Part shown: piece after piece, positions 1-64,000 of the stretch
Layout: the number at the start of each line of letters is the position of its first letter
Numbering within the stretch: the stretch's first letter is position 1
Made by a program: the position numbers and the translations under genes
Notes under the pieces: model-generated
Databases searched by the model: none
Seen by the model: the letters and a program-made list of their open reading frames with translations, nothing else
What the model was told of the DNA's origin: nothing
Source: Marmoricola sp. URHB0036
GTDB lineage: Bacteria > Actinomycetota > Actinomycetes > Propionibacteriales > Nocardioidaceae
Direction of reading: 5' to 3'
Length of the DNA stretch: 64,000 nt
NCBI RefSeq assembly: GCF_000426045.1
Contig: NZ_KE384490.1
Location: forward strand, 1-64,000

Positions 1-692
1 CCGACGGCACCTTCTCGGCCCGCGCGGTGATCCTCGCCATGGGCTCGGGGTACCGCAAGCTGGGCCTGCCCGACGAGGACCGCCTCTCCGGCCACGGCGT
101 CAGCTGGTGTGCGACCTGCGACGGCTTCTTCTTCCGCGAGCAGCACATCGCCGTGGTCGGCGGTGGCGACTCCGCGATCGAGGAGGCCACCTTCCTGTCC
201 CGCTTCGGCTCCAAGGTGACGCTGATCCACCGACGCGAGGAGCTGCGCGCCTCCAAGATCATGCAGGAGCGCGCCTTCGCCGACCCCAAGATCGACTTCG
301 CCTGGAACGCCGAGGTGACCGAGATCCACGGCGACGACAAGGTGACCGGCGTGACGCTGCGCGACACGGTGACGGGTGAGACCCGGCACCTCGACGCGAC
401 CGGCCTGTTCATCGCCATCGGCCACGACCCGCGCTCGGAGCTGCTGCACGGCCAGGTCCGGCTCGACGAGGAGGGTTACGTCCTGGTCGACGCCCCGACC
501 ACCCACACCAACGTCAGCGGCGTATTCGCGGCCGGCGACCTCGTCGACCACCGCTACCGGCAGGCGGTCACCGCCGCCGGCACCGGCTGCGCCGCCGCGC
601 TGGACGCCGAGAAGTACCTCGCCGACCTCGACTTCGCCGTGTCGTCGTTCGCCGGCTCGGCAGAGACGAGTGCAGTCGACGCTGCTGTTTGA
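1..692 (+). CDS. trxB: Thioredoxin reductase (C-terminal part, 5' end outside window)
   Basis: NADPH-dependent flavoprotein that reduces the disulfide of thioredoxin in the cytoplasm. The window opens inside the gene (reading frame begins at base 3), so the N-terminal FAD-binding segment is missing. Visible are the redox-active CATC motif (bases 115-126), the NADPH-binding [10 protein letters not shown] loop just after it, and the second FAD segment ending in VFAAGDLVD near the C terminus. The protein ends with a short low-similarity tail. The thioredoxin gene follows 118 bp downstream on the same strand, the usual actinobacterial pairing. Identification is firm. Confidence 0.95.
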
Positions 693-810
693 CCGCGGGC
701 CGCGGCCCTGACCGCCTCGGGAATGAACCGTCGGCGCTCGAGGGCTCAATGAGCATCGACCTTCAGACGTCAGCCGCCCAGGAGACCAGTCCCCGGGCAC
801 CGAGAAAGGA

Positions 811-1143
811 ATGATCGTGGGCAACATCGAAGCCGTTACCGATGAGCACTTCGAGGCCGAGGTCCTCAAGTCGGACAAGCCGGTGCTCGTGGACTTCTGG
901 GCCGAGTGGTGCGGCCCCTGCCGCCAGGTGTCACCGGTCCTTGAGGAGATCAACGCCCAGCACGGCGACAAGCTCTCGTTCCGCAAGATGAACGTCGACG
1001 AGAACCCGGTCACCCTGTCCAACGCCCAGGTCACCGGCATTCCGACGCTCAACGTTTACCAAAACGGCGAGGTCGTGAAGTCGATTGTCGGCGCCAAGCC
1101 GAAGGCCTTCCTGCTCAACGAGTTGGCGGAATTCATCGCCTGA
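811..1143 (+). CDS. trxA: Thioredoxin
   Basis: Small cytoplasmic disulfide reductase, recycled by the reductase encoded upstream. 110 residues, the normal length, with the WCGPC active site around residues 31-35 and the cis-proline region GIPTLNVY. The ATG at 811 follows the purine-rich AGAAAGGA; a GTG at 817 is an alternative that would shorten the protein by two residues. It is the last gene before the mobile DNA, so the element border lies within about 270 bp downstream of its stop. Confidence 0.96.
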   Translation: MIVGNIEAVTDEHFEAEVLKSDKPVLVDFWAEWCGPCRQVSPVLEEINAQHGDKLSFRKMNVDENPVTLSNAQVTGIPTLNVYQNGEVVKSIVGAKPKAFLLNELAEFIA

Positions 1144-1404
1144 TCTGTTGTTTGGGGAAGGACGCTAGCGCCTGTCTCGGAACGTCAGCTCAGCGCCGGC
1201 GCCGCCCGTCCCTCACCTGTGGGCGGGCGGCCTTCTGCGCTGGCAGTACAGCGGGGCGCACCGCGCCCAGCGGCTTCCCGATCGCCTGCTCCACCTCGTC
1301 TTTGCAGGTGAAAGGGACTGGAGCTCCATCCGCATCCGCGGTGTGAGTGCGTGTCTTGCCTTGTCCAATCGCAGTTGCGTCGGTCCGCTCAGTGCGTCGC
1401 AGGG
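1144..1404. other. Intergenic stretch between trxA and the element repeat
   Basis: About 260 bp with no convincing gene on either strand; the short frames here lack ribosome sites and family features. The border between chromosome and mobile element probably lies here, but I see no tRNA end and no repeated attachment sequence to define it. Confidence 0.4.
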
Positions 1405-1862
1405 CGTGCGGGGTCTGATCGGATCCCCGCGATATTGCTGCCGCATCCCGTCGTGAGTTATCCACAGATCGGGTCCTCGGGGTGCCAGCGTCTACTCGGG
1501 CGATGCTCATCTAGAGACATGACGAGCGACTGGGTATGTCCGGTGGCACGGAGCCGCGTGTTTCTGCAACGCAGATTCATGCCGGCTCCGTTGGGCGCCA
1601 TGAAGCGCATCGTCGTTCGTAACAGTTCATCCGTGCTCGGGCTAGGCGGCGCTGGCTGCTTCCCGCTCGGGCCGAAGGGGAGGTAGTTGACATGCTGCGC
1701 GCCATTTTGCAACTCATCGTGCTCGACCCGAAGTTCAACTCCACTGGGATCGTCGAGTGCGGGGTTCGGAACATCATCCCGATCCTGTTGCTGTTCGTCG
1801 GCATCGGGATCATTGCCGGTGCTCGCAAGGGCCAGATGTCGCAGAACGCGATGACCGATCAG
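1405..1862 (+). repeat. Left copy of the conjugation-leader repeat
   Basis: This block is a diverged direct copy of 52675-53149. Aligned by eye, both contain, in the same order, a short GGGG...CCCC hairpin around a TGATCGG core, a TTATCCACA box (1458-1466 here), the string CGGGCGATGCTCATCTAG, TTTCTGCAACGCAGATTCATG, CATCGTCGTT, TCATCCGTGCTCGGGCTAGG, AGGGGAGGTAGTTGACATG, and the first 54 or so codons of a pilin-like gene. Similarity stops abruptly near 1862, where unrelated DNA starts. The copies differ at many positions, so this is not a recent exact duplication. Confidence 0.85.
1692..1862 (+). pseudogene. Truncated copy of the pilin-like conjugation gene
   Basis: The first 54 codons match the intact 86-residue protein at 52978 almost residue for residue (N-terminal segment, first membrane helix IIPILLLFVGIGII, then ARKGQMSQNAMT). 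After the shared part the frame runs into foreign sequence and loses the second membrane helix. The start codon and the AGGGGAGG ribosome site are kept, so a short one-helix peptide could still be made, but the gene is broken by the junction with the metabolic island. Confidence 0.8.
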
Positions 1863-1884
1863 GGAGCCGGTGCCGCCAGCGACC

Positions 1885-3117
1885 TCAGGACCCGCCCGCC
1901 ACCAGATCAGGAGCGATGTCTAGCACCAGAAGAGCAGCGGCCACGTAGGTCGGGTTGTCCTCCACCTTCACCGCTGACAGCTCGTTGGCCCGCGAGACCC
2001 GGCGTTCGACGGTGTTGCGGTGGGCGTACAGGCTGGCCGCAGCACGCGTGGTGTTGAAGCCGCACTGCAAGTAGGTGAGGAGCGTCTCGCGCAACGCGTC
2101 ATCGGCGTGAGCCAGCGGCCCGAGCGTATTCACGACGAACCGCTGCACCGATGCCCGATCCCTCGTCAGCGTGTCGATGAGCTCCACGTCGGCGTACGCC
2201 GTGAATCGCCGGCCAGAGCCCAGTCGGAGGATCATCGCCTGCGCGGCGAGTGCGTCCTCGTGGCTGGACCGAAAGCCGTCCAGTCCTTGTCCCGGTCGCC
2301 CGGCAGCCGAATAGACGCCCTCCGCCTTGGACAGGACCTTCTCGACGGGCTTCAGGTCCGCCCCGGTGGATCCCGACAGCCACATCCAGCGGGAGGTCGT
2401 GCTGGCCCGTGCCACGAGTGCGGTCCGGCCGGGTGGCGTTGCGCGCACGACCGCCAAGGCCGCCTCCAGGGCGTCGACCTGGCTCGGATCGACGGTCCAC
2501 AGGATGATCGCCGTGTGCCACCTCGCCAAACGGTAGTTCAGACGCGATTCCGCGACCTCGTGGGGAATGGGCGAGCCGCTCGCGATCATTTGGATCATTG
2601 CGATCGCGTCGGCATCCGCGTCGGCGATTGCGTCGGCAGGGCTGGCCTCGCGTGCGGCCGCCATCCAGTCGACGCCGTACTGCACCATCGACTGCGCCGT
2701 CACGTCGAGGGCATCGAGGAGAACCTCCGGGTCCGTGCACTGTTCCAGGCACACTTGGAGCCAGCGTCGCCAGGCGAGGGCGAGCGCGACCCGCCACGCC
2801 GCAGGGAAGTCTGGCGAGATGTGGCGCGAAGCGAGATCGCGGACGTAGGCGAGCGTTCGAGGGCTGAAGTAGAGGTCCACTCGACGCCCAGGGCGATGAA
2901 CGTTCGCGGTCAGCCACTGGACGAGATCGGAGCGGCCGATATTGCGGTCCTCGTTTGCCAGTGAGCCATCCGCCAGCAGGACATCGCTCTTCTGCGCCGT
3001 GAGGGCTGGCCCGATGAGCGCCTCCGCCAGACCATCGGTCTCGGTCAGCAGTTGTTGGGACACCGACCGGATCAGGTCGGCGGCCTCAGCCGAGGGCGCC
3101 GCCCACAGTTCCTCCAT
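1885..3117 (-). CDS. PucR/CdaR-type transcriptional regulator
   Basis: 410-residue regulator with the C-terminal helix-turn-helix of the PucR/CdaR family: the segment LLTYLQCGFNTTRAAASLYAHRNTVERRV near residues 345-375 has the typical 'AAxxLxxHRNTVxxR' form. The N-terminal and middle parts resemble the ligand-sensing and GGDEF-like regions of this family, without a recognisable specific ligand site. Members often control uptake and breakdown of nitrogen compounds, which fits the amine genes to the right, although none of the 23-bp operators lies beside this gene. It reads toward the left repeat, and its 3' end is 22 bp from the junction. Confidence 0.85.
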   Translation of the reverse strand: MEELWAAPSAEAADLIRSVSQQLLTETDGLAEALIGPALTAQKSDVLLADGSLANEDRNIGRSDLVQWLTANVHRPGRRVDLYFSPRTLAYVRDLASRHISPDFPAAWRVALALAWRRWLQVCLEQCTDPEVLLDALDVTAQSMVQYGVDWMAAAREASPADAIADADADAIAMIQMIASGSPIPHEVAESRLNYRLARWHTAIILWTVDPSQVDALEAALAVVRATPPGRTALVARASTTSRWMWLSGSTGADLKPVEKVLSKAEGVYSAAGRPGQGLDGFRSSHEDALAAQAMILRLGSGRRFTAYADVELIDTLTRDRASVQRFVVNTLGPLAHADDALRETLLTYLQCGFNTTRAAASLYAHRNTVERRVSRANELSAVKVEDNPTYVAAALLVLDIAPDLVAGGS

Positions 3118-3239
3118 GACCGGCAGTGTGCCTGATCAGGCTCAGTCGGCGAGACTTCCCACAGAGGCATTCGCGGACTCGCAGCGGGATCAGGAGTCTG
3201 GCCCCGGTAGTTCCCTGCGTTCACCCTGTCGGCGTGCCC

Positions 3240-3690
3240 CGCGATTTAGCGCGTAATCGGGCCGACCAGGGCTTCCGGGATGTGGTGACCCGTCCCGGGG
3301 ATCACGACGTGCGTACTGCGCCGAGGGGATCGCCTCGGCCGTCGCGCCTCCGCCGGTGGGGGCCACCACGCGGTCCCGGTCGCCGTGGATTACGAGGGTG
3401 GGCGTGGTGATGGTGCGTAGCTGCGCCGTGCGGTCGCCGGAGTGCTGGATCGCCTGGATCTGACGGGCCAGGCCTGCGGCCCGGTCGTCTGCGCAGCGGC
3501 CGCATTCACGCGCGGCGATGGCGGCCTCCTCAGCGTCGTCGATGGGGTTGGACGCCCCGGCGATGTGCTGGGTGTTGCGGAGGTGGCCGCGGACCGCGTC
3601 GGTGCGGGGCTTGGCCCCGGGGGAGAGCACCAGGCCCCGCAGCGCCTTGGTGTCCTCCGGTCCAAGACCAGCACCTGGAGTTCGGGCGAC
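3240..3690 (-). pseudogene. C-terminal remnant of an alpha/beta hydrolase
   Basis: On the minus strand this stretch reads as the C-terminal half of a hydrolase of the TAP/aclacinomycin-methylesterase type: LARQIQAIQHSGDRTAQLR, then TPTLVIHGDRDRVV, which carries the catalytic Asp region, then ATAEAIPSAQ. The end is frame-shifted and the catalytic His region is degraded. There is no start. The missing upstream part appears on the opposite strand at 3800-4030. Confidence 0.7.
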
Positions 3691-3799
3691 GGCGGCCGAC
3701 GGTGGTCTCGCAGGATCGGAGGTCGGCTCATGTCCGAGACAAAGCCGACTGAGTCTGGCGACCAGTTCTTGCAGCTCGCATCCTGGACCAGGGAGGCTC

Positions 3800-4030
3800 T
3801 GGGCCGACATGGGCCGAGGACTGCGTCGGCGTCCTGGACCACTTGGGCATCGCCCAGGGCCACCTCGTCGGGCGTTCCCTGGGCGGCATGATCGCCAGAC
3901 GATCGCAGCCATGGAACGCGCACGGGTCCGTCGCTGACGTCCATCTGCTCGACCATCGGGTCGACCAGCGTGGACCAGCCCGCGAAGTCGATGACCGGAT
4001 CGCCGGTCAGTCGCGGCGATCTCAACGACA
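3800..4030 (+). pseudogene. Inverted middle part of the same alpha/beta hydrolase
   Basis: The plus strand here encodes AEDCVGVLDHLGIAQGHLVG followed by RSLGGMIA, the nucleophile elbow (GxSxGG) of alpha/beta hydrolases, and then, after a frameshift, QTIAAMERARVR and a diverged STxGS segment. It would fit directly in front of the C-terminal part at 3240-3690 but is in the opposite orientation. A gene was apparently split by a local inversion and then decayed. Confidence 0.6.
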
Positions 4031-4129
4031 GCGCGCACCACCTTCGGACGGCCCCCGGTGCACCGTGCACCCACTTGATGGCGCGGCCTGCCTGTCCATT
4101 GACAGGGCGTGTGACGAAGTGCACTCTCG

Positions 4130-4152
4130 GTCAACTGACTCAGTCGAATGAA
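4130..4152. promoter_or_regulatory. Operator 1 of the shared 23-bp dyad
   Basis: Reads GTCAACTGACT, C, AGTCGAATGAA. It matches the common form (left half WTCAAAYGAYY, one base, right half AGTCRWTTGAW). It ends 18 bp before the ATG of the membrane-protein/oxidoreductase/MFS operon. Confidence 0.75.
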
Positions 4153-4170
4153 CAGAAGTGGGGCCGGGCG

Positions 4171-4875
4171 ATGAAGGACATCTTGTTCCTGTTATCCGAT
4201 CTGTGGCTGATGGCGACGACCTGGACCTACGGGATCAAGCTGTGGCGCAACTACCGCAACCTCCTGTTGACGCTCGAGTGGCTCGTCGTGGCCGTGTCAT
4301 CGACGAACTTCCTGTTCTGGTCGTTGCTCGGTGGCGACAAGTCCAGCCCCCTGTACGACCTTGCCTACGCGCTCGACGCGTTCTCCCGGTCCTTCGGCAT
4401 CACGCTCATCCTCGTCATCGGCCTGCTGTCGGTCACACACGGTTACAAGCCGCCGGTGTGGGTGAAGGTAGGTACCTTGACCCTCGCTGTCGCCGGTGCA
4501 CTCGTCTTCGGGCGCATGCACAGCGATCACCTGGTTCACGACTTCCCTCACCTCGCCCTCGCCACCTTCTACGTCGTGATCAACCTCCTCACAACAGCAT
4601 TCCTGGCGTACTTCGCGACGAGGCTGTGGCAGGCAGGCGCCACCAAGATCGCTGTCGCGACCGCCATCGTGACGGCTGCGGGCTGCTACGTCGCGGTCAC
4701 CTACGACTTCTCCCCGTTCTCCTTCGACGACGCGAACCGCACGATCTTCTACACCCTCGCACTCACCGTCTGGGGTGCCCAGGCCATGACCTATTACTAC
4801 GCCTACAAGGCGATGGACGAGCACAACGAGGCCGCAGGCGCGATGCCGGCCCGGACGGCGAGCACCGCCGCATGA
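4171..4875 (+). CDS. Multi-pass membrane protein of unknown function
   Basis: 234 residues with about seven hydrophobic segments spread over nearly the full length and a short charged C-terminal tail; no signal peptide distinct from the first helix and no family I can name. The start at 4171 follows GGGCCGGGCG; longer in-frame starts upstream would read through the operator and the decayed hydrolase. It is first in a three-gene operon with a flavin oxidoreductase and an MFS transporter, so a role in amine uptake or as a membrane partner of the oxidoreductase is possible, but that is only context. Confidence 0.8.
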   Translation: MKDILFLLSDLWLMATTWTYGIKLWRNYRNLLLTLEWLVVAVSSTNFLFWSLLGGDKSSPLYDLAYALDAFSRSFGITLILVIGLLSVTHGYKPPVWVKVGTLTLAVAGALVFGRMHSDHLVHDFPHLALATFYVVINLLTTAFLAYFATRLWQAGATKIAVATAIVTAAGCYVAVTYDFSPFSFDDANRTIFYTLALTVWGAQAMTYYYAYKAMDEHNEAAGAMPARTASTAA

Positions 4876-4921
4876 ACGCACCCAGCCGACAGGACCCGCG
4901 TCCGAGGATGAAAGGTTGATC

Positions 4922-6283
4922 ATGAATCTGGACAACGTGGAGCTCACCAGCTTCAGCGGCTGGATCGATCGGCCGACCGATCTGCAGCCCGCCCTCACCG
5001 AGAGCATCACCTGCGACGTCGCCGTCATCGGCGGCGGTGTAGGCGGGATGGCGACGGCGAAGCGGCTCGCCGAGCGTGGGCAGGACGTTGTCCTGCTCGA
5101 GGCTGAGTTCTGTGGCTACGGCTCCAGCTCGCGCAATGGGGGACAGATCGCGGGAGCCCCCGGCGGCGACCTGCGGATGCTCAAGTTGTTCTACCCCAAA
5201 CAGATGAAGGGCATGGTCAAACTGGCCGACCACGCGGCGGAGTTCGCGGAGGCTCTCATCGATGAAAACGCCATCGACTGCGACTACGAGCGCAATGGCA
5301 TGGTCTTCGGCGCGATCTCGCCGATCCAGATGATGCGAGTCAAGTCCTGCGCCAAGGTACTCAAGGCGGCTGGCGGGCGCGGCCAGGTCGGCACCGCCGA
5401 GGACCTCGGCATCCCGCGCGCGTTCATCGGGGGCATGCGCGAGGGCGTGGGCGGCATGCTCAACCCGGGCAAGCTCAGCCGGGGTATCCGCAAGGCCCTG
5501 CTGGCGACTTCCGTCAAGGTCTACGAGCAGACCAAGGTTACCGACGTACGCCGGGACGGTGGTGGGGTCGTGATCACGTCCTCGTGCGGCCAGGTGCACG
5601 CCAACAAGGTCGTGCTCTCGACGAACGCGTACTCCGGCGAGTGGCAGATCACCCCCAAGCGCCTGTCGGTGCCCGCCTGGATCATCGAGGTTGAGACCGA
5701 GCCCATCGACCCGGCGCGGATCGCCGCGCTCGGCTGGACCAGCCGGTCGGGCGTCGTGACCCAGCACCAGATCATGGAGAACTACCGGCTCACCGAGCGC
5801 GGCACGATGATCTTCGGGGTACGACGCCTCGAGCGGGGCACGAGCTACCCGCTGCCCAAGGACAAGAAGCCCGACCCCGGGCTCGTCCAGGAGCTTGCGG
5901 ACGCGTTCCACACGCGGTTTCCCTCGCTGGCCGACGTCAAGGTCGCCCGGGCCTGGGGCGGCTGGATCGCGATCACCTCGTCGTGGATCTCGCTTGCAGG
6001 CGCCCTCGGGGACAGCGTGTACTACTCGATCTGTTGCAACGGTCACGGGCTCGCGCAGGCGCCGTACGTCGGGTCGCTGATCGCCGACTACATCGCTGAC
6101 GGCACGATGCACGAGGACCTCGAGTGCATCTGGCTAGCGAAGCCGAAGTTCCCGCCGTTCATGATGATGGGTCGCGTCGGGCTGCGCACCATCTGGGCTG
6201 TCGACCGGTTCGGCGACCTGGTCAACGGCAGCCGTCGCCGCGCTCGTCGCGCTGCCCCTGCGTATGTCGGGAGTGCGTCATGA
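4922..6283 (+). CDS. FAD-dependent amine oxidoreductase, PuuB/DadA-like
   Basis: 453-residue flavoprotein of the DAO superfamily. The dinucleotide site AVIGGGVGGMATAKRLAERG lies near residues 30-50, then SSSRNGGQIAGA, the flavin-contact motif seen in gamma-glutamylputrescine oxidases and related deaminating enzymes, and a C-terminal NGHGLAQAP. Such enzymes oxidise a C-N bond of an amine or amino acid to an imine that hydrolyses to an aldehyde. ATG 4922 is preceded by AAAGG at six bases; a TTG two codons upstream is less likely. It overlaps the following MFS gene by ATGA. With the glutamine-synthetase-like ligase and the PuuD-like hydrolase of this island it may belong to a gamma-glutamyl amine route. 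The exact substrate cannot be read. Confidence 0.88.
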   Translation: MNLDNVELTSFSGWIDRPTDLQPALTESITCDVAVIGGGVGGMATAKRLAERGQDVVLLEAEFCGYGSSSRNGGQIAGAPGGDLRMLKLFYPKQMKGMVKLADHAAEFAEALIDENAIDCDYERNGMVFGAISPIQMMRVKSCAKVLKAAGGRGQVGTAEDLGIPRAFIGGMREGVGGMLNPGKLSRGIRKALLATSVKVYEQTKVTDVRRDGGGVVITSSCGQVHANKVVLSTNAYSGEWQITPKRLSVPAWIIEVETEPIDPARIAALGWTSRSGVVTQHQIMENYRLTERGTMIFGVRRLERGTSYPLPKDKKPDPGLVQELADAFHTRFPSLADVKVARAWGGWIAITSSWISLAGALGDSVYYSICCNGHGLAQAPYVGSLIADYIADGTMHEDLECIWLAKPKFPPFMMMGRVGLRTIWAVDRFGDLVNGSRRRARRAAPAYVGSAS

Positions 6284-7566
6284 GTGAGCACCCAGCACCT
6301 GAGACAAGTCGAGTCGAGTCGCCGACCTACCGCCCCGGCGACGTCCCTGCCGCGCAGTCGGCATCGGGTCTCGGCGATCCTGCGACAGGGGCGGCGGAGA
6401 GCCGATGGGGAGTTGTGGCCGCGTACGGGCTGATCGCCGCCGCTACCCAGCTGCTGTGGGTTACCTATGCTCCGATCACTGATGATGCCGCCAAGCACTT
6501 CGGCGTGTCCAGCACCACCATCGGCTGGCTGGCGCAAGTCTTTCCGCTCTTCTACGTCCTCCTCGCCATCCCCGCCGGGGTCGTGCTTGACCGCTACTTC
6601 CGCGGCGGGCTGATCCTCGGCGCGGTCCTGACCGGACTAGGCGGTTTGCTGCGCCTGGTCTCTGATGACTTCACCTGGGCACTCATCGGACAAAGCGTCG
6701 CGGCTGTGGGGGAGCCGTTCATCCTCAACGCGATCACCGGGCTCAGCGTCGGGTACCTCGCCTCGCAAGACCGCGCGAACGGGATTGCGACAGCCTCCGC
6801 GGCCACGTTCGCCGGCTTGGCCGTCGGGTTCCTGCTGGGGGCGCTGCTCCCTGGCGTCGACCGCGTCCAAACCGTCGTGCTCGTGAGCGCGCTGATCGCC
6901 GTGGCGGCTGCGCTCGTCGCGACCTTTGCCGTGCTGCGCCGTCCACCGGCGGGTCTCGACAGCGTCGCCGCACGTTCGGGTGGTTTCGCCGCGGTCCGCG
7001 TCGCCTGGCGCGACCGGTACCTCCGCCGGCTGTGCGCTGTGGTGTTCATTCCGTTCGGAACGTTCATTGCCCTGGCCACCTATGCCCAACCCCTGCTTGA
7101 ACCCGCAGGCGTCAGCGTCTCGACGGCCGGTGTTGTTCTCCTCCTCAACGTGGTCGCCGGTGTGGTCGGCTGCGCGGTGCTTCCTGTCTGGGCTGACCGG
7201 CGTGGTCGAGAGGTGTCCGTCATCGCGATCGGGGTCGTGGTGACCGCTGTGGCCTGCGTGCTGCTCGCCGTTGCGCCCGGTGTCGTCACCGCCTACGTCG
7301 CCCTGAGCGCCATTGGTCTTGTCCTGCTGCCCGCACTGCCGATCGTCTTGTCGTTGACTGAGAAGCGCGCCGGAGAAGCCGAGAGCACCGCCGCCGGTCT
7401 CATCTGGATGTCAGGCACGCTCGGCGGATTCCTGATCGCGACGGTAGCGGGTGTACTCGTCAATCAGCCGACCGCGGCGTTCTTGGTCCTCGGAGTCATC
7501 ACACTAGGGACGCTGCCGCTGCTGTCCTGGTTTCACCGGCACGTCGACGATCCCGCTGTCCTCTAA
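6280..7566 (+). CDS. MFS transporter
   Basis: 428-residue major facilitator with about twelve hydrophobic helices after a 45-residue polar N-terminal tail. It resembles the CynX/NNP-like 'heme- or nitrogen-compound' branch of MFS by general pattern (DDAAKHFGVSSTTIGWLAQVFPL), but substrate specificity is not visible. The start overlaps the stop of the oxidoreductase gene (ATGA), so the two are translationally coupled. A compact hairpin follows the stop at 7575-7590. Probably imports the substrate or exports a product of the neighbouring oxidoreductase. Confidence 0.88.
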   Translation: MSEHPAPETSRVESPTYRPGDVPAAQSASGLGDPATGAAESRWGVVAAYGLIAAATQLLWVTYAPITDDAAKHFGVSSTTIGWLAQVFPLFYVLLAIPAGVVLDRYFRGGLILGAVLTGLGGLLRLVSDDFTWALIGQSVAAVGEPFILNAITGLSVGYLASQDRANGIATASAATFAGLAVGFLLGALLPGVDRVQTVVLVSALIAVAAALVATFAVLRRPPAGLDSVAARSGGFAAVRVAWRDRYLRRLCAVVFIPFGTFIALATYAQPLLEPAGVSVSTAGVVLLLNVVAGVVGCAVLPVWADRRGREVSVIAIGVVVTAVACVLLAVAPGVVTAYVALSAIGLVLLPALPIVLSLTEKRAGEAESTAAGLIWMSGTLGGFLIATVAGVLVNQPTAAFLVLGVITLGTLPLLSWFHRHVDDPAVL

Positions 7567-7574
7567 CGGGCTTG

Positions 7575-7590
7575 AGCCCATGCTTGGGCT
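7575..7590 (+). terminator. Short hairpin after the MFS gene
   Basis: AGCCCA, loop TGCT, TGGGCT, nine bases after the stop codon. There is no U-tract, so termination is a guess from position. Confidence 0.35.
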
Positions 7591-7774
7591 GGCTCCCACC
7601 ATGTCGTGGGCCGATATGGGGCGTAGCACCTGTGGTCCGGCACCGCGGCAGCCGGCGCGCCAGCGTCTGGATCGGGGTGTCCCCGGAGCGAGAGTTTACG
7701 AGGGTGTGACTCCCAGAACATGCATGGACAAGGCAGCTGATGCGCCGTGAGATCGGGCCAAAGGTCGCGCGTGG

Positions 7775-8071
7775 TTAAGAACTGGCGACGACGTCACGGC
7801 ATGTCGGACACGCCGCGATAGAAGGGCCTTCGCGGAACTCATCCCAGTACTTCGTCCAGCTCGACGCGTTCTGTCCGCAAGCAGTGAGCACCGTGCCCAG
7901 CCTTTTGGCGTGGAAGGCCCTAAGGGGTCGTGCGTCCCGAGGATCTGGCGCAACCCATGCCTCTCGGGCAAACGGCGAGGTGATGAACCAAGTGTTCTTG
8001 GTGCTGCGGATCCTCGTTGTCGATCCTTGCGGACGCAACGCAACGGAAGGCACATCGCCCTGGGACTCCAT
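7775..8071 (-). CDS. Small cysteine-containing hypothetical protein
   Basis: 98 residues from the ATG at 8071; the frame is open to 8185, but the extra 38 residues look non-coding. The C-terminal half (LTACGQNASSWTKYWDEF, then AACPTCRDVV) looks like genuine protein with a possible metal-binding trio of cysteines. Proteins with this 'TxCG..W..F....CxxC' arrangement are common, uncharacterised actinobacterial small proteins. Operator 2 lies about 110 bp upstream of this start, so it may be part of the island's regulon. Function unknown. Confidence 0.5.
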   Translation of the reverse strand: MESQGDVPSVALRPQGSTTRIRSTKNTWFITSPFAREAWVAPDPRDARPLRAFHAKRLGTVLTACGQNASSWTKYWDEFREGPSIAACPTCRDVVASS

Positions 8072-8180
8072 GTATCGAGGATCAGTGTGACTCACGCTTC
8101 TCCCTCCAGACGAGTCCGAAGCCTGTCGTTGCGCACCTAGGGGCGGCACGCAAAGGCTGTACACGTCCGAACGGTACATG

Positions 8181-8203
8181 ATCATTTGACTTGGTCAGTA
8201 ATT
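8181..8203. promoter_or_regulatory. Operator 2 of the shared dyad
   Basis: Reads ATCATTTGACT, T, GGTCAGTAATT. The left half is good, the right half weaker. It lies upstream of the small gene ending at 7775. Confidence 0.55.
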
Positions 8204-8263
8204 GCAGTCGACTCAAAGGCCCATCGCGATCGACGCCGTGGATAGGGGAGTCCGGCCGCCCCT

Positions 8264-9226
8264 TCACGCCTTCGACACGTTCGACGTCGCCCATGGCGAG
8301 GCGCCCGTATCGGCACGCAACTCTGGCAGGACGCGCGTCACGAAGGGTCCTGAGACGTGCGCCGCCCAGTAGAGATCCCGAAGGCGACGAGTGACGGTGC
8401 CGACTGTGCCGTCCCCAACGGGCTGACCGTCCAGCCGGGTGATCGGCATGACGCCACCCGCCGTGGAGGTGGCGAAGAGTTCAGTGGCTCGCCGTACATC
8501 CTGCTCAGAGACCTGAGTTTCGCGAGTCTCGAGCTCCTCGGCCGCGGCGAGCTCCAAGATCGTGCGGCGGGTGATTCCTTCCAGCACACCAGTGGACGGT
8601 GTGAGCAGCCGGCGCTCGACCACGGCGAACACGTTGTACCCCGGCCCTTCGGTGAGGTTGCCCGCGTAGTCCAGGAGCAGGGCTTGGTCGGCGCCGCGGT
8701 CGTAGGCCTCGAACAAGCCTTTGGTGAGATCGCCCCAGTGAAAGTTCTTCACCGTCGGGTCAACCGAGCCCGGTGGGATGCGGCGTGCCGTCCTCGCGAT
8801 CACGGCGGCCATGCCGACGTCTGCATCCTCGGGCTTGAGGATCCAGACGTAGGGGATGGCGAAGGCGTAGAAACAGTTGGCGAATGTGCGGGGGTCTCGC
8901 GATCCGTTCACGCTCGGACCTCGGGTGCAGATCATCTCGACGTACGCCTCACGCAGCTCAGATGCCTCGATCAGTTCGATCAGGATGTTCCGCACCGCGG
9001 CGCGATCGTGGGGCAGCTGCAGGCGAAGTCGTTGGCAGTTCCTCTCGAAGCGTGCGAGGTGCTCCTCCAGGCGGAAGAACGCGCCGTCCCACACGCTCAC
9101 CACGTCATACGTGAGGTCAGATCGTGTGAAACCTGTGTCGGTGATGGGGATCCGTGCCTGCGACATCGGCACGACCTGACCTTCGACGAATGCTGCTCCG
9201 GCCTTGAGGCCTGAATCTGCCGTCAT
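8264..9226 (-). CDS. Class IV (fold type IV) aminotransferase, (R)-amine transaminase-like
   Basis: PLP enzyme of 320 residues from ATG 9226 (an ATG at 9259 would add 11 residues). Features: FVEGQVVP and ARIPITDTGFTRSDLTYDV near the N terminus, the Schiff-base lysine in VKNFHWGDL, the cofactor-binding ITRR segment, and LTEGPGYNVF. This combination, including the GFTRSDLTYDV and VWDGAFFRLEEH strings, looks much closer to (R)-selective amine transaminases than to ordinary IlvE enzymes, judged from memory of the Arthrobacter KNK168-type sequence. It could move the amino group of a chiral amine to a keto acid. Operator 3 sits 90 bp upstream, and the APC permease is transcribed away on the other side. 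Confidence 0.87.
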   Translation of the reverse strand: MTADSGLKAGAAFVEGQVVPMSQARIPITDTGFTRSDLTYDVVSVWDGAFFRLEEHLARFERNCQRLRLQLPHDRAAVRNILIELIEASELREAYVEMICTRGPSVNGSRDPRTFANCFYAFAIPYVWILKPEDADVGMAAVIARTARRIPPGSVDPTVKNFHWGDLTKGLFEAYDRGADQALLLDYAGNLTEGPGYNVFAVVERRLLTPSTGVLEGITRRTILELAAAEELETRETQVSEQDVRRATELFATSTAGGVMPITRLDGQPVGDGTVGTVTRRLRDLYWAAHVSGPFVTRVLPELRADTGASPWATSNVSKA

Positions 9227-9315
9227 TCTGGAGTGCGCCTCCTCCTCGAACTGAGCCACGTGGCCCGAGGCAGGCTCAGCACCATGGCCCCCAGCCCGAA
9301 CCTAGTCGCGATTTG

Positions 9316-9338
9316 ATCAAATGATCAAGTGGGGAAAT
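9316..9338. promoter_or_regulatory. Operator 3 of the shared dyad
   Basis: Reads ATCAAATGATC, A, AGTGGGGAAAT. The left half is near-perfect and also forms a local dyad (TTGATCA, AA, TGATCAA at 9314-9329). It lies in front of the minus-strand transaminase gene. Confidence 0.65.
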
Positions 9339-9731
9339 GCCGAGTAGGCCGGCGCACGCTGCTTGTTGTCACACTGCCCATTGGCACTCCCGGACGCCAT
9401 GCCGCCAAGGAGTGGCAGCACCTGGTGCGTATGGCGCCAATCACAGTACGAACCAGTAACTGCAGTGCTCTGCCATCCTCGGCCGACCGGCGGCTTGAGC
9501 AGAACCAGGACCACGGTTGCGTCCACGCTCCCAGTTCCAAGCGCAGCCACTGACGTCACCTCTCAGGCGGGATCGCCCAAACTGCCGGGCCCAGGTTGGG
9601 ACTGCACCGCTGACGTCATCGGGTGGTGCTCCGCGCGGGCGAGGACCAAACAGTCGCCGAGAGCGCACTGGATCGAGTCTGGGATCCCTCTCGCCAAGGG
9701 AAGCGTACACATGACTTGATCGGGCTACTTG
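9339..9731. other. Divergent intergenic region between transaminase and permease
   Basis: About 390 bp without a credible gene. It is bounded by operators 3 and 4 and has an extra half-site, ACATGACTTGATC, near 9708-9720. Confidence 0.4.
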
Positions 9732-9754
9732 ATCAAATGACTGGAAGTGCGTAG
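9732..9754. promoter_or_regulatory. Operator 4 of the shared dyad
   Basis: Left half ATCAAATGACT is perfect; the right half is degenerate (GAAGTGCGTAG). A second half-site lies about 20 bp upstream. It is about 70 bp before the APC permease start. Confidence 0.55.
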
Positions 9755-9825
9755 CGTGCTGCGAATCACAACGACGGTCGCGCTGAGCCCTTCGGCCGTC
9801 GCCGATAAAGCCAGAAGGAAGACGC

Positions 9826-11286
9826 ATGACCACCATCGACAGCACCCGAGACACTGCCGGCGTGACGTCACCGGAGTCGGAGAACCACACGCTGCGCGGC
9901 GATCTCAACACCTTTCAGCTCCTCTTCGGCATTCTCGCCTACAACGCCCCCCTGGTGGCGGTTGTCGCGTTCCTGCCGTTGACCATCGGGTACGGCAACG
10001 GGCTGGGCGCCCCCGTCAGCTACCTCCTGTCGGGCGCGATCATCGCCCTGTTCGCCAGCGGCTTCCTCAAGATGTCGAGGCACATCGACAATCCGGGCGG
10101 CTTCTACTCCTACATCGCGCTCGGCCTGGGTCGCGAGGCCGGTTTGGGTGCGGCTTTCCTTGCCGTCACCAGCTACTACCTGCTGCTGCTCGGCGGCTAC
10201 GCGCTCGCTGGCGTCCTCATCGGCAGCTTCGTGACGGACACGCTCGGTGGGCCGCACGTCGCGTGGTGGGTCTGGGCGGCTGTGTGCCAGGTCATCGTGG
10301 GCATCTTCGGATACTTCAACATCGAGCTGTCAGCACGCTTCCTGACGTTGTTCATGTGCTTCGAGTCGGCGCTGATCCTGATCTACGGGGCGGTCGTCCT
10401 CGTGCGCGGCGGGGCGACGGGCCTGTCGGCATCCTCCTTCACTGCTCACAACATCACGTCGGGGAGCATTGGTATCGGTCTTTTGTTCGCCGCGCTCAGC
10501 TTCACCGGCTTCGAGGTGACCGCGGTCTTCCGTGACGAGGTGCGCGACCCCGCGCGTACCATTCCCCGAGCGGCGTACGGCTTCATCGCGGTGATCGGTA
10601 TTGGGTATGCCGTGTTCACGTGGGTGATCATCCAGGCATACGGGCCCGCGAACGCCGTCGCCGCATCGGCCACCGACCCGACCGGCAGCGTCACCGCCAC
10701 CTTCCGGACCTTCCTCGGCGGCGTTGGTGTGCATCTCGTGTCGGTGCTGGTGATCACGAGCGGGTTCGCCTCGCTCATCGCCGTCCACGGCGTGTTGTCG
10801 CGCTATCTGTTCAACCTCGGCGTCGACCGGATCCTCCCCCGTCGACTCGGCGCCGTGCACGCCCGGCATGGATCGCCCCATCAGGCGTCGGTCTTCGGCA
10901 GCATCATCATCGTCGCGGGCTACCTCGTCAGCGTGCTCCTGAATGCTGACCCGTCGATCCTGTACGCGCAGCTGTGGGGCATCTTCGGCTACGCGCTACA
11001 GATCCTCTTCGTCCTGACCACGCTCGCCGTTCTGGCGTTCATGTGGCGGAAACGTCCGTCGGACACCACGGTCTGGCACCGGGCCATCGCTCCCGTCCTC
11101 GCCCTCGTGGGTCTCGTGGTGATGCTGTGGCTGGCCACGACGAACATCCAGCTGCTGATCCCTGGCAGCGGGGCGGTGACGATCACGTACGTCGTGCTCG
11201 CGGTAGCCATCGCAGCCGGCGTCCTCTACGCGCTGGCCATGAAGCGCGCCAGGCCCGATATCTACCAGCGCATCGGTCGCAGGTAG
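9826..11286 (+). CDS. APC-family amino acid/amine permease
   Basis: 486-residue integral membrane transporter with about twelve helices. The opening helices include FQLLFGILAYNAPLVAVVAF and a GxG-rich turn, and the middle has the conserved FTGFEVTAVFRDEVRDPARTIPRA segment (a typical 'GFE...EE..NP.r.iPrA' motif of APC transporters). Members carry amino acids or polyamines by proton or substrate exchange. The ATG follows GAAGGAAG. It stands alone under operator 4 and ends at a strong bidirectional hairpin shared with the convergent acyl-CoA ligase gene. Likely the main uptake system for the island's amine substrate. Confidence 0.92.
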   Translation: MTTIDSTRDTAGVTSPESENHTLRGDLNTFQLLFGILAYNAPLVAVVAFLPLTIGYGNGLGAPVSYLLSGAIIALFASGFLKMSRHIDNPGGFYSYIALGLGREAGLGAAFLAVTSYYLLLLGGYALAGVLIGSFVTDTLGGPHVAWWVWAAVCQVIVGIFGYFNIELSARFLTLFMCFESALILIYGAVVLVRGGATGLSASSFTAHNITSGSIGIGLLFAALSFTGFEVTAVFRDEVRDPARTIPRAAYGFIAVIGIGYAVFTWVIIQAYGPANAVAASATDPTGSVTATFRTFLGGVGVHLVSVLVITSGFASLIAVHGVLSRYLFNLGVDRILPRRLGAVHARHGSPHQASVFGSIIIVAGYLVSVLLNADPSILYAQLWGIFGYALQILFVLTTLAVLAFMWRKRPSDTTVWHRAIAPVLALVGLVVMLWLATTNIQLLIPGSGAVTITYVVLAVAIAAGVLYALAMKRARPDIYQRIGRR

Positions 11287-11302
11287 CGCCTGCTGGACCG
11301 CT

Positions 11303-11341
11303 CATCGCCGGTGGCCGACGTCCTGTCGGCCACCGGCGATG
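11303..11341. terminator. Bidirectional terminator hairpin
   Basis: Perfect 17-bp inverted repeat (CATCGCCGGTGGCCGAC and its complement) around a 5-base loop. It is placed between the convergent permease and acyl-CoA ligase genes. Confidence 0.85.
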
Positions 11342-11365
11342 TCGTCCTAGGGGGCGCTGCGTGCC

Positions 11366-13018
<1,653 letters not shown>

Positions 13019-13048
13019 TGACGAACGAGGTCCGCTCGCGCCATAGTG

Positions 13049-13071
13049 ATCAAACGATCAAGTCAGTTGAC
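13049..13071. promoter_or_regulatory. Operator 5 of the shared dyad
   Basis: Reads ATCAAACGATC, A, AGTCAGTTGAC, one of the best matches. It is central in the divergent promoter region of the acyl-CoA ligase and monooxygenase genes, so it could control both. Confidence 0.8.
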
Positions 13072-13134
13072 TGTAATCGTGTTCATGGGCGTCGGCAAGC
13101 GGGCGCCCCGAGCAGCGGGAAGGGAAGAGCCGGC

Positions 13135-14586
13135 ATGGAGCCAAGCCCCGGTCACCAGGACGTCGTCATCGTCGGAGCCGGCCTCTCCGGAATCGCTGCC
13201 GCGGTCCAGCTCAAGGCCGACCACCCCGGCAGGTCGTTCGTGATGCTCGAGCAGCGCGCAGAGCTGGGTGGGACCTGGAAGCTGTTCCGCTACCCCGGCA
13301 TTCGCTCCGACAGCGACATGTACACGCTGGGGTACGCCTTCAAGCCCTGGACGCACGAGAAGGCCATCGCGTCCGGCGCCTCGATCCTGGACTACCTTCA
13401 CGAGGCAGTCGACGAGCACGACCTCGCCTCGCACGTCCAGCTGGGCCGGAAGGTACGCAGGGCCGACTGGTCCGGCGAGTCCCACTGCTGGACGCTCGAG
13501 GTGGACGCGCCGTCGGGTGTCGAGCCCTGGACGTGCTCATTCCTCTACCTAGCCGCCGGCTACTACGACTACGACGGCGGCAACATGCCGGAGTTCCCGG
13601 GGCTCGGGCAGTTCGAGGGCACGGTGATCCACCCGCAGGAGTGGCCAGAGGGCGTCGACTGCGCGGGCCAGCGCGTCGCTGTCATCGGCTCGGGCGCGAC
13701 GGCGATCACCCTGGTCCCCGCGCTCGCCGAGGCCGCCGACAAGGTCATCATGGTCCAGCGGTCACCGACGTACGTCGCGATCGACTCCGACGTCGACGAG
13801 GAGGCTCAGCGGCTGCGCAAGGAGGTCGGCGATCGGGAGGCGTTCGAGCGCATCCGGCTGCGCAACCTCGAGCTGCAGCAGGAGCGCTACCAGACGGCCC
13901 GCACCTGGCCGGAGGAGTTCAAGAAGCCTCTCTTCGAGGCGATCGAGGACATCGTCGGCCGCGAGGTCCGTGAGAAGCACTTCACCCCGTCGTACCAGCC
14001 CTGGGACCAGCGTCTCTGCTTGGTGCCGAACGGTGACCTGTTCCATGCCATCGCCAAGGGCCGCGCCGATGTGGTCACCGGCCACATCGAGACCTTCACG
14101 CCCCAAGGTCTGCGGATGACGTCGGGCGAAGAGGTCAACGTCGATGTGGTCGTGACGGCGACCGGCCTCAAGCTCGTCACCTTCGGCAAGATCGACCTGT
14201 ACGTCGACGGCGAGCACGTCGACGTCGGCGAGTGCTTCACCTACAAGGGTGTGGCGATCAGCGACGTCCCGAACCTGGTGACCGCCTTCGGCTACCTCAA
14301 CTCGTCCTGGACCCTTCGGATCGAGCTCGTCAACGAGTTCTGGAGCGCGGTGCTCAGCCGCATGGACGAGCTCGGTGTCCGGGAGGTCCGGCCGGTGCTC
14401 ACCCCTGAGGAGGTCGCAATGGAACGGCGTCCCTGGATGACCGGCGTGACGTCGGGCTACCTGGTGCGGCACATGGATGACATGCCGAAGCAGGGGGACT
14501 ATGCGCCGTGGCTCAACCCGCAGGTGCACGAGGAGACCAAGGCGCTCCTGAGCGACCTCGACGACGGCTCCCTCACGTTCAGGTGA
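13135..14586 (+). CDS. Flavin-containing monooxygenase, Baeyer-Villiger/EthA type
   Basis: 483-residue class B flavin monooxygenase. FAD site VVIVGAGLSGIAAAVQL at the N terminus, GTWKLFRYPGIRSDSDMYT, the family fingerprint FEGTVIHPQEWPEG (FxGxxxHPQxWP form of EthA-like enzymes), the NADPH site IGSGATAITLVPAL, and the late ATG motif ATGLKL. Uses NADPH and oxygen to insert oxygen beside a carbonyl or onto nitrogen or sulfur. ATG 13135 follows GGGAAGGGAAG; longer frames reach into the operator. It is followed by a small gene at +5. It could N-oxygenate the amine or open a ketone made by the transaminase. Confidence 0.92.
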   Translation: MEPSPGHQDVVIVGAGLSGIAAAVQLKADHPGRSFVMLEQRAELGGTWKLFRYPGIRSDSDMYTLGYAFKPWTHEKAIASGASILDYLHEAVDEHDLASHVQLGRKVRRADWSGESHCWTLEVDAPSGVEPWTCSFLYLAAGYYDYDGGNMPEFPGLGQFEGTVIHPQEWPEGVDCAGQRVAVIGSGATAITLVPALAEAADKVIMVQRSPTYVAIDSDVDEEAQRLRKEVGDREAFERIRLRNLELQQERYQTARTWPEEFKKPLFEAIEDIVGREVREKHFTPSYQPWDQRLCLVPNGDLFHAIAKGRADVVTGHIETFTPQGLRMTSGEEVNVDVVVTATGLKLVTFGKIDLYVDGEHVDVGECFTYKGVAISDVPNLVTAFGYLNSSWTLRIELVNEFWSAVLSRMDELGVREVRPVLTPEEVAMERRPWMTGVTSGYLVRHMDDMPKQGDYAPWLNPQVHEETKALLSDLDDGSLTFR

Positions 14587-14591
14587 GGACG

Positions 14592-14807
14592 ATGACGACC
14601 AACGCGCAGGCCGCACCAACGGACGCTATCGAGGCTGCCGCATCGGGCTTGCGCGCCGCTGCAGCCACCGCGCAGGAGCTCGACTATCGCGGCCTGGCCG
14701 CCGCCCTGGAGGACCTGGCCCTCGTGCTGGGTGCCCTCCCGCCGGCGGACGCCTGCCGGTTGGCCGATGCACTGCAGTCGAGCGGAACAGCCAACGTCAA
14801 ACGGTGA
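14592..14807 (+). CDS. Small helical protein of unknown function
   Basis: 71 residues, alanine-rich, probably two amphipathic helices (AASGLRAAAATAQELD, then LAAALEDLALVLGALP). No family recognised. It starts five bases after the monooxygenase stop and is probably co-transcribed with it. The GAGGAC before the ATG is a plausible ribosome site. May be an accessory subunit, but nothing proves that. Confidence 0.6.
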   Translation: MTTNAQAAPTDAIEAAASGLRAAAATAQELDYRGLAAALEDLALVLGALPPADACRLADALQSSGTANVKR

Positions 14808-15143
14808 GCTCGACACTCTCCGGCGGGCCCGACATGGCGCACCGACCACGCTTGAGCCCAGCGTGCGTTACTCCTTGCCACTGCGATCTTGAGCGAAGTC
14901 ACTGCATCGCTCCGCATCAAGGGCGCGCTCCATGGTCCCGCGCGGTGCTCCATTGGGCAGGGTCTACGGCACTTGGGCAATCTCCGGCGTGCTCCCGTCG
15001 GTTCGCCGGTTCTGCGACCGCTTCAGCGGACACAAGCGCCTCGCCATCGCGCGGCCGTGGCTGCCGGTGCCCCGCGGCGTCCTGAGCGCTGAGTCCCGGG
15101 CCAACTCGGCCATTGACGGGCGCGGTGACCCAGGTCATACTTG
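14808..15143. other. Intergenic region without recognisable gene
   Basis: About 335 bp between the small gene and the main operon. The short frames here lack family features. Operator 6 starts right after it. Confidence 0.4.
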
Positions 15144-15166
15144 ATCATCCGATCAAGTCATTCGAT
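15144..15166. promoter_or_regulatory. Operator 6 of the shared dyad (main operon)
   Basis: Reads ATCATCCGATC, A, AGTCATTCGAT. It ends 21 bp before the first gene of the eight-gene main operon. Confidence 0.78.
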
Positions 15167-15187
15167 CAGCAATAGAGCAGGTGAGTC

Positions 15188-15799
15188 ATGAACAGCCCAG
15201 TAGCAATGGTCGCCACGGAAGCCGACCCCACGCCGCTCGTGCTCTCGTTGGCCCGGACCCTCCGGGCGAGTGCCCAGGTCCCTGAGCTGCGCGAGCTGGT
15301 CACGCAGACCAACGGTGCCGTCGCACTGCGATCGGTCACCGACGCCCAGTCGGCGTCGCTGACGTTCGACGGGTCCAGCGTCGTGGTGAGCCACGGGCTC
15401 GCCGAAGGTGCGGAGCAGGCGGAGCTCATCTTCGAGCCTGAGTACACCCTCGGCGAGACCGCCGACCCGGTCGCACTCGCGGCTGCGCGGCTGTTGTCGC
15501 CGCCGCTGCCTTCCTGGCGCGACGCGGCGATGCAGTTCTGGGAGGTCAACCACGGCACTCCCGGCTTCCCGACCCGGCTGGTCGTCGTGTGTCTCGAAGA
15601 GGAGACGCAGGAGGTGTACGGCGAGGGTGAGGACTCCTACGAGATCCACGGCTACGGCCCGGCGCTCGCAGCCGTTCTCAGCGGCCAGATCGAGCACTTC
15701 CTGTACGCCATCGCGTTCGGGGTGGTCTCCACCGTCGGGTCCGCGGCACATATGTCCGTGATGTGCGGTGCGCACTGGAAGGTTCGGTTCGGTGCTTGA
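15188..15799 (+). CDS. Hypothetical protein, possible SCP2-like fold
   Basis: 203-residue soluble protein that opens the main operon, with AGCAGGTGAG in front of the ATG. The segment ASLTFDGSSVVVSHGLAEGAE and the late VGSAAHMSVMCGAHWKV are reminiscent of sterol-carrier-protein-2-like small-molecule binding domains, but I cannot assign it firmly. The next gene (glutamine-synthetase-like) starts one base after its stop, so expression is coupled. Its position suggests a substrate-binding or accessory role in the first step of the pathway. Confidence 0.72.
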   Translation: MNSPVAMVATEADPTPLVLSLARTLRASAQVPELRELVTQTNGAVALRSVTDAQSASLTFDGSSVVVSHGLAEGAEQAELIFEPEYTLGETADPVALAAARLLSPPLPSWRDAAMQFWEVNHGTPGFPTRLVVVCLEEETQEVYGEGEDSYEIHGYGPALAAVLSGQIEHFLYAIAFGVVSTVGSAAHMSVMCGAHWKVRFGA

Positions 15800-15800
15800 G

Positions 15801-17171
15801 ATGAAGACGATGCGGACGTCCGAGGTGCAGCAATGGCTGGTGGACAACGGGATCACGTCGGTCCATGTCCAGGCCACGAACCTGGACGGGGCCTTTCTCG
15901 GCAAGACCGTGTCGCCGGACAAGTTCCTCGGCAGCCTCGAGAACGGCGTCGCCTTCGCGGACGTCGTCTTCGGCAACGACCTGGGCAACTTCCCGGTCCT
16001 CGGTGTCGCGTTCCCGTCCTGGCGCGGTGAGCTGGAGGACATCTTCCTCCGTCCCGACCTCGGCACGCTCTGCGTGTGGCGGCCGGGTGTCGCCGCGGTC
16101 ATCGGTGATTTCTGGACCAAGGATGGCGATCCCGTCGGCGTCTGCCCGCGCAACCAGCTGCGCAAGATTGCGGCACGGGCCGACGAGCTCGGGTACGGCA
16201 TCAAGGCGGCCGTCGAGATCGAGGCCACCCTCTTCGAGGAGTCGGTCCAGGACGCACGGGCGAAGGGCTACCAAGGACTCACCCCGCTGGGCGGCACGGC
16301 CGGATCGGCGTACGTCCTGGGCAAGTCCGCCGACTGGTGGGAGTACCTCGAGGCGGTCGAGCAGCGGCTGCGTTCGATCGGCATCGAGTGGGAGGCGTGG
16401 AACGACGAGGCCGCGGCCGGCCAGGTCGAGGTCAACGTCGCAGTCGGCGACGTCGTCGACGTGGCGGACCGATGGGCGCGGACGCGCCAGGTGATGCGCG
16501 AGGTCGCCTACGAGCTCGGTCGCACGGTGACCTTCATGGCGAAGTGGTCGGATCAGTGGGGGCAGGCGTCGCACATCAACCTCTCGCTCACCGGCGGGGA
16601 GCGCAACGCCTTCTACAGCCCTGACGGCTGCTCCGAGGTCATGGAGCACTTCCTGGGTGGCGTCATGGCCGCGATGGCCGGCACCTCCTCCCTGGCGCTG
16701 CCGTTCATCACCTCCTATCGCCGCCTGGTGCAGCTCGAGGGCCCGCCCACCACCATCACGTGGGGCCACCACAACAAGACGACCGCGGTCCGGGCGATCA
16801 CCGGACACCCGGCGTACTCCCGGATCGAGTACCGCCTGCCCGGCTCGGACGCGAACGTCTACCTCGTCGCCGCGGCTGTCGCGGGTGCGGGAATCCACGG
16901 CGTGGTCAACCAGACCGCGCCGCCCGACCCGTTCGCCGGGATGGCTTGGGGGCTTCCCGGCGGCGTCGAGAACATCCCGACCACCATCACCCAGGCCGCT
17001 GCGGCGCTTCAGGCCGACAAGGTCCTCTCCGATGTGCTCGGCGAGGAGTTCGTGACGTACTGGCTCGGTACCCGCCGCTGGGAATGGCTCGCCTTCCACA
17101 CGATGGGCGGCGGCGACCCCGATGTCGGGCTCACCGGCTGGGAGTTCGCGCGCTACTTCGAGCTCGTATGA
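15801..17171 (+). CDS. Glutamine-synthetase-like gamma-glutamyl amine ligase
   Basis: 456-residue member of the glutamine synthetase superfamily. The N-terminal beta-grasp (SVHVQATNLDGAFLGKTV), the catalytic-domain HINLSL segment, and the nucleotide/metal part SRIEYRLPGSDANVYLVAAAV are all present, but the usual GSG-H-x-H string is changed to QASHINLSL, as in diverged branches. Family members such as PuuA and IpuC join glutamate to an amine using ATP. The PuuD-like hydrolase, aldehyde dehydrogenase and amine oxidase in the same operon support amine gamma-glutamylation rather than ammonia assimilation. ATG 15801 is chosen; a GTG at 15792 is in frame. Confidence 0.87.
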   Translation: MKTMRTSEVQQWLVDNGITSVHVQATNLDGAFLGKTVSPDKFLGSLENGVAFADVVFGNDLGNFPVLGVAFPSWRGELEDIFLRPDLGTLCVWRPGVAAVIGDFWTKDGDPVGVCPRNQLRKIAARADELGYGIKAAVEIEATLFEESVQDARAKGYQGLTPLGGTAGSAYVLGKSADWWEYLEAVEQRLRSIGIEWEAWNDEAAAGQVEVNVAVGDVVDVADRWARTRQVMREVAYELGRTVTFMAKWSDQWGQASHINLSLTGGERNAFYSPDGCSEVMEHFLGGVMAAMAGTSSLALPFITSYRRLVQLEGPPTTITWGHHNKTTAVRAITGHPAYSRIEYRLPGSDANVYLVAAAVAGAGIHGVVNQTAPPDPFAGMAWGLPGGVENIPTTITQAAAALQADKVLSDVLGEEFVTYWLGTRRWEWLAFHTMGGGDPDVGLTGWEFARYFELV

Positions 17172-18280
17172 GCAGGCGCATCGCGGCCGCCGTCCTCAAC
17201 CGTTCGCCCGGCGAGCTGGAGGTCGAGGAGCTGATCATCGACGACCCTGCCCCGGAAGAGGTTCTCGTCCGCGTGGAGTACGCCGGGCTGTGCCACTCCG
17301 ACCTGCACGAGATCGACGGCACCTTCGACACGACGCCGCCCCCGATCGTGCTGGGGCACGAGCTCGTCGGCGATGTGGTCGAGGTCGGCAGCGCGGTCCA
17401 GGGTTTTGCCCCGGGCGACCCCGTCGTCACCTGCCTGTCGATGTTCTGCGGGACGTGCGCCTACTGCCTCGAGGGTCGCCAGACCCTCTGCATCAACCGT
17501 GGCCGACTCCAGCAGCAGCGCTCGCGACCGCGGCTGACCAACGCTGGTGGCGAGGCCGTGCGCCCGACCGCCGGCATCGGCGGGTTCGCCGAGATGGCAC
17601 TCGTGCACCAGAACGGACTGGTCGTGGTGCCGCACGACGTGTTGCCCGCGACCGCCAGCGTGCTCGGCTGCGCCGTGACGACCGGCATGGGCGCGGTGCT
17701 GCACAGCGCGCGCGTCCGCCCCGGGCAGACCGTGGCCGTGATCGGTCTCGGCGGCGTCGGCTTCGCCGCCCTCCAAGCTGCGCGGCTCGCCGGCGCTTCG
17801 CAGGTGATCGGCGTTGACGTCGTACCCGCGAAGCTGCGGCGGGCCCTCGAGTTCGGTGCTACCGACGTCGTCGACGCGCGCGACAGTGAGGCCGTTGCCA
17901 CCGTCAGGGAGCTCTCGGAGGGCGGCGTCCACCATGCGTTCGAGGCCGTGGGTTCGGGCCGCACGGTCGGTCAGGCCTTCGCGATGCTGCGCGCCGGCGG
18001 GACGGCCACCGTAATGGGAATGATCCCGGACGGGCATCAGATCGACATCCGCGGCGCGGAGCTGTTCCTGGAGGAGAAGCGCCTCCAGGGCTGTTTCATG
18101 GGTTCCAACCACTTCAAGGTCGACATCCCCATGTACGCCGAGTTCAACCGGATGGGTGTGCTGCGCCTCGACGAGCTGGTCACGGCCGAGTTCGACCTGG
18201 CAACGATCAACGAGGGCTTCAAGGCGCTCGCCTCCGGCGACGAGATCCGCGTCGTGGCCCGCATCGGGGGCCGGGCGTGA
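17168..18280 (+). CDS. Zinc-dependent alcohol dehydrogenase
   Basis: 370-residue medium-chain dehydrogenase. Catalytic zinc ligands appear in GLCHSDLHE and GHE, and the structural zinc four-cysteine cluster in CGTCAYCLEGRQTLC. The NAD site is VAVIGLGGVGFAALQAARLAG. Oxidises an alcohol to an aldehyde, or the reverse. It overlaps the preceding ligase gene (ATGA) and the following hydrolase gene (GTGA). The aldehyde dehydrogenase two genes downstream would take its product to the acid, suggesting that a hydroxylated amine or amino alcohol is an intermediate. Confidence 0.93.
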   Translation: MSRRIAAAVLNRSPGELEVEELIIDDPAPEEVLVRVEYAGLCHSDLHEIDGTFDTTPPPIVLGHELVGDVVEVGSAVQGFAPGDPVVTCLSMFCGTCAYCLEGRQTLCINRGRLQQQRSRPRLTNAGGEAVRPTAGIGGFAEMALVHQNGLVVVPHDVLPATASVLGCAVTTGMGAVLHSARVRPGQTVAVIGLGGVGFAALQAARLAGASQVIGVDVVPAKLRRALEFGATDVVDARDSEAVATVRELSEGGVHHAFEAVGSGRTVGQAFAMLRAGGTATVMGMIPDGHQIDIRGAELFLEEKRLQGCFMGSNHFKVDIPMYAEFNRMGVLRLDELVTAEFDLATINEGFKALASGDEIRVVARIGGRA

Positions 18281-19068
18281 AGCCACTGATCGGTATCACC
18301 GGCCGCCAACTGGCGCTGGGCATGGTCGCGAACACCTCGGAGCGGTTCCGCGAGCAGCGGATCGGCAGCTACTTCTCGGCCTTCGCCGAGGCCGTGGCCG
18401 CGGCCGGAGGCATCCCGGTGTACGTCCCATTCGTCGCCGAAGCGACCGGCGTCGTGACACGGCTGGACGGCATCGTCATCACCGGCGGTCAGGACGTGCA
18501 CCCCGCCCGCTGGGGTGGGCGCGCCGCGGTCGACCCGGCCGTCGATCCCCGCTGGGACCACGACGCCCACGACGCCGAGCGCGACGCCTACGAGGCCGCG
18601 CTGATCGTTGCTGCCGTGGGTGCCGGCACGCCGCTGCTCGGCGTATGCCGCGGCCACCAACTGCTCAACGTCGTGCTCGGAGGCACTCTGACCGAGCACC
18701 TCGACGAGGGCCCGATCGTGCACTCCGCTCCCTACGCCGCGCCCAGCGACGGGGACCCCGGCCACGTCGTCGAGTTCGCCGAGGGCTCCGTGCCGCACGC
18801 GGTCTACAGCGGCCAGCGCATGACCAACTCCTGGCACCACCAGGCGGTCGACCGTCCCGGCGAGGGCCTCCGGGTCGTCGGGCGTACGCCCGATGGCGTC
18901 GTGGAATGCATCGAGCTCGCTTACAGCCCCGTCGTAGGCGTGCAGTGGCACCCCGAGTGGACCGCCACCCAACCCGAGCCGATCTTCAACTGGCTCGTGG
19001 GAGCCGCGTCCCGGCGGACCGCCGACGAGCTCGCCCTGGACAGACCGGACAGAAAGGCCATGGCGTGA
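18277..19068 (+). CDS. PuuD-like class I glutamine amidotransferase / gamma-glutamyl hydrolase
   Basis: 263-residue peptidase C26 family enzyme. Nucleophile Cys in GVCRGHQLLN, catalytic His and Glu in GVQWHPEW. The N-terminal PLIGITGRQ and VYVPF segments match the gamma-glutamyl-GABA hydrolase branch. It would release glutamate from a gamma-glutamylated intermediate and so close the cycle opened by the glutamine-synthetase-like ligase. GTG start overlaps the previous stop; the last codons overlap the aldehyde dehydrogenase start. Confidence 0.92.
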   Translation: MKPLIGITGRQLALGMVANTSERFREQRIGSYFSAFAEAVAAAGGIPVYVPFVAEATGVVTRLDGIVITGGQDVHPARWGGRAAVDPAVDPRWDHDAHDAERDAYEAALIVAAVGAGTPLLGVCRGHQLLNVVLGGTLTEHLDEGPIVHSAPYAAPSDGDPGHVVEFAEGSVPHAVYSGQRMTNSWHHQAVDRPGEGLRVVGRTPDGVVECIELAYSPVVGVQWHPEWTATQPEPIFNWLVGAASRRTADELALDRPDRKAMA

Positions 19069-20579
19069 CCACCCCTCGCGTGAGCAAGCTGACCACCCTC
19101 GACGACTGGCTCGAGCTGCGCTCGCGGACCACGGTGCCGGAAGCCATGTGGGTGGACGGCGCTTGGGACCAGGCGGGCGGCCGCACGCTGCCGCTGGTCA
19201 GCCCTCGCGACGGCACGGTGGTAGCCAACGTGGCCAGTGCCGATGTCGAGGACGTCGACCGTGCGGTGCGCGGCGCCCGGCGCACGTTCGAGCAGGGCGT
19301 GTGGTCAAGCCTCGAGCCGCGTGAGCGCGGCGAGGTACTCCTGCGCTGGGCGGAGCTTCTGGACGCGCATCGCGACGAGCTGGCCCTGCTGCTCGCCCTG
19401 GAGATGGGCAAGCCAGTCAACGTCGGGTGGAACGTCGAGCTGCGGACGGCGATCAACACGATCCGCTGGTACGGAGAACTCGTCGACAAGCTGTACGACG
19501 AGTCTCCACGCGGCCGCAACGGTGCCCTGGCCCTCGTGACCCGTGAGCCCCTAGGCGTCGTCGGCGCGATCACGCCATGGAACTTCCCGATGACGCTGGC
19601 CATGTTCAAGATCCCGGCGGCGCTCGCCACAGGAAACAGCGTCGTGGTCAAGCCCGCCACCCAGACGCCGCTGTCGCTGCTGCGTGCGGCCGAGCTCTCC
19701 GCTCAGGCCGGGCTGCCGCCAGGTGCGCTCCAGATCGTGACCGGCAGCGGTTCCGTCGTCGGCGCGGCGCTGGCACGGCACCCTGATGTCGCGACGCTCA
19801 CGTTCACCGGCTCCACCGAGGTCGGCAAGAAGCTGCTGACCTACGCGGGGGAGTCCAACGCCAAGCCGGTCTCCCTGGAGCTCGGCGGCAAGTCGCCCAA
19901 CATCGTCTTCCCGGACGCGCCCGACCTCGACCAGGCCGCGGAGGTGGCCGCCTGGGCCGTCTCCTTCAACAGCGGCCAGATGTGCACCGCCGGCTCGCGG
20001 CTGGTGGTCCACGAGGACATCCGTGACGACTTCGTCGCCCGGGTCGTCAAGCACCTCGAGGCGCACGTGATCGGTGATCCGCTCGATCCGGCCACCACCA
20101 TGGGCCCACTGGCGTACGCCGGCCACCGCGATGACGTCGTGGACGAGATCCGCAAGGGCATCGCCGCCGGCACCGCCCTGGTAATGGGGTCTGACGAGAA
20201 GCGCGACGACGGGCTGTACGTCTCGCCCGCAGTCTTCATCGACGTTGACCCGGACAGCCGACTCGCCCAGCACGAAATCTTCGGCCCGGTCTTGTCGGTG
20301 CTGACCTTTTCCACGGAGGAGGAGGCGATCGCGATCGCCAACAACTCCGACTACGGCCTCGGCTCCGCCATCTGGACCGCGGACCTCAGTCGGGCGCACC
20401 GGCTCTCGCGACGGATCGAGGCCGGCATGGTCTGGGTCAACTGCTACGAGGAGGGCGACAGCTCGGTGCCCTTCGGTGGCCAGAAGCTGTCAGGCCACGG
20501 CGCCGACCGGAGCGTGCACGGGCTGGAGAAGTACACCTCACTGAAGACCACGTGGATCAACATCGAAGGAGCATCATGA
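19065..20579 (+). CDS. NAD(P)-dependent aldehyde dehydrogenase
   Basis: 504-residue ALDH superfamily enzyme. Substrate entrance ITPWNFPMT, cofactor motif FTGSTEVGKKL, general-base glutamate in LELGGKSPNIV, catalytic Cys in SGQMCTAGSRL, and the C-terminal PFGGQKLSGHGAD. Converts an aldehyde, probably a gamma-glutamylamino aldehyde here (PuuC-like role), to the carboxylate. GTG 19065 overlaps the end of the PuuD-like gene. Assignment to the family is certain; the substrate is inferred from operon partners. Confidence 0.95.
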   Translation: MTTPRVSKLTTLDDWLELRSRTTVPEAMWVDGAWDQAGGRTLPLVSPRDGTVVANVASADVEDVDRAVRGARRTFEQGVWSSLEPRERGEVLLRWAELLDAHRDELALLLALEMGKPVNVGWNVELRTAINTIRWYGELVDKLYDESPRGRNGALALVTREPLGVVGAITPWNFPMTLAMFKIPAALATGNSVVVKPATQTPLSLLRAAELSAQAGLPPGALQIVTGSGSVVGAALARHPDVATLTFTGSTEVGKKLLTYAGESNAKPVSLELGGKSPNIVFPDAPDLDQAAEVAAWAVSFNSGQMCTAGSRLVVHEDIRDDFVARVVKHLEAHVIGDPLDPATTMGPLAYAGHRDDVVDEIRKGIAAGTALVMGSDEKRDDGLYVSPAVFIDVDPDSRLAQHEIFGPVLSVLTFSTEEEAIAIANNSDYGLGSAIWTADLSRAHRLSRRIEAGMVWVNCYEEGDSSVPFGGQKLSGHGADRSVHGLEKYTSLKTTWINIEGAS

Positions 20580-20992
20580 GCACGACGCAGCAGCACGACG
20601 CCCTCCATGACCGTCTGGGCGAGTTGGCCGCGGCCATGGAGGCCCAGGACATCGACGCGTTGATGGACTACTACGACGACGCCCTCGTCTACCTCGAGAA
20701 CGGCAAGGAGAGAGACAAGGCCGCCCTCAAGGACTACGTACAGGAGTTGTGGTCCGGAGACAGTGGCTTCTCGGTGGATCTCGCGACCGCGCACAGGGTC
20801 GATGACGTCCTTGCCGTCACGCTCGAGGCCAGCGCAAGCGCCGAGGCAGAGGCGGGCGAGAAGGTCACGATCAGCTGGCCGATGTTCGTGGCGTACCAGT
20901 TCGACCTCACCACGCTGAAGGTCGTGCGCGAGGTTGCTTTCTCCGACGAAGCGGGAGTCGCGAAAAAGTTCGCCGCAGCCGGCATTGCCTAA
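20576..20992 (+). CDS. SnoaL/NTF2-like small protein
   Basis: 138 residues with the cystatin-like alpha+beta pattern of NTF2/SnoaL proteins: an N-terminal helix pair (LGELAAAMEAQDIDALMDYY), then DDALVYLENGKERDKAALKDYVQELW, then strands. Such folds serve as small hydrolases, isomerases or binding modules; no catalytic residues can be assigned. It overlaps the aldehyde dehydrogenase gene (ATGA) and is followed by a 62-bp gap to the amine oxidase. Confidence 0.75.
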   Translation: MSTTQQHDALHDRLGELAAAMEAQDIDALMDYYDDALVYLENGKERDKAALKDYVQELWSGDSGFSVDLATAHRVDDVLAVTLEASASAEAEAGEKVTISWPMFVAYQFDLTTLKVVREVAFSDEAGVAKKFAAAGIA

Positions 20993-21054
20993 GCACCACC
21001 ACCCCAGCACCCCGCCATGGAGGTTCGGGGTCGACATCAACAGAGGAGTTCAAG

Positions 21055-22458
21055 ATGACAAGGCATGACTTCGACACGATCGTGATCGGCGGGGGTTTCG
21101 CGGGTGTGACGGCCTGTCGCGATCTGGCTGAGCAGGGCTACTCCGTCCTGCTGCTGGAGGCGCGTGACCGTCTCGGTGGTCGGGTCTTTTCCGAGCGGGG
21201 CCGGATCGGTGATTGGGATGGCGTCATCGAACACGGTGGCCAGTACGTATGGTCCGACAAGCAGGTCAACGTCATGGCCGAGATCGAGCGGTACGGCCTG
21301 ACGGTCGTGCACAGCCCGTGGCCCGAGTGCTACCCGACGGTCGACCGCGGTCAGTACAACCCCGGTCCGCTGCCGGTGCCCGTGGAGGAGATCTTCGACT
21401 TCGAAAGGGCGGCACACCAGATCATCAGCGACGCCAAGCGCATCACGCTCGGCATTCCACTGGACCGGCAGAACCTGGCCGATCTGGACATCCCGTTCAG
21501 CGAGTACCTGGACAACCTCAAGGTCGGTCCCGCGACCCGTGGCTTCTTCACATTCGTCGGCACCTTCTTCACAGGGCGGCCCACCCACGAAATCTCGGCT
21601 CTGCCGCCACTGCAATACGTCGCCCAGATGGACTACAGCCTGATCCGCGCCTGGGGGGTCCTCGACGAGTACACGGAGGAGGGGATCAGCACGCTGGTCG
21701 ACGCCATGGCGGCGGACTCGGGTGCCGACGTGCGGCTTGGCACACCCGTCGCTTCAGTTCGTCAAGATGACAGCGGAGCGACGGTCACGACGGCGGCCGG
21801 AGACGCGTTTACCGCGACCACCGTCGTCGTCGCGACTCCGGTTGCGTGCTGGAAGAACATCACCTTCGACCCGCCGCTCAGCGCGGGCAAGCTGGCGACC
21901 GTCGGTGACGGCAACCACAACTCGTGCACGATCAAGGTCCACATGCAGGTGAAAAACGCGCCCAGGATTCCGTTCGCACTTGCCAACCCTGAGACCGAGA
22001 ACGGCGCAGCTGTCCTTTACACCGACTCCGACCTGGGTGAGAACGGTCAGCTGTTGACCGGCTTCTACATCAACCACCCAGACAACCAGGACCGGTTCGG
22101 CACGGACTTCGCCGGCGTCGAGCGCTTCCTCCACGCCTTCTTCAGCGAGGCCGAGCTGGTCGCCTTCGACCTCCATGACTGGAACGAGGACGAGTGGTCG
22201 GGGTACGGCGACTGGATGGCGCTGCCTCCGGGCATCATCAGCAAGCACCACGCAGAATGTGCGCGCCCCGAAGGTCGTCTCCACTTCGCGACCGCCGACA
22301 TCGCGCAGACCTTCCTGGTCTGGTTCGACGGCGCGATCGAGATGGGCAAGAAGGCAGCCGTCGACGCGCAGCGACTCATGACCCGCGAGGCGATCGAGTC
22401 CAAGGTGCCTGCGCGTGTTAAGGCCTCGGCCGTCGCGTCAGCATCCGCTCAGGCATGA
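21055..22458 (+). CDS. Flavin monoamine oxidase family protein
   Basis: 467-residue flavin-containing amine oxidase. FAD site IVIGGGFAGVTACRDLAEQGYSVLLLEAR, the RLGGRVFSE motif immediately after, and EHGGQYVW. The C terminus has FATADIAQTFLVWFDGAIEMGKKAA, matching the flavin-contact GxxD/E region of MAO and polyamine oxidases, although the usual W-x-G-Y-x-x-G context is changed. Would oxidise a primary or secondary amine to an imine with H2O2 release. A strong AGAGGAG precedes the ATG. A pairing with the imine reductase two genes downstream is striking, since one makes imines and the other reduces them. Confidence 0.92.
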   Translation: MTRHDFDTIVIGGGFAGVTACRDLAEQGYSVLLLEARDRLGGRVFSERGRIGDWDGVIEHGGQYVWSDKQVNVMAEIERYGLTVVHSPWPECYPTVDRGQYNPGPLPVPVEEIFDFERAAHQIISDAKRITLGIPLDRQNLADLDIPFSEYLDNLKVGPATRGFFTFVGTFFTGRPTHEISALPPLQYVAQMDYSLIRAWGVLDEYTEEGISTLVDAMAADSGADVRLGTPVASVRQDDSGATVTTAAGDAFTATTVVVATPVACWKNITFDPPLSAGKLATVGDGNHNSCTIKVHMQVKNAPRIPFALANPETENGAAVLYTDSDLGENGQLLTGFYINHPDNQDRFGTDFAGVERFLHAFFSEAELVAFDLHDWNEDEWSGYGDWMALPPGIISKHHAECARPEGRLHFATADIAQTFLVWFDGAIEMGKKAAVDAQRLMTREAIESKVPARVKASAVASASAQA

Positions 22459-24701
22459 GCGCGGTTGCGGAGGTCGGTCAGGTCATCTCGAGCGTGGAGC
22501 TCCGGGGGGACTACACCCGGCGGGCACTCGAGGCACTCGACCTGGCCGCCGCCGCGACCGGCGGCACGGCGGGCTCGGGGCCTGGCGGCCTCCTCCGTGT
22601 GCTCCTCAAGCAGGAGAGAACGATCACGGGCCCGGTGTTCGCGGAGCTCGGCACGGATCTAGTTGCGCTGCACGCGGCGTTGAGCGCGTCAGCAGAGACC
22701 GACGGCTTGTCGCTGAGCTCAGCGCTGCGTGCCTCCGAGCACGAGGCGAAGCAGCTGGGCGACGCGTACGTGTCGGTCGAGCATCTGTTGGTCGCGTTGG
22801 CCGGATACCGCGATGGCGTGGGAGAGATCCTCGGGTCGTTCGGTATTGACCGGCGATCGATGCTCGACGCTGTCTTGCGGGTTCGCGGGCCCGTGAAAGT
22901 GGACGACGCCGAGCCCGAGCTGACCTATCTCGACCGCCAGTGGCGCCCGGAGCCGGTCTCCGCCCAGCTCCGCCGATACAGCCGCGACCTGACCGAGCTG
23001 GCCTTCCGGGGCAAGCTGGACCCCGTGCTCGGCAGGGATGCCGAGATCGAGCGCGTGGTCCAGGTGCTGGGCCGCCGCCGCAAGAACAACCCCGTCTTGA
23101 TCGGTGACCCCGGTGTCGGAAAGACCGCGATCGCGGAGGGACTCGCCCGTCGGATTGTGGCCGGCGACGTGCCCGCGGGCCTTCGCAACCAGCGGCTGGT
23201 CGCGCTCGACGTAGGTGGACTCGTTGCGGGCGCGAGCTACCGCGGTGAGTTCGAGGACAGGATCAAGGCGATCCTGACCGACGTCGGCGATGCGCAGGGC
23301 GGGATCGTCCTGTTCATCGACGAGCTCCACACCATCGTCGGTGCCGGCGCCGCCGAGGGAGCCGTCGACGCCGGCAACCTCCTCAAGCCGATGCTGGCGC
23401 GTGGTGAGCTCCGAACTCTGGGCGCGACCACTCTCGACGAGTACCGCAGGTACGTCGAGAAGGACGCCGCGCTCGAGCGCAGGTTCCAGCCGATCCATGT
23501 CGACGAGCCATCGGCCGCCAGTGCCGTCGAGATGCTGCAGGGACTGCGTTCCGGCTATGAGGATCACCACGGCGTACGCCTCACCGATGCTGCACTCGTC
23601 TCCGCCGTGTCGCTCAGCAAGCGTTACATCCCCGACCGGTTCCTGCCCGACAAGGCGATCGATCTCATCGACGAAGCGGGATCACAGCTGAGGATCAAGC
23701 TGGACAGACGGGCCGACATCGACGTGGATGCAGGCGTCGTCGACGATGACGACATCGCCAGTGTCGTCGCTGCGTGGACCGGCATTCCCGTGACGCGGTT
23801 GCAGGAGGCGGAGCTCGAGAAGCTCGCGACCATGGAGGATCGCCTCGGCGAGCACGTCGTCGGACAGGCAGCCGCCATCGCCCGTGTGTCCGCCGCCTTG
23901 CGCAACGCGCGAGCCGGCCTTGCCGACCCGCTGCGACCGCTGGCCTCGCTGCTGCTCTGTGGCCCGTCGGGGGTGGGCAAGACCCACCTGGCCCATGTTC
24001 TCGCCGACTTCATGTTCGGCAGTGACGACGCCCTGGTACAGCTCGACATGTCGGAGTACTCCGAGCGGCAGGCCGTTGCCCGTCTGATCGGCGCGCCGCC
24101 GGGTTACGTCGGATATGAGGAGGGTGGCCAGCTCACCGAAGCCGTACGCCGCAGACCGTACTCGGTCGTGCTCCTCGACGAGATCGAGCAGGCGCACCCG
24201 GATGTGCACGCGTTGCTGCGTCAAGTGATGGACCAGGGGTCTCTCGCCGACAGCCAGGGACGAATGGTCAGCTTCCGCAACGTCGTGCTCGCCATGACGT
24301 CGAGCCTCGTCGACCCTGCAACTGTCGCCCAGACGTTCCGGGCTGACTTCGTCACCCGACTGGACGACGTCGTTCCTCTCCAGCCGCTGGCAGAGACCGA
24401 CGTCGAGCGGCTTGTCGGCATGCAGGTCGAGTCGCTCGCGGCGCGCCTTGCTGATCGCGGGGTCGCCCTGCGGGTGACCAACGAGGCACGGGCCCACGTT
24501 GCGCATCTCGGTTATGACGAGGACCACGGCGCGCGTCTCCTGACGCGTGTCTTCCAGCAGCAGGCAACCACCGCAGTCTCGCGGAGCGTCCTGTCCGGCG
24601 ACGTCGCCCGCGGCGACACCGTCGTCGTGGATGTTGCGGACGGAGAGCTCGTCACGTCCATCGTCCCGTCGTACCCCCCGCACGAAGAGACGCACTCATG
24701 A
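22455..24701 (+). CDS. Clp/Hsp100 AAA+ unfoldase without ClpP-binding loop
   Basis: 748-residue double-ring ATPase. Clp N-domain about 1-145 ([11 protein letters not shown] repeat). First AAA domain: Walker A GDPGVGKT 217-224, pore loop ASYRGEFE, Walker B VLFIDE 285-290. Second AAA domain: Walker A GPSGVGKT 503-510, pore loop GYVGYEEGG, Walker B VVLLDE 571-576, sensor-2 GAR near 692. There is almost no middle domain after [13 protein letters not shown], unlike ClpB or ClpC. Between sensor 1 (MTS 614-616) and [11 protein letters not shown] only about 11 residues remain, so the usual insertion with a VGF/IGL ClpP loop is absent. It should remodel proteins rather than feed ClpP. It overlaps both neighbours in the operon, which is unusual company for a chaperone. 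Confidence 0.93.
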
Positions 24702-25564
24702 CGCAAGGCGACGTAGCGGTACTTGGTCTCGGCCCCATGGGCGCGGCCCTCGCCGCGCTGTTCGTCAACCAAGGTCTGGCGACCAAGGTCTGGAACCGGA
24801 CCAGTGAGAAGGCGGCACCCCTCGTGGCGGCCGGCGCAGAGCTGGCGGCGGACCCGGCCGCTGCTGTGAGCGACGTGCCGCTGGCGATGGTCTGTCTCGA
24901 CCGATACAACCATGTTCGGGAGGTGCTCGATCAGGCCAACCTCACGGGATGCACGGTTGTCAACGTCACGTGGGGCACGCCTGACGAGGCTCGAACCATG
25001 AGCCGGTGGGTGCAGGAGCGCGGCGGCCTGTATCTGGACGGGAACATCTACGTCTACCCGGAGGGCCTGGGGCCCGATTTCGAGTGCTTGTCGTACGCCG
25101 GCGAACGCTCGGTCTTCGACGCACACGCGGACGTCCTCTCTACCCTCGCCCTTCCGAAGTACGACGGGGCGGACCCGGCCCTCCCCAACATCCTCGGCTC
25201 GGCTGGGGGGATCGCCCATCACATTGAGGTCGGCGCGTTCTACGAGGCCGCGGCCTACGCGGCGCATTACGGGGTCAGTCCCGCCACCTTCCTGGAGTTT
25301 CACGAACGGCTGGGTGGGCCCCTCACCTCCCATGCCCGTCACGTTGCCGTCGACCACCTGGAGAAAGGGGACTTCGCCACCGACCAGGCTGCCTTGCGCA
25401 CCCACTTCGACTCGATGCTGGTGAACCGAGCGGACATGCAGCGCATCGGCCAGCCCGCGCCGATGTTGGGGGCGTTCGTCGATCTCCTTGCGACGGTGGC
25501 CGACGAGAAGGGCCATCTGGCCTTGGCGGCGGCGTGCCAGGACTTCCGGCGTCCTCAGGGCTAG
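24698..25564 (+). CDS. Imine-reductase-like NADP-dependent oxidoreductase
   Basis: 288 residues, typical length. N-terminal Rossmann site VAVLGLGPMGAALAALFVNQG, then KVWNRTSEKA, the NADPH-phosphate selective motif of imine reductases (WNR...K), followed by the all-helical domain that forms the dimer. The family reduces cyclic or linear imines, and some members perform reductive amination. The catalytic Asp or Tyr position cannot be settled by eye. The start overlaps the Clp gene (ATGA), so it closes the main operon. It could protect or recycle an imine made by the amine oxidase. Confidence 0.88.
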   Translation: MTQGDVAVLGLGPMGAALAALFVNQGLATKVWNRTSEKAAPLVAAGAELAADPAAAVSDVPLAMVCLDRYNHVREVLDQANLTGCTVVNVTWGTPDEARTMSRWVQERGGLYLDGNIYVYPEGLGPDFECLSYAGERSVFDAHADVLSTLALPKYDGADPALPNILGSAGGIAHHIEVGAFYEAAAYAAHYGVSPATFLEFHERLGGPLTSHARHVAVDHLEKGDFATDQAALRTHFDSMLVNRADMQRIGQPAPMLGAFVDLLATVADEKGHLALAAACQDFRRPQG

Positions 25565-25654
25565 AGGTCAGCCGTGCGCGTGTCGAGACCCTTTGATCAT
25601 CAAAGTTCTCCCTGTCCCGGAGGCCGACGTTGCCGACCCGCTCACGAGACGTCA

Positions 25655-25830
25655 CCGAGGTGGCAGCCGCCGGCTTCGGATTCATGGGGACTGCTGGCCC
25701 GCACCCTGGCGGAGCGGGGCTGCTCGGTCACCGTGTGGAACCGGACCCATGAACGAGCGTTGACGCTCACCGCGGAGGGGATTGATCGGGTGTTTGCTCC
25801 TCGGGCTGTGGTGGCTGCTAGTCTGGCTTG
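25655..25830 (+). pseudogene. Fragment of another imine reductase
   Basis: GFGFMGTA in one frame and then LARTLAERGCSVTVWNRTHERA in the next reproduce the N-terminal Rossmann part of an imine reductase with one frameshift; the sequence stops after some 55 codons, directly at operator 7. No dimerisation domain is present. Confidence 0.7.
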
Positions 25831-25853
25831 TTCAAATGACTTAGTCGAATGAA
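25831..25853. promoter_or_regulatory. Operator 7 of the shared dyad (TetR autoregulation)
   Basis: Reads TTCAAATGACT, T, AGTCGAATGAA, the most symmetric copy: outer TTCA/TGAA and inner GACT/AGTC pair. It ends 9 bp before the regulator's start codon. Confidence 0.82.
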
Positions 25854-25862
25854 AGAGTAGTG

Positions 25863-26444
25863 ATGGCGCGCGTTCCCACGGAGCTCCGGCGACAGCAGCT
25901 CATCGAAGCTGCGATGACGGTGATCGCTCGCGAGGGCGTCGATGGTGCAACCACACGGAAGATCGCCGACGAGGCCCAGGCCCCGTTGGCGACGTTGCAC
26001 TACTGCTTCCACAACAAGGAGAACCTGTTATGGGCAGTGTTCGAGCATCTGGCCAAGCTCGTCCGCGACGACCTTGCACGGACATCAGCCCCTGACCCAG
26101 CCGCGACCGTTCTCGTCACCCACTTGGTGCGGGAGACCGTCCAGTGGGCGATCGAGAATCCGGCCCCCAACCGGGCCCAGATCGAGATCTGGTCGTGGGC
26201 AAGACGCAATGACCCGGAGTTCGCGTCGCGCATCTACGACATGTTCATCCAGACCTGGAAGGAGTGTCTGCGGCAGGTGCTGGCCCCGCTTCCCGAGGAG
26301 CACCTCGAGACCTTGACGCGGGTCTTCGTGGCGGTGATCGACGGCCTGTGCATGCAGCTGATCACTCACGGCGATGATCTGGCGGTCCTCCGCGAGGCCG
26401 AGACCGCGCGCGAGATGCTGATGGCGTACGTCGGCTCCCCGTAG
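25863..26444 (+). CDS. TetR-family regulator A
   Basis: 193 residues. N-terminal DNA-binding domain RRQQLIEAAMTVIAREGVDGATTRKIADEAQAPLATLHYCFHNKENLL, then an all-helical ligand domain ending QLITHGDDLAVLREAETAREML. It is closely similar to regulator B at 31943 across the recognition helix (APLATLHYCF), so both probably bind the same operator. Operator 7 lies on its promoter, suggesting autorepression. ATG 25863 or GTG 25860 could start it. No other gene follows on this strand. Confidence 0.93.
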   Translation: MARVPTELRRQQLIEAAMTVIAREGVDGATTRKIADEAQAPLATLHYCFHNKENLLWAVFEHLAKLVRDDLARTSAPDPAATVLVTHLVRETVQWAIENPAPNRAQIEIWSWARRNDPEFASRIYDMFIQTWKECLRQVLAPLPEEHLETLTRVFVAVIDGLCMQLITHGDDLAVLREAETAREMLMAYVGSP

Positions 26445-26692
26445 CGCCGCCGCCGCGCCGAAGCGTTGGGGCGGCCTTCACCCGAGGCGCGAGTCGTGAA
26501 CCCAGACTCCAGGATCACGGGCCTTGATGCAGTTACGGATATGAACGCGTGGCTGCAGGTCGTCGCTGTGCGGGCTCCCGAGCAACCGGCACACGTGCGC
26601 GACCGGGCTGTCGAGAGCCGTCTGTCACTGGTGGACAGTGGCCTCATCGCCGAGTCCTATGGTCGGATACGAGCGGACCTCGCGTTCGGCAT

Positions 26693-27658
26693 TCATATGC
26701 GCTGATCCGTGACCAGGCCGGTTTGGAAGGCGTCGCGGAGCCTTCGGCAGGCGTCGTTCACTGCCGTTCTAGCGGTGGTGAACGTCTCGACATCAGTCAA
26801 GAACCCGTGGAAGACGCCTCGATACCGCTCACGCGTCACGAGCACACCCTCCTCCGCGAGGCGGTCGGCATAGGCCTCGCCGTCGTCGCGGAGCGGATCG
26901 ACCTCGGCCGTGATCACATGGGCGGGCGCCAGTCCGCTGAGACTCTCTGCGCGCATCGGGGCGGCGAGCACGTCCGGAGCGACGCCGGCCTCGCCGACGT
27001 ACTGATGCCAGAACCAGCGCGCGTCCTCGGCGCCGAGCAGCGGCGCGTCGGCGAACTCGCTCCACGACGGTCGCTGGAACGAATCGTCGACAGCCGGGTA
27101 TGCCAGAAGCTGCAGGACCGGTTGGGAAAGGCTGCGGTCGCGCAGGTCGAGGCACAGTGCCGCGGCAAGACCGCCGCCGGCAGAGTCGCCGGCGACCGCG
27201 ATGCGTCGTGGGTCGACGCCCAGGTCGGCGGCACTCGTGGTAAGCCACGCGTGCACGGCGCGTACGTCGTCCAGAGCGGCGGGATAAGGGTGCTCGGGCG
27301 CGAGGCGGTAGTCCACCGAGAACACCGCGCACCTGGCCCCGGCGGCGATTAGTCGACACAGTTCGTCGACGCCGTCGAGGCTGCCCACCGTGAAGCCACC
27401 TCCGTGGACGTACATCACGGCCGGCGACCCCGTGCGTTCGGAGGGTCGGTACTCGCGCACCCGTACCGAGGGCACGCCCACGCGGTGATCGCGCACGGTC
27501 GCCATCACAGTGCTGCGCGAAGGAGGCAGGGGAGCCGTGAAGTCGCGGACGCCCTGGAGACCCAGCGTGTGCAGCGGGCCGGGCAACAGATCGGCCAGCT
27601 GCTGAGCCACCTGGCGCGCCTCGTCGTCGAGCAGTGAGTGCCACAACGGCTCCGTCAT
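26693..27658 (-). CDS. Alpha/beta hydrolase, HSL-type carboxylesterase
   Basis: 321-residue esterase of the hormone-sensitive-lipase group. Oxyanion-hole motif YVHGGGFTVGS, nucleophile elbow VAGDSAGGGLAAAL, Asp in ITAEVDPLRDDGEAYADRL, and His in GVFHGF. It cleaves esters of short-chain acids or alcohols. The ATG at 27658 is chosen; the frame stays open upstream only through the divergent gene. Operator 8 lies 55 bp upstream and is shared with the dioxygenase gene on the plus strand. It might hydrolyse the ester made by the Baeyer-Villiger-type monooxygenase, an inference from chemistry only. Confidence 0.92.
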   Translation of the reverse strand: MTEPLWHSLLDDEARQVAQQLADLLPGPLHTLGLQGVRDFTAPLPPSRSTVMATVRDHRVGVPSVRVREYRPSERTGSPAVMYVHGGGFTVGSLDGVDELCRLIAAGARCAVFSVDYRLAPEHPYPAALDDVRAVHAWLTTSAADLGVDPRRIAVAGDSAGGGLAAALCLDLRDRSLSQPVLQLLAYPAVDDSFQRPSWSEFADAPLLGAEDARWFWHQYVGEAGVAPDVLAAPMRAESLSGLAPAHVITAEVDPLRDDGEAYADRLAEEGVLVTRERYRGVFHGFLTDVETFTTARTAVNDACRRLRDAFQTGLVTDQRI

Positions 27659-27712
27659 GTCGTCTCCCGACGGTGTGGGTTCGGATGAGTTGAGGGGTGT
27701 TCCCCTTACTTG

Positions 27713-27735
27713 ATCAAATGATACAGTCGTTTGAA
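27713..27735. promoter_or_regulatory. Operator 8 of the shared dyad
   Basis: Reads ATCAAATGATA, C, AGTCGTTTGAA. It lies between the divergent esterase and dioxygenase genes, 29 bp before the dioxygenase ATG. Confidence 0.78.
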
Positions 27736-27764
27736 CAACTCGGTCTTCAATAGGGAGATTGGTC

Positions 27765-28637
27765 ATGGCCGTATCCACGCAGCCCCAGTCCCTGCGATCC
27801 GTGCCTCGGGACACCTCGATCGAGGAGATCCTCGCGATCGTGGCGAGCGACGGTGGGGTCATCCTCAAGGACTTCCTCAGTCGCGACCAGATCGACCGCT
27901 TCAACGCAGAGGTCGAGTCGGCAATGGAGGTTCTCCGGCCCGGATCCACCCACGAGAACGAGATGATCGCGGCGTTCCACGGCAGCAAGACCAAGCGCCT
28001 GACCAATCTGGTGACGCTGAGCCCGACGTTCCGCAACGAGATCATCGACCACGACCTCGTGCACAGCCTGTGCGACGCGACCTTCTTGGAGGAGTCGGGC
28101 AGCTATTGGATGACGACAGCGCAGGTGATCGAGATCGGGCCCGGCAACGACGCCCAGATCCTGCACCGCGACCTCGAGAACTGGTATCCCTTCGTCACCC
28201 TCGGCAAGAACGGTCCCGAGGCCATCTTGAACTTCCTGATCGCGTTCACCGACTTCACCGAGGAGAACGGCGCTACCCGAGTCATCCCAGGCAGCAACCA
28301 CTGGGACGACTTCGAGGACCGTGGCGCCCCGCAGGACACCATCCCCGCCGTTATGGACGCCGGCGACGCCCTCTTCTTCAGTGGCAAGACCGTCCACGGT
28401 GGCGGCGCCAACCGGACCGAGAACGAGTACCGCCGGGCCGTCGCTTTCGCGCTCAACCCGGGCTTCCTGACCGGCGAGGAGGCCTACCCCTTCCTCGTGG
28501 ACCTCGAGCTCGCCAAGAAGCTGTCGCCACGAGTCCAGCGCATGCTCGGCTTCCGGTCGCAGTACCCGACCGGCTCAGCCGGTCTGTGGCAGGTGGACTA
28601 CGCCGAGCTCGGCGACTACCTCGGTCTCGACGGCTGA
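27765..28637 (+). CDS. Phytanoyl-CoA dioxygenase (PhyH) family Fe(II)/2-oxoglutarate oxygenase, copy 1
   Basis: 290 residues. Iron site: His and Asp in ILHRDLENW (HxD), distal His in KTVHGGGANRTENEYRR with the 2-oxoglutarate-binding Arg after it. The family hydroxylates an unactivated carbon using O2 and 2-oxoglutarate; ectoine hydroxylase and several amine/amino-acid hydroxylases belong here. AGGGAG precedes ATG 27765. It is followed at 18 bp by a class III aminotransferase and then by a second family member, so the three are probably one operon under operator 8. Confidence 0.9.
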   Translation: MAVSTQPQSLRSVPRDTSIEEILAIVASDGGVILKDFLSRDQIDRFNAEVESAMEVLRPGSTHENEMIAAFHGSKTKRLTNLVTLSPTFRNEIIDHDLVHSLCDATFLEESGSYWMTTAQVIEIGPGNDAQILHRDLENWYPFVTLGKNGPEAILNFLIAFTDFTEENGATRVIPGSNHWDDFEDRGAPQDTIPAVMDAGDALFFSGKTVHGGGANRTENEYRRAVAFALNPGFLTGEEAYPFLVDLELAKKLSPRVQRMLGFRSQYPTGSAGLWQVDYAELGDYLGLDG

Positions 28638-28655
28638 GGAAGCGAAGGATTCGAC

Positions 28656-29927
28656 GTGGCACTCGCGAGCTCCCAGGCCGCCTTCGAGCGGACCAGACGG
28701 AGTGTCGGCGGGGGAGTCGGCTCAGGCTTGCGTGCCGCCATGCAGCCCCATCCACTCTTCGTCCGCGAATCGCGCGGTGCGCATGTGTGGGACCTCGACG
28801 GCGACCGGTACATCGATTACGTGATGGCGTGGGGGCCACTGGTCCTCGGCCACGGCGATCCTCGCATTACCAAAGCCGTCGCGGAGGTCGCGACCCGGAT
28901 GCAGGTGGTCGGCACTGGCCACGAGCTGGAGTACCTCGCGGCCGAGGCCGTGCTGGACGCCGTACCTCATGGCGAGCGGCTGCTGTGGAGCAACACCGGG
29001 ACCGAGGCCGTGCAGGTGGCGCTGCGCCTCGCGCGCGGCGCGACCGGCCGCCGGCGCATCCTCAAGTTCGCGCGGAGCTACCACGGCTGGTACGACTCGG
29101 TGTACGCCGGTCTCGGGGAGTCGGACAGCGGCCGGCAGGCCGTTCCCGCCAGCAAGGGGCAGAGCCCGTCGGGGCTCGAGGAGTTGATCGTCGCTCGGTT
29201 CAACGACACCGTGATGGCCGAGCAGCTGATTGGGGACGTCGAGCGCGACATTGCGGCGGTTCTCGTCGACCCGATCCTCAGCAACGGCGGAGTGGAAGCC
29301 CCCAAGCCGGGCTTCCTGTCCGCGCTGCGTACCGCGTGCGACCGGCACGGCGTCGTGCTCATCTTCGACGAGGTGATCGCCGGGTTCCGGATCGCACGTG
29401 GCGGTGCGGCCGAGAGGTATGCCGTCACGCCGGACCTGTCCGTGTTCGGGAAGGCGATGGCCGGAGGATTCACACAGAGTGCTGTCGTCGGCCGAGCTGA
29501 CCTCGTTGACCAGGTGACCTCCGGCGTGGTCCACGCCGGCACCTTCAACGCCAATCCGATTGCGCTGGCCGCCGTCGAGGCGACCATGCGCGCGCTGGCC
29601 GGGCCGGGGGTCTACACCCAGCTCGAGGAGATCTCCGCCGATTTCGAGCGTGCCGTCGGCGCCGCGCTCGCGTCCGTCCCCGACAGCGGCAGCCTCAACC
29701 GCGTCGGCTCGCTGCTGCAGTACGTGCCGCCGGGCGGTAGGACCGGACTCCACGGAACCGGTGGCCCTTGGGCCGCGATCCTCGAGGGGATGGTGCGACG
29801 CGGCGTGCTCTTCATGCCCTCAGGGAAGGTCTTCCTCTCCACCACGCACACCACCGACGACGTCGCGGCAACCGCCGAGGCGCTCCTGGAGGTGCTCGTT
29901 CAGATGCGCACCCTCCAACCACACTGA
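28656..29927 (+). CDS. Class III aminotransferase (glutamate-1-semialdehyde mutase-like)
   Basis: 423 residues, PLP enzyme of fold type I. VWDLDGDRYIDYVMAWGPLVLGHGDP at the N-terminal side, SNTGTEAVQVALRLAR phosphate-binding loop, FARSYHGWYDS, DEVIAGFR, and the PLP lysine in VFGKAMAGGF. Motifs follow the GSA-aminomutase/beta-amino-acid aminotransferase group. GTG start; GAAGCGAAGGA lies in front of it. It sits between two dioxygenases, so an oxygenated amine or beta-amino acid is a plausible substrate. Confidence 0.92.
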   Translation: MALASSQAAFERTRRSVGGGVGSGLRAAMQPHPLFVRESRGAHVWDLDGDRYIDYVMAWGPLVLGHGDPRITKAVAEVATRMQVVGTGHELEYLAAEAVLDAVPHGERLLWSNTGTEAVQVALRLARGATGRRRILKFARSYHGWYDSVYAGLGESDSGRQAVPASKGQSPSGLEELIVARFNDTVMAEQLIGDVERDIAAVLVDPILSNGGVEAPKPGFLSALRTACDRHGVVLIFDEVIAGFRIARGGAAERYAVTPDLSVFGKAMAGGFTQSAVVGRADLVDQVTSGVVHAGTFNANPIALAAVEATMRALAGPGVYTQLEEISADFERAVGAALASVPDSGSLNRVGSLLQYVPPGGRTGLHGTGGPWAAILEGMVRRGVLFMPSGKVFLSTTHTTDDVAATAEALLEVLVQMRTLQPH

Positions 29928-29941
29928 AGAAAGGACGTGCC

Positions 29942-30850
29942 ATGAGCACGCTGACAACCCTGGACCCCACCGCAAGCATCGAGGAAGCGATCGCCGTCGT
30001 AGAGCGCGACGGCGGCGTCATCATCCGCGACTTCTTCGACGCCAACGTCCTCAAGGAGCTGCGCTCCGACATCGACGCCGCCATGGCAAGCACACCGTGG
30101 GGCCAGGACGATTTCTCCGGTCACCACACCAAACGGCTCTACGGCGTCTTCCAGCACACCCCACACGCGGCCACCGCTGTGCGGCACCCGCACTACGCCG
30201 GCATCGCGAAGCACTTTCTCGAGATTTCCAAGCCGGTGTACGTCGGAGATGACCTGATCGAGCTCGCCCCCAGCTACCAGGTCGGCGTCAGCTCGATCAT
30301 CGACATCCACCCGGGCGAAGGCGCCCAGTCCCTGCACCGCGACGACACGGTCTGGCAGTGGCGGCACCCCGAGGGGTATCGCCAGGCCCGCGTGCAGATC
30401 ATGGTCGCGGTCACGGACTTCACCGCAGAGAACGGCGGCACCATGGTCGTGCCGGGCAGCCACAAGTGGGACGACAACCGCGGCCCGCACGTCGACGAGG
30501 CCGTGCCGACGGTGATGACCGCCGGTTCGGCCTTGATCTGGGTCGGTGGCACGTTTCACGGCGGCGGCACGAACACCTCGGACAGCAACCGGATCGGCCT
30601 GACGATCGGCCTCGACCTCGGCTACCTGCGCCAGGAAGAAAACGCCTACCTGACGTACTCGACCGACGTCATGAAGACGTTCGACGAGGACATCCAGCAG
30701 CTGCTCGGGTGGTCGGTCTGCCCGCCGGGCACCGGCTTCGTCGACTACCAGGGCACCATGGCCGACCCGATCTTCCTCCTCAAGGACGGCGAGGAGGTTC
30801 GCAACTCCTACGCCGACTTCAACGCCAGTCCCGAGCCGCAGAGCGTTTGA
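29942..30850 (+). CDS. PhyH-family Fe(II)/2-oxoglutarate oxygenase, copy 2
   Basis: 302 residues, related to copy 1: the same opening (IEEAIAVVERDGGVIIRDFF), iron ligands in SLHRDDTVW, and GTFHGGGTNTSDSNRIG with the distal His and Arg. The region between differs enough that the two are old paralogues and may hydroxylate different positions. GAAAGGACGTGCC precedes the ATG. Its stop overlaps the start of the amine-dehydrogenase-like gene (TGATG). Confidence 0.9.
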   Translation: MSTLTTLDPTASIEEAIAVVERDGGVIIRDFFDANVLKELRSDIDAAMASTPWGQDDFSGHHTKRLYGVFQHTPHAATAVRHPHYAGIAKHFLEISKPVYVGDDLIELAPSYQVGVSSIIDIHPGEGAQSLHRDDTVWQWRHPEGYRQARVQIMVAVTDFTAENGGTMVVPGSHKWDDNRGPHVDEAVPTVMTAGSALIWVGGTFHGGGTNTSDSNRIGLTIGLDLGYLRQEENAYLTYSTDVMKTFDEDIQQLLGWSVCPPGTGFVDYQGTMADPIFLLKDGEEVRNSYADFNASPEPQSV

Positions 30851-31872
30851 TGCGGCCCACCGACGTGGTGATCGTCGGGCTGGGAGCCACCGGCCTGGCG
30901 ATCACCGAAGCGCTCGCGTCGCGGGTTGACTGCCGTCTCGTCGGCGCAGCTGACATCCAGCCGCACATCGCGGGCACTTCGCTGTCGTCCGTGGTGCCCG
31001 GGGCGCCGTCGGTGGCGGTCGTGGCCTCGCTCGAGGAGCTGCCCGCCGCCGACGTCGCTGTCGTGGCGACTTCGTCGTGGGTCGAGAGCATCGAGCCCAC
31101 ACTGATCGCGCTTCTGAGCAAGGGCATGAATGTGGTGTCGATCTGCGAGGAGCTGCGCGACCCCGGTCTCAGCCACCCCGACGTCGTCGAGCGGCTAGAT
31201 CGAGTTGCGAGGTTCAACGGCGTCACGGTACTCGGCACCGGATGCAACCCGGGCATGTTGATGGACACGCTTCCCATCGTGCTGAGCGGGTTGACGACCC
31301 GCGTCCAATCGATCGCCATCCGGCGAACGGCTGACATGAGTCGCTACGGCGCCATCCTGGCGAAGTTCGGCCTCGGCCTGTCCCCGGACGAGTTCCTCGT
31401 GCGTAGGGAGGAGGGTCGGGTGATGGGACACGTCGGTTTCGCCCAGAGCATCGCGGCAATCGCCCGCGGCCTGGAATGGACCCTCGACGACATCGTGGTG
31501 GAAGCGGTCGAGCCTGACATCGTCGCCACTGAGGAGCGCAAGGGTGCGCACTTGCTCATCCCTCGCGGCACGGTCGCCTGCGTCGTCCACCGCGCCCGCG
31601 GGGTCAGGTCGGGAATCCCAGTGGTAGAGCTCGCCACGCGGTTCGGGATCTTCGACTCGAGCGACGATGTCGAAACCGGCGACACCCTGACGATCGCGGG
31701 GAGGGAGCAGACGATCGAGGTGCGCGCCGCCGGGGGCTATGAGAGCTTCCTGTCGACGGTGGCGATGGCCGCGAACTCGGTGGACGCGGTTGCCGATGCG
31801 GAGCCCGGCTTCCGCACCCTGCTCGAGCTCCCGGTGTCCGCGATTGCAAGCAAGGGCGCCCGGATGATCTGA
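30850..31872 (+). CDS. Dihydrodipicolinate-reductase-like / 2,4-diaminopentanoate-dehydrogenase-like enzyme
   Basis: 340-residue NAD(P)-dependent oxidoreductase. N-terminal Rossmann site VVIVGLGATGLAITEALASR, then AADVAVVATSSWVESIEP and GTGCNPGMLMDTLP, which are typical for the group around 2,4-diaminopentanoate dehydrogenase and other amine dehydrogenases. Would deaminate an amine oxidatively, or reduce an imine. It overlaps the second dioxygenase gene by one base and ends the operon; operator 9 and regulator B follow. Family assignment is good; substrate unknown. Confidence 0.85.
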   Translation: MRPTDVVIVGLGATGLAITEALASRVDCRLVGAADIQPHIAGTSLSSVVPGAPSVAVVASLEELPAADVAVVATSSWVESIEPTLIALLSKGMNVVSICEELRDPGLSHPDVVERLDRVARFNGVTVLGTGCNPGMLMDTLPIVLSGLTTRVQSIAIRRTADMSRYGAILAKFGLGLSPDEFLVRREEGRVMGHVGFAQSIAAIARGLEWTLDDIVVEAVEPDIVATEERKGAHLLIPRGTVACVVHRARGVRSGIPVVELATRFGIFDSSDDVETGDTLTIAGREQTIEVRAAGGYESFLSTVAMAANSVDAVADAEPGFRTLLELPVSAIASKGARMI

Positions 31873-31907
31873 GGGCGACCCGGGCTGAACTGCTACGCTT
31901 TGACTCA

Positions 31908-31930
31908 TTCAAATGACTAAGTCGATCTCC
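31908..31930. promoter_or_regulatory. Operator 9 of the shared dyad (second TetR)
   Basis: Reads TTCAAATGACT, A, AGTCGATCTCC. The left half and inner dyad are perfect, the outer right arm is lost. It ends 12 bp before the GTG of regulator B and overlaps the ribosome-site region. Confidence 0.75.
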
Positions 31931-31942
31931 GTTGGAGGAGCC

Positions 31943-32551
31943 GTGGCACACGTCCCTACCGATGTCCGACGCCAGCAGTTCATCGATGCTGCCGTGACCG
32001 TCATCGCGCGCGTCGGTGTCGACGGCGCGACTACGCGTCGGATCGCCGAGGAGGCGGGGGCACCGCTCGCTACGCTCCACTACTGCTTCCAAACCAAGGA
32101 GAACCTGCTCTGGGCCGTCTTCGAGCAGATCGCGGACCTGATGCGCCCCGACCCTGCGGAAGGCGATGTACGGGCGAATGCGAAGGGTCAGACCGTGTCT
32201 TCGATCGCCACCTCGCTGCTGACTGAGGCCATCCAGTGGGCCATCGCCCGCCCTGCCGAGAACCGCACGCAGATCGAGATCTGGCTCTGGGCCGAGCGCA
32301 ACGACCCTGAGCTCGCCGTCAAGCTCTACGGCTTGTACATCGACTTGTCGAAAGATCTTCTCCGGGCCGCGAAGAACCCGCTCCCGGATGACCAGCTCGA
32401 GACGGTCACCCGCGTTATCGTCTCGATCGCCGACGGATTGTGCATGCAACTGATCACCCACGGTGACGAGAAGATGATCCTTCGCGAGCTCGCCACTGCC
32501 TCGGCGATGCTCGATGCCTATCTCGGGCGCCGTTCGCGGCGCATCGCTTGA
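31943..32551 (+). CDS. TetR-family regulator B
   Basis: 202 residues. The DNA-binding domain (RRQQFIDAAVTVIARVGVD, GATTRRIAEEAGAPLATLHYCFQ) is nearly the same as in regulator A, and the ligand domain also resembles it (ENRTQIEIWLWAERNDPELA against NRAQIEIWSWARRNDPEFA). GTG 31943 is chosen because it has TTGGAGGAG in front and aligns with the start of regulator A; an ATG at 31913 lies inside the operator. Probably an autorepressor recognising the same 23-bp sites, perhaps answering to another ligand. Confidence 0.92.
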   Translation: MAHVPTDVRRQQFIDAAVTVIARVGVDGATTRRIAEEAGAPLATLHYCFQTKENLLWAVFEQIADLMRPDPAEGDVRANAKGQTVSSIATSLLTEAIQWAIARPAENRTQIEIWLWAERNDPELAVKLYGLYIDLSKDLLRAAKNPLPDDQLETVTRVIVSIADGLCMQLITHGDEKMILRELATASAMLDAYLGRRSRRIA

Positions 32552-32646
32552 CTCCATCCTCTTCCTGACGCTCGCCCTTAGGGATGCCCCGTCAAGCCGG
32601 GATGTCCTTGAGCGCGCTGGCGCTGATGGGCGCCGTTTCTACCTGA

Positions 32647-32669
32647 TCATCTGATCTAGTCATTTACTC
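32647..32669. promoter_or_regulatory. Operator 10 of the shared dyad
   Basis: Reads ATCATCTGATC, T, AGTCATTTACT. Together with operator 11, 60 bp further (six helical turns centre to centre), it lies in the promoter region of the ABC transporter. Confidence 0.72.
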
Positions 32670-32706
32670 GTGAGCCATTGCGGCATGGTCGCGGTCGTGT
32701 TTATGA

Positions 32707-32729
32707 TCACGCGTCTAAGTCAACTGATC
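32707..32729. promoter_or_regulatory. Operator 11 of the shared dyad
   Basis: Reads ATCACGCGTCT, A, AGTCAACTGAT. The right half is good. It is 74 bp before the binding-protein ATG. Confidence 0.65.
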
Positions 32730-32803
32730 AGCACGCTAGGAACTGCCGCACCCAGGTGCTCCAGATGCCTCGCGAGACGCTGTCGAGCAGGCCAGGAGAA
32801 CTC

Positions 32804-33955
32804 ATGAAGAAGCGCATACCCGGGCAATGGAGCGCGATCGCGGCGGCGGCGTTGCTGGTAACCACGGTGTCCGCGTGCGGCGGGTCCGGCACCGGTAGCT
32901 CCGGTGCTGAGGCCAGCAGCGGAGACACGGCGCGTTACAAGGACGCGTTGAATGCCTGGTACAAGGGCACCTACAAGGAGCCTGAGGGCCCGGCGGTTCA
33001 GGCCCCGAAGGGAAAGGATGTCTGGCTCGTCTCTACCGGCATGGGCATCGAGTACTCCGTGCGCGTAGCGAAGGCAGCGAAGCAGGCGGCCACCGATCTC
33101 GGTTGGAACTTCCACGTCTTCGACGCGAAGTTCGACCCGAACCAGATGCTGACCGGCGTGCAGCAGGCCGTCGTCGCCCACGCCAGCGGCATCATCGTTT
33201 CGAACATCGACTGCGCCACGGTCAAGAACGCGGCACAGCAGGCGAAGGCGGCCGGCATCCCGATCATCGGCATCGAGTCCGCCGATTGCAGTCCGAGCGT
33301 GTACTCGCACGTTGTCAGCTACGCGGGCAAGGCGTCCCTTCAGCACTGGCTGCGCGACTTCGGCAAGGCGCAGGCGACGTGGGTGATCGCGAAGACCAAC
33401 GGTCAGGCCAAGGTCGTGCTCAACACGGAGACTGACACGGCGAGCACCCTCGGCACGACCGTGGGGATCAAGGAGCAGCTCAAGCAGTGCTCGACCTGCA
33501 AGATCCTCGAGGACGCGACGTGGGTGTCGTCGGACTATGGGCCAGGACTGCAGACCAAGATCCAACAGGCGATGGTGAAGCACCCTGATGCGAACTCGTT
33601 CATCCCGAGCTACGACTCGGTGATGACCCAGAGTGGCGGCGCTCAGGCGTTGAAGTCCACTGGTCGGATGTCCCAACTCGCGATCGCCGGTGGTGAGGGT
33701 AGTTCTGCAGGCATCGCGCAGATCCGCGGCGGCGACGGCATGCAGATGTGTGCCGGCGAGTCCGGTGAGTGGGAGACCTACTCCGCCTTCGACGCCCTGG
33801 TGCGTTCGTTCCTCAAGCGTGACACGTCCGAGGTCGACACCGGAAATGGCATCCAGGTCTGCGACAAGGCTCACAACATGCCGCCGACGGGCAAGGCCTA
33901 CACACCACCAGTCGACTTCGTCTCCGCCTACCGCAAGCTGTGGGGTCTCTCCTGA
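32804..33955 (+). CDS. ABC transporter substrate-binding lipoprotein (sugar type)
   Basis: 383 residues. Lipoprotein signal: KKR, a hydrophobic stretch, then the lipobox VSAC with the acylated Cys near residue 22. The mature part matches the periplasmic-binding-protein-like group (RbsB/XylF type): GIIVSNIDCATVKNAAQQAKAAGIPIIGIES. Four extra cysteines (SADCSPS, LKQCSTCK) are uncommon and might form a disulfide. AGGAGA precedes the ATG. It is first in a three-gene transporter unit. The family also imports non-sugars such as autoinducer-2 and nucleosides, so substrate is open. Confidence 0.92.
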   Translation: MKKRIPGQWSAIAAAALLVTTVSACGGSGTGSSGAEASSGDTARYKDALNAWYKGTYKEPEGPAVQAPKGKDVWLVSTGMGIEYSVRVAKAAKQAATDLGWNFHVFDAKFDPNQMLTGVQQAVVAHASGIIVSNIDCATVKNAAQQAKAAGIPIIGIESADCSPSVYSHVVSYAGKASLQHWLRDFGKAQATWVIAKTNGQAKVVLNTETDTASTLGTTVGIKEQLKQCSTCKILEDATWVSSDYGPGLQTKIQQAMVKHPDANSFIPSYDSVMTQSGGAQALKSTGRMSQLAIAGGEGSSAGIAQIRGGDGMQMCAGESGEWETYSAFDALVRSFLKRDTSEVDTGNGIQVCDKAHNMPPTGKAYTPPVDFVSAYRKLWGLS

Positions 33956-33997
33956 GGCTCCAGCCACCGGCCGCACTCGGATGAAATGGGAGTTCCC

Positions 33998-35533
33998 ATG
34001 CGCACGCAGCTTCCTGGTTCAGCGCTCGCTATGGTCGGCGCCTGCAAGACGTTCGGCGCGAACAAGGCGGTCGACGACGTCTCGTTCGAGTTGGCACCGG
34101 GACGGGTGCACGCCCTGCTTGGTGGAAACGGGTCGGGCAAGTCGACACTGATCAAGCTCCTCGCAGGTGTGGAGCGCGCAGACGCGGGCCGGGTCGAGAT
34201 CGCAGGGCGCGTCACGCAGCTCGCGGAACTCACCCCGGCTCGCGCTGGCGCCATGGGCCTGCGATTCGTGCACCAGCAGCGGTCGACGTTCCCCGAGCTC
34301 ACCGTCGCGGAGAACCTCGCGATCGGCGGTTCCGGCTTTCCTCTCGGCTCGGGCGGCAGGATCCGCTGGCGGGAAGCGAGGCGTCGCGCGGAGCATGCAC
34401 TGGAGCGGTTCGGCATCGAGGTGCACCCCGATCAGCTCCTCGGCGAACTGGGGCCGGCGCGTCAGGCAATGGTCGCGATCGCGCGGGCGCTGCAGTCCCA
34501 GGGCGAAGGCGAAGGCGTGCTCATCCTCGACGAGCCGACGGTCTCGCTGCCCGACGCCGAGGTGCGGCTCCTTCTCGACGCGGTACGACGCCACGCCGAC
34601 CGTGGTCAGACCGTGGTGCTCGTCACGCACCGGCTCGAGGAGGTCTTCGCTGTGGCCGACAATGCCATCCTGCTGCGCAACGGCCGGTTGGTCGACGAGG
34701 TCTCGCCGCAATCGATCACCCGCGCCGACCTGATCGAGCTGGTCATCGGTCGTCCGGTGGAGGAGGTCGCCCCGACCGGCGGAGCCGGCGGCGGGCCAGC
34801 CGTGCTCGAGGTGCATGCGCTGCAGGCTGGCCCTGTGGGCCCGGTCGACCTCACCCTCCACCGGGGCGAGGTGGTAGGCATCGCCGGTCTCGTCGGGTCG
34901 GGTCGCTCGAGCCTGCTCAAGGCATTGTTCGGCGTCCTGCCCGCCGAAGCGGGTGAGGTGCGACTGGACGGCCAACCGCTTGAGCTCTCGAGCCCGCGTC
35001 GTGCGATGCGAGCCGGATTCGCGCTCGTACCCGAGAGCCGTGCGGAGGATGCAGCCTTCCCGGACCTGACCCTCACGGAGAACCTGTCGGTGAGCGTGCT
35101 CCCGGACTACTTTCGTGGTGGGTTGATGCGTGGGCGGCGCGAGCGCCGGGACGCGAACGGACTGCTCACGACTTATGCGATCAAGGCGGAGGCCGTCGAG
35201 GACCCGCTCGACTCCCTCTCCGGCGGCAACCAACAGAAGGCGGTCGTCGCCCGCTGGCTGCGGCGTGAACCCCGGGTCGTCCTGCTGGACGAACCTACCC
35301 AGGGCGTTGACGTCGGCGCACGCGCGGAGATCTACGGGCTGATCAAGCGCGCGGTGGACACGGGCTCAGTCGCCTTGGTCGCCTCTTCCGACAGTGAGGA
35401 GCTCGCAGCGATCTGTGACCGCGTGCTCGTGCTGCGCCGTGGGCGCATCGTCGGCGAGGTTCGCCGCGACCAGATGACCAGCAACCGGATCGAGCGCCTG
35501 GCGCACGGTGAGGCAGAGGAAGTGGCGGTATGA
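33998..35533 (+). CDS. Sugar-type ABC transporter ATPase (two nucleotide-binding domains)
   Basis: 511 residues with the RbsA/MglA arrangement. First domain: Walker A GGNGSGKST, Walker B LILDEPTVSLP, and a signature changed to LGPARQ instead of LSxxx. Second domain: Walker A-like GLVGSGRSS without the usual lysine (normal for this family), intact signature LSGGNQQK, Walker B LLDEPTQGVDVGA. The first-domain signature is more degenerate than usual. Start at ATG 33998 after TGGGAG; ATG 33986 is an alternative. It overlaps the permease gene (ATGA). Confidence 0.92.
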   Translation: MRTQLPGSALAMVGACKTFGANKAVDDVSFELAPGRVHALLGGNGSGKSTLIKLLAGVERADAGRVEIAGRVTQLAELTPARAGAMGLRFVHQQRSTFPELTVAENLAIGGSGFPLGSGGRIRWREARRRAEHALERFGIEVHPDQLLGELGPARQAMVAIARALQSQGEGEGVLILDEPTVSLPDAEVRLLLDAVRRHADRGQTVVLVTHRLEEVFAVADNAILLRNGRLVDEVSPQSITRADLIELVIGRPVEEVAPTGGAGGGPAVLEVHALQAGPVGPVDLTLHRGEVVGIAGLVGSGRSSLLKALFGVLPAEAGEVRLDGQPLELSSPRRAMRAGFALVPESRAEDAAFPDLTLTENLSVSVLPDYFRGGLMRGRRERRDANGLLTTYAIKAEAVEDPLDSLSGGNQQKAVVARWLRREPRVVLLDEPTQGVDVGARAEIYGLIKRAVDTGSVALVASSDSEELAAICDRVLVLRRGRIVGEVRRDQMTSNRIERLAHGEAEEVAV

Positions 35534-36573
35534 GTTCGTTGTCCAACAACACAGAGGTGGGCGCCGGTGGCGCTCCGCAGGCCGCGCCTGTCGTCGTGCC
35601 AGCGCGAAAGCGTCGACTTCGCAAGCCGATCCGCGCCTACTTGGAGGCCCATGCGTTCCTCGGGCTCTTGGTCCTGGCGCTCGTCTTCTTCAGCGTATGG
35701 CCCAAGACATCGGCGGTCTTCCCGACGACGGCGAACCTGCAGATCCTGTTCGGATCCAGCACCGTGGCCGCGATCGCAGCGCTCGGCTCGCTGATTCCGC
35801 TGGTGTGCAACGAGTGGGACCTGTCGATCGGCGCGACCGCGGGCCTGAGCTCTGTGTTCGTGGCCGTCGCGCTCACCAACGGCACCTCCCCGTTCCTTGC
35901 GATCGCGCTCGGCATCGGGATCGGGCTGGCGGTCGGCATCGTCAATGCTGTCCTCGTGACCCGCCTCAACGTCAACGCCGTGATCACTACGCTGGGCATG
36001 TCGATCATCCTCGCCGGCATCATCTCCCTCAAGACCGGCGGTGTCACCGTCGCCGGCTCGATCCCGGTGGCCGTCACCAACTTCGGCACGCTCTCGTGGT
36101 TCGGGATCCCACGCTCGGTGGTCGCGCTGGCCGTCGTGGCGGCCATCGCCTACTACGTGCTCGACTACACGCCGTATGGCCGCTATCTCTACGCGCTCGG
36201 GTCGAACCGCTCCGCAGCCCGGCTGACCGGCATCCGGATCAAGTTGGTCGTCGGCACCACGTTCGTGATCGCCGGTGCGCTCTGCGGCGCGGCTGGGGTT
36301 CTGCAGGTCGCTCGGGCCGGCGGCGCGAACCCACACCTGGCCGACAGCATCCTGCTGCCCGCCCTCGCTGCCGCGTTCCTCAGTGCGGCGGCGGTACGGC
36401 CTGGTCGCTACAACGTCGGCGGCGTGCTGGTCTCGGTCTACTTCCTCGCGGTCCTCAACAACGGACTCAACTTGGCCGGCGCGCCAGAGTACGTCTCGAA
36501 CTTCGTCAACGGCGGAGCGCTCATCGTCGGTGTCGGCGTCGCTGCTCGCCTCGGCGGCCGTCGCGAGGCCTGA
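35530..36573 (+). CDS. Sugar-type ABC transporter permease
   Basis: 347 residues, about nine to ten membrane helices after a 40-residue basic N-terminal tail (RKRRLRKPIRAY). The EWDLSIGATAGLSSVF and GRYLYALGSNRSAARLTGI segments are the hallmark of RbsC/XylH-type permeases (the latter is the ATPase-coupling loop). It forms the channel for the two preceding genes; a single permease gene suggests a homodimer. A strong terminator hairpin follows seven bases after the stop. Confidence 0.93.
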   Translation: MSSLSNNTEVGAGGAPQAAPVVVPARKRRLRKPIRAYLEAHAFLGLLVLALVFFSVWPKTSAVFPTTANLQILFGSSTVAAIAALGSLIPLVCNEWDLSIGATAGLSSVFVAVALTNGTSPFLAIALGIGIGLAVGIVNAVLVTRLNVNAVITTLGMSIILAGIISLKTGGVTVAGSIPVAVTNFGTLSWFGIPRSVVALAVVAAIAYYVLDYTPYGRYLYALGSNRSAARLTGIRIKLVVGTTFVIAGALCGAAGVLQVARAGGANPHLADSILLPALAAAFLSAAAVRPGRYNVGGVLVSVYFLAVLNNGLNLAGAPEYVSNFVNGGALIVGVGVAARLGGRREA

Positions 36574-36579
36574 ACCACA

Positions 36580-36615
36580 CAGCAGCGTCGCCACGTGGTC
36601 GTGGCGGCGCTGCTG
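36580..36615. terminator. Bidirectional terminator hairpin
   Basis: 16-bp arms CAGCAGCGTCGCCACG and CGTGGCGGCGCTGCTG around loop TGGT, with one mismatch. It lies between the convergent ABC permease and imine reductase genes. Confidence 0.8.
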
Positions 36616-36632
36616 TTCTGGCCGTGCTGTTC

Positions 36633-37541
36633 TCAGGAGTCGAGCGTGGCGACGACCGCGATGTCCTGGTCGCCCAGGCCGGCGTCGACACCGCGCCGGA
36701 GCACTTCGGAGGTGGCCTGGATCATCGGGGCCTTCCCGTGCTGGTTCAGGCCCGCCGCGAACGCGGCTGCGGCGTCGGCGTAGACGGCGAGCGTGGCCTG
36801 ATCGGTGGCGAACTCCTGGTCGCGCAGGCGGTCCAGGATCAGCTTCAGCTGGCCGTCCATGACCGATAGTGAGTAGGACGTGAGGTCGGACAGGATCTCG
36901 TGCGACACCCCGAACGCGGTGGTGAACCGGGCCGCTTCGACGAACGCCGTCAGCGTCGTGATGTAGAAGGCCCCTGTCATCGCGCAGTCGATGGCGTTGG
37001 CGGCGCCGAAGTCGGTTCCCACGTGCAGGGAGCCTCCGGCGAGGCCGAGGACAGCGTCCTGATGGGCCTTCCACACGTCTTCGTCTCCGGCGACGAGGAA
37101 GCGGGCCTCGGCGGTGCCGAGGTGCTCGGGGTAGGCCGCGATCGCGGCGTCGAGGTAGCGGACGTCCTTCGCGTGCGCCCACTCGCCGAGGGCGCGCCCG
37201 TCCTCGGGCGTGCCGCTGGTCGTGTTCAGGACGGTGGTGGCGCCGAGCTCGGCGGAGTCGACGACGTCGAGCAGTGCGCGTACGTCCTCGGTGGAGCTGA
37301 TGCACAGGATGGCCAGCGGGGTGCTCGTCAGCGCCTCTCGGGCAGAGGACACCGCGACGGCACCGTCGCGAGCGAGCGCCTCGGCGCGTTCGGGCGTTCG
37401 GTTCCAGGCGGTGACGCTCCATCCCTTGGACAAGAAGGCGCGCACCATGGCCGAGCCCATGTTGCCGCAGCCGAGCACGGCGACGGCACGCGTTGCGGCG
37501 TCCGGAGAGGTCGAAGCGCCGCGATCAAATGACCCAGTCAT
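36633..37541 (-). CDS. Second imine-reductase-like oxidoreductase
   Basis: 302 residues, same family as the gene at 24698. Rossmann site VAVLGCGNMGSAMVRAFLSKG, cofactor motif AWNRTPERAE, then SGTPEDGRALGEWA and a helical C-terminal domain (DCAMTGAFYITTLTAFVEA). The pair differ strongly, so they are not a recent duplication. Start at 37541 lies inside operator 12, suggesting a leaderless message or an unseen internal start. It reads away from the third TetR gene. Confidence 0.87.
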   Translation of the reverse strand: MTGSFDRGASTSPDAATRAVAVLGCGNMGSAMVRAFLSKGWSVTAWNRTPERAEALARDGAVAVSSAREALTSTPLAILCISSTEDVRALLDVVDSAELGATTVLNTTSGTPEDGRALGEWAHAKDVRYLDAAIAAYPEHLGTAEARFLVAGDEDVWKAHQDAVLGLAGGSLHVGTDFGAANAIDCAMTGAFYITTLTAFVEAARFTTAFGVSHEILSDLTSYSLSVMDGQLKLILDRLRDQEFATDQATLAVYADAAAAFAAGLNQHGKAPMIQATSEVLRRGVDAGLGDQDIAVVATLDS

Positions 37542-37546
37542 CTGAC
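37524..37546. promoter_or_regulatory. Operator 12 of the shared dyad
   Basis: Reads ATCAAATGACC, C, AGTCATCTGAC. It covers the start codon of the second imine reductase gene. It is the last copy; none is seen to the right. Confidence 0.72.
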
Positions 37547-37618
37547 CAATGTCGGGTACGGCACCGGGCGCTGTCAAGAGCTGTTGTGGGGCGCGACATC
37601 GACGGCGCCGCCCGTGCT

Positions 37619-38242
37619 TCAGCCCCTCGCGACGTGCTGGTGCGGCGCGACCAGCCCGACGAGCCGCAGCCCGATCTCGGCGTACTCCTCGGCGACCTGC
37701 TCGGGAGTCCAACGCCCGCCCTCGCGATACCACCGCGCCAGGTCGATGCCGAGGGAGAGCAGGGCCGCCGCTGACATGGAGGGGTCGGGACTGGCGAAGC
37801 AACCCTGGCGGACTCCGTGCTCCACCAGACCACGGGTCAGGTGCTCGATCTGGCGACGAAGGCCGCGGATCTCGGCGTAGTGCTCCTCCGAGAGTGCGGC
37901 GAGCTCGTAGTTCACGATCCGGGCCGAGGTGTGGTTGCGAGCGTGATGCAGGCAGAAGTCGTGCATCCAGCTTCGCAGCGCCTCGCAGGCAGGGGCGCCA
38001 GCCTCGGTCGCGGCGCGGACCATCGCCAGCGTGGTCTCGTGGCCCTGGCGGGAGATCAGGTAGAGCAGCTCTTCCTTCGAGCGGTGATGGACGTAGAGCG
38101 CGGCCGGGCTCATGCCCGCGGCGGCGGCGATGTCGCGCGTCGTCGTGCCGTGGAAGCCCTTCTCAGCGAAGGCGTCGGTCGCGGCCAGCAGCAGCCGCGC
38201 GCGACTCACGTCGGCGCGTGCCGACTCCGTTGCTTCGGTCAT
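37619..38242 (-). CDS. TetR-family regulator C (acyl-CoA unit)
   Basis: 207 residues. HTH domain RARLLLAATDAFAEKGFHGTTTRDIAAAAGMSPAALYVHHRSKEELL at the N terminus, clearly different from regulators A and B, then a helical ligand domain. It is divergent from the thiolase operon; the palindrome CTAAGC-AAGC-GCTTAG in the shared promoter region is its probable operator. By position and type (FadR/KstR-like roles of such regulators in actinobacteria) it likely answers to an acyl-CoA. ATG 38242 is chosen as the family start. Confidence 0.92.
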   Translation of the reverse strand: MTEATESARADVSRARLLLAATDAFAEKGFHGTTTRDIAAAAGMSPAALYVHHRSKEELLYLISRQGHETTLAMVRAATEAGAPACEALRSWMHDFCLHHARNHTSARIVNYELAALSEEHYAEIRGLRRQIEHLTRGLVEHGVRQGCFASPDPSMSAAALLSLGIDLARWYREGGRWTPEQVAEEYAEIGLRLVGLVAPHQHVARG

Positions 38243-38330
38243 CAGGCCCCTGGGAGATGAAGTGACGTGGGTCACGGCAGCGGCCGGGCCACGCCCGTTG
38301 ACGTCGATCTTGTCATGAGTCAGAGTACAG

Positions 38331-38346
38331 CCTAAGCAAGCGCTTA
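38331..38346. promoter_or_regulatory. Palindromic operator of regulator C
   Basis: CTAAGC, spacer AAGC, GCTTAG, 19 bp before the thiolase ATG at 38366. It is different from the 23-bp dyad of the island. Confidence 0.7.
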
Positions 38347-38365
38347 GTAACCAAGGATGTGGCTC

Positions 38366-39583
38366 ATGCCCGAAGCCGTGATCGTCTCCACCGCCCGCTC
38401 GCCCATTGGGCGCGCCGTCAAGGGCTCGTTGAAGGAGATGCGTCCCGACGACCTTGCCGTGCAGATGGTCCAAGCGGCGCTCGCCGCGGTGCCCGAGCTG
38501 GACCCGGCCGAGGTCGTGGATCTGATTCTCGGAGTCGGCCAGCCCGCGGGGGAGGCCGGCAATAACCTCGGCCGCGCTGTCGCTGTGCGGTCCGGCATGG
38601 ACCGCCTGCCGGGCGTCACGGTCAACCGCTACTGCTCCAGCAGCCTGCAGACCACCAGGATGGCGTTCCACGCGATCAAGGCCGGCGAGGGCGACGTCTA
38701 CATCAGCGCGGGTGTCGAGACCGTCAGCCGGTTCGGCAACGGCTTCGCCGACAACCCCGAGGGCTACAACCCCGTGTACGACGAGGCGCGGGCCCGCACC
38801 GCGCAGCGTGCTTCAGGTGGCGCGGGCACATGGAAGGACCCGCACATCGACGGGGCCCTGCCGGACCTCTACATCGCGATGGGCCAGACCGCCGAGAACG
38901 TGGCCCAGGTGCTGGGGATGTCGCGACGCGAGCAGGACGAGTTCGGCGTACGCAGCCAAAACCTGGCCTGCCAGCGCATCGAGGAAGGGTTCTGGGCCCG
39001 CGAGATCACTCCGGTCACGCTGCCCGACGGGACCGTGGTCTCGACCGACGACGGCCCCCGTCCCGGCACCACGCTGGAGGGCATCAGCGGCCTCAAGTCG
39101 GTCTTCCGCCCCGACGGCACCGTGACCGCCGGCAACGCCTGCCCGCTTAACGACGGCGCCGCGGCGCTCGTGATCATGAGCGACACCAGGGCCAAGGCCC
39201 TCGGCCTGACGCCGCTGGCACGGATCGTCTCCACCGCAGTGACCGGTCTCTCCCCGGAGATCATGGGCCTCGGGCCGGTCGAGGCGATCCCGGCCGCGCT
39301 GCGCAATGCGAGCATGTCCCCCGACGACATCGACCTGTTCGAGATCAACGAGGCTTTCGCCGTGCAGTCGCTCGGCTCGGCGCAGCAGCTCGGCATCCCG
39401 ATCGAGAAGCTCAACGTCAACGGCGGCGCGATCGCGATCGGCCACCCGTTCGGCATGACCGGTGCGCGCATCACCGCGACCCTGATCAACTCCCTGCAGT
39501 GGCACGACAAGCAGTTCGGCGTGGAGTCGATGTGCGTCGGGGGCGGCCAGGGCATGGCGATGGTGCTGGAGCGGCTCTCATGA
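38366..39583 (+). CDS. Thiolase (acetyl-CoA C-acyltransferase)
   Basis: 405 residues. Nucleophilic Cys in NRYCSSSLQT, NEAFA, His in NGGAIAIGHPFGMTGAR, and the second Cys in MCVGGGQGMAM, all where expected for degradative thiolases. Cleaves a 3-ketoacyl-CoA with CoA to acetyl-CoA and a shortened acyl-CoA. CAAGGA precedes ATG 38366; an ATG three codons upstream is also possible. It leads the acyl-CoA operon of four genes with overlapping ends. Confidence 0.95.
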   Translation: MPEAVIVSTARSPIGRAVKGSLKEMRPDDLAVQMVQAALAAVPELDPAEVVDLILGVGQPAGEAGNNLGRAVAVRSGMDRLPGVTVNRYCSSSLQTTRMAFHAIKAGEGDVYISAGVETVSRFGNGFADNPEGYNPVYDEARARTAQRASGGAGTWKDPHIDGALPDLYIAMGQTAENVAQVLGMSRREQDEFGVRSQNLACQRIEEGFWAREITPVTLPDGTVVSTDDGPRPGTTLEGISGLKSVFRPDGTVTAGNACPLNDGAAALVIMSDTRAKALGLTPLARIVSTAVTGLSPEIMGLGPVEAIPAALRNASMSPDDIDLFEINEAFAVQSLGSAQQLGIPIEKLNVNGGAIAIGHPFGMTGARITATLINSLQWHDKQFGVESMCVGGGQGMAMVLERLS

Positions 39584-40335
39584 GGACGCGCTTCCAGGGC
39601 AAGACCGCCATCGTGACCGGAGCCAGCCGCGGGATCGGGCTCGGCATCGCCGAGAGACTGGTCGCCGACGGCGCCCGCGTCGTCATCACCGCCCGCAAGC
39701 AGGAAGCGCTGGACGAGGCCGTCACCCACCTCGGCGGCCGGAACGTCGCCCTTGCCGTCGCCGGCAAGGCCGACGACCTGGCACACCAGGAGGAGACCGT
39801 CGCCCGTGCCATCGCCACCTTCGGCAGCGTCGACCTGCTCGTCAACAACACCGGCATCAACCCGGTCTACGGCCCGCTGGTCGAGCTCGACCTCGCCGCG
39901 GCCCGCAAGGTCGTCGAGGTCAACTGCATCGCGGCCGTGTCCTGGGTGCAGCGCGTCTACTGGGCGTGGATGCACGAGCACGGCGGCGCGATCGTGAACG
40001 TCTCGTCGCTCTCCAGTGTCCGCACGGCACCGGGCATCGGTTTCTACGGCGCCTCCAAGGCGATGCTGAACTCGATCACCGAGCTGCTCGCTGTCGAGCT
40101 CGGCCCGAGCGTCCGCGTCAACGGCGTGGCCCCGGCCGTCGTCAAGACCCGCTTCGCGGCCGCGCTCTACGAGGGCCACGAGGAGGAGGCAGCATCGGCC
40201 TACCCGCTGCGCCGACTCGGCGAGCCCGAGGACATCGGCAGCGTGGTCGCCTTCCTGCTCTCCGACGACGCCGCGTGGCTCACCGGACAGACCGTCGCCG
40301 TCGACGGTGGCGTGGGCCTGGCGACACCGCTGTGA
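39580..40335 (+). CDS. Short-chain dehydrogenase/reductase
   Basis: 251 residues. Cofactor site TGASRGIGLGIAE, NNTGIN, catalytic Ser in VNVSSLSS, YGASK (Tyr and Lys), and the C-terminal GQTVAVDGG. Oxidises a hydroxyl to a ketone, here probably a 3-hydroxyacyl-CoA before the thiolase step. It overlaps the thiolase stop (ATGA) and the next start (GTGA). Confidence 0.94.
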   Translation: MRTRFQGKTAIVTGASRGIGLGIAERLVADGARVVITARKQEALDEAVTHLGGRNVALAVAGKADDLAHQEETVARAIATFGSVDLLVNNTGINPVYGPLVELDLAAARKVVEVNCIAAVSWVQRVYWAWMHEHGGAIVNVSSLSSVRTAPGIGFYGASKAMLNSITELLAVELGPSVRVNGVAPAVVKTRFAAALYEGHEEEAASAYPLRRLGEPEDIGSVVAFLLSDDAAWLTGQTVAVDGGVGLATPL

Positions 40336-41360
40336 GCGACTCGTCGCGGACGCCGCCCGGCCTGGACCTCGCAGGTCTGGGTCGCTGGATGGCCGACCAC
40401 GTCACCGGAGCCGGGTCGACGCTGACCGCGACCATGATCGCCGGCGGTCGCTCCAACCTGACCTACGTCGTCTCCGACGGCCCCCACGACTGGGTCGTAC
40501 GACGCCCGCCCCTGGGACACGTCCTGGCCACCGCGCACGACATGAGCCGCGAACACCGCGTGATGACGGCCCTCGCCGCCACGCCGGTGCCGGTGCCCCG
40601 GACGTTCGGCTTCTGTGAGGACGCCGAGATCCTGGGAGCGCCGTTCTACGTGATGGAACGGGTCCCCGGAACGCCGTACCGGACCCGCGCCGAGCTACAG
40701 GCGCTCGGCCCTGAGTTCGCTCGCGCCGTCTCGACCCGGATGGTCGACACCATGGCGGAGCTCCACGAGGTCGACCCGGCCGCCATCGGGGTCGGCGACT
40801 TCGGCCGCCCCGAGGGCTACCTCGCGCGGCAGGTCGAGCGCTGGCGACGCCAGCTGGCGTCGTCGTACAACCGCGATCTCCCGGCGGCCGACGAGCTCCA
40901 CCGGCGCCTGGCCGCCGCGGTGCCGCCGGAGTCCGGAGCCGCCATCGTGCACGGAGACTTCCGGCTCGACAACCTGCTCATCGACGACGGTCAACCGACC
41001 GCGGTGCTCGACTGGGAGATGGCGACCCTCGGCGACCCGCTCGCCGACCTCGCGCTCATGCTCGTCTACCACCGCCTCGCGCAGGTGCTCAGCGGCAACG
41101 TCGTCGCTGACGCCTCGAACGCGCCGGGCTTCCTCACCGAGAGCGAGATCGTCCAGCGCTATGCCGCGGCACGCGGCCGCGAACTCGCCCACCTCGGCTT
41201 CTACCTCGGGCTCGGCGCGTACAAGCTCGCCGCGATCCTCGAGGGCATCCACTACCGCTACCTGCAAGGACAGACCGTGGGCGAGGGCTTCGACCGGATC
41301 GGGGAAGCCATCCAGCCCTTGCTCGACACGGGCCTGACCGCGATGAAGGAGAACCACTGA
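40332..41360 (+). CDS. APH-like kinase of the acyl-CoA dehydrogenase-associated type
   Basis: 342 residues with the aminoglycoside-phosphotransferase fold: catalytic-loop motif VHGDFRLDNLL and the metal-binding Asp in VLDWEMATLGDP; N-terminal GGRSNLTYVV and VVRRPP. Domain-level relatives accompany FadE-type acyl-CoA dehydrogenases in actinobacteria and the ACAD10/11 proteins of animals, where a hydroxyl group is phosphorylated and then removed to give an enoyl-CoA. A similar 4-hydroxyacyl-CoA role would fit here. GTG start, overlapping on both sides. Confidence 0.92.
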   Translation: MSDSSRTPPGLDLAGLGRWMADHVTGAGSTLTATMIAGGRSNLTYVVSDGPHDWVVRRPPLGHVLATAHDMSREHRVMTALAATPVPVPRTFGFCEDAEILGAPFYVMERVPGTPYRTRAELQALGPEFARAVSTRMVDTMAELHEVDPAAIGVGDFGRPEGYLARQVERWRRQLASSYNRDLPAADELHRRLAAAVPPESGAAIVHGDFRLDNLLIDDGQPTAVLDWEMATLGDPLADLALMLVYHRLAQVLSGNVVADASNAPGFLTESEIVQRYAAARGRELAHLGFYLGLGAYKLAAILEGIHYRYLQGQTVGEGFDRIGEAIQPLLDTGLTAMKENH

Positions 41361-42583
41361 TGGACTTCTCGTACGACGCCCGCACCGAGGACCTGCGGGC
41401 CAGCATGCTCGAGTTCATGGAGATGGCCGTCTATCCAGCCGAGCACGTCTTCCACGAGCAGCTCGAGCTGCTGGAGGACCGCTGGGCCTGGGACTCCGCC
41501 CCGGTCATCCAGGAGCTGCGCGCCGAGGCCCGCCGTCGCGGGCTGTGGAACTTCTTCCTGCCCGGTGAGGAGGGTGGCGGCTTGACCAACGTGCAGTACG
41601 CCGCCCTCGCCGAGATCTCCGGCCGCAGCATCCACCTCGCCCCGGCGGCGATGAACTGCGCGGCGCCCGACACCGGCAACATGGAGGTGCTCTCGCAGTT
41701 CGGCACCCCCGAGCAGAAGCAGCGGTGGCTCGAGCCCTTGCTGGCCGGCGAGATCCGCTCGGCGTTCGCGATGACCGAGCCGGCCGTGGCCTCCTCGGAC
41801 GCGACGAACATCGCGACCGGGATCGAGCGGGACGGAGACGAGTACGTCATCAACGGTCGCAAGTGGTGGATCACCGGCGCGATGAACCCGAACTGCTTGA
41901 TCTTCATCGTCATGGGAAAGACCGACCCCAGCGCGGACCGGCACCGCCAGCAGTCGATGATCCTCGTCGAGCGCGACACCCCCGGCGTCGAGATCCACCG
42001 CGGCATGACCGTCCTCGGATACGACGACCACGAGCACGGCGGCCACGCCGAGCTGTCGTTCACCGACGTGCGGGTGCCCGCAGCGAACCTGATCGGGGGA
42101 GAGGGCGACGGCTTCGCGATCGCGCAGGCCCGTCTCGGACCGGGCCGGATCCACCACTGCATGCGCTCGATCGGGATCGCCGAGCGGGCGATCGCGCTGA
42201 TGTGCGCGCGCGCCGACGAGCGGGTCGCGTTCGGCAAGCGGATCTCCGAGCAGGGCGTCGTCCGCGACTGGATCGCGGAGTCGCGGGTGCGCGTGGAGCA
42301 GCTGCGGCTCCTGGTGCTCAAGGCCGCCTGGCTGATGGACACCGTCGGCAACAAAGCGGCCCACACCGAGATCCAGGCGATCAAGATCGCCACCCCGGCC
42401 ACGGTCGAGTGGATCCTCGACAAGGCGATCCAGACCCACGGCGCCGGGGGCCTCTCCCAGGACTTCCCGCTGGCCAACATGATCGCCGGCATCCGTACGC
42501 TGCGGTTCGCCGACGGTCCCGACGAGGTGCACAAGAACGCACTGGCTCGAGCGGAGCTTCACCGACAGCAGGCGAACCGCTGA
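41360..42583 (+). CDS. Acyl-CoA dehydrogenase
   Basis: 407 residues. FAD-binding AFAMTEPAVASSDATNIAT, then NGRKWWITGAMNP, the RADERVAFGKRISEQG segment and the C-terminal RTLRFADGPDEVHKNALAR. In the ACAD10/11-like branch paired with APH-like kinases. ATG overlaps the kinase stop by one base. Last intact gene of the acyl-CoA operon; the following frame starts with ATGATG overlap but is cut off. Confidence 0.94.
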   Translation: MDFSYDARTEDLRASMLEFMEMAVYPAEHVFHEQLELLEDRWAWDSAPVIQELRAEARRRGLWNFFLPGEEGGGLTNVQYAALAEISGRSIHLAPAAMNCAAPDTGNMEVLSQFGTPEQKQRWLEPLLAGEIRSAFAMTEPAVASSDATNIATGIERDGDEYVINGRKWWITGAMNPNCLIFIVMGKTDPSADRHRQQSMILVERDTPGVEIHRGMTVLGYDDHEHGGHAELSFTDVRVPAANLIGGEGDGFAIAQARLGPGRIHHCMRSIGIAERAIALMCARADERVAFGKRISEQGVVRDWIAESRVRVEQLRLLVLKAAWLMDTVGNKAAHTEIQAIKIATPATVEWILDKAIQTHGAGGLSQDFPLANMIAGIRTLRFADGPDEVHKNALARAELHRQQANR

Positions 42584-42777
42584 TGACCACCGCAGCTCCC
42601 AGACGAACCCTGCCCGCGCCGACCGTCGCCAAGCCGCTGGCCGCAGACGGGCACGCCGTCGCGGTGCTCGAGCTCGATGAGAGACCCTGTCAGCTGTGCA
42701 TTCGCTCGAGCGGTCTTGGTGGTCTGATCCAACGTGATGAAGGTCCCGACAAACTCCCAACGAACCCTGCGTCGTAG
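42583..42777 (+). pseudogene. Truncated gene at the end of the acyl-CoA operon
   Basis: 64 codons starting one base inside the acyl-CoA dehydrogenase stop. The first 30 residues (TLPAPTVAKPLAADG) look like a normal coupled gene start, but the rest has no protein-like pattern and ends close to the tRNA-like sequence. I take it as a gene cut by the insertion border. Family not recognised. Confidence 0.45.
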
Positions 42778-42865
42778 TGCGTCGCAGTGCGCTGGAGTGG
42801 GCGGGCCGTGATCAGCAAAGCCGCAGGTCAGGCCGAGATTGGCCCGGCGCCATGCCTATCCCAAG

Positions 42866-42901
42866 GCGTAAGGTCGTCGGTTCGATTCCGACAGGCGGCT
42901 C
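42866..42901 (+). other. tRNA 3' end, likely attachment site
   Basis: The string AAGGTCGTC then GGTTCGATTCCGAC then AGGCGGCT is a complete T-arm (GTCGG stem, TTCGATT loop, CCGAC) followed by a 7-base acceptor strand and discriminator. It looks like the 3' end of a Thr-type tRNA whose 5' acceptor would be GCCGCCT. The upstream bases do not form D or anticodon arms. A bare tRNA 3' end is the usual attL/attR mark left by tyrosine integrases. Tandem GGCTCACCACT/GGCTCACCAGT repeats follow at 42972. Confidence 0.7.
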
Positions 42902-43161
42902 CGAGAACTCTCTCCTGACCTGCGTAGACGCGGGCTTTCTCAGTTCGCCGTGCGGAGCCTCATGTTGATTGGCTCACCACTGGCTCACCAGTCCTCAGCG
43001 ATTGGCCAGCGGGTGGCTTTGGAGGTCTCCACCAGCACGTTTGTAGGTCAGTGCTGACACCACCCGGACCAGGAGGGCACCCTAGTGTTGGTGGGAGTTG
43101 ACACCACGCTGGCGGGCGCGCAAGCGGAGCGAGTCCGAGCAGATTGAGCGGAGGTGGGCGC

Positions 43162-43734
43162 ATGTCGGCGACGAAGCTCCTGGCACTCGGTATCGTGCAC
43201 CTCTCCGGCGGCGCGCATGGCTACCAGGTGCGGTCCGAGCTGCAGAGCTGGCGTGCGGAGATTTGGGCCAAGATCAAGCCCGGCTCGATTTATCACGCGC
43301 TGAAGAAGGCGGCGGCTGACGGTTTCCTCACCGAACACGCCGAGCCGGGCAACTCCGGGCCGGAGCGCGTTCTGTACCGCGTGACAGCTCGGGGACGTGA
43401 CGAGATAGTCGAACTGGTCCGCGACGGTCTGCGGCGCACCCATGACCCCACCATGCTCAACGCGTCGATCGCCATGTTGCCCATGCTGACCAGGACAGAT
43501 GCCATCGCGCACGTCAACGAGCGGGTCGCGCGCCTGGAAGCGGAGCTCGTAGAGCAGGCCAAGTGGCGGGAGCACCCGAACCCCGACATTCCCGAACACG
43601 TCCGCGATCAGGCCGAACTGTGGGCGGGACATGCACGCACCGAACTGGAGTGGGCGAAGAGCCTGAGCAAACGACTGGCTGAGGGCGCCTACACCATGGC
43701 CGATGATCCGGGTTCGTGGCGAACGGTCCCCTAA
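43162..43734 (+). CDS. PadR-family transcriptional regulator
   Basis: 190 residues. N-terminal winged helix with LALGIVHLSGGAHGYQVRSEL and the KPGSIYHALKKAAADGFL segment (recognition helix), then a C-terminal coiled-coil region (INxRVARLEAEL) used for dimerisation. PadR proteins repress neighbouring genes until a small molecule binds. GCGGAGGTG precedes the ATG. It is followed by a DoxX-like gene and a hydrolase gene, which it probably controls through the CTTGACTAG repeats at 43740 and 43785. Confidence 0.92.
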   Translation: MSATKLLALGIVHLSGGAHGYQVRSELQSWRAEIWAKIKPGSIYHALKKAAADGFLTEHAEPGNSGPERVLYRVTARGRDEIVELVRDGLRRTHDPTMLNASIAMLPMLTRTDAIAHVNERVARLEAELVEQAKWREHPNPDIPEHVRDQAELWAGHARTELEWAKSLSKRLAEGAYTMADDPGSWRTVP

Positions 43735-43739
43735 TCAAT

Positions 43740-43793
43740 CTTGACTAGACGCTCCTCCTCGCGTACTTTGGCCCAGTAACCAAACTTGACTAG
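43740..43793 (+). promoter_or_regulatory. Promoter and direct repeats before the DoxX-like gene
   Basis: TTGACT (43741), 17-bp spacer, TACTTT (43764) form a sigma-70-like promoter. CTTGACTAG occurs twice, at 43740 and 43785, covering the -35 box and the region after the start; likely PadR binding sites. Confidence 0.55.
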
Positions 43794-43826
43794 TCGGCCA
43801 GGCCCGGACACGGCAAGGAGAGCCGA

Positions 43827-44249
43827 ATGAGCACCATCCTCAAGAACAACTCGGAAACCGTTGCGCACACGCCCGGGCGGGCGAGCAGCATCGGGGTCTG
43901 GATTCTGCAAGTCGTGCTGGCGGCGATCATCGCCGGCGGCGGAATCTCGAAGTTCGCCGGCGACCCGGTCATGGTGGACATGTTCGCCGACATCGGGGCT
44001 GGCCAGTGGCTCCGGTACCTGGTCGGAGCGCTGGAGGTCGCGGGAGGGGTTGGACTTCTGATCCCAGCTCTGGCGGGCCTGGCCAGTCTGGGGTTGGCGG
44101 CATTGCTGACCGGTGCTGTCATCACCGATCAGTTCGTGCTCGAGCAGAGCCCTTGGCTGCCGCTCGCCCTTCTCGCCGTGGCGGCCGTGATCGCAAGGGC
44201 GCGGTGGTCACGCACCGACGCCGTCGTCGGCACGCTGCTCAGGCGCTGA
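43827..44249 (+). CDS. DoxX-like membrane protein
   Basis: 140 residues with four hydrophobic segments. VVLAAIIAGGGISKFAGDP and LVGALEVAGGVGLLIPAL follow the DoxX/DoxD-like pattern (GxxKF, then E-x-x-GGxxLL). Members are linked to redox or detoxification functions in the membrane, without a known reaction for this branch. ATG after AAGGAGAG. It is probably co-transcribed with the hydrolase gene 27 bp downstream. Confidence 0.85.
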   Translation: MSTILKNNSETVAHTPGRASSIGVWILQVVLAAIIAGGGISKFAGDPVMVDMFADIGAGQWLRYLVGALEVAGGVGLLIPALAGLASLGLAALLTGAVITDQFVLEQSPWLPLALLAVAAVIARARWSRTDAVVGTLLRR

Positions 44250-44276
44250 GACAAACCTCTCGAACGGAGATGTGAG

Positions 44277-45143
44277 ATGAACGAGATGGCCTTTCGCGTG
44301 ACATCAAACGATGGCACCACCATCGCCTACGACCGGAACGGAAGGGGCCCGGCTGTCGTCCTGGTAGGCGGCGCACAGGACGACGGAGCCGAGAACGCTC
44401 CCGTGATACCTGCTCTCGCCGAGCACTTCACGGTTTACAACTTTGCCCGTCGGGGACGCGGCGCGAGCGGCTTCACCGAGCCCTACGCCGTGGAAAGGGA
44501 GATCGAGGACCTGGATGCGTTGATCGCGGAGGCGGGCGGCTCGGCACACCTGTTCGGGGCGTCCTCTGGTGGCGCTCTGGCGCTGGAAGCCGCCGCGGCC
44601 GGGTCAGCCATCGACACGATCGCCGTGTGGGAGGTGCCCTACGCGGTCGGGGACGACATACGCCCGCGATTCGAGGAGTACGTCGCGGACACCCGACGCG
44701 CCTTCGACGCCGGGCGAGACGAGGAGGTTCTCGAACTGTTCATGCGCATGACCGGCGCCTCCGACGACAACGTCGCGGCCAGGAAAGCGGCAGGCAAGCA
44801 GACGGCGCATTGGGCGGATTCGGTCGCCCTCGCGCCCACGCTGGTCCACGACAGCCTCTTCCTCAACCACTACCAGTTGCCGGCCGATCGACTGGCAACG
44901 GTCACCCAACCGGTCCTGGTCACCACCGGAGGACCGATCACGGTCCCCTACATGGCAGGCCTGCCCTCGGACTTCTTCGACCGCGCAGCCGACGAGCTTG
45001 CAGACCTCCTACCCCACGCTCAACGGGAGACCCTCGAGGGGCCGGATCACGTCGTCGACCCACAGATCGTCGGCCCGCTGTTGCTACGGTTCTTCAGCAG
45101 CGAACACCGAGGGGTCCGCGAGGTGTTGCGGGAAGACGATTAG
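44277..45143 (+). CDS. Alpha/beta hydrolase
   Basis: 288 residues. PAVVLVGGAQDDG oxyanion region, LFGASSGGALALEAA nucleophile elbow (GASSGG), and the His near the end in EGPDHVVD. Typical of small soluble hydrolases that accompany PadR or DoxX genes in actinobacteria; substrate unknown. GGAGATGTG precedes ATG 44277; ATG 44283 is also possible. Confidence 0.9.
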   Translation: MNEMAFRVTSNDGTTIAYDRNGRGPAVVLVGGAQDDGAENAPVIPALAEHFTVYNFARRGRGASGFTEPYAVEREIEDLDALIAEAGGSAHLFGASSGGALALEAAAAGSAIDTIAVWEVPYAVGDDIRPRFEEYVADTRRAFDAGRDEEVLELFMRMTGASDDNVAARKAAGKQTAHWADSVALAPTLVHDSLFLNHYQLPADRLATVTQPVLVTTGGPITVPYMAGLPSDFFDRAADELADLLPHAQRETLEGPDHVVDPQIVGPLLLRFFSSEHRGVREVLREDD

Positions 45144-45202
45144 GCACCGCGCAAGCAGATCTTCGTCGCGCCAGGGACACGGGGCGGACAGATAGTGTCG
45201 AG

Positions 45203-45436
45203 GTGGATGTCGTCGGCGGCATCACAGGCCTAATCCTGGGCGAGCTCGTCACCAACGTCTTCGTCACCACGCAAGGCCGGGCCGTCGTACTGACCTGGGC
45301 TTCAGTGGGACTCGACCTGGCCTACTCGCTGCTCATCGGCTCCGTCGTCGGTCGTACCCCGCACTCCGGGCCGACTCAGTACCGCCCACCGAAGCCCTGC
45401 ACAGCACATGACCAGGCACCTCGGCAGGGCCAGTGA
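45203..45436 (+). CDS. Possible small membrane protein
   Basis: 77 residues from GTG 45203 with two hydrophobic segments (VVGGITGLILGELVTNVFV and VLTWASVGLDLAYSLLIGSVVG) and a proline-rich tail. No ribosome site of note and no family. It could be a decayed remnant. Confidence 0.3.
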   Translation: MDVVGGITGLILGELVTNVFVTTQGRAVVLTWASVGLDLAYSLLIGSVVGRTPHSGPTQYRPPKPCTAHDQAPRQGQ

Positions 45437-45531
45437 TTCCGGGCTGTGGTCGCATGCGGTCACCGTTTCCGGGGCGGTGGCCCGGTGCCGAAAGCCGTGC
45501 CCACGGCGTGCTCACGTCAGGAGTGCCACCG

Positions 45532-45714
45532 ATGACGCAGGCGCGTTCGCGGGTCGACCTGTACGCGGCCATCCGACGGGATGCCCGATCTGGAATGTCC
45601 AACCGGGCGCTGCAGCGCAAGCACGGCGTCGGCTTCCGAACCGTGACAGCGGCGCTGGAATCTGCATGGGCCGAAGGCGAGAAAGCAACCGCCCAAACGC
45701 GGCTCACGGATTGA
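45532..45714 (+). pseudogene. N-terminal fragment of a transposase (IS21/IstA-like)
   Basis: 60 codons starting at an ATG with CAGGAG in front. The sequence (RSRVDLYAAIRRDARSGMSN, then RALQRKHGVGFRTV) is the N-terminal helix-turn-helix of an IstA-type transposase; the frame ends where the DDE catalytic domain should begin. A remnant of an insertion sequence. Confidence 0.6.
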
Positions 45715-45724
45715 CGCGTACCGA

Positions 45725-45844
45725 GTGGTGATCGACGACTGGCTGCGCTCGGACGTCTGGCACAAGGTCGCCCGGCCCCTGGTGGTGATCACGGGCGTAC
45801 TGACGATCATCCTGATCTGTATCGAAGTCGCGATCCTGGGTTAA
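45725..45844 (+). CDS. Possible one-helix small membrane protein
   Basis: 39 residues from GTG 45725: a charged start (DDWLRSDVWHKVARP) and one clear membrane helix, TGVLTIILICIEVAIL. The pattern is protein-like and similar tails occur in phage-type small membrane proteins, but there is no ribosome site. Weakly supported. Confidence 0.3.
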   Translation: MVIDDWLRSDVWHKVARPLVVITGVLTIILICIEVAILG

Positions 45845-45963
45845 GGCTCAACCGACCGGATCTGCCGCGATGAGTGCCCTTCAGGACCCACGTCTTTCCG
45901 CCGCGTGCTGGACGCACCGTTCTGCAGAGACCTAGCCAAGTGACGGGATCAAGTTGGTCGCGT

Positions 45964-47157
45964 TCAATCGACGGGAAACGCCTCACCCGCTGGCCAGGGG
46001 TCAGGAAGGTCGAAGTACTTGAATGGATCCACGGGTGCATTCGTGGCCGCTAGCCGGCTGTCGTCTGCAGTGACCGTGGTGGCGGGGATTCTGTTGGCCA
46101 ACCCGTCCAGACGGTCTTGTTGAGTCGGATGGGGCCACAGCGTTACCTCGGCGCTGTGCAGGTGGTGCGGCTGGAGTTGATTCACGTGCAACACAGCGGC
46201 AACCGATGCGTTGGCCCAGTCTGGTGGGATCCCGAAGTAGCCATCCGGTTGGCGAACCTCAGTGGTGTGCACTTCCCCCTTTCCGTTTTCCCACCACGTC
46301 ACCCCCGCCCGTCCGTAGAGCGCGTTAGTCGCGTGCCAGCGGTCGCGGTCCCAGATGTAGGTGCCAAGGGCGACGATGAGGGGATGACCGGTATCGCCGT
46401 AGGCGTTGGCCTTCGATCGCAGAGCTGACTGCATGCTGGGCGCGTTATCGATCCACTCGACGTCGCCGTCGGCGTAGACACCGAGCGCCCGATGATCGGG
46501 GCGGCCGCGATGCTCCTTTGAGATAGGGATGGCCGAGAACTCTGCCTCCCAGCCGTCACGTTCCCAGACGAACGATTCTCGGTTGGGTCCGTCGTAGTGG
46601 ACTTGGTCCGGGTCGAGCGTGTTGAGCCAAGCGTCGATCACGCGTCGAGCGGCCGCACCCTTTGCGGGTTCAGGGCCGACGATCAAACGATCGAGGGACA
46701 GGAAGAAGTTGCGGTTGCGACACGATTGCAGGGTGTCGAGGAAGGCGGAACGTCGCTGACTACGTCCCTGAGCGGCGCGCTGAGGTCCTGGCATCGTCGC
46801 CTCAACGTAGAAGGACTCACCGTGCCCCTCGATGAGGAAATCGGGGCGCCGCGGACTGCCGGCCACACTGGGATGAATGTGCACCGTGTAGCCAGCTCGG
46901 CAGAACAGCTCATGCAGGTAAAGCTCTAGGAAAGCCGAGTAGTGGGCCGCATCGTCGGCTGCCAGGCGCCCGCGAAGGTCACGATAGTCACGATCGATCT
47001 CCACACGGTCGAGCCAGGTCTGCATGAGGTCTCGAACCTGTTGCCAGTAGTCGCCAGCTATGCGGTCGAAGAACTGGTACGACGTCTCGAGATGACTCTT
47101 GGGAGCCTTGTCGACGCGCACCGAGGACTCGAATAGCCGCGGGCGAGGATCCTGCAC
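45964..47157 (-). CDS. Hypothetical protein with a possible PD-(D/E)xK-like core
   Basis: 397 residues, soluble. Residues around 90-135 read LELYLHELFCRAGYTV, HPSVAGSPRRPDFLIEGHGESFYVEAT: a helix, then PDF and, ten residues on, ExT, in the spacing of PD-(D/E)xK nucleases, with the lysine replaced. The C-terminal half (RALGVYADGDVEWIDN, ALGTYIWDRDRWHATNALYG) looks like other uncharacterised actinobacterial proteins found in mobile DNA. Alone on the minus strand. It could be a defence or DNA-modifying protein, but this is inference from the fold hint and location. Confidence 0.75.
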   Translation of the reverse strand: MQDPRPRLFESSVRVDKAPKSHLETSYQFFDRIAGDYWQQVRDLMQTWLDRVEIDRDYRDLRGRLAADDAAHYSAFLELYLHELFCRAGYTVHIHPSVAGSPRRPDFLIEGHGESFYVEATMPGPQRAAQGRSQRRSAFLDTLQSCRNRNFFLSLDRLIVGPEPAKGAAARRVIDAWLNTLDPDQVHYDGPNRESFVWERDGWEAEFSAIPISKEHRGRPDHRALGVYADGDVEWIDNAPSMQSALRSKANAYGDTGHPLIVALGTYIWDRDRWHATNALYGRAGVTWWENGKGEVHTTEVRQPDGYFGIPPDWANASVAAVLHVNQLQPHHLHSAEVTLWPHPTQQDRLDGLANRIPATTVTADDSRLAATNAPVDPFKYFDLPDPWPAGEAFPVD

Positions 47158-47428
47158 CGGGACAACCTAATTGACGCCCCGACTGAACGCATCCGGATCA
47201 CCCGCGAAGAGCGCGTCATACCACCGCCTTGGTAGCAGAGGCCAACACCCGCCCCAAGGGCGGTCTCCTGCTGACTGCTGAGATGTAAATCCAGAGCCAC
47301 TCAACCCCGCGAGCTGCGCTGATGACTGGCTAGGGGTCGGCGCATCTTCCGCGCCACACGCGCAGGCTCGATCGGGTCGAGTAAGTCTCACCTACTCATC
47401 TGCCGCAGATAGCCCGCGCCGCGGCCAT

Positions 47429-47485
47429 CCGGACATGCCGCATAGCGTGCGCTGCGGCCGCGCTAACGCTATGCGGCAGTTCCGG
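47429..47485. repeat. Large imperfect inverted repeat
   Basis: Arms TGCCGCATAGCGT (47436-47448) and ACGCTATGCGGCA (47466-47478) are perfect complements around a 17-base spacer that contains GCGGCCGC. Each arm is flanked outside by TCCGGA at the same two-base distance, so the dyad covers about 55 bp. Confidence 0.85.
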
Positions 47486-47508
47486 AGGGTTCATGACCAA
47501 GAGCGACC

Positions 47509-47527
47509 AAGCCGCAGGCGGCTTTTT
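47509..47527 (+). terminator. Rho-independent terminator-like hairpin
   Basis: AAGCCG, loop CAGG, CGGCTT, followed by TTT. No gene ends just before it on the plus strand. Confidence 0.55.
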
Positions 47528-48060
47528 GTTCCCGTAGTGACTGGGCGACAGCGCACAGTCCCAATTGGGAGACGACTGCGAGATCGCCCCAACGGGCCAC
47601 GCGGGTTCACCCGGGATGACCAAGCCTGAGCGGGCCGAAGCAAGCACCCCGGAGGCTTACAGTCGCTCATGGCGCGATCGCATCGGGCGCCTGTGGGGAT
47701 CGATGCGCGTCGTGGGCGATCCGCTCGGCCTCAACCGAGTCGTTTCGAGCCGCCGCCTTCGTCGTGGTCGACTCATTCCTAGGGGCAGCACGCGTGAGGC
47801 GTTCTCCGGCGCGCAACAGCGCCTGGCTACCGTGCGAGCCGCATCTCTCGAAGGATCCATTGCCTCGATCGCGCGAACAGACGACCACCACGTCGTCCCT
47901 GACCAGCCGGCGTCCTCGGCTGCCTCCCAATGTCCGGCTTCGCTCAGGCCTGACACGGCGCAGGACGGTCTCGACGTCCGGTCCGTGGCTGGTGCTGCTG
48001 ACTGGTTCCAGTCCGAGCGGCTGGCTCGTGACCGTCGGACGCTCGGACCCGACGAGCGGG

Positions 48061-48103
48061 TTGACAAGCACAGTCACCCTATGTATGCATGAATCATGCA
48101 TAC
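48061..48103 (+). promoter_or_regulatory. MarR promoter with 21-bp palindromic operator
   Basis: TTGACA (48061), 17 bp, TATGCA (48084). The perfect palindrome GTATGCATGA, A, TCATGCATAC (48083-48103) covers the -10 box and the first codons. The predicted transcript start falls on or next to the A of the ATG at 48096, so the message is probably leaderless. Confidence 0.75.
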
Positions 48104-48596
48104 GTCGAATGCCGTGTTGGCCTGGGCGAATACCGTGCACGGCGCCGTTGATGAGGCACGCTCTGAGCTCGGGCTCGACCCTCGCGAACTTGCCGCACTC
48201 ACGCTCGCCTCCGAGCACGAGGGGTGCACGATGGACTGGCTGCGCCAACGGATCGGGCTCACTCAATCCGGGACGGTCCGGCTTGTCGACCGGTTGACCG
48301 CCCGTGGTCTGGTCGAACGCGTCCTGATTCCTGGCCGCACTGTTCCCTTGCGGTTGACGGCTGCGGGAGCAGGCCTGCTGAAGGCATGGGCCGGGGCACG
48401 GGATAGGTCGGTGGACGACCTGCTGGCAGGACTTTCTGCAGAGCAGTGCGACCAGTTCCTATCGGCGATCCGCGTCGCGCTACAAACAACGCCACGTGAC
48501 CGACGGACCGCGGACGCTGCGTGCGGCTCCTGCACGTGGCCGGCGTGCGGCACCGACTGCCCGGTCGATCTCAGCGTCTCCGACGAGTCGAGATGA
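48096..48596 (+). CDS. MarR-family regulator with C-terminal cysteine cluster
   Basis: 166 residues. Winged-helix core MDWLRQRIGLTQSGTVRLVDRL then TARGLVERVLIPGRTVPLRLT (wing) in the middle. The last 30 residues hold CGSCTWPACGTDC, four cysteines that could bind metal or sense redox state, uncommon in MarR proteins. The start ATG lies inside the palindrome, which fits autorepression. It overlaps the MFS gene (ATGA), so it probably controls that exporter. Confidence 0.92.
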   Translation: MHTSNAVLAWANTVHGAVDEARSELGLDPRELAALTLASEHEGCTMDWLRQRIGLTQSGTVRLVDRLTARGLVERVLIPGRTVPLRLTAAGAGLLKAWAGARDRSVDDLLAGLSAEQCDQFLSAIRVALQTTPRDRRTADAACGSCTWPACGTDCPVDLSVSDESR

Positions 48597-49813
48597 CCGA
48601 GGTCCGGTTAGGAGCTGATCGCACCGGTTGGCGGATACCCTCGGCGGTCCGCGTAGCGGGCATGGTGGCCTTCCTCGCAGCCTCTGCCGACAACTACGTG
48701 ATGCTTCTACTGGTTTGGATCGCCGCGCCACAGGGATGGTCCGGCATCGAGACTGCTCTCGTGGTTGTGGCCCTGCGATTGCCCATTCTGTTGCTCGGGG
48801 TGCCGGTCGGTCGCGGCGTCGACCGGTGGGGCGCCCGCCCCATGATCCTTGCCGACGTCTCCCTCCGTGGCCTACTCCTCGTCGCGCTACTCGTCCTGTC
48901 GCTGTATGCCGGCGAGGTACCTCTCGTACCAGTACTCCTGCTTGGTGGGATGTGCGGTGCGCTGTCCCCGGCGACGTATGCAGGAGTCCGTTGGCTGGTC
49001 CCGCGGATGGTCCCGGTGGAGAAGCTCGGCAGAGCCAACGCAGTCGTCGCGATCAGCGACCAGTTGCCGCTGTTGCTCAGCGCAGCACTGGTCGGCCCCT
49101 CGCTCACCCTATTGGGAACAGCACCCAGTCTGACGATTCCCGTCGTGTTGTTCGGGATTGCCCTGATGTTCGCCGGGCGTCTGCCGAGTGGCCCTCAAGC
49201 GGGCGTGCTCCCGCAACTTACCGGGCGTCAGGGACCGAGCACTATCAGGATCCGGATGCTGCCCTCGAAGGTGGTCGCTTTGATCGCGTTGTCGACTGTC
49301 TACTACTTCGTCTACGGGCCCTTCGAGACCGTAACGCCTAGTTTCGTGCGCGAGAGCCTGGGCGGTGGCGCGGCAACTTATGGCTGGCTCTGGACTCTGT
49401 TCGGTCTCGGCGCCGTGGCCACCCTGCCGCTCGCGCCGCTTCTTGCCCGTCGCCGTCCCGGTCTCGTCAATGCGGTCGGTGCCGCGGCCTGGGGCGCGGC
49501 CATGCTGCCGCTGCTGTTTGTTGACGATCTCAGAGTCGCGGCAGCCCTGTTCTTGTTCGGGGGAGTTATCTGGGGTCCGTACACCACGGTCGAAACCACC
49601 GCTCTGCAGCGATGGGTCGATCCAGCCCAGCACGGCGCAGTCTTCGGTTTGCAGCGCTCTCTTCTGGCTACGGCCACGCCGCTGGGAGCTGCATGTGGTG
49701 CGGTGGCGCTCGCCCCCCACAACGCCCACTTGCTGCTCGCCCTGAGCGCGGGCACATGCTTTCTCGCGGGCGCCGTGGCGCTCGCCCACCATGGCCTGCG
49801 CACAACCGCCTAG
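48593..49813 (+). CDS. MFS transporter (probable exporter)
   Basis: 406 residues with about twelve membrane helices; LLGVPVGRGVDRWGARPMILADVSLRG matches the cytoplasmic loop motif of MFS drug-exporter branches (MFS_1/MFS_3 type). Coupled to the MarR regulator by ATGA overlap, the classical layout of an inducible efflux pair. Substrate unknown. Confidence 0.9.
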   Translation: MTEVRLGADRTGWRIPSAVRVAGMVAFLAASADNYVMLLLVWIAAPQGWSGIETALVVVALRLPILLLGVPVGRGVDRWGARPMILADVSLRGLLLVALLVLSLYAGEVPLVPVLLLGGMCGALSPATYAGVRWLVPRMVPVEKLGRANAVVAISDQLPLLLSAALVGPSLTLLGTAPSLTIPVVLFGIALMFAGRLPSGPQAGVLPQLTGRQGPSTIRIRMLPSKVVALIALSTVYYFVYGPFETVTPSFVRESLGGGAATYGWLWTLFGLGAVATLPLAPLLARRRPGLVNAVGAAAWGAAMLPLLFVDDLRVAAALFLFGGVIWGPYTTVETTALQRWVDPAQHGAVFGLQRSLLATATPLGAACGAVALAPHNAHLLLALSAGTCFLAGAVALAHHGLRTTA

Positions 49814-50187
49814 AACCCCGCCCACAACAACTACGAATGATCAAGAATCGGCTGGCGACGCGTGCGTTTAGCGCTCGGACGAGAACGATGATCACCGGGG
49901 CATGCTTCGCACATCGAGGGCTCGCAGTCCGGGACAGCCAAATCGTCGAGGACCTGGGGTGAGCCCAGGCAAGGGGGTGAGCCGCACTGCGCTACCGGGA
50001 TCGAGCGGCCAGTCCGCCGGCGCGCCCCGCCCCCAGTGGCGGCCAGGTGGCCGCGGGCGAGACGTTGCGTGTTTGAGCTCCCCGGTAGGTGGGCATGAGA
50101 TGAACACCTGCGCACCAAGCGGGGCGTGTTGTATCTCGCGGCGTTGAACCAAAGCGGCGCGTAGTCCACACAGGAAGCGACTTGACG
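49814..50187. other. Intergenic stretch without gene
   Basis: About 370 bp between the MFS gene and the truncated sigma factor. Nothing recognisable in either strand. Confidence 0.4.
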
Positions 50188-50808
50188 ATGTCGTCGGTCC
50201 CCACCCCTTCAAACGCCGTTGCGAACACTGCCACTGCCAGCATGACCACAGGCATCGACCAATGTGGACAACAGACCCGGGAGCTGTTCCACCGCGTCTG
50301 CACCACCGAGGATGTCGAAGAGCAGCGCGGCCTCCTGGAGGAGATCATCGTGCTCAACATGGCCATGGCCGACGCCGTCGTGTCCCGTTACACCGGACGG
50401 GGTGTAGCTACCGAGGACCTACGCCAGGTGGCGTACACCGCCCTGACGCGCGCCGCACACCGGTTCGACCCCACCCGCGGGACCGCTTTCGCCGGCTTCG
50501 CCGTCCCGAACATGCGCGGTGAGGTCCGCAAGTACTTCCGCGACCATGCCTGGATGATTCGACCGACCCGCCGCATCCAGGAACTACAACCGCAGATCAA
50601 CCGCGCCAGCGACGACCTGTGGCGCGAGCTCGGATGCTCACCGCGGCCAAGCGACATCGCCGTACGCATCGACGCGCCCGTCGACATGCCTCCTGCCGGT
50701 GACCACGTCCGGCGCCGGCTCTCACGTGGCGGGAACCGACGGATCAACCGGATGCGGGCGCTCACCCGGGCGTGCGTCCTGAACGCAGCGGTAAGGCGCG
50801 CGTTTTAA
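50188..50808 (+). pseudogene. Sigma-70 factor (SigB/F-like), C-terminally truncated
   Basis: 206 residues. Region 2 is intact: EDLRQVAYTALTRAAHRFDPTRGTAFAGFAVPNMRGEVRKYFRDH; region 3 begins (ELGCSPRPSDIAVRIDAPVD). After this the frame turns into arginine-rich nonsense and region 4, which binds the -35 box, is missing. AGGAAG lies ten bases before ATG 50188. It may be inactive or act on core polymerase in a dominant way; decay is more likely given the broken genes next to it. Confidence 0.75.
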
Positions 50809-50837
50809 CCGAGCTCGCTCGACGGTTTATTGGTGCC

Positions 50838-51045
50838 ATGGGCTCTGGCGGGAACAGGACGATGGCGGCACGCGATATTCAATCTGTGGACCTGGTGACG
50901 ACGGTCAGCGGCGTCATCGACCGGTTGCGGGAGATCGACGCCGAGGTCCCGGCCGACGCTGGCGTCTCGATTTCCAACCGGATGCACCTCACCGTCGCCG
51001 AGCGCATCGCTGCGGTCATCGCCGACCCCACCGGTGGCCCGACCA
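50838..51045 (+). pseudogene. N-terminal fragment of a DUF5995-like protein
   Basis: VSGVIDRLREIDAEVPADAGVSISNRMHLTVAERIAAVI resembles the start of DUF5995 proteins (function unknown); the frame loses similarity near 51045, where a fragment of another gene on the opposite strand begins. Confidence 0.5.
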
Positions 51046-51303
51046 CGCTTCGCGAACCATCGTGGAGAGCGCCCAGAGGTCCGCGACGTCGCAGCCCGCA
51101 TGGTCGCGGAGCACATCGCCGCGCCGTGCACCACGCCACCCGTCCGCGAACTCACGGTCGACCAGAGCGACATACCCCCCGAGCACGTAGTCGCCCACCG
51201 GCAGATCGGTCAGCTGTAAATCAAGGCCAGCAGCCTTCAGAGCATCCGGGATCGAACTACCACGTTCGCGGTAGTCGACCAATACCGAACCTGCCCCGAC
51301 CAC
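51040..51303 (-). pseudogene. ERCC4-like nuclease domain fragment
   Basis: GSVLVDYRERGSSIPDALKAAG, then LTDLPVGDYVLGGYVALVDRE is the N-terminal half of an ERCC4 (XPF-type) nuclease domain, including DYRER and GDYV, but the following ERK motif and helix are lost. The rest of the frame is not protein-like. It meets the DUF5995-like fragment tail to tail. Confidence 0.6.
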
Positions 51304-51406
51304 GCCGAAACGCTACCTGCACCTATCGCGAACCATGGCGCCAGAGGCGCCTAGCGACGCGGCGCGGGCCACACCCACGGGTTGTCCACTGGGTTGTCGA
51401 CCGGGT

Positions 51407-52708
51407 TCATGGGACCAGCTCTATGCCGCTGTCCGGCCGCGTGGGCATCCGGCGCATGGAGTACCCCGCGTCCTGGAGCGGCGGTTCCGGGCTGAGCGAT
51501 GCGAGCTCGGACACGGCCACGGCGACCAGGGCGTTGGCCACCCCCTCGCCCGGGCATCGGTGGCCGCTCTCGCGCGGACCTCCGCCCTGCGGTACGAAGT
51601 GGGGGACGTCGCACGGGTCGAGGCCGAGGAACCGGCTCGGGTCGAAGGCCCAGGGGTCCGTCCACTCTCGTCCATGGTTCGTGCCGTAGACGTCGAGGAT
51701 AACGCGGTGGCCGGCACCGATGTGCTGCCCGGCGAAGTCGAGCTCGTGCCGGGCCCGTCCGGCGAGCACTGGCACGAACGGGTAGTAGCGGCGTACTTCA
51801 TGCGCGAATGCCTCGGCGAGCGGCTGCGGTCCGGCCGGATCTTCCTCGTCGAGGCGCTCACGCCACTCGGGGTGCTCGGTCAGGGCCAGGGCAGCGAACG
51901 TCGCCAGCCACGAGACCGCGACCGCGGGCCGCAGGATGTTGAGCAGCTCGACCGCGGCCGTGCGTTCTGGCAGCGGCTGGCCGTCGGCGTCGACGAAGCT
52001 CGCGACCTGACCCAGCCACGACTCGGCCGACGCGGCCTGGTGCTCGCGCTGTCGGCGCACCAGCTGGGTGGCCCAGGAGTTGCACCGCCTGCGCGCAACC
52101 GCTGCCTTGGCATAGGCCGGCCCGACCACGCCGAACCCGTCGACGATGTCGGCCAGCCACTGGCCGTGCTGGACCATCTCGGTCTCGGACTCCTCGACAC
52201 CGGCCCACTCGATGATGGTGCCGGCAAACGCCGCCACTGCGGAGGGGAACACCGCGCCCGAGCCCGACCTACGCCACTGATCCATCTGCACGCGCCACCG
52301 GCGTACCGCGATGGGGACCAGCCGGTCGAGCTCGTCCTGCCGCAGCGCGTGCAGGAACAGCTGCTTGCGGTGACGATGCTCCTGGTCATCGAGCCCGTGC
52401 ACGGCACCGGCGCCGAACAGCGAGGTGGCGATCGGGGCCGGGACCGCCTTGTGCCGCATGATGCGCGACTCGTCGTAGAAGAGCCTGACACCGTCGTCGC
52501 CGGTGACCAGCAGCGAGGATCGGCCCAGGAAAGGGATGCTGACCGCACTCGTCTCGTGCAGCTGACGGCGCTCGGCCTCGGACAGGGCCGCGGTGAAGAG
52601 GTAGCCGTGCCTGGCCAGCAGCAACGAGCGTGCCTCGTCCAAGTGCCATTGCGTCGGGCCGCCTCGTGCGCGCCGGGTGTGAGGGGCTGATCGGGTCCCC
52701 GCTGTCAT
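51407..52708 (-). CDS. CYP152-type cytochrome P450 peroxygenase
   Basis: 433 residues. The heme-binding segment HFVPQGGGPRESGHRCPGEG has the extended form of the H2O2-using CYP152 group, and the I-helix carries NILRPAVAVSW, the Arg-Pro pair that replaces the acid-alcohol pair and holds the fatty-acid carboxylate. The family hydroxylates or decarboxylates fatty acids with H2O2, without a redox partner. The N-terminal 15-20 residues (rich in R and T) lie within or next to the right-hand repeat, so the native 5' end may have been replaced at the border. An enzyme using H2O2 would suit an island that contains oxidases. Confidence 0.87.
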   Translation of the reverse strand: MTAGTRSAPHTRRARGGPTQWHLDEARSLLLARHGYLFTAALSEAERRQLHETSAVSIPFLGRSSLLVTGDDGVRLFYDESRIMRHKAVPAPIATSLFGAGAVHGLDDQEHRHRKQLFLHALRQDELDRLVPIAVRRWRVQMDQWRRSGSGAVFPSAVAAFAGTIIEWAGVEESETEMVQHGQWLADIVDGFGVVGPAYAKAAVARRRCNSWATQLVRRQREHQAASAESWLGQVASFVDADGQPLPERTAAVELLNILRPAVAVSWLATFAALALTEHPEWRERLDEEDPAGPQPLAEAFAHEVRRYYPFVPVLAGRARHELDFAGQHIGAGHRVILDVYGTNHGREWTDPWAFDPSRFLGLDPCDVPHFVPQGGGPRESGHRCPGEGVANALVAVAVSELASLSPEPPLQDAGYSMRRMPTRPDSGIELVP

Positions 52709-53149
52709 TGCTGCCGACTCCGAGTCATGAGTTATCCACAGATCGGAACCTTGGGGTGCCCGCGTGTACTCGGGCGATGCTCATCTAGATACATGACGAG
52801 CGACCACGGAGTTGCGGGTGCAACGCCATCACAGAGCCGCGAGTTTCTGCAACGCAGATTCATGCGGGATCCCTTCGGCGCCACGAGGCGCATCGTCGTT
52901 GGTAACAGGTCATCCGTGCTCGGGCTAGGCGGCGCTGGCTGCTGCTTCTCACTCGGGCTCAAGGGGAGGTAGTTGACATGCTGCACGCAATTTCTCAACT
53001 GATCGTGCTCGACCCGAAGTTCAACTCCACGGGCATCGTGGAGTGGGGCGTTAAGAACATCATCCCGATCCTGTTGCTCTTTGTCGGCATCGGGATCATC
53101 GCTGGCGCTCGCAAGGGCCAGATGTCGCAGAACGCGATGACGATCACCA
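52675..53149 (+). repeat. Right copy of the conjugation-leader repeat
   Basis: Diverged direct copy of 1405-1862, here continuous with an intact conjugation operon. It contains the GGGG...CCCC hairpin (52683-52700), TTATCCACA (52732-52740), other conserved untranslated strings, and the pilin-like gene start with AGGGGAGGTAG before the ATG. About 230 bp of conserved non-coding DNA suggests a functional element such as promoter/operator or transfer origin. Confidence 0.85.
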
Positions 53150-53238
53150 ACGTGATGCTCGGCTGCGCGCTCATCGCAGGCGCTGCTCTGTTCTACGGTT
53201 TCGCCGGTAACATCGCGTCCTTCATCTTCAAGGGCTGA
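52978..53238 (+). CDS. Pilin-like small conjugation protein
   Basis: 86 residues with two membrane helices (NIIPILLLFVGIGIIAGA and VMLGCALIAGAALFYGFAG) separated by the ARKGQMSQNAMT loop. Size, topology and position in front of VirB3- and VirB4-like genes suit the VirB2/TrbC-type pilin or a small coupling protein of Gram-positive type IV secretion. First gene of the transfer operon; the next start is 3 bp after its stop. Confidence 0.82.
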   Translation: MLHAISQLIVLDPKFNSTGIVEWGVKNIIPILLLFVGIGIIAGARKGQMSQNAMTITNVMLGCALIAGAALFYGFAGNIASFIFKG

Positions 53239-53241
53239 GCC

Positions 53242-53613
53242 ATGTTGCTACGTCCTGATGACGAGATCTACCGAGTCGATGCGGTGTGGCTAGGCCCCCG
53301 CGGAATGACCCTGCCCTGGACGGCTCGCTACTCGGCGTACGGCATCTGGCTGGTGCTATTCGTCTCGATCCTCCTCGCGGAGGCGTTGTTGCCGATGCAC
53401 GTAAGTGTGCCTCCCGTTTGGGAGCTCGTGCTGTCGGTGCTCGCGACGTACGCCCTGACTGGCGTCATCGATCATGACCGCCCAGTTGGCAGCGTGTTCC
53501 AACTGATGCGCAACGAACTGCGTGCTCCAAGGCGGCCCAAGAAGGAGCGACCGCGGCGGCTCGACGCTGGCACGGTCCGGGTACGCGGGGTGGCGGAGAG
53601 GGGTGCTTCGTGA
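53242..53613 (+). CDS. Small membrane protein of the transfer module (VirB3/TcpE-like)
   Basis: 123 residues: an N-terminal soluble part, two helices (AYGIWLVLFVSILLAEALL and WELVLSVLATYALTGVI), and a basic tail of prolines and arginines (RAPRRPKKERPRRL). The two-helix arrangement directly before the VirB4-like ATPase is that of VirB3/PrgI/TcpE proteins. It overlaps the next gene. Confidence 0.8.
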   Translation: MLLRPDDEIYRVDAVWLGPRGMTLPWTARYSAYGIWLVLFVSILLAEALLPMHVSVPPVWELVLSVLATYALTGVIDHDRPVGSVFQLMRNELRAPRRPKKERPRRLDAGTVRVRGVAERGAS

Positions 53614-56153
53614 TGCGGCTTCGAAAGCGTGTCTCCGATCCGGTCACCCCGTCCCGACTGGCACTACGAAATATCGAAGACAACCTGTGCTTCACCGCGC
53701 ACGAGGCTTGGGCATGGTTCGTACTGCCCACTCAGCCGTGGGCATTTCGCTCCGATACTCAGCGGGAGCAACTGTTGTTCGGTGCCGGGGATGCGTTGGC
53801 CTGGCTCACTGGGCACCGGCTGCACCTCCGCGTCACGAACAAGCCCTACCCATCGGCGGCTTGGGCGCAGCGGCTGCATGAGTTGACTCCCTCGCCCCTG
53901 CATACCCACGGCGTGGAGCCGTGGTCTGAGCACATGGTGTCGATGCAGCGACACCTTGCGACTCAGACGATGGCCGAGAAGCAGGTGTTCCTCGGTGTGC
54001 GCTTGACGACGCGTGCCCCCTCGCACCGGGCCATCGCTGCTGTGTGGCGTAGGCCGGGCAACATCGAGCACGCGCGGCTGTTGTCCATACATGAGCGGGT
54101 TATCGAGCGTCTTGGACTCCCCGGCCTCGAGGGGCGACCCGCCACAGCTGACGAGATGGAATGGCTCCTGCGCCGGTCCGTGGGGATGGGTCTGCCCGCA
54201 CCGGTCGAACTGTCACCCATCGACTCGGGCGTATGGGAGCTCGACGATCTGCACGGTTTGACGGACCAGGTCGACTACGTGGCACAGCCGTTCGCACGCA
54301 CTGTGCAGCTCACTGGACGGGTTGGGCAGCAAGACGTCCAGCGCCACGTCTCTGTTCTGTCCGTGGGTCGAGTGGAAGAGATTGACGCACCTGACCCCGC
54401 GCGCGATCCGTGGCTCTCCCACACCGACCGGTTGCCATTCCCTGTCGAGTGGTCGTGTCAGCTCGATGTGCTGTCCGGCACCGATGCGCGTCGGGCCGTG
54501 CAGCGCAAATTGCTGGTCGTGCGGGATATGCAGCGACACTACGGCGAACACGACCTAGACGAGCCTTTGGCACTCGATAGACAGGCTCGACAGGCGCGTG
54601 AGATCGAGGACCAGATGTCGCGCGGCGCAGAAGTCGCCGCGGCCCGGGTCCACGGCTGGTTCCGCATCGCCGTCGCCGGCCGCACAGAAGTGGAGTGTCT
54701 CGAGCGCGTCCGCAAGGTGGTGACCTCGTATCGCGGACGACGCGTGGCGATCGAGCACCCGAGAGGTCAGTACGGCCTACTGCGCGAGTTCATCCCCGGA
54801 GAGCCGGTCTCCACGTCGGCCTACCGACGCCGGCTCCCCCTGCTGTACCTGACAGCTGGGGTTCCCGCCGCCTCTAGCACCCTGGGGGACCGGCGGGGAC
54901 CGTACGTTGGCTACACGGCAGGTTCCTCGCGACGAGCAGTCATGTTCGACACGCACTTCGCTACGGAAGACAAGGAGACCTCTGGTCTCGTCCCCGTCGT
55001 AGGCGGACTCGGAGCCGGGAAGAGTGTCCTGCTGGGTCAGATCACCTACGAAGCGGCGCGGCGCGGAATTCCGGCCGTCGTCCTTGATCCCTCAGGACCG
55101 TTGGCGCGGTTGACCCAGATGCCGGAGCTTCGTCAGCACAGCGAGCACATGGACCTCACCACGGCGGCGTCGGGCACCCTGAACCCGTTCGAGGTCGTCG
55201 CCGAGCCCTTCGAATCGGCCTACAAGAACGCGGACGCCTACGCCGAGGCCCAGGTGCTCGCTGCCCAGGATAGGAAGCTGCTCGCGATCGATGTGGTCAA
55301 GATGCTGCTTCCGCCGTCACTTGAATCGATCCCCTCCACCTCGCTCGTGCTCTCGGACGCGATGCGGGCCACCCGGGGTGATCGGAACGCCTCGTTGTGG
55401 GACGTGGTGGGCAACCTGGAAACACACAAGGATCCCCACGGTCGCGTGGTCGCCAACTACCTGCGGGACATGGCCGAGCTGCCCCTGTCACGACTCTTCT
55501 TTCCAAAGGCCGGCGCTGAGCGGGAGCGACTCAGCGCAACGCTGACGGTCTTGACGATGCCAGGGCTGGTGCTGCCTCCACGGTCGGTGCCGAGGGAGCA
55601 CTGGTCGACCTCGGAACAGCTTGCCGTGCCGTTGCTCCACCTCGCCTCGTGGTTCGCCACGCGAGCGGTCTACGGGCGCTCCATGCAATCGCGCAAACTG
55701 GTTGCCCTCGACGAGACGCACTTCCTGGGGGAGTGGTCGGCCGGACGTGCGCTGTTTACGCGTCTGGGCCGCGACTCACGTAAGTGGAACACCTGTGTGT
55801 TGGCGGCCTCGCAGAATCCTGCCGACGTACTCGGCATGGACGTCGCCAACTTCATGTCGGCCGCCTTCGTGGGGCGCCTCGAGGACGAGGAAGCAGCACG
55901 TGACGGGCTACGGATGCTGCGCGTCCCAACGGGCGTTGGCTACGAACGTGCACTCGCCAGCCTCTCGGCCAGCCGCGGAGTCGGCGCCGATGGCCGCGCA
56001 GCGATGCGCGAGTTCGTCATGCGCGACGTCGAAGGACATGTTGACAAGGTCAGGGTCGACCTCGCTGCGAATCCGGCCTTGCTTGAAGTACTCAACACCA
56101 CCGCAGGCCGCGCAATGCCTGAACGCTCGGATGCCGAGGGGGCCGTGGCATGA
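53613..56153 (+). CDS. VirB4-like conjugation ATPase
   Basis: 846 residues. Walker A VVGGLGAGKSVLLGQI near residues 460-475 and Walker B KLVALDETHFL near 694, with a VirB4/TcpF-like N-terminal half. Energises assembly and substrate movement in type IV secretion; found at the inner face of the membrane. ATG 53613 overlaps the previous stop; GTG 53610 is an alternative. It overlaps the channel gene by ATGA. Confidence 0.92.
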   Translation: MRLRKRVSDPVTPSRLALRNIEDNLCFTAHEAWAWFVLPTQPWAFRSDTQREQLLFGAGDALAWLTGHRLHLRVTNKPYPSAAWAQRLHELTPSPLHTHGVEPWSEHMVSMQRHLATQTMAEKQVFLGVRLTTRAPSHRAIAAVWRRPGNIEHARLLSIHERVIERLGLPGLEGRPATADEMEWLLRRSVGMGLPAPVELSPIDSGVWELDDLHGLTDQVDYVAQPFARTVQLTGRVGQQDVQRHVSVLSVGRVEEIDAPDPARDPWLSHTDRLPFPVEWSCQLDVLSGTDARRAVQRKLLVVRDMQRHYGEHDLDEPLALDRQARQAREIEDQMSRGAEVAAARVHGWFRIAVAGRTEVECLERVRKVVTSYRGRRVAIEHPRGQYGLLREFIPGEPVSTSAYRRRLPLLYLTAGVPAASSTLGDRRGPYVGYTAGSSRRAVMFDTHFATEDKETSGLVPVVGGLGAGKSVLLGQITYEAARRGIPAVVLDPSGPLARLTQMPELRQHSEHMDLTTAASGTLNPFEVVAEPFESAYKNADAYAEAQVLAAQDRKLLAIDVVKMLLPPSLESIPSTSLVLSDAMRATRGDRNASLWDVVGNLETHKDPHGRVVANYLRDMAELPLSRLFFPKAGAERERLSATLTVLTMPGLVLPPRSVPREHWSTSEQLAVPLLHLASWFATRAVYGRSMQSRKLVALDETHFLGEWSAGRALFTRLGRDSRKWNTCVLAASQNPADVLGMDVANFMSAAFVGRLEDEEAARDGLRMLRVPTGVGYERALASLSASRGVGADGRAAMREFVMRDVEGHVDKVRVDLAANPALLEVLNTTAGRAMPERSDAEGAVA

Positions 56154-58033
56154 GGCCGCGCGCGGCTGCAGTCCTGACTGCGCTCACCGCGCTCTTCGCG
56201 GTGCTGGTTGTGGCACCATCGGCCTCCGCTCAGGTCCGCGGATTTCCTGGATTCGACTGCAAGGAGTCGCCGACGCCGGACATGCCCGCCTCCGGATTGG
56301 CGGCCTTCTTCGACCGTCCGCCGAGTGAGCTGCCGCCGGACGAGGACCCGTTCGCGAAGGACTCCAAGACGACGATCTATGAGCAGTATGGCTACGCGGG
56401 CCTGCGGTGGCATACGTATGACCTCGGCTGCGGCCCGGATCTGGCCCGTCATCCCGACGCAGTGATCGGTACGGCAATCGCCAACTGGATCATGATCGTG
56501 CCGATCGCCTTCTCGGCACTAACCTCGTCGATCACCCGCGCGGCATTGCATCCCACCTTCCTCCGGGTGTTCGATCCGGTGATTGAGCGAGTCTCATCGG
56601 CACTACACGACAGCTTGTTCGCGTCGTGGGTTCCGGTGGTCATCGCCCTACTGGGCATCGCGATCCTGTTCACTGCACGTAAATCGGCTCTGGCCACGAC
56701 TGCTGCCTCGATCGGCTGGGCGCTGCTGGTGGTGCTTGTCGCGACGGCCATCTTCCGCTGGCCACTGACAGCTGGCCACTTCGCCGACAGCAGTGTCACA
56801 GGGACGCTCGGTTCAGTGGTCTCGAGGATGCAAGGTAGCGACAGCAGCGCAGGCCCAGATGTCGATCCGGGAGTCGCCGTCGCGTCGAACGTGCAGGAGT
56901 CGATCTTCTACAGGTCTTGGCTCGCCGGCACTCTCGGCTCCACCGATAGTCGAACTGCCCGCAAGTACGGCCCCCTGCTGTTCAAGTCGCAAGCTTTGAC
57001 ATGGCGCGAGGCGGCCATCGTGCAGAAGGATCCTTCGGGGGTTGGCAAAAAGATCATCGAGACGAAGCAGGACGCCTGGGCCAAAACGGCTGACGCGATC
57101 AAGGCCGAGGACCCCGCCGCTTATGAGTTCTTGACGGGTCAGCGATCGGAGACTCGTTTCGGGTACGCCGTACTCGCCCTCATGGCTGCGTTCCTGGCGC
57201 TTCCGTTCTTACTCGCGGCCGCGTTGCTCCTGATTGGGTCGTTCCTGATCGTGCGCCTTGCGGTCATGATGTTTCCTGCCTTTGCCACGATCGGCCTGTT
57301 CCCGGCTGGACGTGGGGTCGTGCTGGGCGTCGGCCGAACGGTCGGCGCGGCCCTGGTCAACTCAGTCGTCTTTGGCATTGGAGCTGCAGTCACGATCCGC
57401 GTCCTCGGACTCATCCTTGATCCCGCTAGTGACCTCCCAGGCTGGCTCACTCTCGTACTGTTGCCGCTGTTCAGCTTCGTGATGTGGGTGGGCCTGAGGC
57501 CGTTTCGACGGCTCACCTCGATGGTTTCGCGTAAGGCCGACCCGTTCGGCGATGCTGCGGGTGCTGTCGGCGCGAGCGCTCGTAACACGCGGCGCGGGCT
57601 CGTCAATCTCGGAGCGAAGGCAGCCGCCGCCTACACGGGCAACGTCGCAGCACTCGCGACGGCCGGAGCACTCGACGGGGATGATGAGGGAGGCGATGCG
57701 CCTGATCGGGCGGAGGCGCACCCAGGCCCGGCACATGCCCAGCCTGTGCGCTCAGAGCCGCTCGCCCTTTCGGCCGCGAATCCCTCGTCCGACCCTGGCG
57801 GACAAGGTCGAGACGGACGCGTGTCTCCGATGACGAGGGCCACCCCAGCTCCGCCGACGGACGATCACCGCACCGATCGTCGTCCACACGAGACTGCTCC
57901 GGCGTACGAAGAGCCGCCTGATATGCAGTCGGAGCCTTTACCGCCGACCGAGCCGGAGTGGGTTGACGGCGAGGAGGTCTATCCCATCTATCGACCGACT
58001 GAACCCGAGCAGGCTCCGGATGACGCCGCGTGA
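56150..58033 (+). CDS. VirB6/TrbL-like channel protein
   Basis: 627 residues. Signal peptide (AALTALTALFAVLVVAPSASA) at the N terminus, a first extracellular domain, then about six helices in two groups (residues about 100-210 and 335-445), and a long hydrophilic, proline-rich C-terminal tail rich in D, E and P. Matches VirB6/TrbL-like polytopic proteins of actinobacterial conjugation modules. Forms the membrane channel with the VirB4-like ATPase. Confidence 0.85.
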   Translation: MRPRAAAVLTALTALFAVLVVAPSASAQVRGFPGFDCKESPTPDMPASGLAAFFDRPPSELPPDEDPFAKDSKTTIYEQYGYAGLRWHTYDLGCGPDLARHPDAVIGTAIANWIMIVPIAFSALTSSITRAALHPTFLRVFDPVIERVSSALHDSLFASWVPVVIALLGIAILFTARKSALATTAASIGWALLVVLVATAIFRWPLTAGHFADSSVTGTLGSVVSRMQGSDSSAGPDVDPGVAVASNVQESIFYRSWLAGTLGSTDSRTARKYGPLLFKSQALTWREAAIVQKDPSGVGKKIIETKQDAWAKTADAIKAEDPAAYEFLTGQRSETRFGYAVLALMAAFLALPFLLAAALLLIGSFLIVRLAVMMFPAFATIGLFPAGRGVVLGVGRTVGAALVNSVVFGIGAAVTIRVLGLILDPASDLPGWLTLVLLPLFSFVMWVGLRPFRRLTSMVSRKADPFGDAAGAVGASARNTRRGLVNLGAKAAAAYTGNVAALATAGALDGDDEGGDAPDRAEAHPGPAHAQPVRSEPLALSAANPSSDPGGQGRDGRVSPMTRATPAPPTDDHRTDRRPHETAPAYEEPPDMQSEPLPPTEPEWVDGEEVYPIYRPTEPEQAPDDAA

Positions 58034-58063
58034 CACACCTACGAGCTCGATCAGAGCGGTGGC

Positions 58064-59953
58064 ATGACCGTGCGACGCGTTGCCGTGATTGCCCTGGTCT
58101 TGATGCTGCCATTAGCGCTGATCATCTGTGGCGTGCTCGTCGTCGCCGGAGTCATGGGAGCGTTCCAAGGCGACGACAGCGGTTCGTGTGACGGTGGCTC
58201 CGGTCCGAGCATCGAGGCGCAAGGGGTGGGCGGACTGACGTCGAGTCAGCTCGCCAACGCCAGCGCGATCATCACTGAAGGAATCCACATGCGGGTGCCT
58301 ACGCAGGGGATCGTGATCGCACTGGCCGTGGCAAACCAGGAGTCGCGTTTCACCAACTACGCCAATGACGGCAAGGGTGGCGACCTTCTCTCCATTCAGT
58401 CGGGTATCGCGGCGTCCGTTCGCCTGCCGCACGAGGCGGTTGGGACCGATCACGGCTCGCTCGGTGTGTTCCAGCAGCAGTGGCCGTGGTGGGGGACCAT
58501 GCAGCAGTTGATGACTCCCGCGATCGCAGCTCGGAAGTTCTATCGTGCCCTCCTTTCCTTGCCGGCATGGCAGTCGGAACCGGTGACCGTGGCGGCGCAG
58601 ACAGTGCAGGGATCCGCCTTTCCCGACGCATACGCCGACGACGAGCTGCTCGCACGCCAACTACTCGGGACCTCTGGATCCGCGGGCAGTTCGACTATGC
58701 AGGATGTCGTCGCTTTTGACTGTGCTGAGCCCGCGACGTCGCCCGGTGAAGTCGTGTTCCCGCTCCCGGCCGGATCTGGATACCACGACAACCGCAACTT
58801 CGGAGGCCGAGGCGGACACTGGGCCAGCGTGCACACAGGCGACGACTTCTCGGTCGCTTGCGGCACCCCCGTGCTAGCCGCGACGGATGGCAAGGTCGTC
58901 GTGATCACCAACCAAGGGTGGGCAGGCCGATGGTTGGTCCAGGTCAGCACTGGTACAGGTCAGCTCACCACCTGGTACGCGCACATGCGCGCGCTCATGG
59001 TCAGCGCTGGCCAGACCGTGCGAGCCGGCCAACAGATCGGCGAGGTGGGGGACCTCGGCAACGCAACCGGATGTCACTTGCACTTTGAAGTTCACCCTCG
59101 TGGGGGCTCCATCTACCAAGACTCGGTTGACCCGTCCGCATGGCTGTCCCAACACGTCGGTCGTGATGGGGGAGTTGGGCATGGGGTGCGCAGCGCTTCC
59201 TGGGCCAGTGACGGTGAAGCATTCACAGTGGCCACCTTCAACACACTCGGCTCGAGCCACACCGCGAGAGGTGGCAAGAACGCGGGCATGGCGTCCGGTC
59301 CCACCCGAACGCGCGGTGTCGTCAGAATCCTCGACCAGTACCACGTCGACGTGGTGGGGCTGCAGGAGTTTCAGCGTCCGCAGGCCCAAGCCTTCGCCTC
59401 TCTGGCCGGTGCAACCTACGCGGTCTGGCATCCACCGGGAGAGACCCCCGAGAACGGGATTGCCTTTCGGCGCGAGCGGTGGGAACTCGTTGCCGCCGAC
59501 TCGATTTCCGTTCCGTACTTCAACGGACACGCTCGACGCATGCCGGTGATCCGGTTGCGCGATCGAGTCAGCGGGGCTGACGTCACCTTTCTCAACGTCC
59601 ACAATCCTGCGGACACAGGGCAGTTCAGGAATCAAGGCAGGTGGCGACACGCTGCTGTCACCCGCGAGATCGCACTCACTCGAAGCTTGTCGTCCAATGG
59701 ATCGCCCGTGATTATGACCGGCGACCTCAATGACCGCCGAGAGGCCTTTTGCCGCCTGGCGACGGTCGGAGGACTCGTCTCGTCGAATGGCGGAACCGCT
59801 TCGCCCTGCGCGCGCCCTCGCCGTTCAGGTATTGACTGGATCCTTGGTTCGAGCAGCATCCAGTTCAGCGACCACACGGTGGACCGAGACCAACTTGTGC
59901 ACAGAACAACGGACCACCCGGTTGTCATTGCACGAGCCAGAGTCGCACCATGA
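58064..59953 (+). CDS. Three-domain secreted wall hydrolase plus EEP nuclease
   Basis: 629 residues. N-terminal membrane anchor (VIALVLMLPLALIICGVLVVAG). Residues about 60-190: lysozyme/transglycosylase-like domain with the likely Glu in NQESRFTNYA and GSLGVFQQ. Residues about 225-360: M23/LytM metallopeptidase, with HTGDDF and CHLHFEV as zinc sites. From about 385: endonuclease/exonuclease/phosphatase fold, with ATFNTL, GLQEF, HNPAD, GDLNDR (about 552) and the final DHPVV. Wall hydrolases of this type open peptidoglycan during transfer (VirB1-like). The added nuclease or phosphatase domain is unusual. Confidence 0.9.
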   Translation: MTVRRVAVIALVLMLPLALIICGVLVVAGVMGAFQGDDSGSCDGGSGPSIEAQGVGGLTSSQLANASAIITEGIHMRVPTQGIVIALAVANQESRFTNYANDGKGGDLLSIQSGIAASVRLPHEAVGTDHGSLGVFQQQWPWWGTMQQLMTPAIAARKFYRALLSLPAWQSEPVTVAAQTVQGSAFPDAYADDELLARQLLGTSGSAGSSTMQDVVAFDCAEPATSPGEVVFPLPAGSGYHDNRNFGGRGGHWASVHTGDDFSVACGTPVLAATDGKVVVITNQGWAGRWLVQVSTGTGQLTTWYAHMRALMVSAGQTVRAGQQIGEVGDLGNATGCHLHFEVHPRGGSIYQDSVDPSAWLSQHVGRDGGVGHGVRSASWASDGEAFTVATFNTLGSSHTARGGKNAGMASGPTRTRGVVRILDQYHVDVVGLQEFQRPQAQAFASLAGATYAVWHPPGETPENGIAFRRERWELVAADSISVPYFNGHARRMPVIRLRDRVSGADVTFLNVHNPADTGQFRNQGRWRHAAVTREIALTRSLSSNGSPVIMTGDLNDRREAFCRLATVGGLVSSNGGTASPCARPRRSGIDWILGSSSIQFSDHTVDRDQLVHRTTDHPVVIARARVAP

Positions 59954-60004
59954 GTGGGCGAGGTCTTGGCGACCTAGGTTGGACACGGAGGAGGTGCCCG
60001 AGTC

Positions 60005-60271
60005 GTGGCTAGCTACCCGTACTTTGGGGCGCCGCCGACTCACGAACGTCGTCCTGCAGTCAACGAGCCGGCCCTCGCCGGCAAGCGCGTAGTCCTTTCA
60101 ACGCCGGACGGCTTCGTCCATGACATGCGTGCGGTCAGTGAGGTTCAGACAGACGGCCACGGCGGAGCGATCGTCTACATCCTCACGGAGCCGCACTACT
60201 TCGAGCAGATGTTCACGCCACGTCAGCACAAGCCCGTTGCTTGGCCCGTCCACCTCGTTTGGGTCGACTGA
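60005..60271 (+). CDS. Small hypothetical protein at the end of the transfer operon
   Basis: 88 residues from GTG 60005 (GAGGAGG lies about 10 bases upstream). Contains RVVLSTPDGFVHDMRAVSEVQ and IVYILTEPHYFEQMF, which look like a small beta-rich soluble domain. No family recognised. Likely part of the same operon as the hydrolase. Confidence 0.6.
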   Translation: MASYPYFGAPPTHERRPAVNEPALAGKRVVLSTPDGFVHDMRAVSEVQTDGHGGAIVYILTEPHYFEQMFTPRQHKPVAWPVHLVWVD

Positions 60272-60383
60272 CCATCTCACTGGGGACTGGAGATCCCTGC
60301 GGATGTTCGCTGCAATCCATGACCTCGTCCGGGAAGCGACTGTCCGGAGAGTTACGGCACAGCGCCCAGAATGACTCACCCTG

Positions 60384-63300
60384 TCAGCGCACGTGCACCT
60401 GTTCTCCCTCCTTGCGACTGCTGCTCAGCCGTACCTTTTCGGTCGCCTCAAGCCTCCGGAACACTTTTAGCGCGGCCTCGCCTTCCGGGAGGGCGAACTG
60501 GCGTTCTGGTGTTTGGAGCTGGTCGTACGGGGCGCCAAGCTTCACCAACACACTCACCAGCTGGTCTCCGTCAAGCCCGTCATGTTGCGCTAGCAAAGGC
60601 AGTACAAGATCGGCGTCCGGCACGTGGTCGGCGATTCGACTGATCTGCGGGATGGCCAGGCTGGTGCTTAGCTTTGCGCCGCGGATTGCTGCTGCTCGGT
60701 GAAGCTCGGCAGACGCCGTCGGTGGCACGAACTCGTCAAAATTCTCGAGGACGGCTTGTTGGACTTGCGCGTCGCCGTCGTCGTCGTCGAGTAGCTCCCG
60801 GACCGCCGCGCCACTGACGCGATCGGGAGTGACGAAGGGCCGCAGCTGCTCGTGGCGCTTGACTGCCGTGGACACCGCCGCCCACCCGGCGCCGAGGAAA
60901 TGAGTGAACGTGGCCTCCGACGGCTCAACGAGGTTACGGTCAAGCGCCTCGGCGAGTAGGTCGTCGGCAACTGGCGTGATCTGGTCAACCTGCAGGTCAC
61001 CTGGCCCAATGCCCAAATCGGTGGTGAGCCGCGTGCGGTCGGGGGCGCTGAGCTGATCGTGTGCGTTGAGCAGCGTCAGTGCAAGCGCCAGGCGCGGCTC
61101 TTGATCCTCGGAGGTGTCGTCACTGACGTGTATCCGCGCCCCTTCCGAGACGAGATGCTTTGCAAGGGGGGCGTCCACGTTGAACTGGGCCGTGTAGGCC
61201 TGCAGGTTCGGCACCGTCAGAGTGAAGCGCCGGTACTTCGCCAAAAGCGTCCAGCACTCTTGCGTGATTCGGCCAAGGTCGTTGAGTGCACTGTTGGGCG
61301 AGCTGGAGGCGAGAACGGCTTCGAGTTGTTCGGCGGTCCATTCCTCGTACTTCTCCGAAAGTAATGACTGCAGGGTGGCGGGTGCTTCTACCGAGTGTGG
61401 TGTCGCATCGTCCTCAGCGATGGCGGACAGGTAGTCGTCAATCTTGTCGTGGCAGTAAGCGGCAACGTCGGGGTTTTCGGCGACCTGGTCCAGCGGGACG
61501 GCACCGTCACCGTCGAGTGCGACCCGCAGGTTGTGGGCTGTGAGCGCGTACATGTGATGCTCGACCAAGAGGTCGCGGAGTGGCTTGGCGACGTCGTTGA
61601 GATCCTCGACGAGCATGCTCGCCCGTTGGGCGAAGCCGAGCACTGTGGCTGGCCGTGGTTCGTCCTGGGGCTCGGTAAACGCGGTCAGTTCGCCAAAGTT
61701 GGTTGCGATGAACTCGCGTGCGCTGTCATTCAGGTGGAAATCACTTTCCGTGACTGCAGTAAGGAGTGCCGCGTCTACGAGCGTGGCCTTTAGGTGCTCG
61801 GGGACGTCGTCGGAGACGAGGTAGTTGAAAATCTCGACCCATGGGTGAGCAGTGAGGGCTTGTACGAGCTTCCCGTGGGGGGCCTTGTCCTCGGCCAGGT
61901 AGGCAGTCATGAACTCCTGCGCGTTGGCGTCGAAGTGGCTGGCGAGGAAAGAGGCGACTTCTCGGCCACGTGCGGGCCACTGGTCGAGTAAATATGTGAC
62001 GATCTGTGGGTTCAGTGCGCTGATGCTGCCGTAGAAATCTGGCTCGGTCTGCTCGACCTGCGCCAGGAGGTGGGAGATGCCCTCCGGCGTGGTGAAGGAG
62101 TGGTCAAGCAGCATTTCGTTCGGCAGGACGCTTCGGTAGTAGAACGTCTCGGCGTCAATTCCGGCGAAGGTGCCGTAGAACGCTGCCGAGTAGGTAGCGA
62201 AGTTGCGGTTGATGAAGCCACTCCGTACGAGCTCGCGCGCTAGCTCGGACGGCAAGGCCTCCACGTGCTCATCGAAGGTCTTGCCATCTGAATCCTTAAT
62301 CTCTTCTTCCTTAGCGAGCTCGGAGTAGTCGGCACCGCGCAAGGCGTCGATCTCGGCGTCCAGTTCCTTGATGCGCTTTTCCTGCGCCTGGGATAGTGTG
62401 TCGCTCCACGTCTCCTGGTCCATGCCGTCACTGAACGCGTGCTTCAGTTCTTGGGCGTTCCACGTCACGACATCGGTGATGGCGTCGTCGTTCGTGTCCC
62501 GGGCTTGGACGGTTATCGCCTGGTGCTCTGCGACCTTCTGCCAGAACAGCGGAGTGCGCGCGGTGTCCGCTGTGAAGGTGTCATTCCCCACGTGCAGGGC
62601 GATGGCGTGTTTGGGGTAGCTCGGCTTCACGGCCAGGTTCGCGGCAGCGACGACCATGCGTCCGAGTCGATCGGCGACTGGACTGGTGTTTCGTTGCCGA
62701 GCAACGTGATCCGCGGCTGCCGACTTCTGTGCCTGGCGCGCACTGACTGCCGCGCGGACCATTTGTCGATGTTTCTGATCGAGACTATCCAGCGTGCTTT
62801 CTCGCGCGGGTACTGCCTCGAAGTCGGCGAGATGGAAGTTCTTGTACGCGACCAGTGCGAACAGGCGATCGCCCGTGATCTCGGGTGCTGGCTTCTTTAC
62901 CCACAACAGGTGCTCGGCATAGACCACGAACTCATTCAGGATGTTCAGCATCAACCGCATGTCCGTTGTGTGCCGAGCAACCAAGGACAACAACCCTCGC
63001 GACACGGTTCCCTCGGGGACGTCGCGCTTCCGCATTTCGTGGTCCAGGACGTCACGGGCGTTCCGGTGGGAAAGGAACGGCACCATCGGAATGACGACGT
63101 CGAAGAACTTGGTTCGGTTCGCCCTCTCGGCCATCGAGCCACGGACGGCGCGGCTTGGATCCTCGCCGAAGGCGCTTGGTTGGATTGCCGTCACCTCCTG
63201 ATGGGACATGGCCTTGTCATCGGGGGCATCCGAGGAGCCGTCAGTGTCTGCGGACTCTGTCTCGCCGAGTCGCTCGAAAAGACTGTCCTTGATTGCGTAG

Positions 63301-64000
63301 ATGAAGCACAGCTGCCTCTTGTCGGACTTCTTCACTCGGCGAGGCGAGGCGTTGAGGATCGTGTTGAGCTCGCGGAGCGAGTCGAAGATCTCCGGGTCGT
63401 CGAACCGGTCCAGGTCCTCGAAGATGACGTAGTCCTCTCGACCTCCGTCGAAGTACGTCACCAACTCGTCCAGGTAGGCGTCGAAGTAGGTGTCTTCGCG
63501 TTCCTTGAGCGTGATCGAAGCGCCGGCCGTCGACAGGCCGGTGATGATGCGGCTACCGAGCGCCATCCGCGCCGCCCATGCCGCCAGGGTCGTAAGGACG
63601 ACGAACAGCAGCCACGCTGCGATCCGTGTCGAGGTGGTCTCTTGGTGCGCGGTTCCGGCTATGTGGGGCAGCCAGCCCGTCAGCATGAGTAACGGAAGGA
63701 CGACCGCCACGGCGGCCGCAGCCTGCCCGAGAGCTTTCCACGGGTTCAGGGGATCGGTGCGGGCGAAACGGGAGGAGCGCAGATCGGCGGGCTTGGTCCG
63801 ATAGATGAGCTGCTTGACCAGTTCCTTCTGGATCCGATTCGTGAGTCCCTCGTCGTCACGGTCCGGGCCGAGTGTGGTGATACTGACGCGCAGGGTGCGA
63901 TCCCGATGCTTCTCCTCGAATTTGTCCAACACACTGGACTTCCCGGTGCCGTAGCGCCCGGTGAGCGCAATGTTCCTGTTCTTGGGGTCGGAGACGGCCG
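60384..64000 (-). CDS. KAP/YobI-like P-loop NTPase (5' end outside window)
   Basis: At least 1,205 residues are visible; the N terminus lies beyond 64000. Walker A GRYGTGKSS is encoded around 63926-63956, followed by two membrane helices (AAAAVAVVLPLLMLTG and AAWLLFVVLTTLAAWAA) and then Walker B VIFEDLDRFDDP. Membrane helices between Walker A and B mark the KAP group; the general run resembles YobI-type proteins. The C-terminal two thirds are helical, of repeat-like character, and not assignable. KAP NTPases include phage-exclusion proteins such as PifA, so a defence role is possible. It is convergent with the transfer genes. Confidence 0.85.
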   Translation of the reverse strand, partial: AVSDPKNRNIALTGRYGTGKSSVLDKFEEKHRDRTLRVSITTLGPDRDDEGLTNRIQKELVKQLIYRTKPADLRSSRFARTDPLNPWKALGQAAAAVAVVLPLLMLTGWLPHIAGTAHQETTSTRIAAWLLFVVLTTLAAWAARMALGSRIITGLSTAGASITLKEREDTYFDAYLDELVTYFDGGREDYVIFEDLDRFDDPEIFDSLRELNTILNASPRRVKKSDKRQLCFIYAIKDSLFERLGETESADTDGSSDAPDDKAMSHQEVTAIQPSAFGEDPSRAVRGSMAERANRTKFFDVVIPMVPFLSHRNARDVLDHEMRKRDVPEGTVSRGLLSLVARHTTDMRLMLNILNEFVVYAEHLLWVKKPAPEITGDRLFALVAYKNFHLADFEAVPARESTLDSLDQKHRQMVRAAVSARQAQKSAAADHVARQRNTSPVADRLGRMVVAAANLAVKPSYPKHAIALHVGNDTFTADTARTPLFWQKVAEHQAITVQARDTNDDAITDVVTWNAQELKHAFSDGMDQETWSDTLSQAQEKRIKELDAEIDALRGADYSELAKEEEIKDSDGKTFDEHVEALPSELARELVRSGFINRNFATYSAAFYGTFAGIDAETFYYRSVLPNEMLLDHSFTTPEGISHLLAQVEQTEPDFYGSISALNPQIVTYLLDQWPARGREVASFLASHFDANAQEFMTAYLAEDKAPHGKLVQALTAHPWVEIFNYLVSDDVPEHLKATLVDAALLTAVTESDFHLNDSAREFIATNFGELTAFTEPQDEPRPATVLGFAQRASMLVEDLNDVAKPLRDLLVEHHMYALTAHNLRVALDGDGAVPLDQVAENPDVAAYCHDKIDDYLSAIAEDDATPHSVEAPATLQSLLSEKYEEWTAEQLEAVLASSSPNSALNDLGRITQECWTLLAKYRRFTLTVPNLQAYTAQFNVDAPLAKHLVSEGARIHVSDDTSEDQEPRLALALTLLNAHDQLSAPDRTRLTTDLGIGPGDLQVDQITPVADDLLAEALDRNLVEPSEATFTHFLGAGWAAVSTAVKRHEQLRPFVTPDRVSGAAVRELLDDDDGDAQVQQAVLENFDEFVPPTASAELHRAAAIRGAKLSTSLAIPQISRIADHVPDADLVLPLLAQHDGLDGDQLVSVLVKLGAPYDQLQTPERQFALPEGEAALKVFRRLEATEKVRLSSSRKEGEQVHVR

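Follow-up and report, generated by a model that had tools for sequence, protein, structure and literature searches.

The genes for two PhyH-family Fe(II)/2-oxoglutarate oxygenases (PhyH1 and PhyH2), a class III aminotransferase (AT) and a putative amine dehydrogenase (ORD) form, as predicted from their arrangement, a single tight operon at positions 27765-31872 of the window, the stretch of 64,000 nucleotides from Marmoricola sp. URHB0036 that was analysed here. This operon is probably part of a TetR-controlled regulon for the catabolism of an amine, with a mechanism that we infer below. The genes share one strand, with 18 bases between PhyH1 and AT, 14 bases between AT and PhyH2 and a 1-base overlap of PhyH2 and ORD, and they appear to constitute one transcription unit of a regulon that extends from about 4.1 to 37.5 kb (~35 kb; Table 1). 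What the sequence itself establishes are gene families, active-site residues, a shared predicted operator and the conservation of operator and partners in other genomes. Amine catabolism as the type of pathway has good support; the substrate and the order of steps are proposals. The original prediction had named the same four genes at the same coordinates, and the Pfam domains (PhyH twice, Aminotran_3, DAP_DH_C) bear out its family names. It had also proposed hydroxylation of an amino compound followed by deamination. The two reactions, in whichever order, fit the genomic context, but the idea that the four genes make up a complete, closed pathway had to be abandoned, because the operator and the neighbours tie them to the larger set.

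Table 1. Predicted genes and operator sites of the proposed regulon and its surroundings (window coordinates)
Feature	Position	Strand	Remarks
Operator before C4 membrane protein/PuuB-like gene pair	4132..4150	.	matrix
C4, conserved membrane protein without Pfam family	4171..4875	+	homologues in 17/43 loci
PuuB/aminophosphonate-oxidase-like FAD amine oxidoreductase (DAO family)	4916..6283	+	
APC-type amino acid/amine permease	9826..11286	+	
Acyl-CoA ligase	11366..13018	-	
Operator between divergent CoA ligase and BVMO	13051..13069	.	pattern + matrix
BVMO, Baeyer-Villiger-type flavin monooxygenase	13135..14586	+	motifs GGTW...YPG...D and FxGxxxHxxxWP in sequence
Operator before C20-GS-ADH-PuuD-ALDH operon	15146..15164	.	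matrix; same place in L036, L067
C20, small conserved protein preceding GS	15188..15799	+	
GS-like ligase, gamma-glutamyl-amine synthetase type	15768..17171	+	
ADH, Zn alcohol dehydrogenase	17168..18280	+	
PuuD-like gamma-glutamyl hydrolase	18277..19068	+	
ALDH, PuuC-like aldehyde dehydrogenase	19065..20579	+	
Flavin amine oxidase	21055..22458	+	closest solved relative 6-hydroxy-L-nicotine oxidase
IRED1, imine-reductase-like	24698..25564	+	R-imine reductase 3zgy among best PDB matches
Operator before TetR1	25833..25851	.	pattern + matrix
TetR1, BetI-like regulator	25860..26444	+	
ABH, hormone-sensitive-lipase-type esterase	26693..27658	-	
Operator, 0 mismatches, between divergent ABH and PhyH1	27715..27733	.	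pattern + matrix
PhyH1, PhyH-family Fe(II)/2-oxoglutarate oxygenase	27765..28637	+	Pfam PhyH E 2e-34
AT, class III PLP aminotransferase	28656..29927	+	GTG start; Pfam Aminotran_3 E 1e-64
PhyH2, second PhyH-family oxygenase	29942..30850	+	Pfam PhyH E 3e-35
ORD, 2,4-diaminopentanoate-dehydrogenase/native amine dehydrogenase family	30850..31872	+	DAP_DH_C (PF19328) E 1e-36
Weak operator-like site before TetR2	31910..31928	.	matrix score 8.3, within chance range
TetR2, TetR1 paralogue	31943..32551	+	start probably GTG 31943
Operator before ABC transporter genes	32648..32666	.	matrix; second one at 32708
Sugar-type ABC transporter: binding protein, ATPase, permease	32798..36573	+	
IRED2, imine-reductase/reductive-aminase-like, start uncertain	36633..37541	-	NAD_binding_2; RedAm-like_C 29.1/27 bits
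Operator at IRED2 start	37526..37544	.	pattern + matrix
Thiolase, SDR, APH-type kinase, acyl-CoA dehydrogenase: beta-oxidation-like tail	38357..42583	+	

PhyH1 and PhyH2 are about 35% identical and represent the only PhyH family matches in the whole 4.83-Mb genome. The metal site and the 2-oxoglutarate Arg are intact in 53/53 aligned rows for PhyH1 (H134-x-D136...H211...R223) and in 7/7 rows, equal to 5 distinct loci, for PhyH2 (H132-x-D134...H206...R217), so the HxD...H site on which the original prediction depended is kept in every aligned relative. As in the alignments of AT and ORD, the rows are those that passed fixed thresholds of identity and length, and overlapping loci contribute some of them. 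The predicted structure of PhyH1 (mean pLDDT 70.7) matches 8zyb, PrhA and SptF with a TM of ~0.7, which points to the double-stranded beta-helix of PhyH-type oxygenases. AT can be assigned to the class III aminotransferases by its Pfam domain and its PLP lysine, intact in 28/28 aligned rows. It is related to both HemL and GntE, and stays under the equivalog cut-off for the former, a glutamate-1-semialdehyde aminomutase (327.6/527.3 bits), as well as for the latter, the guanitoxin transaminase (288/525 bits). In a similar way, the domain and the catalytic Glu (the aligned EE, intact in 13/13 aligned rows) place ORD in the DAP_DH_C/native amine dehydrogenase family, and an Arg and a His line up with R161 and H197 of AmDH4. 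Given the roles of these residues in AmDH4-type enzymes, the combination would fit a gamma-amino acid as the substrate. A function as 2,4-diaminopentanoate dehydrogenase (Ord) was rejected on the basis of a score under the equivalog cut-off (247.4/400 bits), and no ornithine-fermentation neighbours were seen. A family-wide study of native amine dehydrogenases (PMC11164908) reports that gene neighbourhoods pointed to no clear function for its G1 group.

The closest solved relatives of PhyH1 are EasH, DhiD, PrhA and AusE, and the PDB matches of the two oxygenases are mostly biosynthetic enzymes, SwnH1 and SwnH2 included. Together with the sub-threshold GntE match of AT and the finding that PhyH2-like genes on two Streptomyces plasmids sit in NRPS/PKS-like clusters, this could be taken to indicate that the operon makes a small natural product from an amino acid, like the fungal swainsonine or cyanobacterial guanitoxin clusters. 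We consider such a biosynthetic role quite improbable: the annotated genes of the window include neither an NRPS nor a PKS, the partners are Puu-like genes and genes for uptake, CoA ligation and beta-oxidation, and the plasmid genes that the regulon resembles are of a catabolic type.

The connection between the operon and its surroundings, one of the supports of the amine-catabolic reading, is carried by a palindromic operator core, CAAAYGA-N5-TCRTTTG, that precedes PhyH1 and further genes of the window; such a shared predicted operator would be expected of a TetR regulon. None of 100 shuffled controls reached the 4 operator sites of the window. With at most one mismatch the core occurs at 3 places in the 4.83 Mb, all inside the window (reversed-pattern control: 0), and with at most two mismatches 4 of the 7 places in the genome lie inside it (control: 1 place). 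The search pattern, derived from the best site of the window itself, also served to locate foreign sites; it recovered 19 at no more than two mismatches in 52 related loci (1.08 Mb), versus 0 for the control; 18 of the 19 are upstream of homologues of window genes, versus 14% of random positions. A matrix made from 18 foreign sites alone scored 8 window sites at 24 or higher, where the maximum in 40 random sequences was 16.7 and scores under ~17 are in the range of random sequence. At three mismatches the window contains 8 sites versus 2.75 expected, and 2 of 100 shuffles reach 8; given that this count is near chance, the extra operator sites rest on the matrix score. Upstream of the amine oxidase-Clp-IRED1 genes and of the beta-oxidation tail no operator was found by the matrix.

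Considering the gene content, the amine would be taken up via the APC or the ABC transporter, after which the GS-like ligase can cap it to yield a gamma-glutamyl conjugate. PhyH1 and/or PhyH2 would then introduce a hydroxyl group at an unactivated carbon, either of the amine or of the conjugate, and the alcohol may be converted by ADH and ALDH to the acid. The PuuD-like hydrolase would take the glutamate off, and AT and ORD would strip the nitrogen from the amino acid to give an oxo acid. In cases where deamination yields a ketone, this could be cleaved by the BVMO, which carries the motifs of Baeyer-Villiger-type enzymes, and the esterase ABH, and the ligase would pass the product into beta-oxidation. 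The capping step need not be general: GS was present in just 9/43 PhyH1 loci, which implies that gamma-glutamylation is no obligate partner of PhyH1.

The Puu pathway for putrescine is not known to include an oxygenase, BVMO, ORD or IRED. The island shares with it a GS-like ligase, a PuuB-like oxidase, a PuuC-like ALDH, a PuuD-like hydrolase and a permease, but its GS-, PuuC- and PuuD-like proteins fall under the curated cut-offs, for gamma-glutamylputrescine synthetase (155.9/650 bits) and PuuD (78.7/266 bits) by far, and the island was therefore not equated with Puu. A likeness to the Ipu isopropylamine pathway of Pseudomonas KIE171 and Arthrobacter aurescens TC1 (PMC6776027) extends from the GS-like gamma-glutamyl-amide ligase and the hydroxylation of a carbon of the conjugate to the amidotransferase-type hydrolase, ADH and ALDH. 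In Ipu, hydroxylation is carried out by a multicomponent P450, whereas for the island two 2-oxoglutarate oxygenases are proposed to stand in for it, and the island adds AT, ORD, BVMO and IRED. No P450 was seen among the regulon genes (a P450 at 51407 falls outside the regulon), which leaves the island without a recognizable counterpart of the P450 system that acts on gamma-glutamyl-isopropylamide in Ipu.

The substrate could also be a cyclic secondary or tertiary amine, for instance a 2-substituted pyrrolidine or piperidine alkaloid, although we regard this as unlikely. In that scheme, oxidation of the carbon beside the nitrogen, by an oxygenase or by the flavin amine oxidase, would be followed by opening of the ring to an amino ketone; gamma-glutamylation would block reclosure, AT/ORD would deaminate, the BVMO would cut the ketone and the imine reductases would handle the cyclic imine. 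The relationship of the amine oxidase to 6-hydroxy-L-nicotine oxidase, an enzyme that acts on a pyrrolidine ring, is in line with this, as are the two genes IRED1 and IRED2, which can be placed in the imine-reductase family by domains and matches and of which one has an operator. Moreover, a Pseudomonas plasmid cluster combines an IRED-like gene and both oxygenases with Lva-type 4-hydroxyacyl-CoA genes, which the tail of the island resembles. Nevertheless, the amine oxidase has no operator upstream in the matrix scan, IRED-like genes are uncommon across the 43 loci (6 contain an IRED2-like gene), and none of these clusters is tied to a known alkaloid substrate. Another thought is that the oxygenases themselves deaminate, by attacking the amine-bearing carbon to give a hemiaminal that falls apart into ketone and ammonia, with AT/ORD serving another step. 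KanJ works in this manner, the chemistry is possible for this oxygenase class, and the BVMO would be supplied with a ketone. However, KanJ does not appear by name in the 42 PDB hits for either oxygenase, and AT and ORD would be redundant as deaminases, which makes this explanation very improbable.

Relatives of the ~35-kb gene set are found in further soil bacteria as well as on a plasmid of Pseudomonas. Within 40 genomes picked for PhyH1, AT was found in 23, ORD in 19 and PhyH2 in just 4, while AT and ORD were found in 0 of the 395 other sampled genomes of the same phylum. The contiguous order PhyH1-AT-PhyH2-ORD was recovered in 0/43 other loci, and in genome G097 all four families are present and scattered. 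Since PhyH1 is at the centre of all 43 loci and Streptomyces contributes 18 of them, they are not independent. The original prediction would have been undercut by the set occurring nowhere else; this is the case for the exact order but not for the gene partnership: the PhyH1-AT-ORD trio is together in 4/43 loci, AT and ORD lie within 15 kb in 12 of the 15 genomes having both, and the PhyH1 + PhyH2 pair is found on two plasmids and in Williamsia. The absence of the exact order elsewhere would suit four chance neighbours from different pathways, but such an origin is hardly credible in view of the gaps (18, 14 and -1 bases), the recurring partnerships and the presence of the same operator upstream of homologues of PhyH1, PhyH2 or ORD elsewhere.

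The amine-catabolic regulon has its most comparable counterparts, as enzyme sets, on plasmid p12939-PER of Pseudomonas aeruginosa and in Streptomyces. The plasmid encodes homologues of PhyH1 (56%), PhyH2 (41%), TetR (38%), BVMO (43%), C4 (36%) and an IRED-like protein (31%), as well as ligase, SDR and ACAD, and carries a 0-mismatch operator before the BVMO. It differs in that AT gives way to two different class III aminotransferases (29% and 22%), no ORD is annotated, and additional genes for outer-membrane uptake as well as an LvaB gene are present. The Streptomyces loci L036 and L067 each combine BVMO, C20, GS, ADH, PuuD, ALDH, PhyH1, ORD and AT within a single stretch and both include a TetR, but PhyH2, the Clp gene and the flavin amine oxidase are unmatched in that stretch.

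Amine dehydrogenases and imine reductases are valued industrial catalysts, and their natural role is, as far as we know, largely unknown. Here, a member of the amine dehydrogenase family shares with imine reductases a proposed regulon whose operator can be read, which should open the inducer, and through it the natural substrate, to experimental identification. If true, the 2-oxoglutarate oxygenase step would extend the known attacks on aliphatic amines. Tentatively, the data could even reflect a widespread, horizontally moving and so far undescribed catabolic regulon of actinobacteria and pseudomonads, in which 2-oxoglutarate oxygenases replace the Ipu-type P450 and native amine dehydrogenases and imine reductases degrade a natural amine that may be cyclic and hydrophobic. 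Searches of the open-access literature turned up no described system that would name the substrate, which is weak evidence of absence. The sole open-access match that joined phytanoyl-CoA dioxygenase, Baeyer-Villiger monooxygenase and degradation was a paper on SAR202 (PMC5395668). As for the small protein C20, the matches of its predicted fold to sterol carrier protein 2 are weak (best E 7.7e-4, TM 0.2-0.3), and a sterol-carrier-like nature was set aside as a lead only.

The four genes, comprising two Fe(II)/2-oxoglutarate oxygenases of the PhyH family (PhyH1 and PhyH2), a class III aminotransferase (AT) and an amine-dehydrogenase-like enzyme (ORD), constitute a genuine operon. Both the position and the family names of the original prediction were borne out, by the gene coordinates (27765-31872) and by the Pfam and NCBIfam placements, respectively. 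PhyH1 and AT are separated by 18 bases and AT and PhyH2 by 14, while PhyH2 and ORD overlap by one base. A whole-genome search of this organism recovered no PhyH matches other than these two. More specific assignments scored below the cut-offs: AT as HemL (327.6 bits, cut-off 527.3) or GntE (288 bits, cut-off 525), and ORD as the 2,4-diaminopentanoate dehydrogenase Ord (247.4 bits, cut-off 400).

Coordinates of the operon genes and of other features discussed
Feature	Position	Strand	Start	Family or description
C4	4171-4875			membrane protein without Pfam family
C20	15188-15799			small protein without Pfam family
Clp ATPase	22455-24701			ClpB/ClpC-like double-AAA
PhyH1	27765-28637		ATG 27765	PhyH family (Pfam, NCBIfam)
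AT	28656-29927			class III aminotransferase (Pfam, NCBIfam)
PhyH2	29942-30850			PhyH family (Pfam, NCBIfam)
ORD	30850-31872			2,4-diaminopentanoate dehydrogenase family (Pfam, NCBIfam)
PD-T7-5-like	45964-47157	-		weak match to anti-phage model
Probable conjugative element	53610-59953			several genes
Tmn-like	60384-63932	-		large P-loop protein

Both oxygenases hold the H-x-D...H site, in keeping with the prediction: together with the downstream Arg it was conserved in 53/53 aligned rows for PhyH1 and in 7/7 (five distinct loci) for PhyH2, as were the lysine of AT (28/28) and the amine-dehydrogenase-type glutamate of ORD (13/13), counting only rows within set identity and length limits, some of them from overlapping loci. 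The predicted PhyH1 model, with a mean pLDDT of 70.7, folds as expected and is matched best by 8zyb, PrhA and SptF. The alignment of ORD with AmDH4 (6g1h/6g1m) spans the 'EE' motif and retains two AmDH4 residues, Arg at position 161 and His at 197, which we take to be carboxylate binders. Conserved Arg and His residues are described for native amine dehydrogenases in section 7 of PMC11164908, and those of ORD and AmDH4 probably correspond to its position numbers.

The palindrome CAAATGATACAGTCGTTTG is located between PhyH1 and ABH, the HSL-type esterase gene. With CAAAYGANNNNNTCRTTTG at up to two mismatches, four sites were found in the window (13051, 25833, 27715 and 37526), where 0.23 were expected and none of 100 shuffles reached four; at three mismatches the count was near chance level. 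Within the whole genome, up to one mismatch gave three places, all inside the window (reversed-pattern control: 0), and up to two gave seven, four of them in the window (control: 1). Among 52 related loci (1.08 Mb), 19 sites were recovered at up to two mismatches and none with the reversed pattern. All but one (L099:13217) are followed within 400 bases by a window-gene homologue, as against 14% of random draws in the same loci (21-gene list), in a sample that is biased because the loci are centred on PhyH1. The operator precedes homologues of PhyH1 (Nocardia, Streptomyces, Mycobacterium, Williamsia, Rhodococcus), PhyH2 (Streptomyces and a Pseudomonas plasmid), ORD (Nocardia), the Baeyer-Villiger-type monooxygenase BVMO (Pseudomonas plasmid; Streptomyces, 28% identity), and C20-GS and TetR (Streptomyces), GS being a glutamine-synthetase-like ligase. 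A matrix made from the 18 gene-linked foreign sites scored at least 24 at eight window sites (27715, 13051, 15146, 37526, 25833, 32648, 4132 and 32708), against a top score of 16.7 over 40 equal-length random sequences, in a test that is not wholly independent because the foreign-site pattern was read from the window. Weaker sites (8183, 27702, 9721, 9318, 9713 and 31910) fell inside the random range. Agreement among the aligned sites extends into their flanks (GATCA/TGATC), bases that are absent from the search pattern. The functional unit is thus not the four-gene pathway originally proposed, a frame that did not hold, but a larger, operator-linked regulon. What can be said most safely of the four genes is that they act in TetR-controlled amine catabolism.

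A second palindrome, of GGTGC-N5-GCACC type, was observed before PhyH1 in six loci (L049, L050, L052, L054, L043 and L046), which have a PucR-like gene adjoining PhyH1. This suggests a second regulator in Mycobacteria and Tsukamurella.

In an even sample of 396 genomes across the phylum, strict matches to PhyH1 were found in two, including this one, and to AT, ORD and PhyH2 in this one only. No PhyH1-grade match occurred in 23 other genomes of the genus, two of which had weak PhyH matches only. Forty genomes represent 40 of the 43 PhyH1 loci (L046 and L067 come from the genomes already represented by L045 and L026, and the metagenome-assembled L063 was omitted as well); they contained AT in 23 (limit 1e-110), ORD in 19 (limit 1e-30; all observed matches 7.1e-72 or better) and PhyH2 in four (limit 1e-40), one of which, at 4e-53, fails the 1e-60 limit of the phylum-wide sample. 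AT and ORD share a contig within 15 kb in 12 of the 15 genomes having both, the others being 28 kb apart, about 390 kb apart and on different contigs. Within 10-kb flanks of the 43 loci, at set identity limits, we found AT in 25, BVMO in 17, C4 in 17, GS in nine, ORD in eight, PhyH2 in one and the PhyH1-AT-ORD trio in four, counts that are not independent events because 18 loci are from Streptomyces.

Contig C8 of Streptomyces flaveolus carries PucR, PuuB-like, ORD, permease, BVMO, alpha/beta hydrolase, flavin amine oxidase, C4, ADH, AT, two CoA ligase, SDR, ACAD, APH kinase, symporter and PhyH1 genes. The Pseudomonas aeruginosa plasmid p12939-PER has homologues of PhyH1 (56%), PhyH2 (41%), C4 (36%), TetR (38%), BVMO (43%), an IRED-like gene (31%), ligase, SDR and ACAD, adjoining an annotated LvaB gene, and on Rhodococcus gordoniae plasmid pDND3A the two oxygenases are accompanied by GS, ADH, ALDH and BVMO-like genes. 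Thus, although the exact four-gene order does not recur, the partner genes do, in distant hosts.

Upstream of the operon lie, in order, C4, a PuuB-like FAD oxidase and an APC permease, then a CoA ligase divergent from BVMO and C20-GS-ADH-PuuD-ALDH; flavin amine oxidase, Clp ATPase, the imine-reductase-like IRED1, TetR1 and the esterase follow. TetR2, a sugar-type ABC transporter, IRED2 and thiolase-SDR-APH-ACAD genes lie downstream, and no operator was found in the window before the last group. The GS-like and PuuD-like neighbours both fell under the cut-offs for members of the putrescine (Puu) pathway. The predicted structure of C20 has a weak likeness to sterol carrier protein 2.

The regulon is probably a new form of gamma-glutamyl amine catabolism, itself already known, and provides a clear experimental handle. 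GS-like ligases of organic amines are treated in part of PMC11335346. In the isopropylamine (Ipu) pathway, according to the relevant part of PMC6776027, isopropylamine is gamma-glutamylated and hydroxylated by a P450 system, after which the amino alcohol is released. By analogy, a PhyH oxygenase would take the role of the P450 system, ADH, ALDH and the PuuD-like hydrolase would form an amino acid, and AT and ORD would remove its nitrogen; a ketone branch would suit BVMO, esterase and ligase. The SDR-ACAD-APH genes are 31-35% identical to their counterparts beside LvaB on the plasmid, a likeness that fits a putative oxo-acid product of ORD. Because the window also encodes a 6-hydroxynicotine-oxidase-like enzyme and the imine reductases IRED1 and IRED2, a cyclic amine as substrate is the strongest rival. 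A biosynthetic role, as might be considered from the PhyH2-like genes in Streptomyces biosynthetic clusters, is less likely, because the partners are transport, CoA-ligase and beta-oxidation genes.

The Clp ATPase overlaps the flavin amine oxidase stop and the IRED1 start, and therefore seems to be translated together with both. The probable conjugative element adjoining the catabolic island includes an ATPase resembling VirB4, a large membrane protein and, judged by eye, a fusion of an M23 peptidase with an endonuclease/phosphatase-like domain. Two further proteins match anti-phage models, PD-T7-5 (E 3e-7) and Tmn (E 6e-30).
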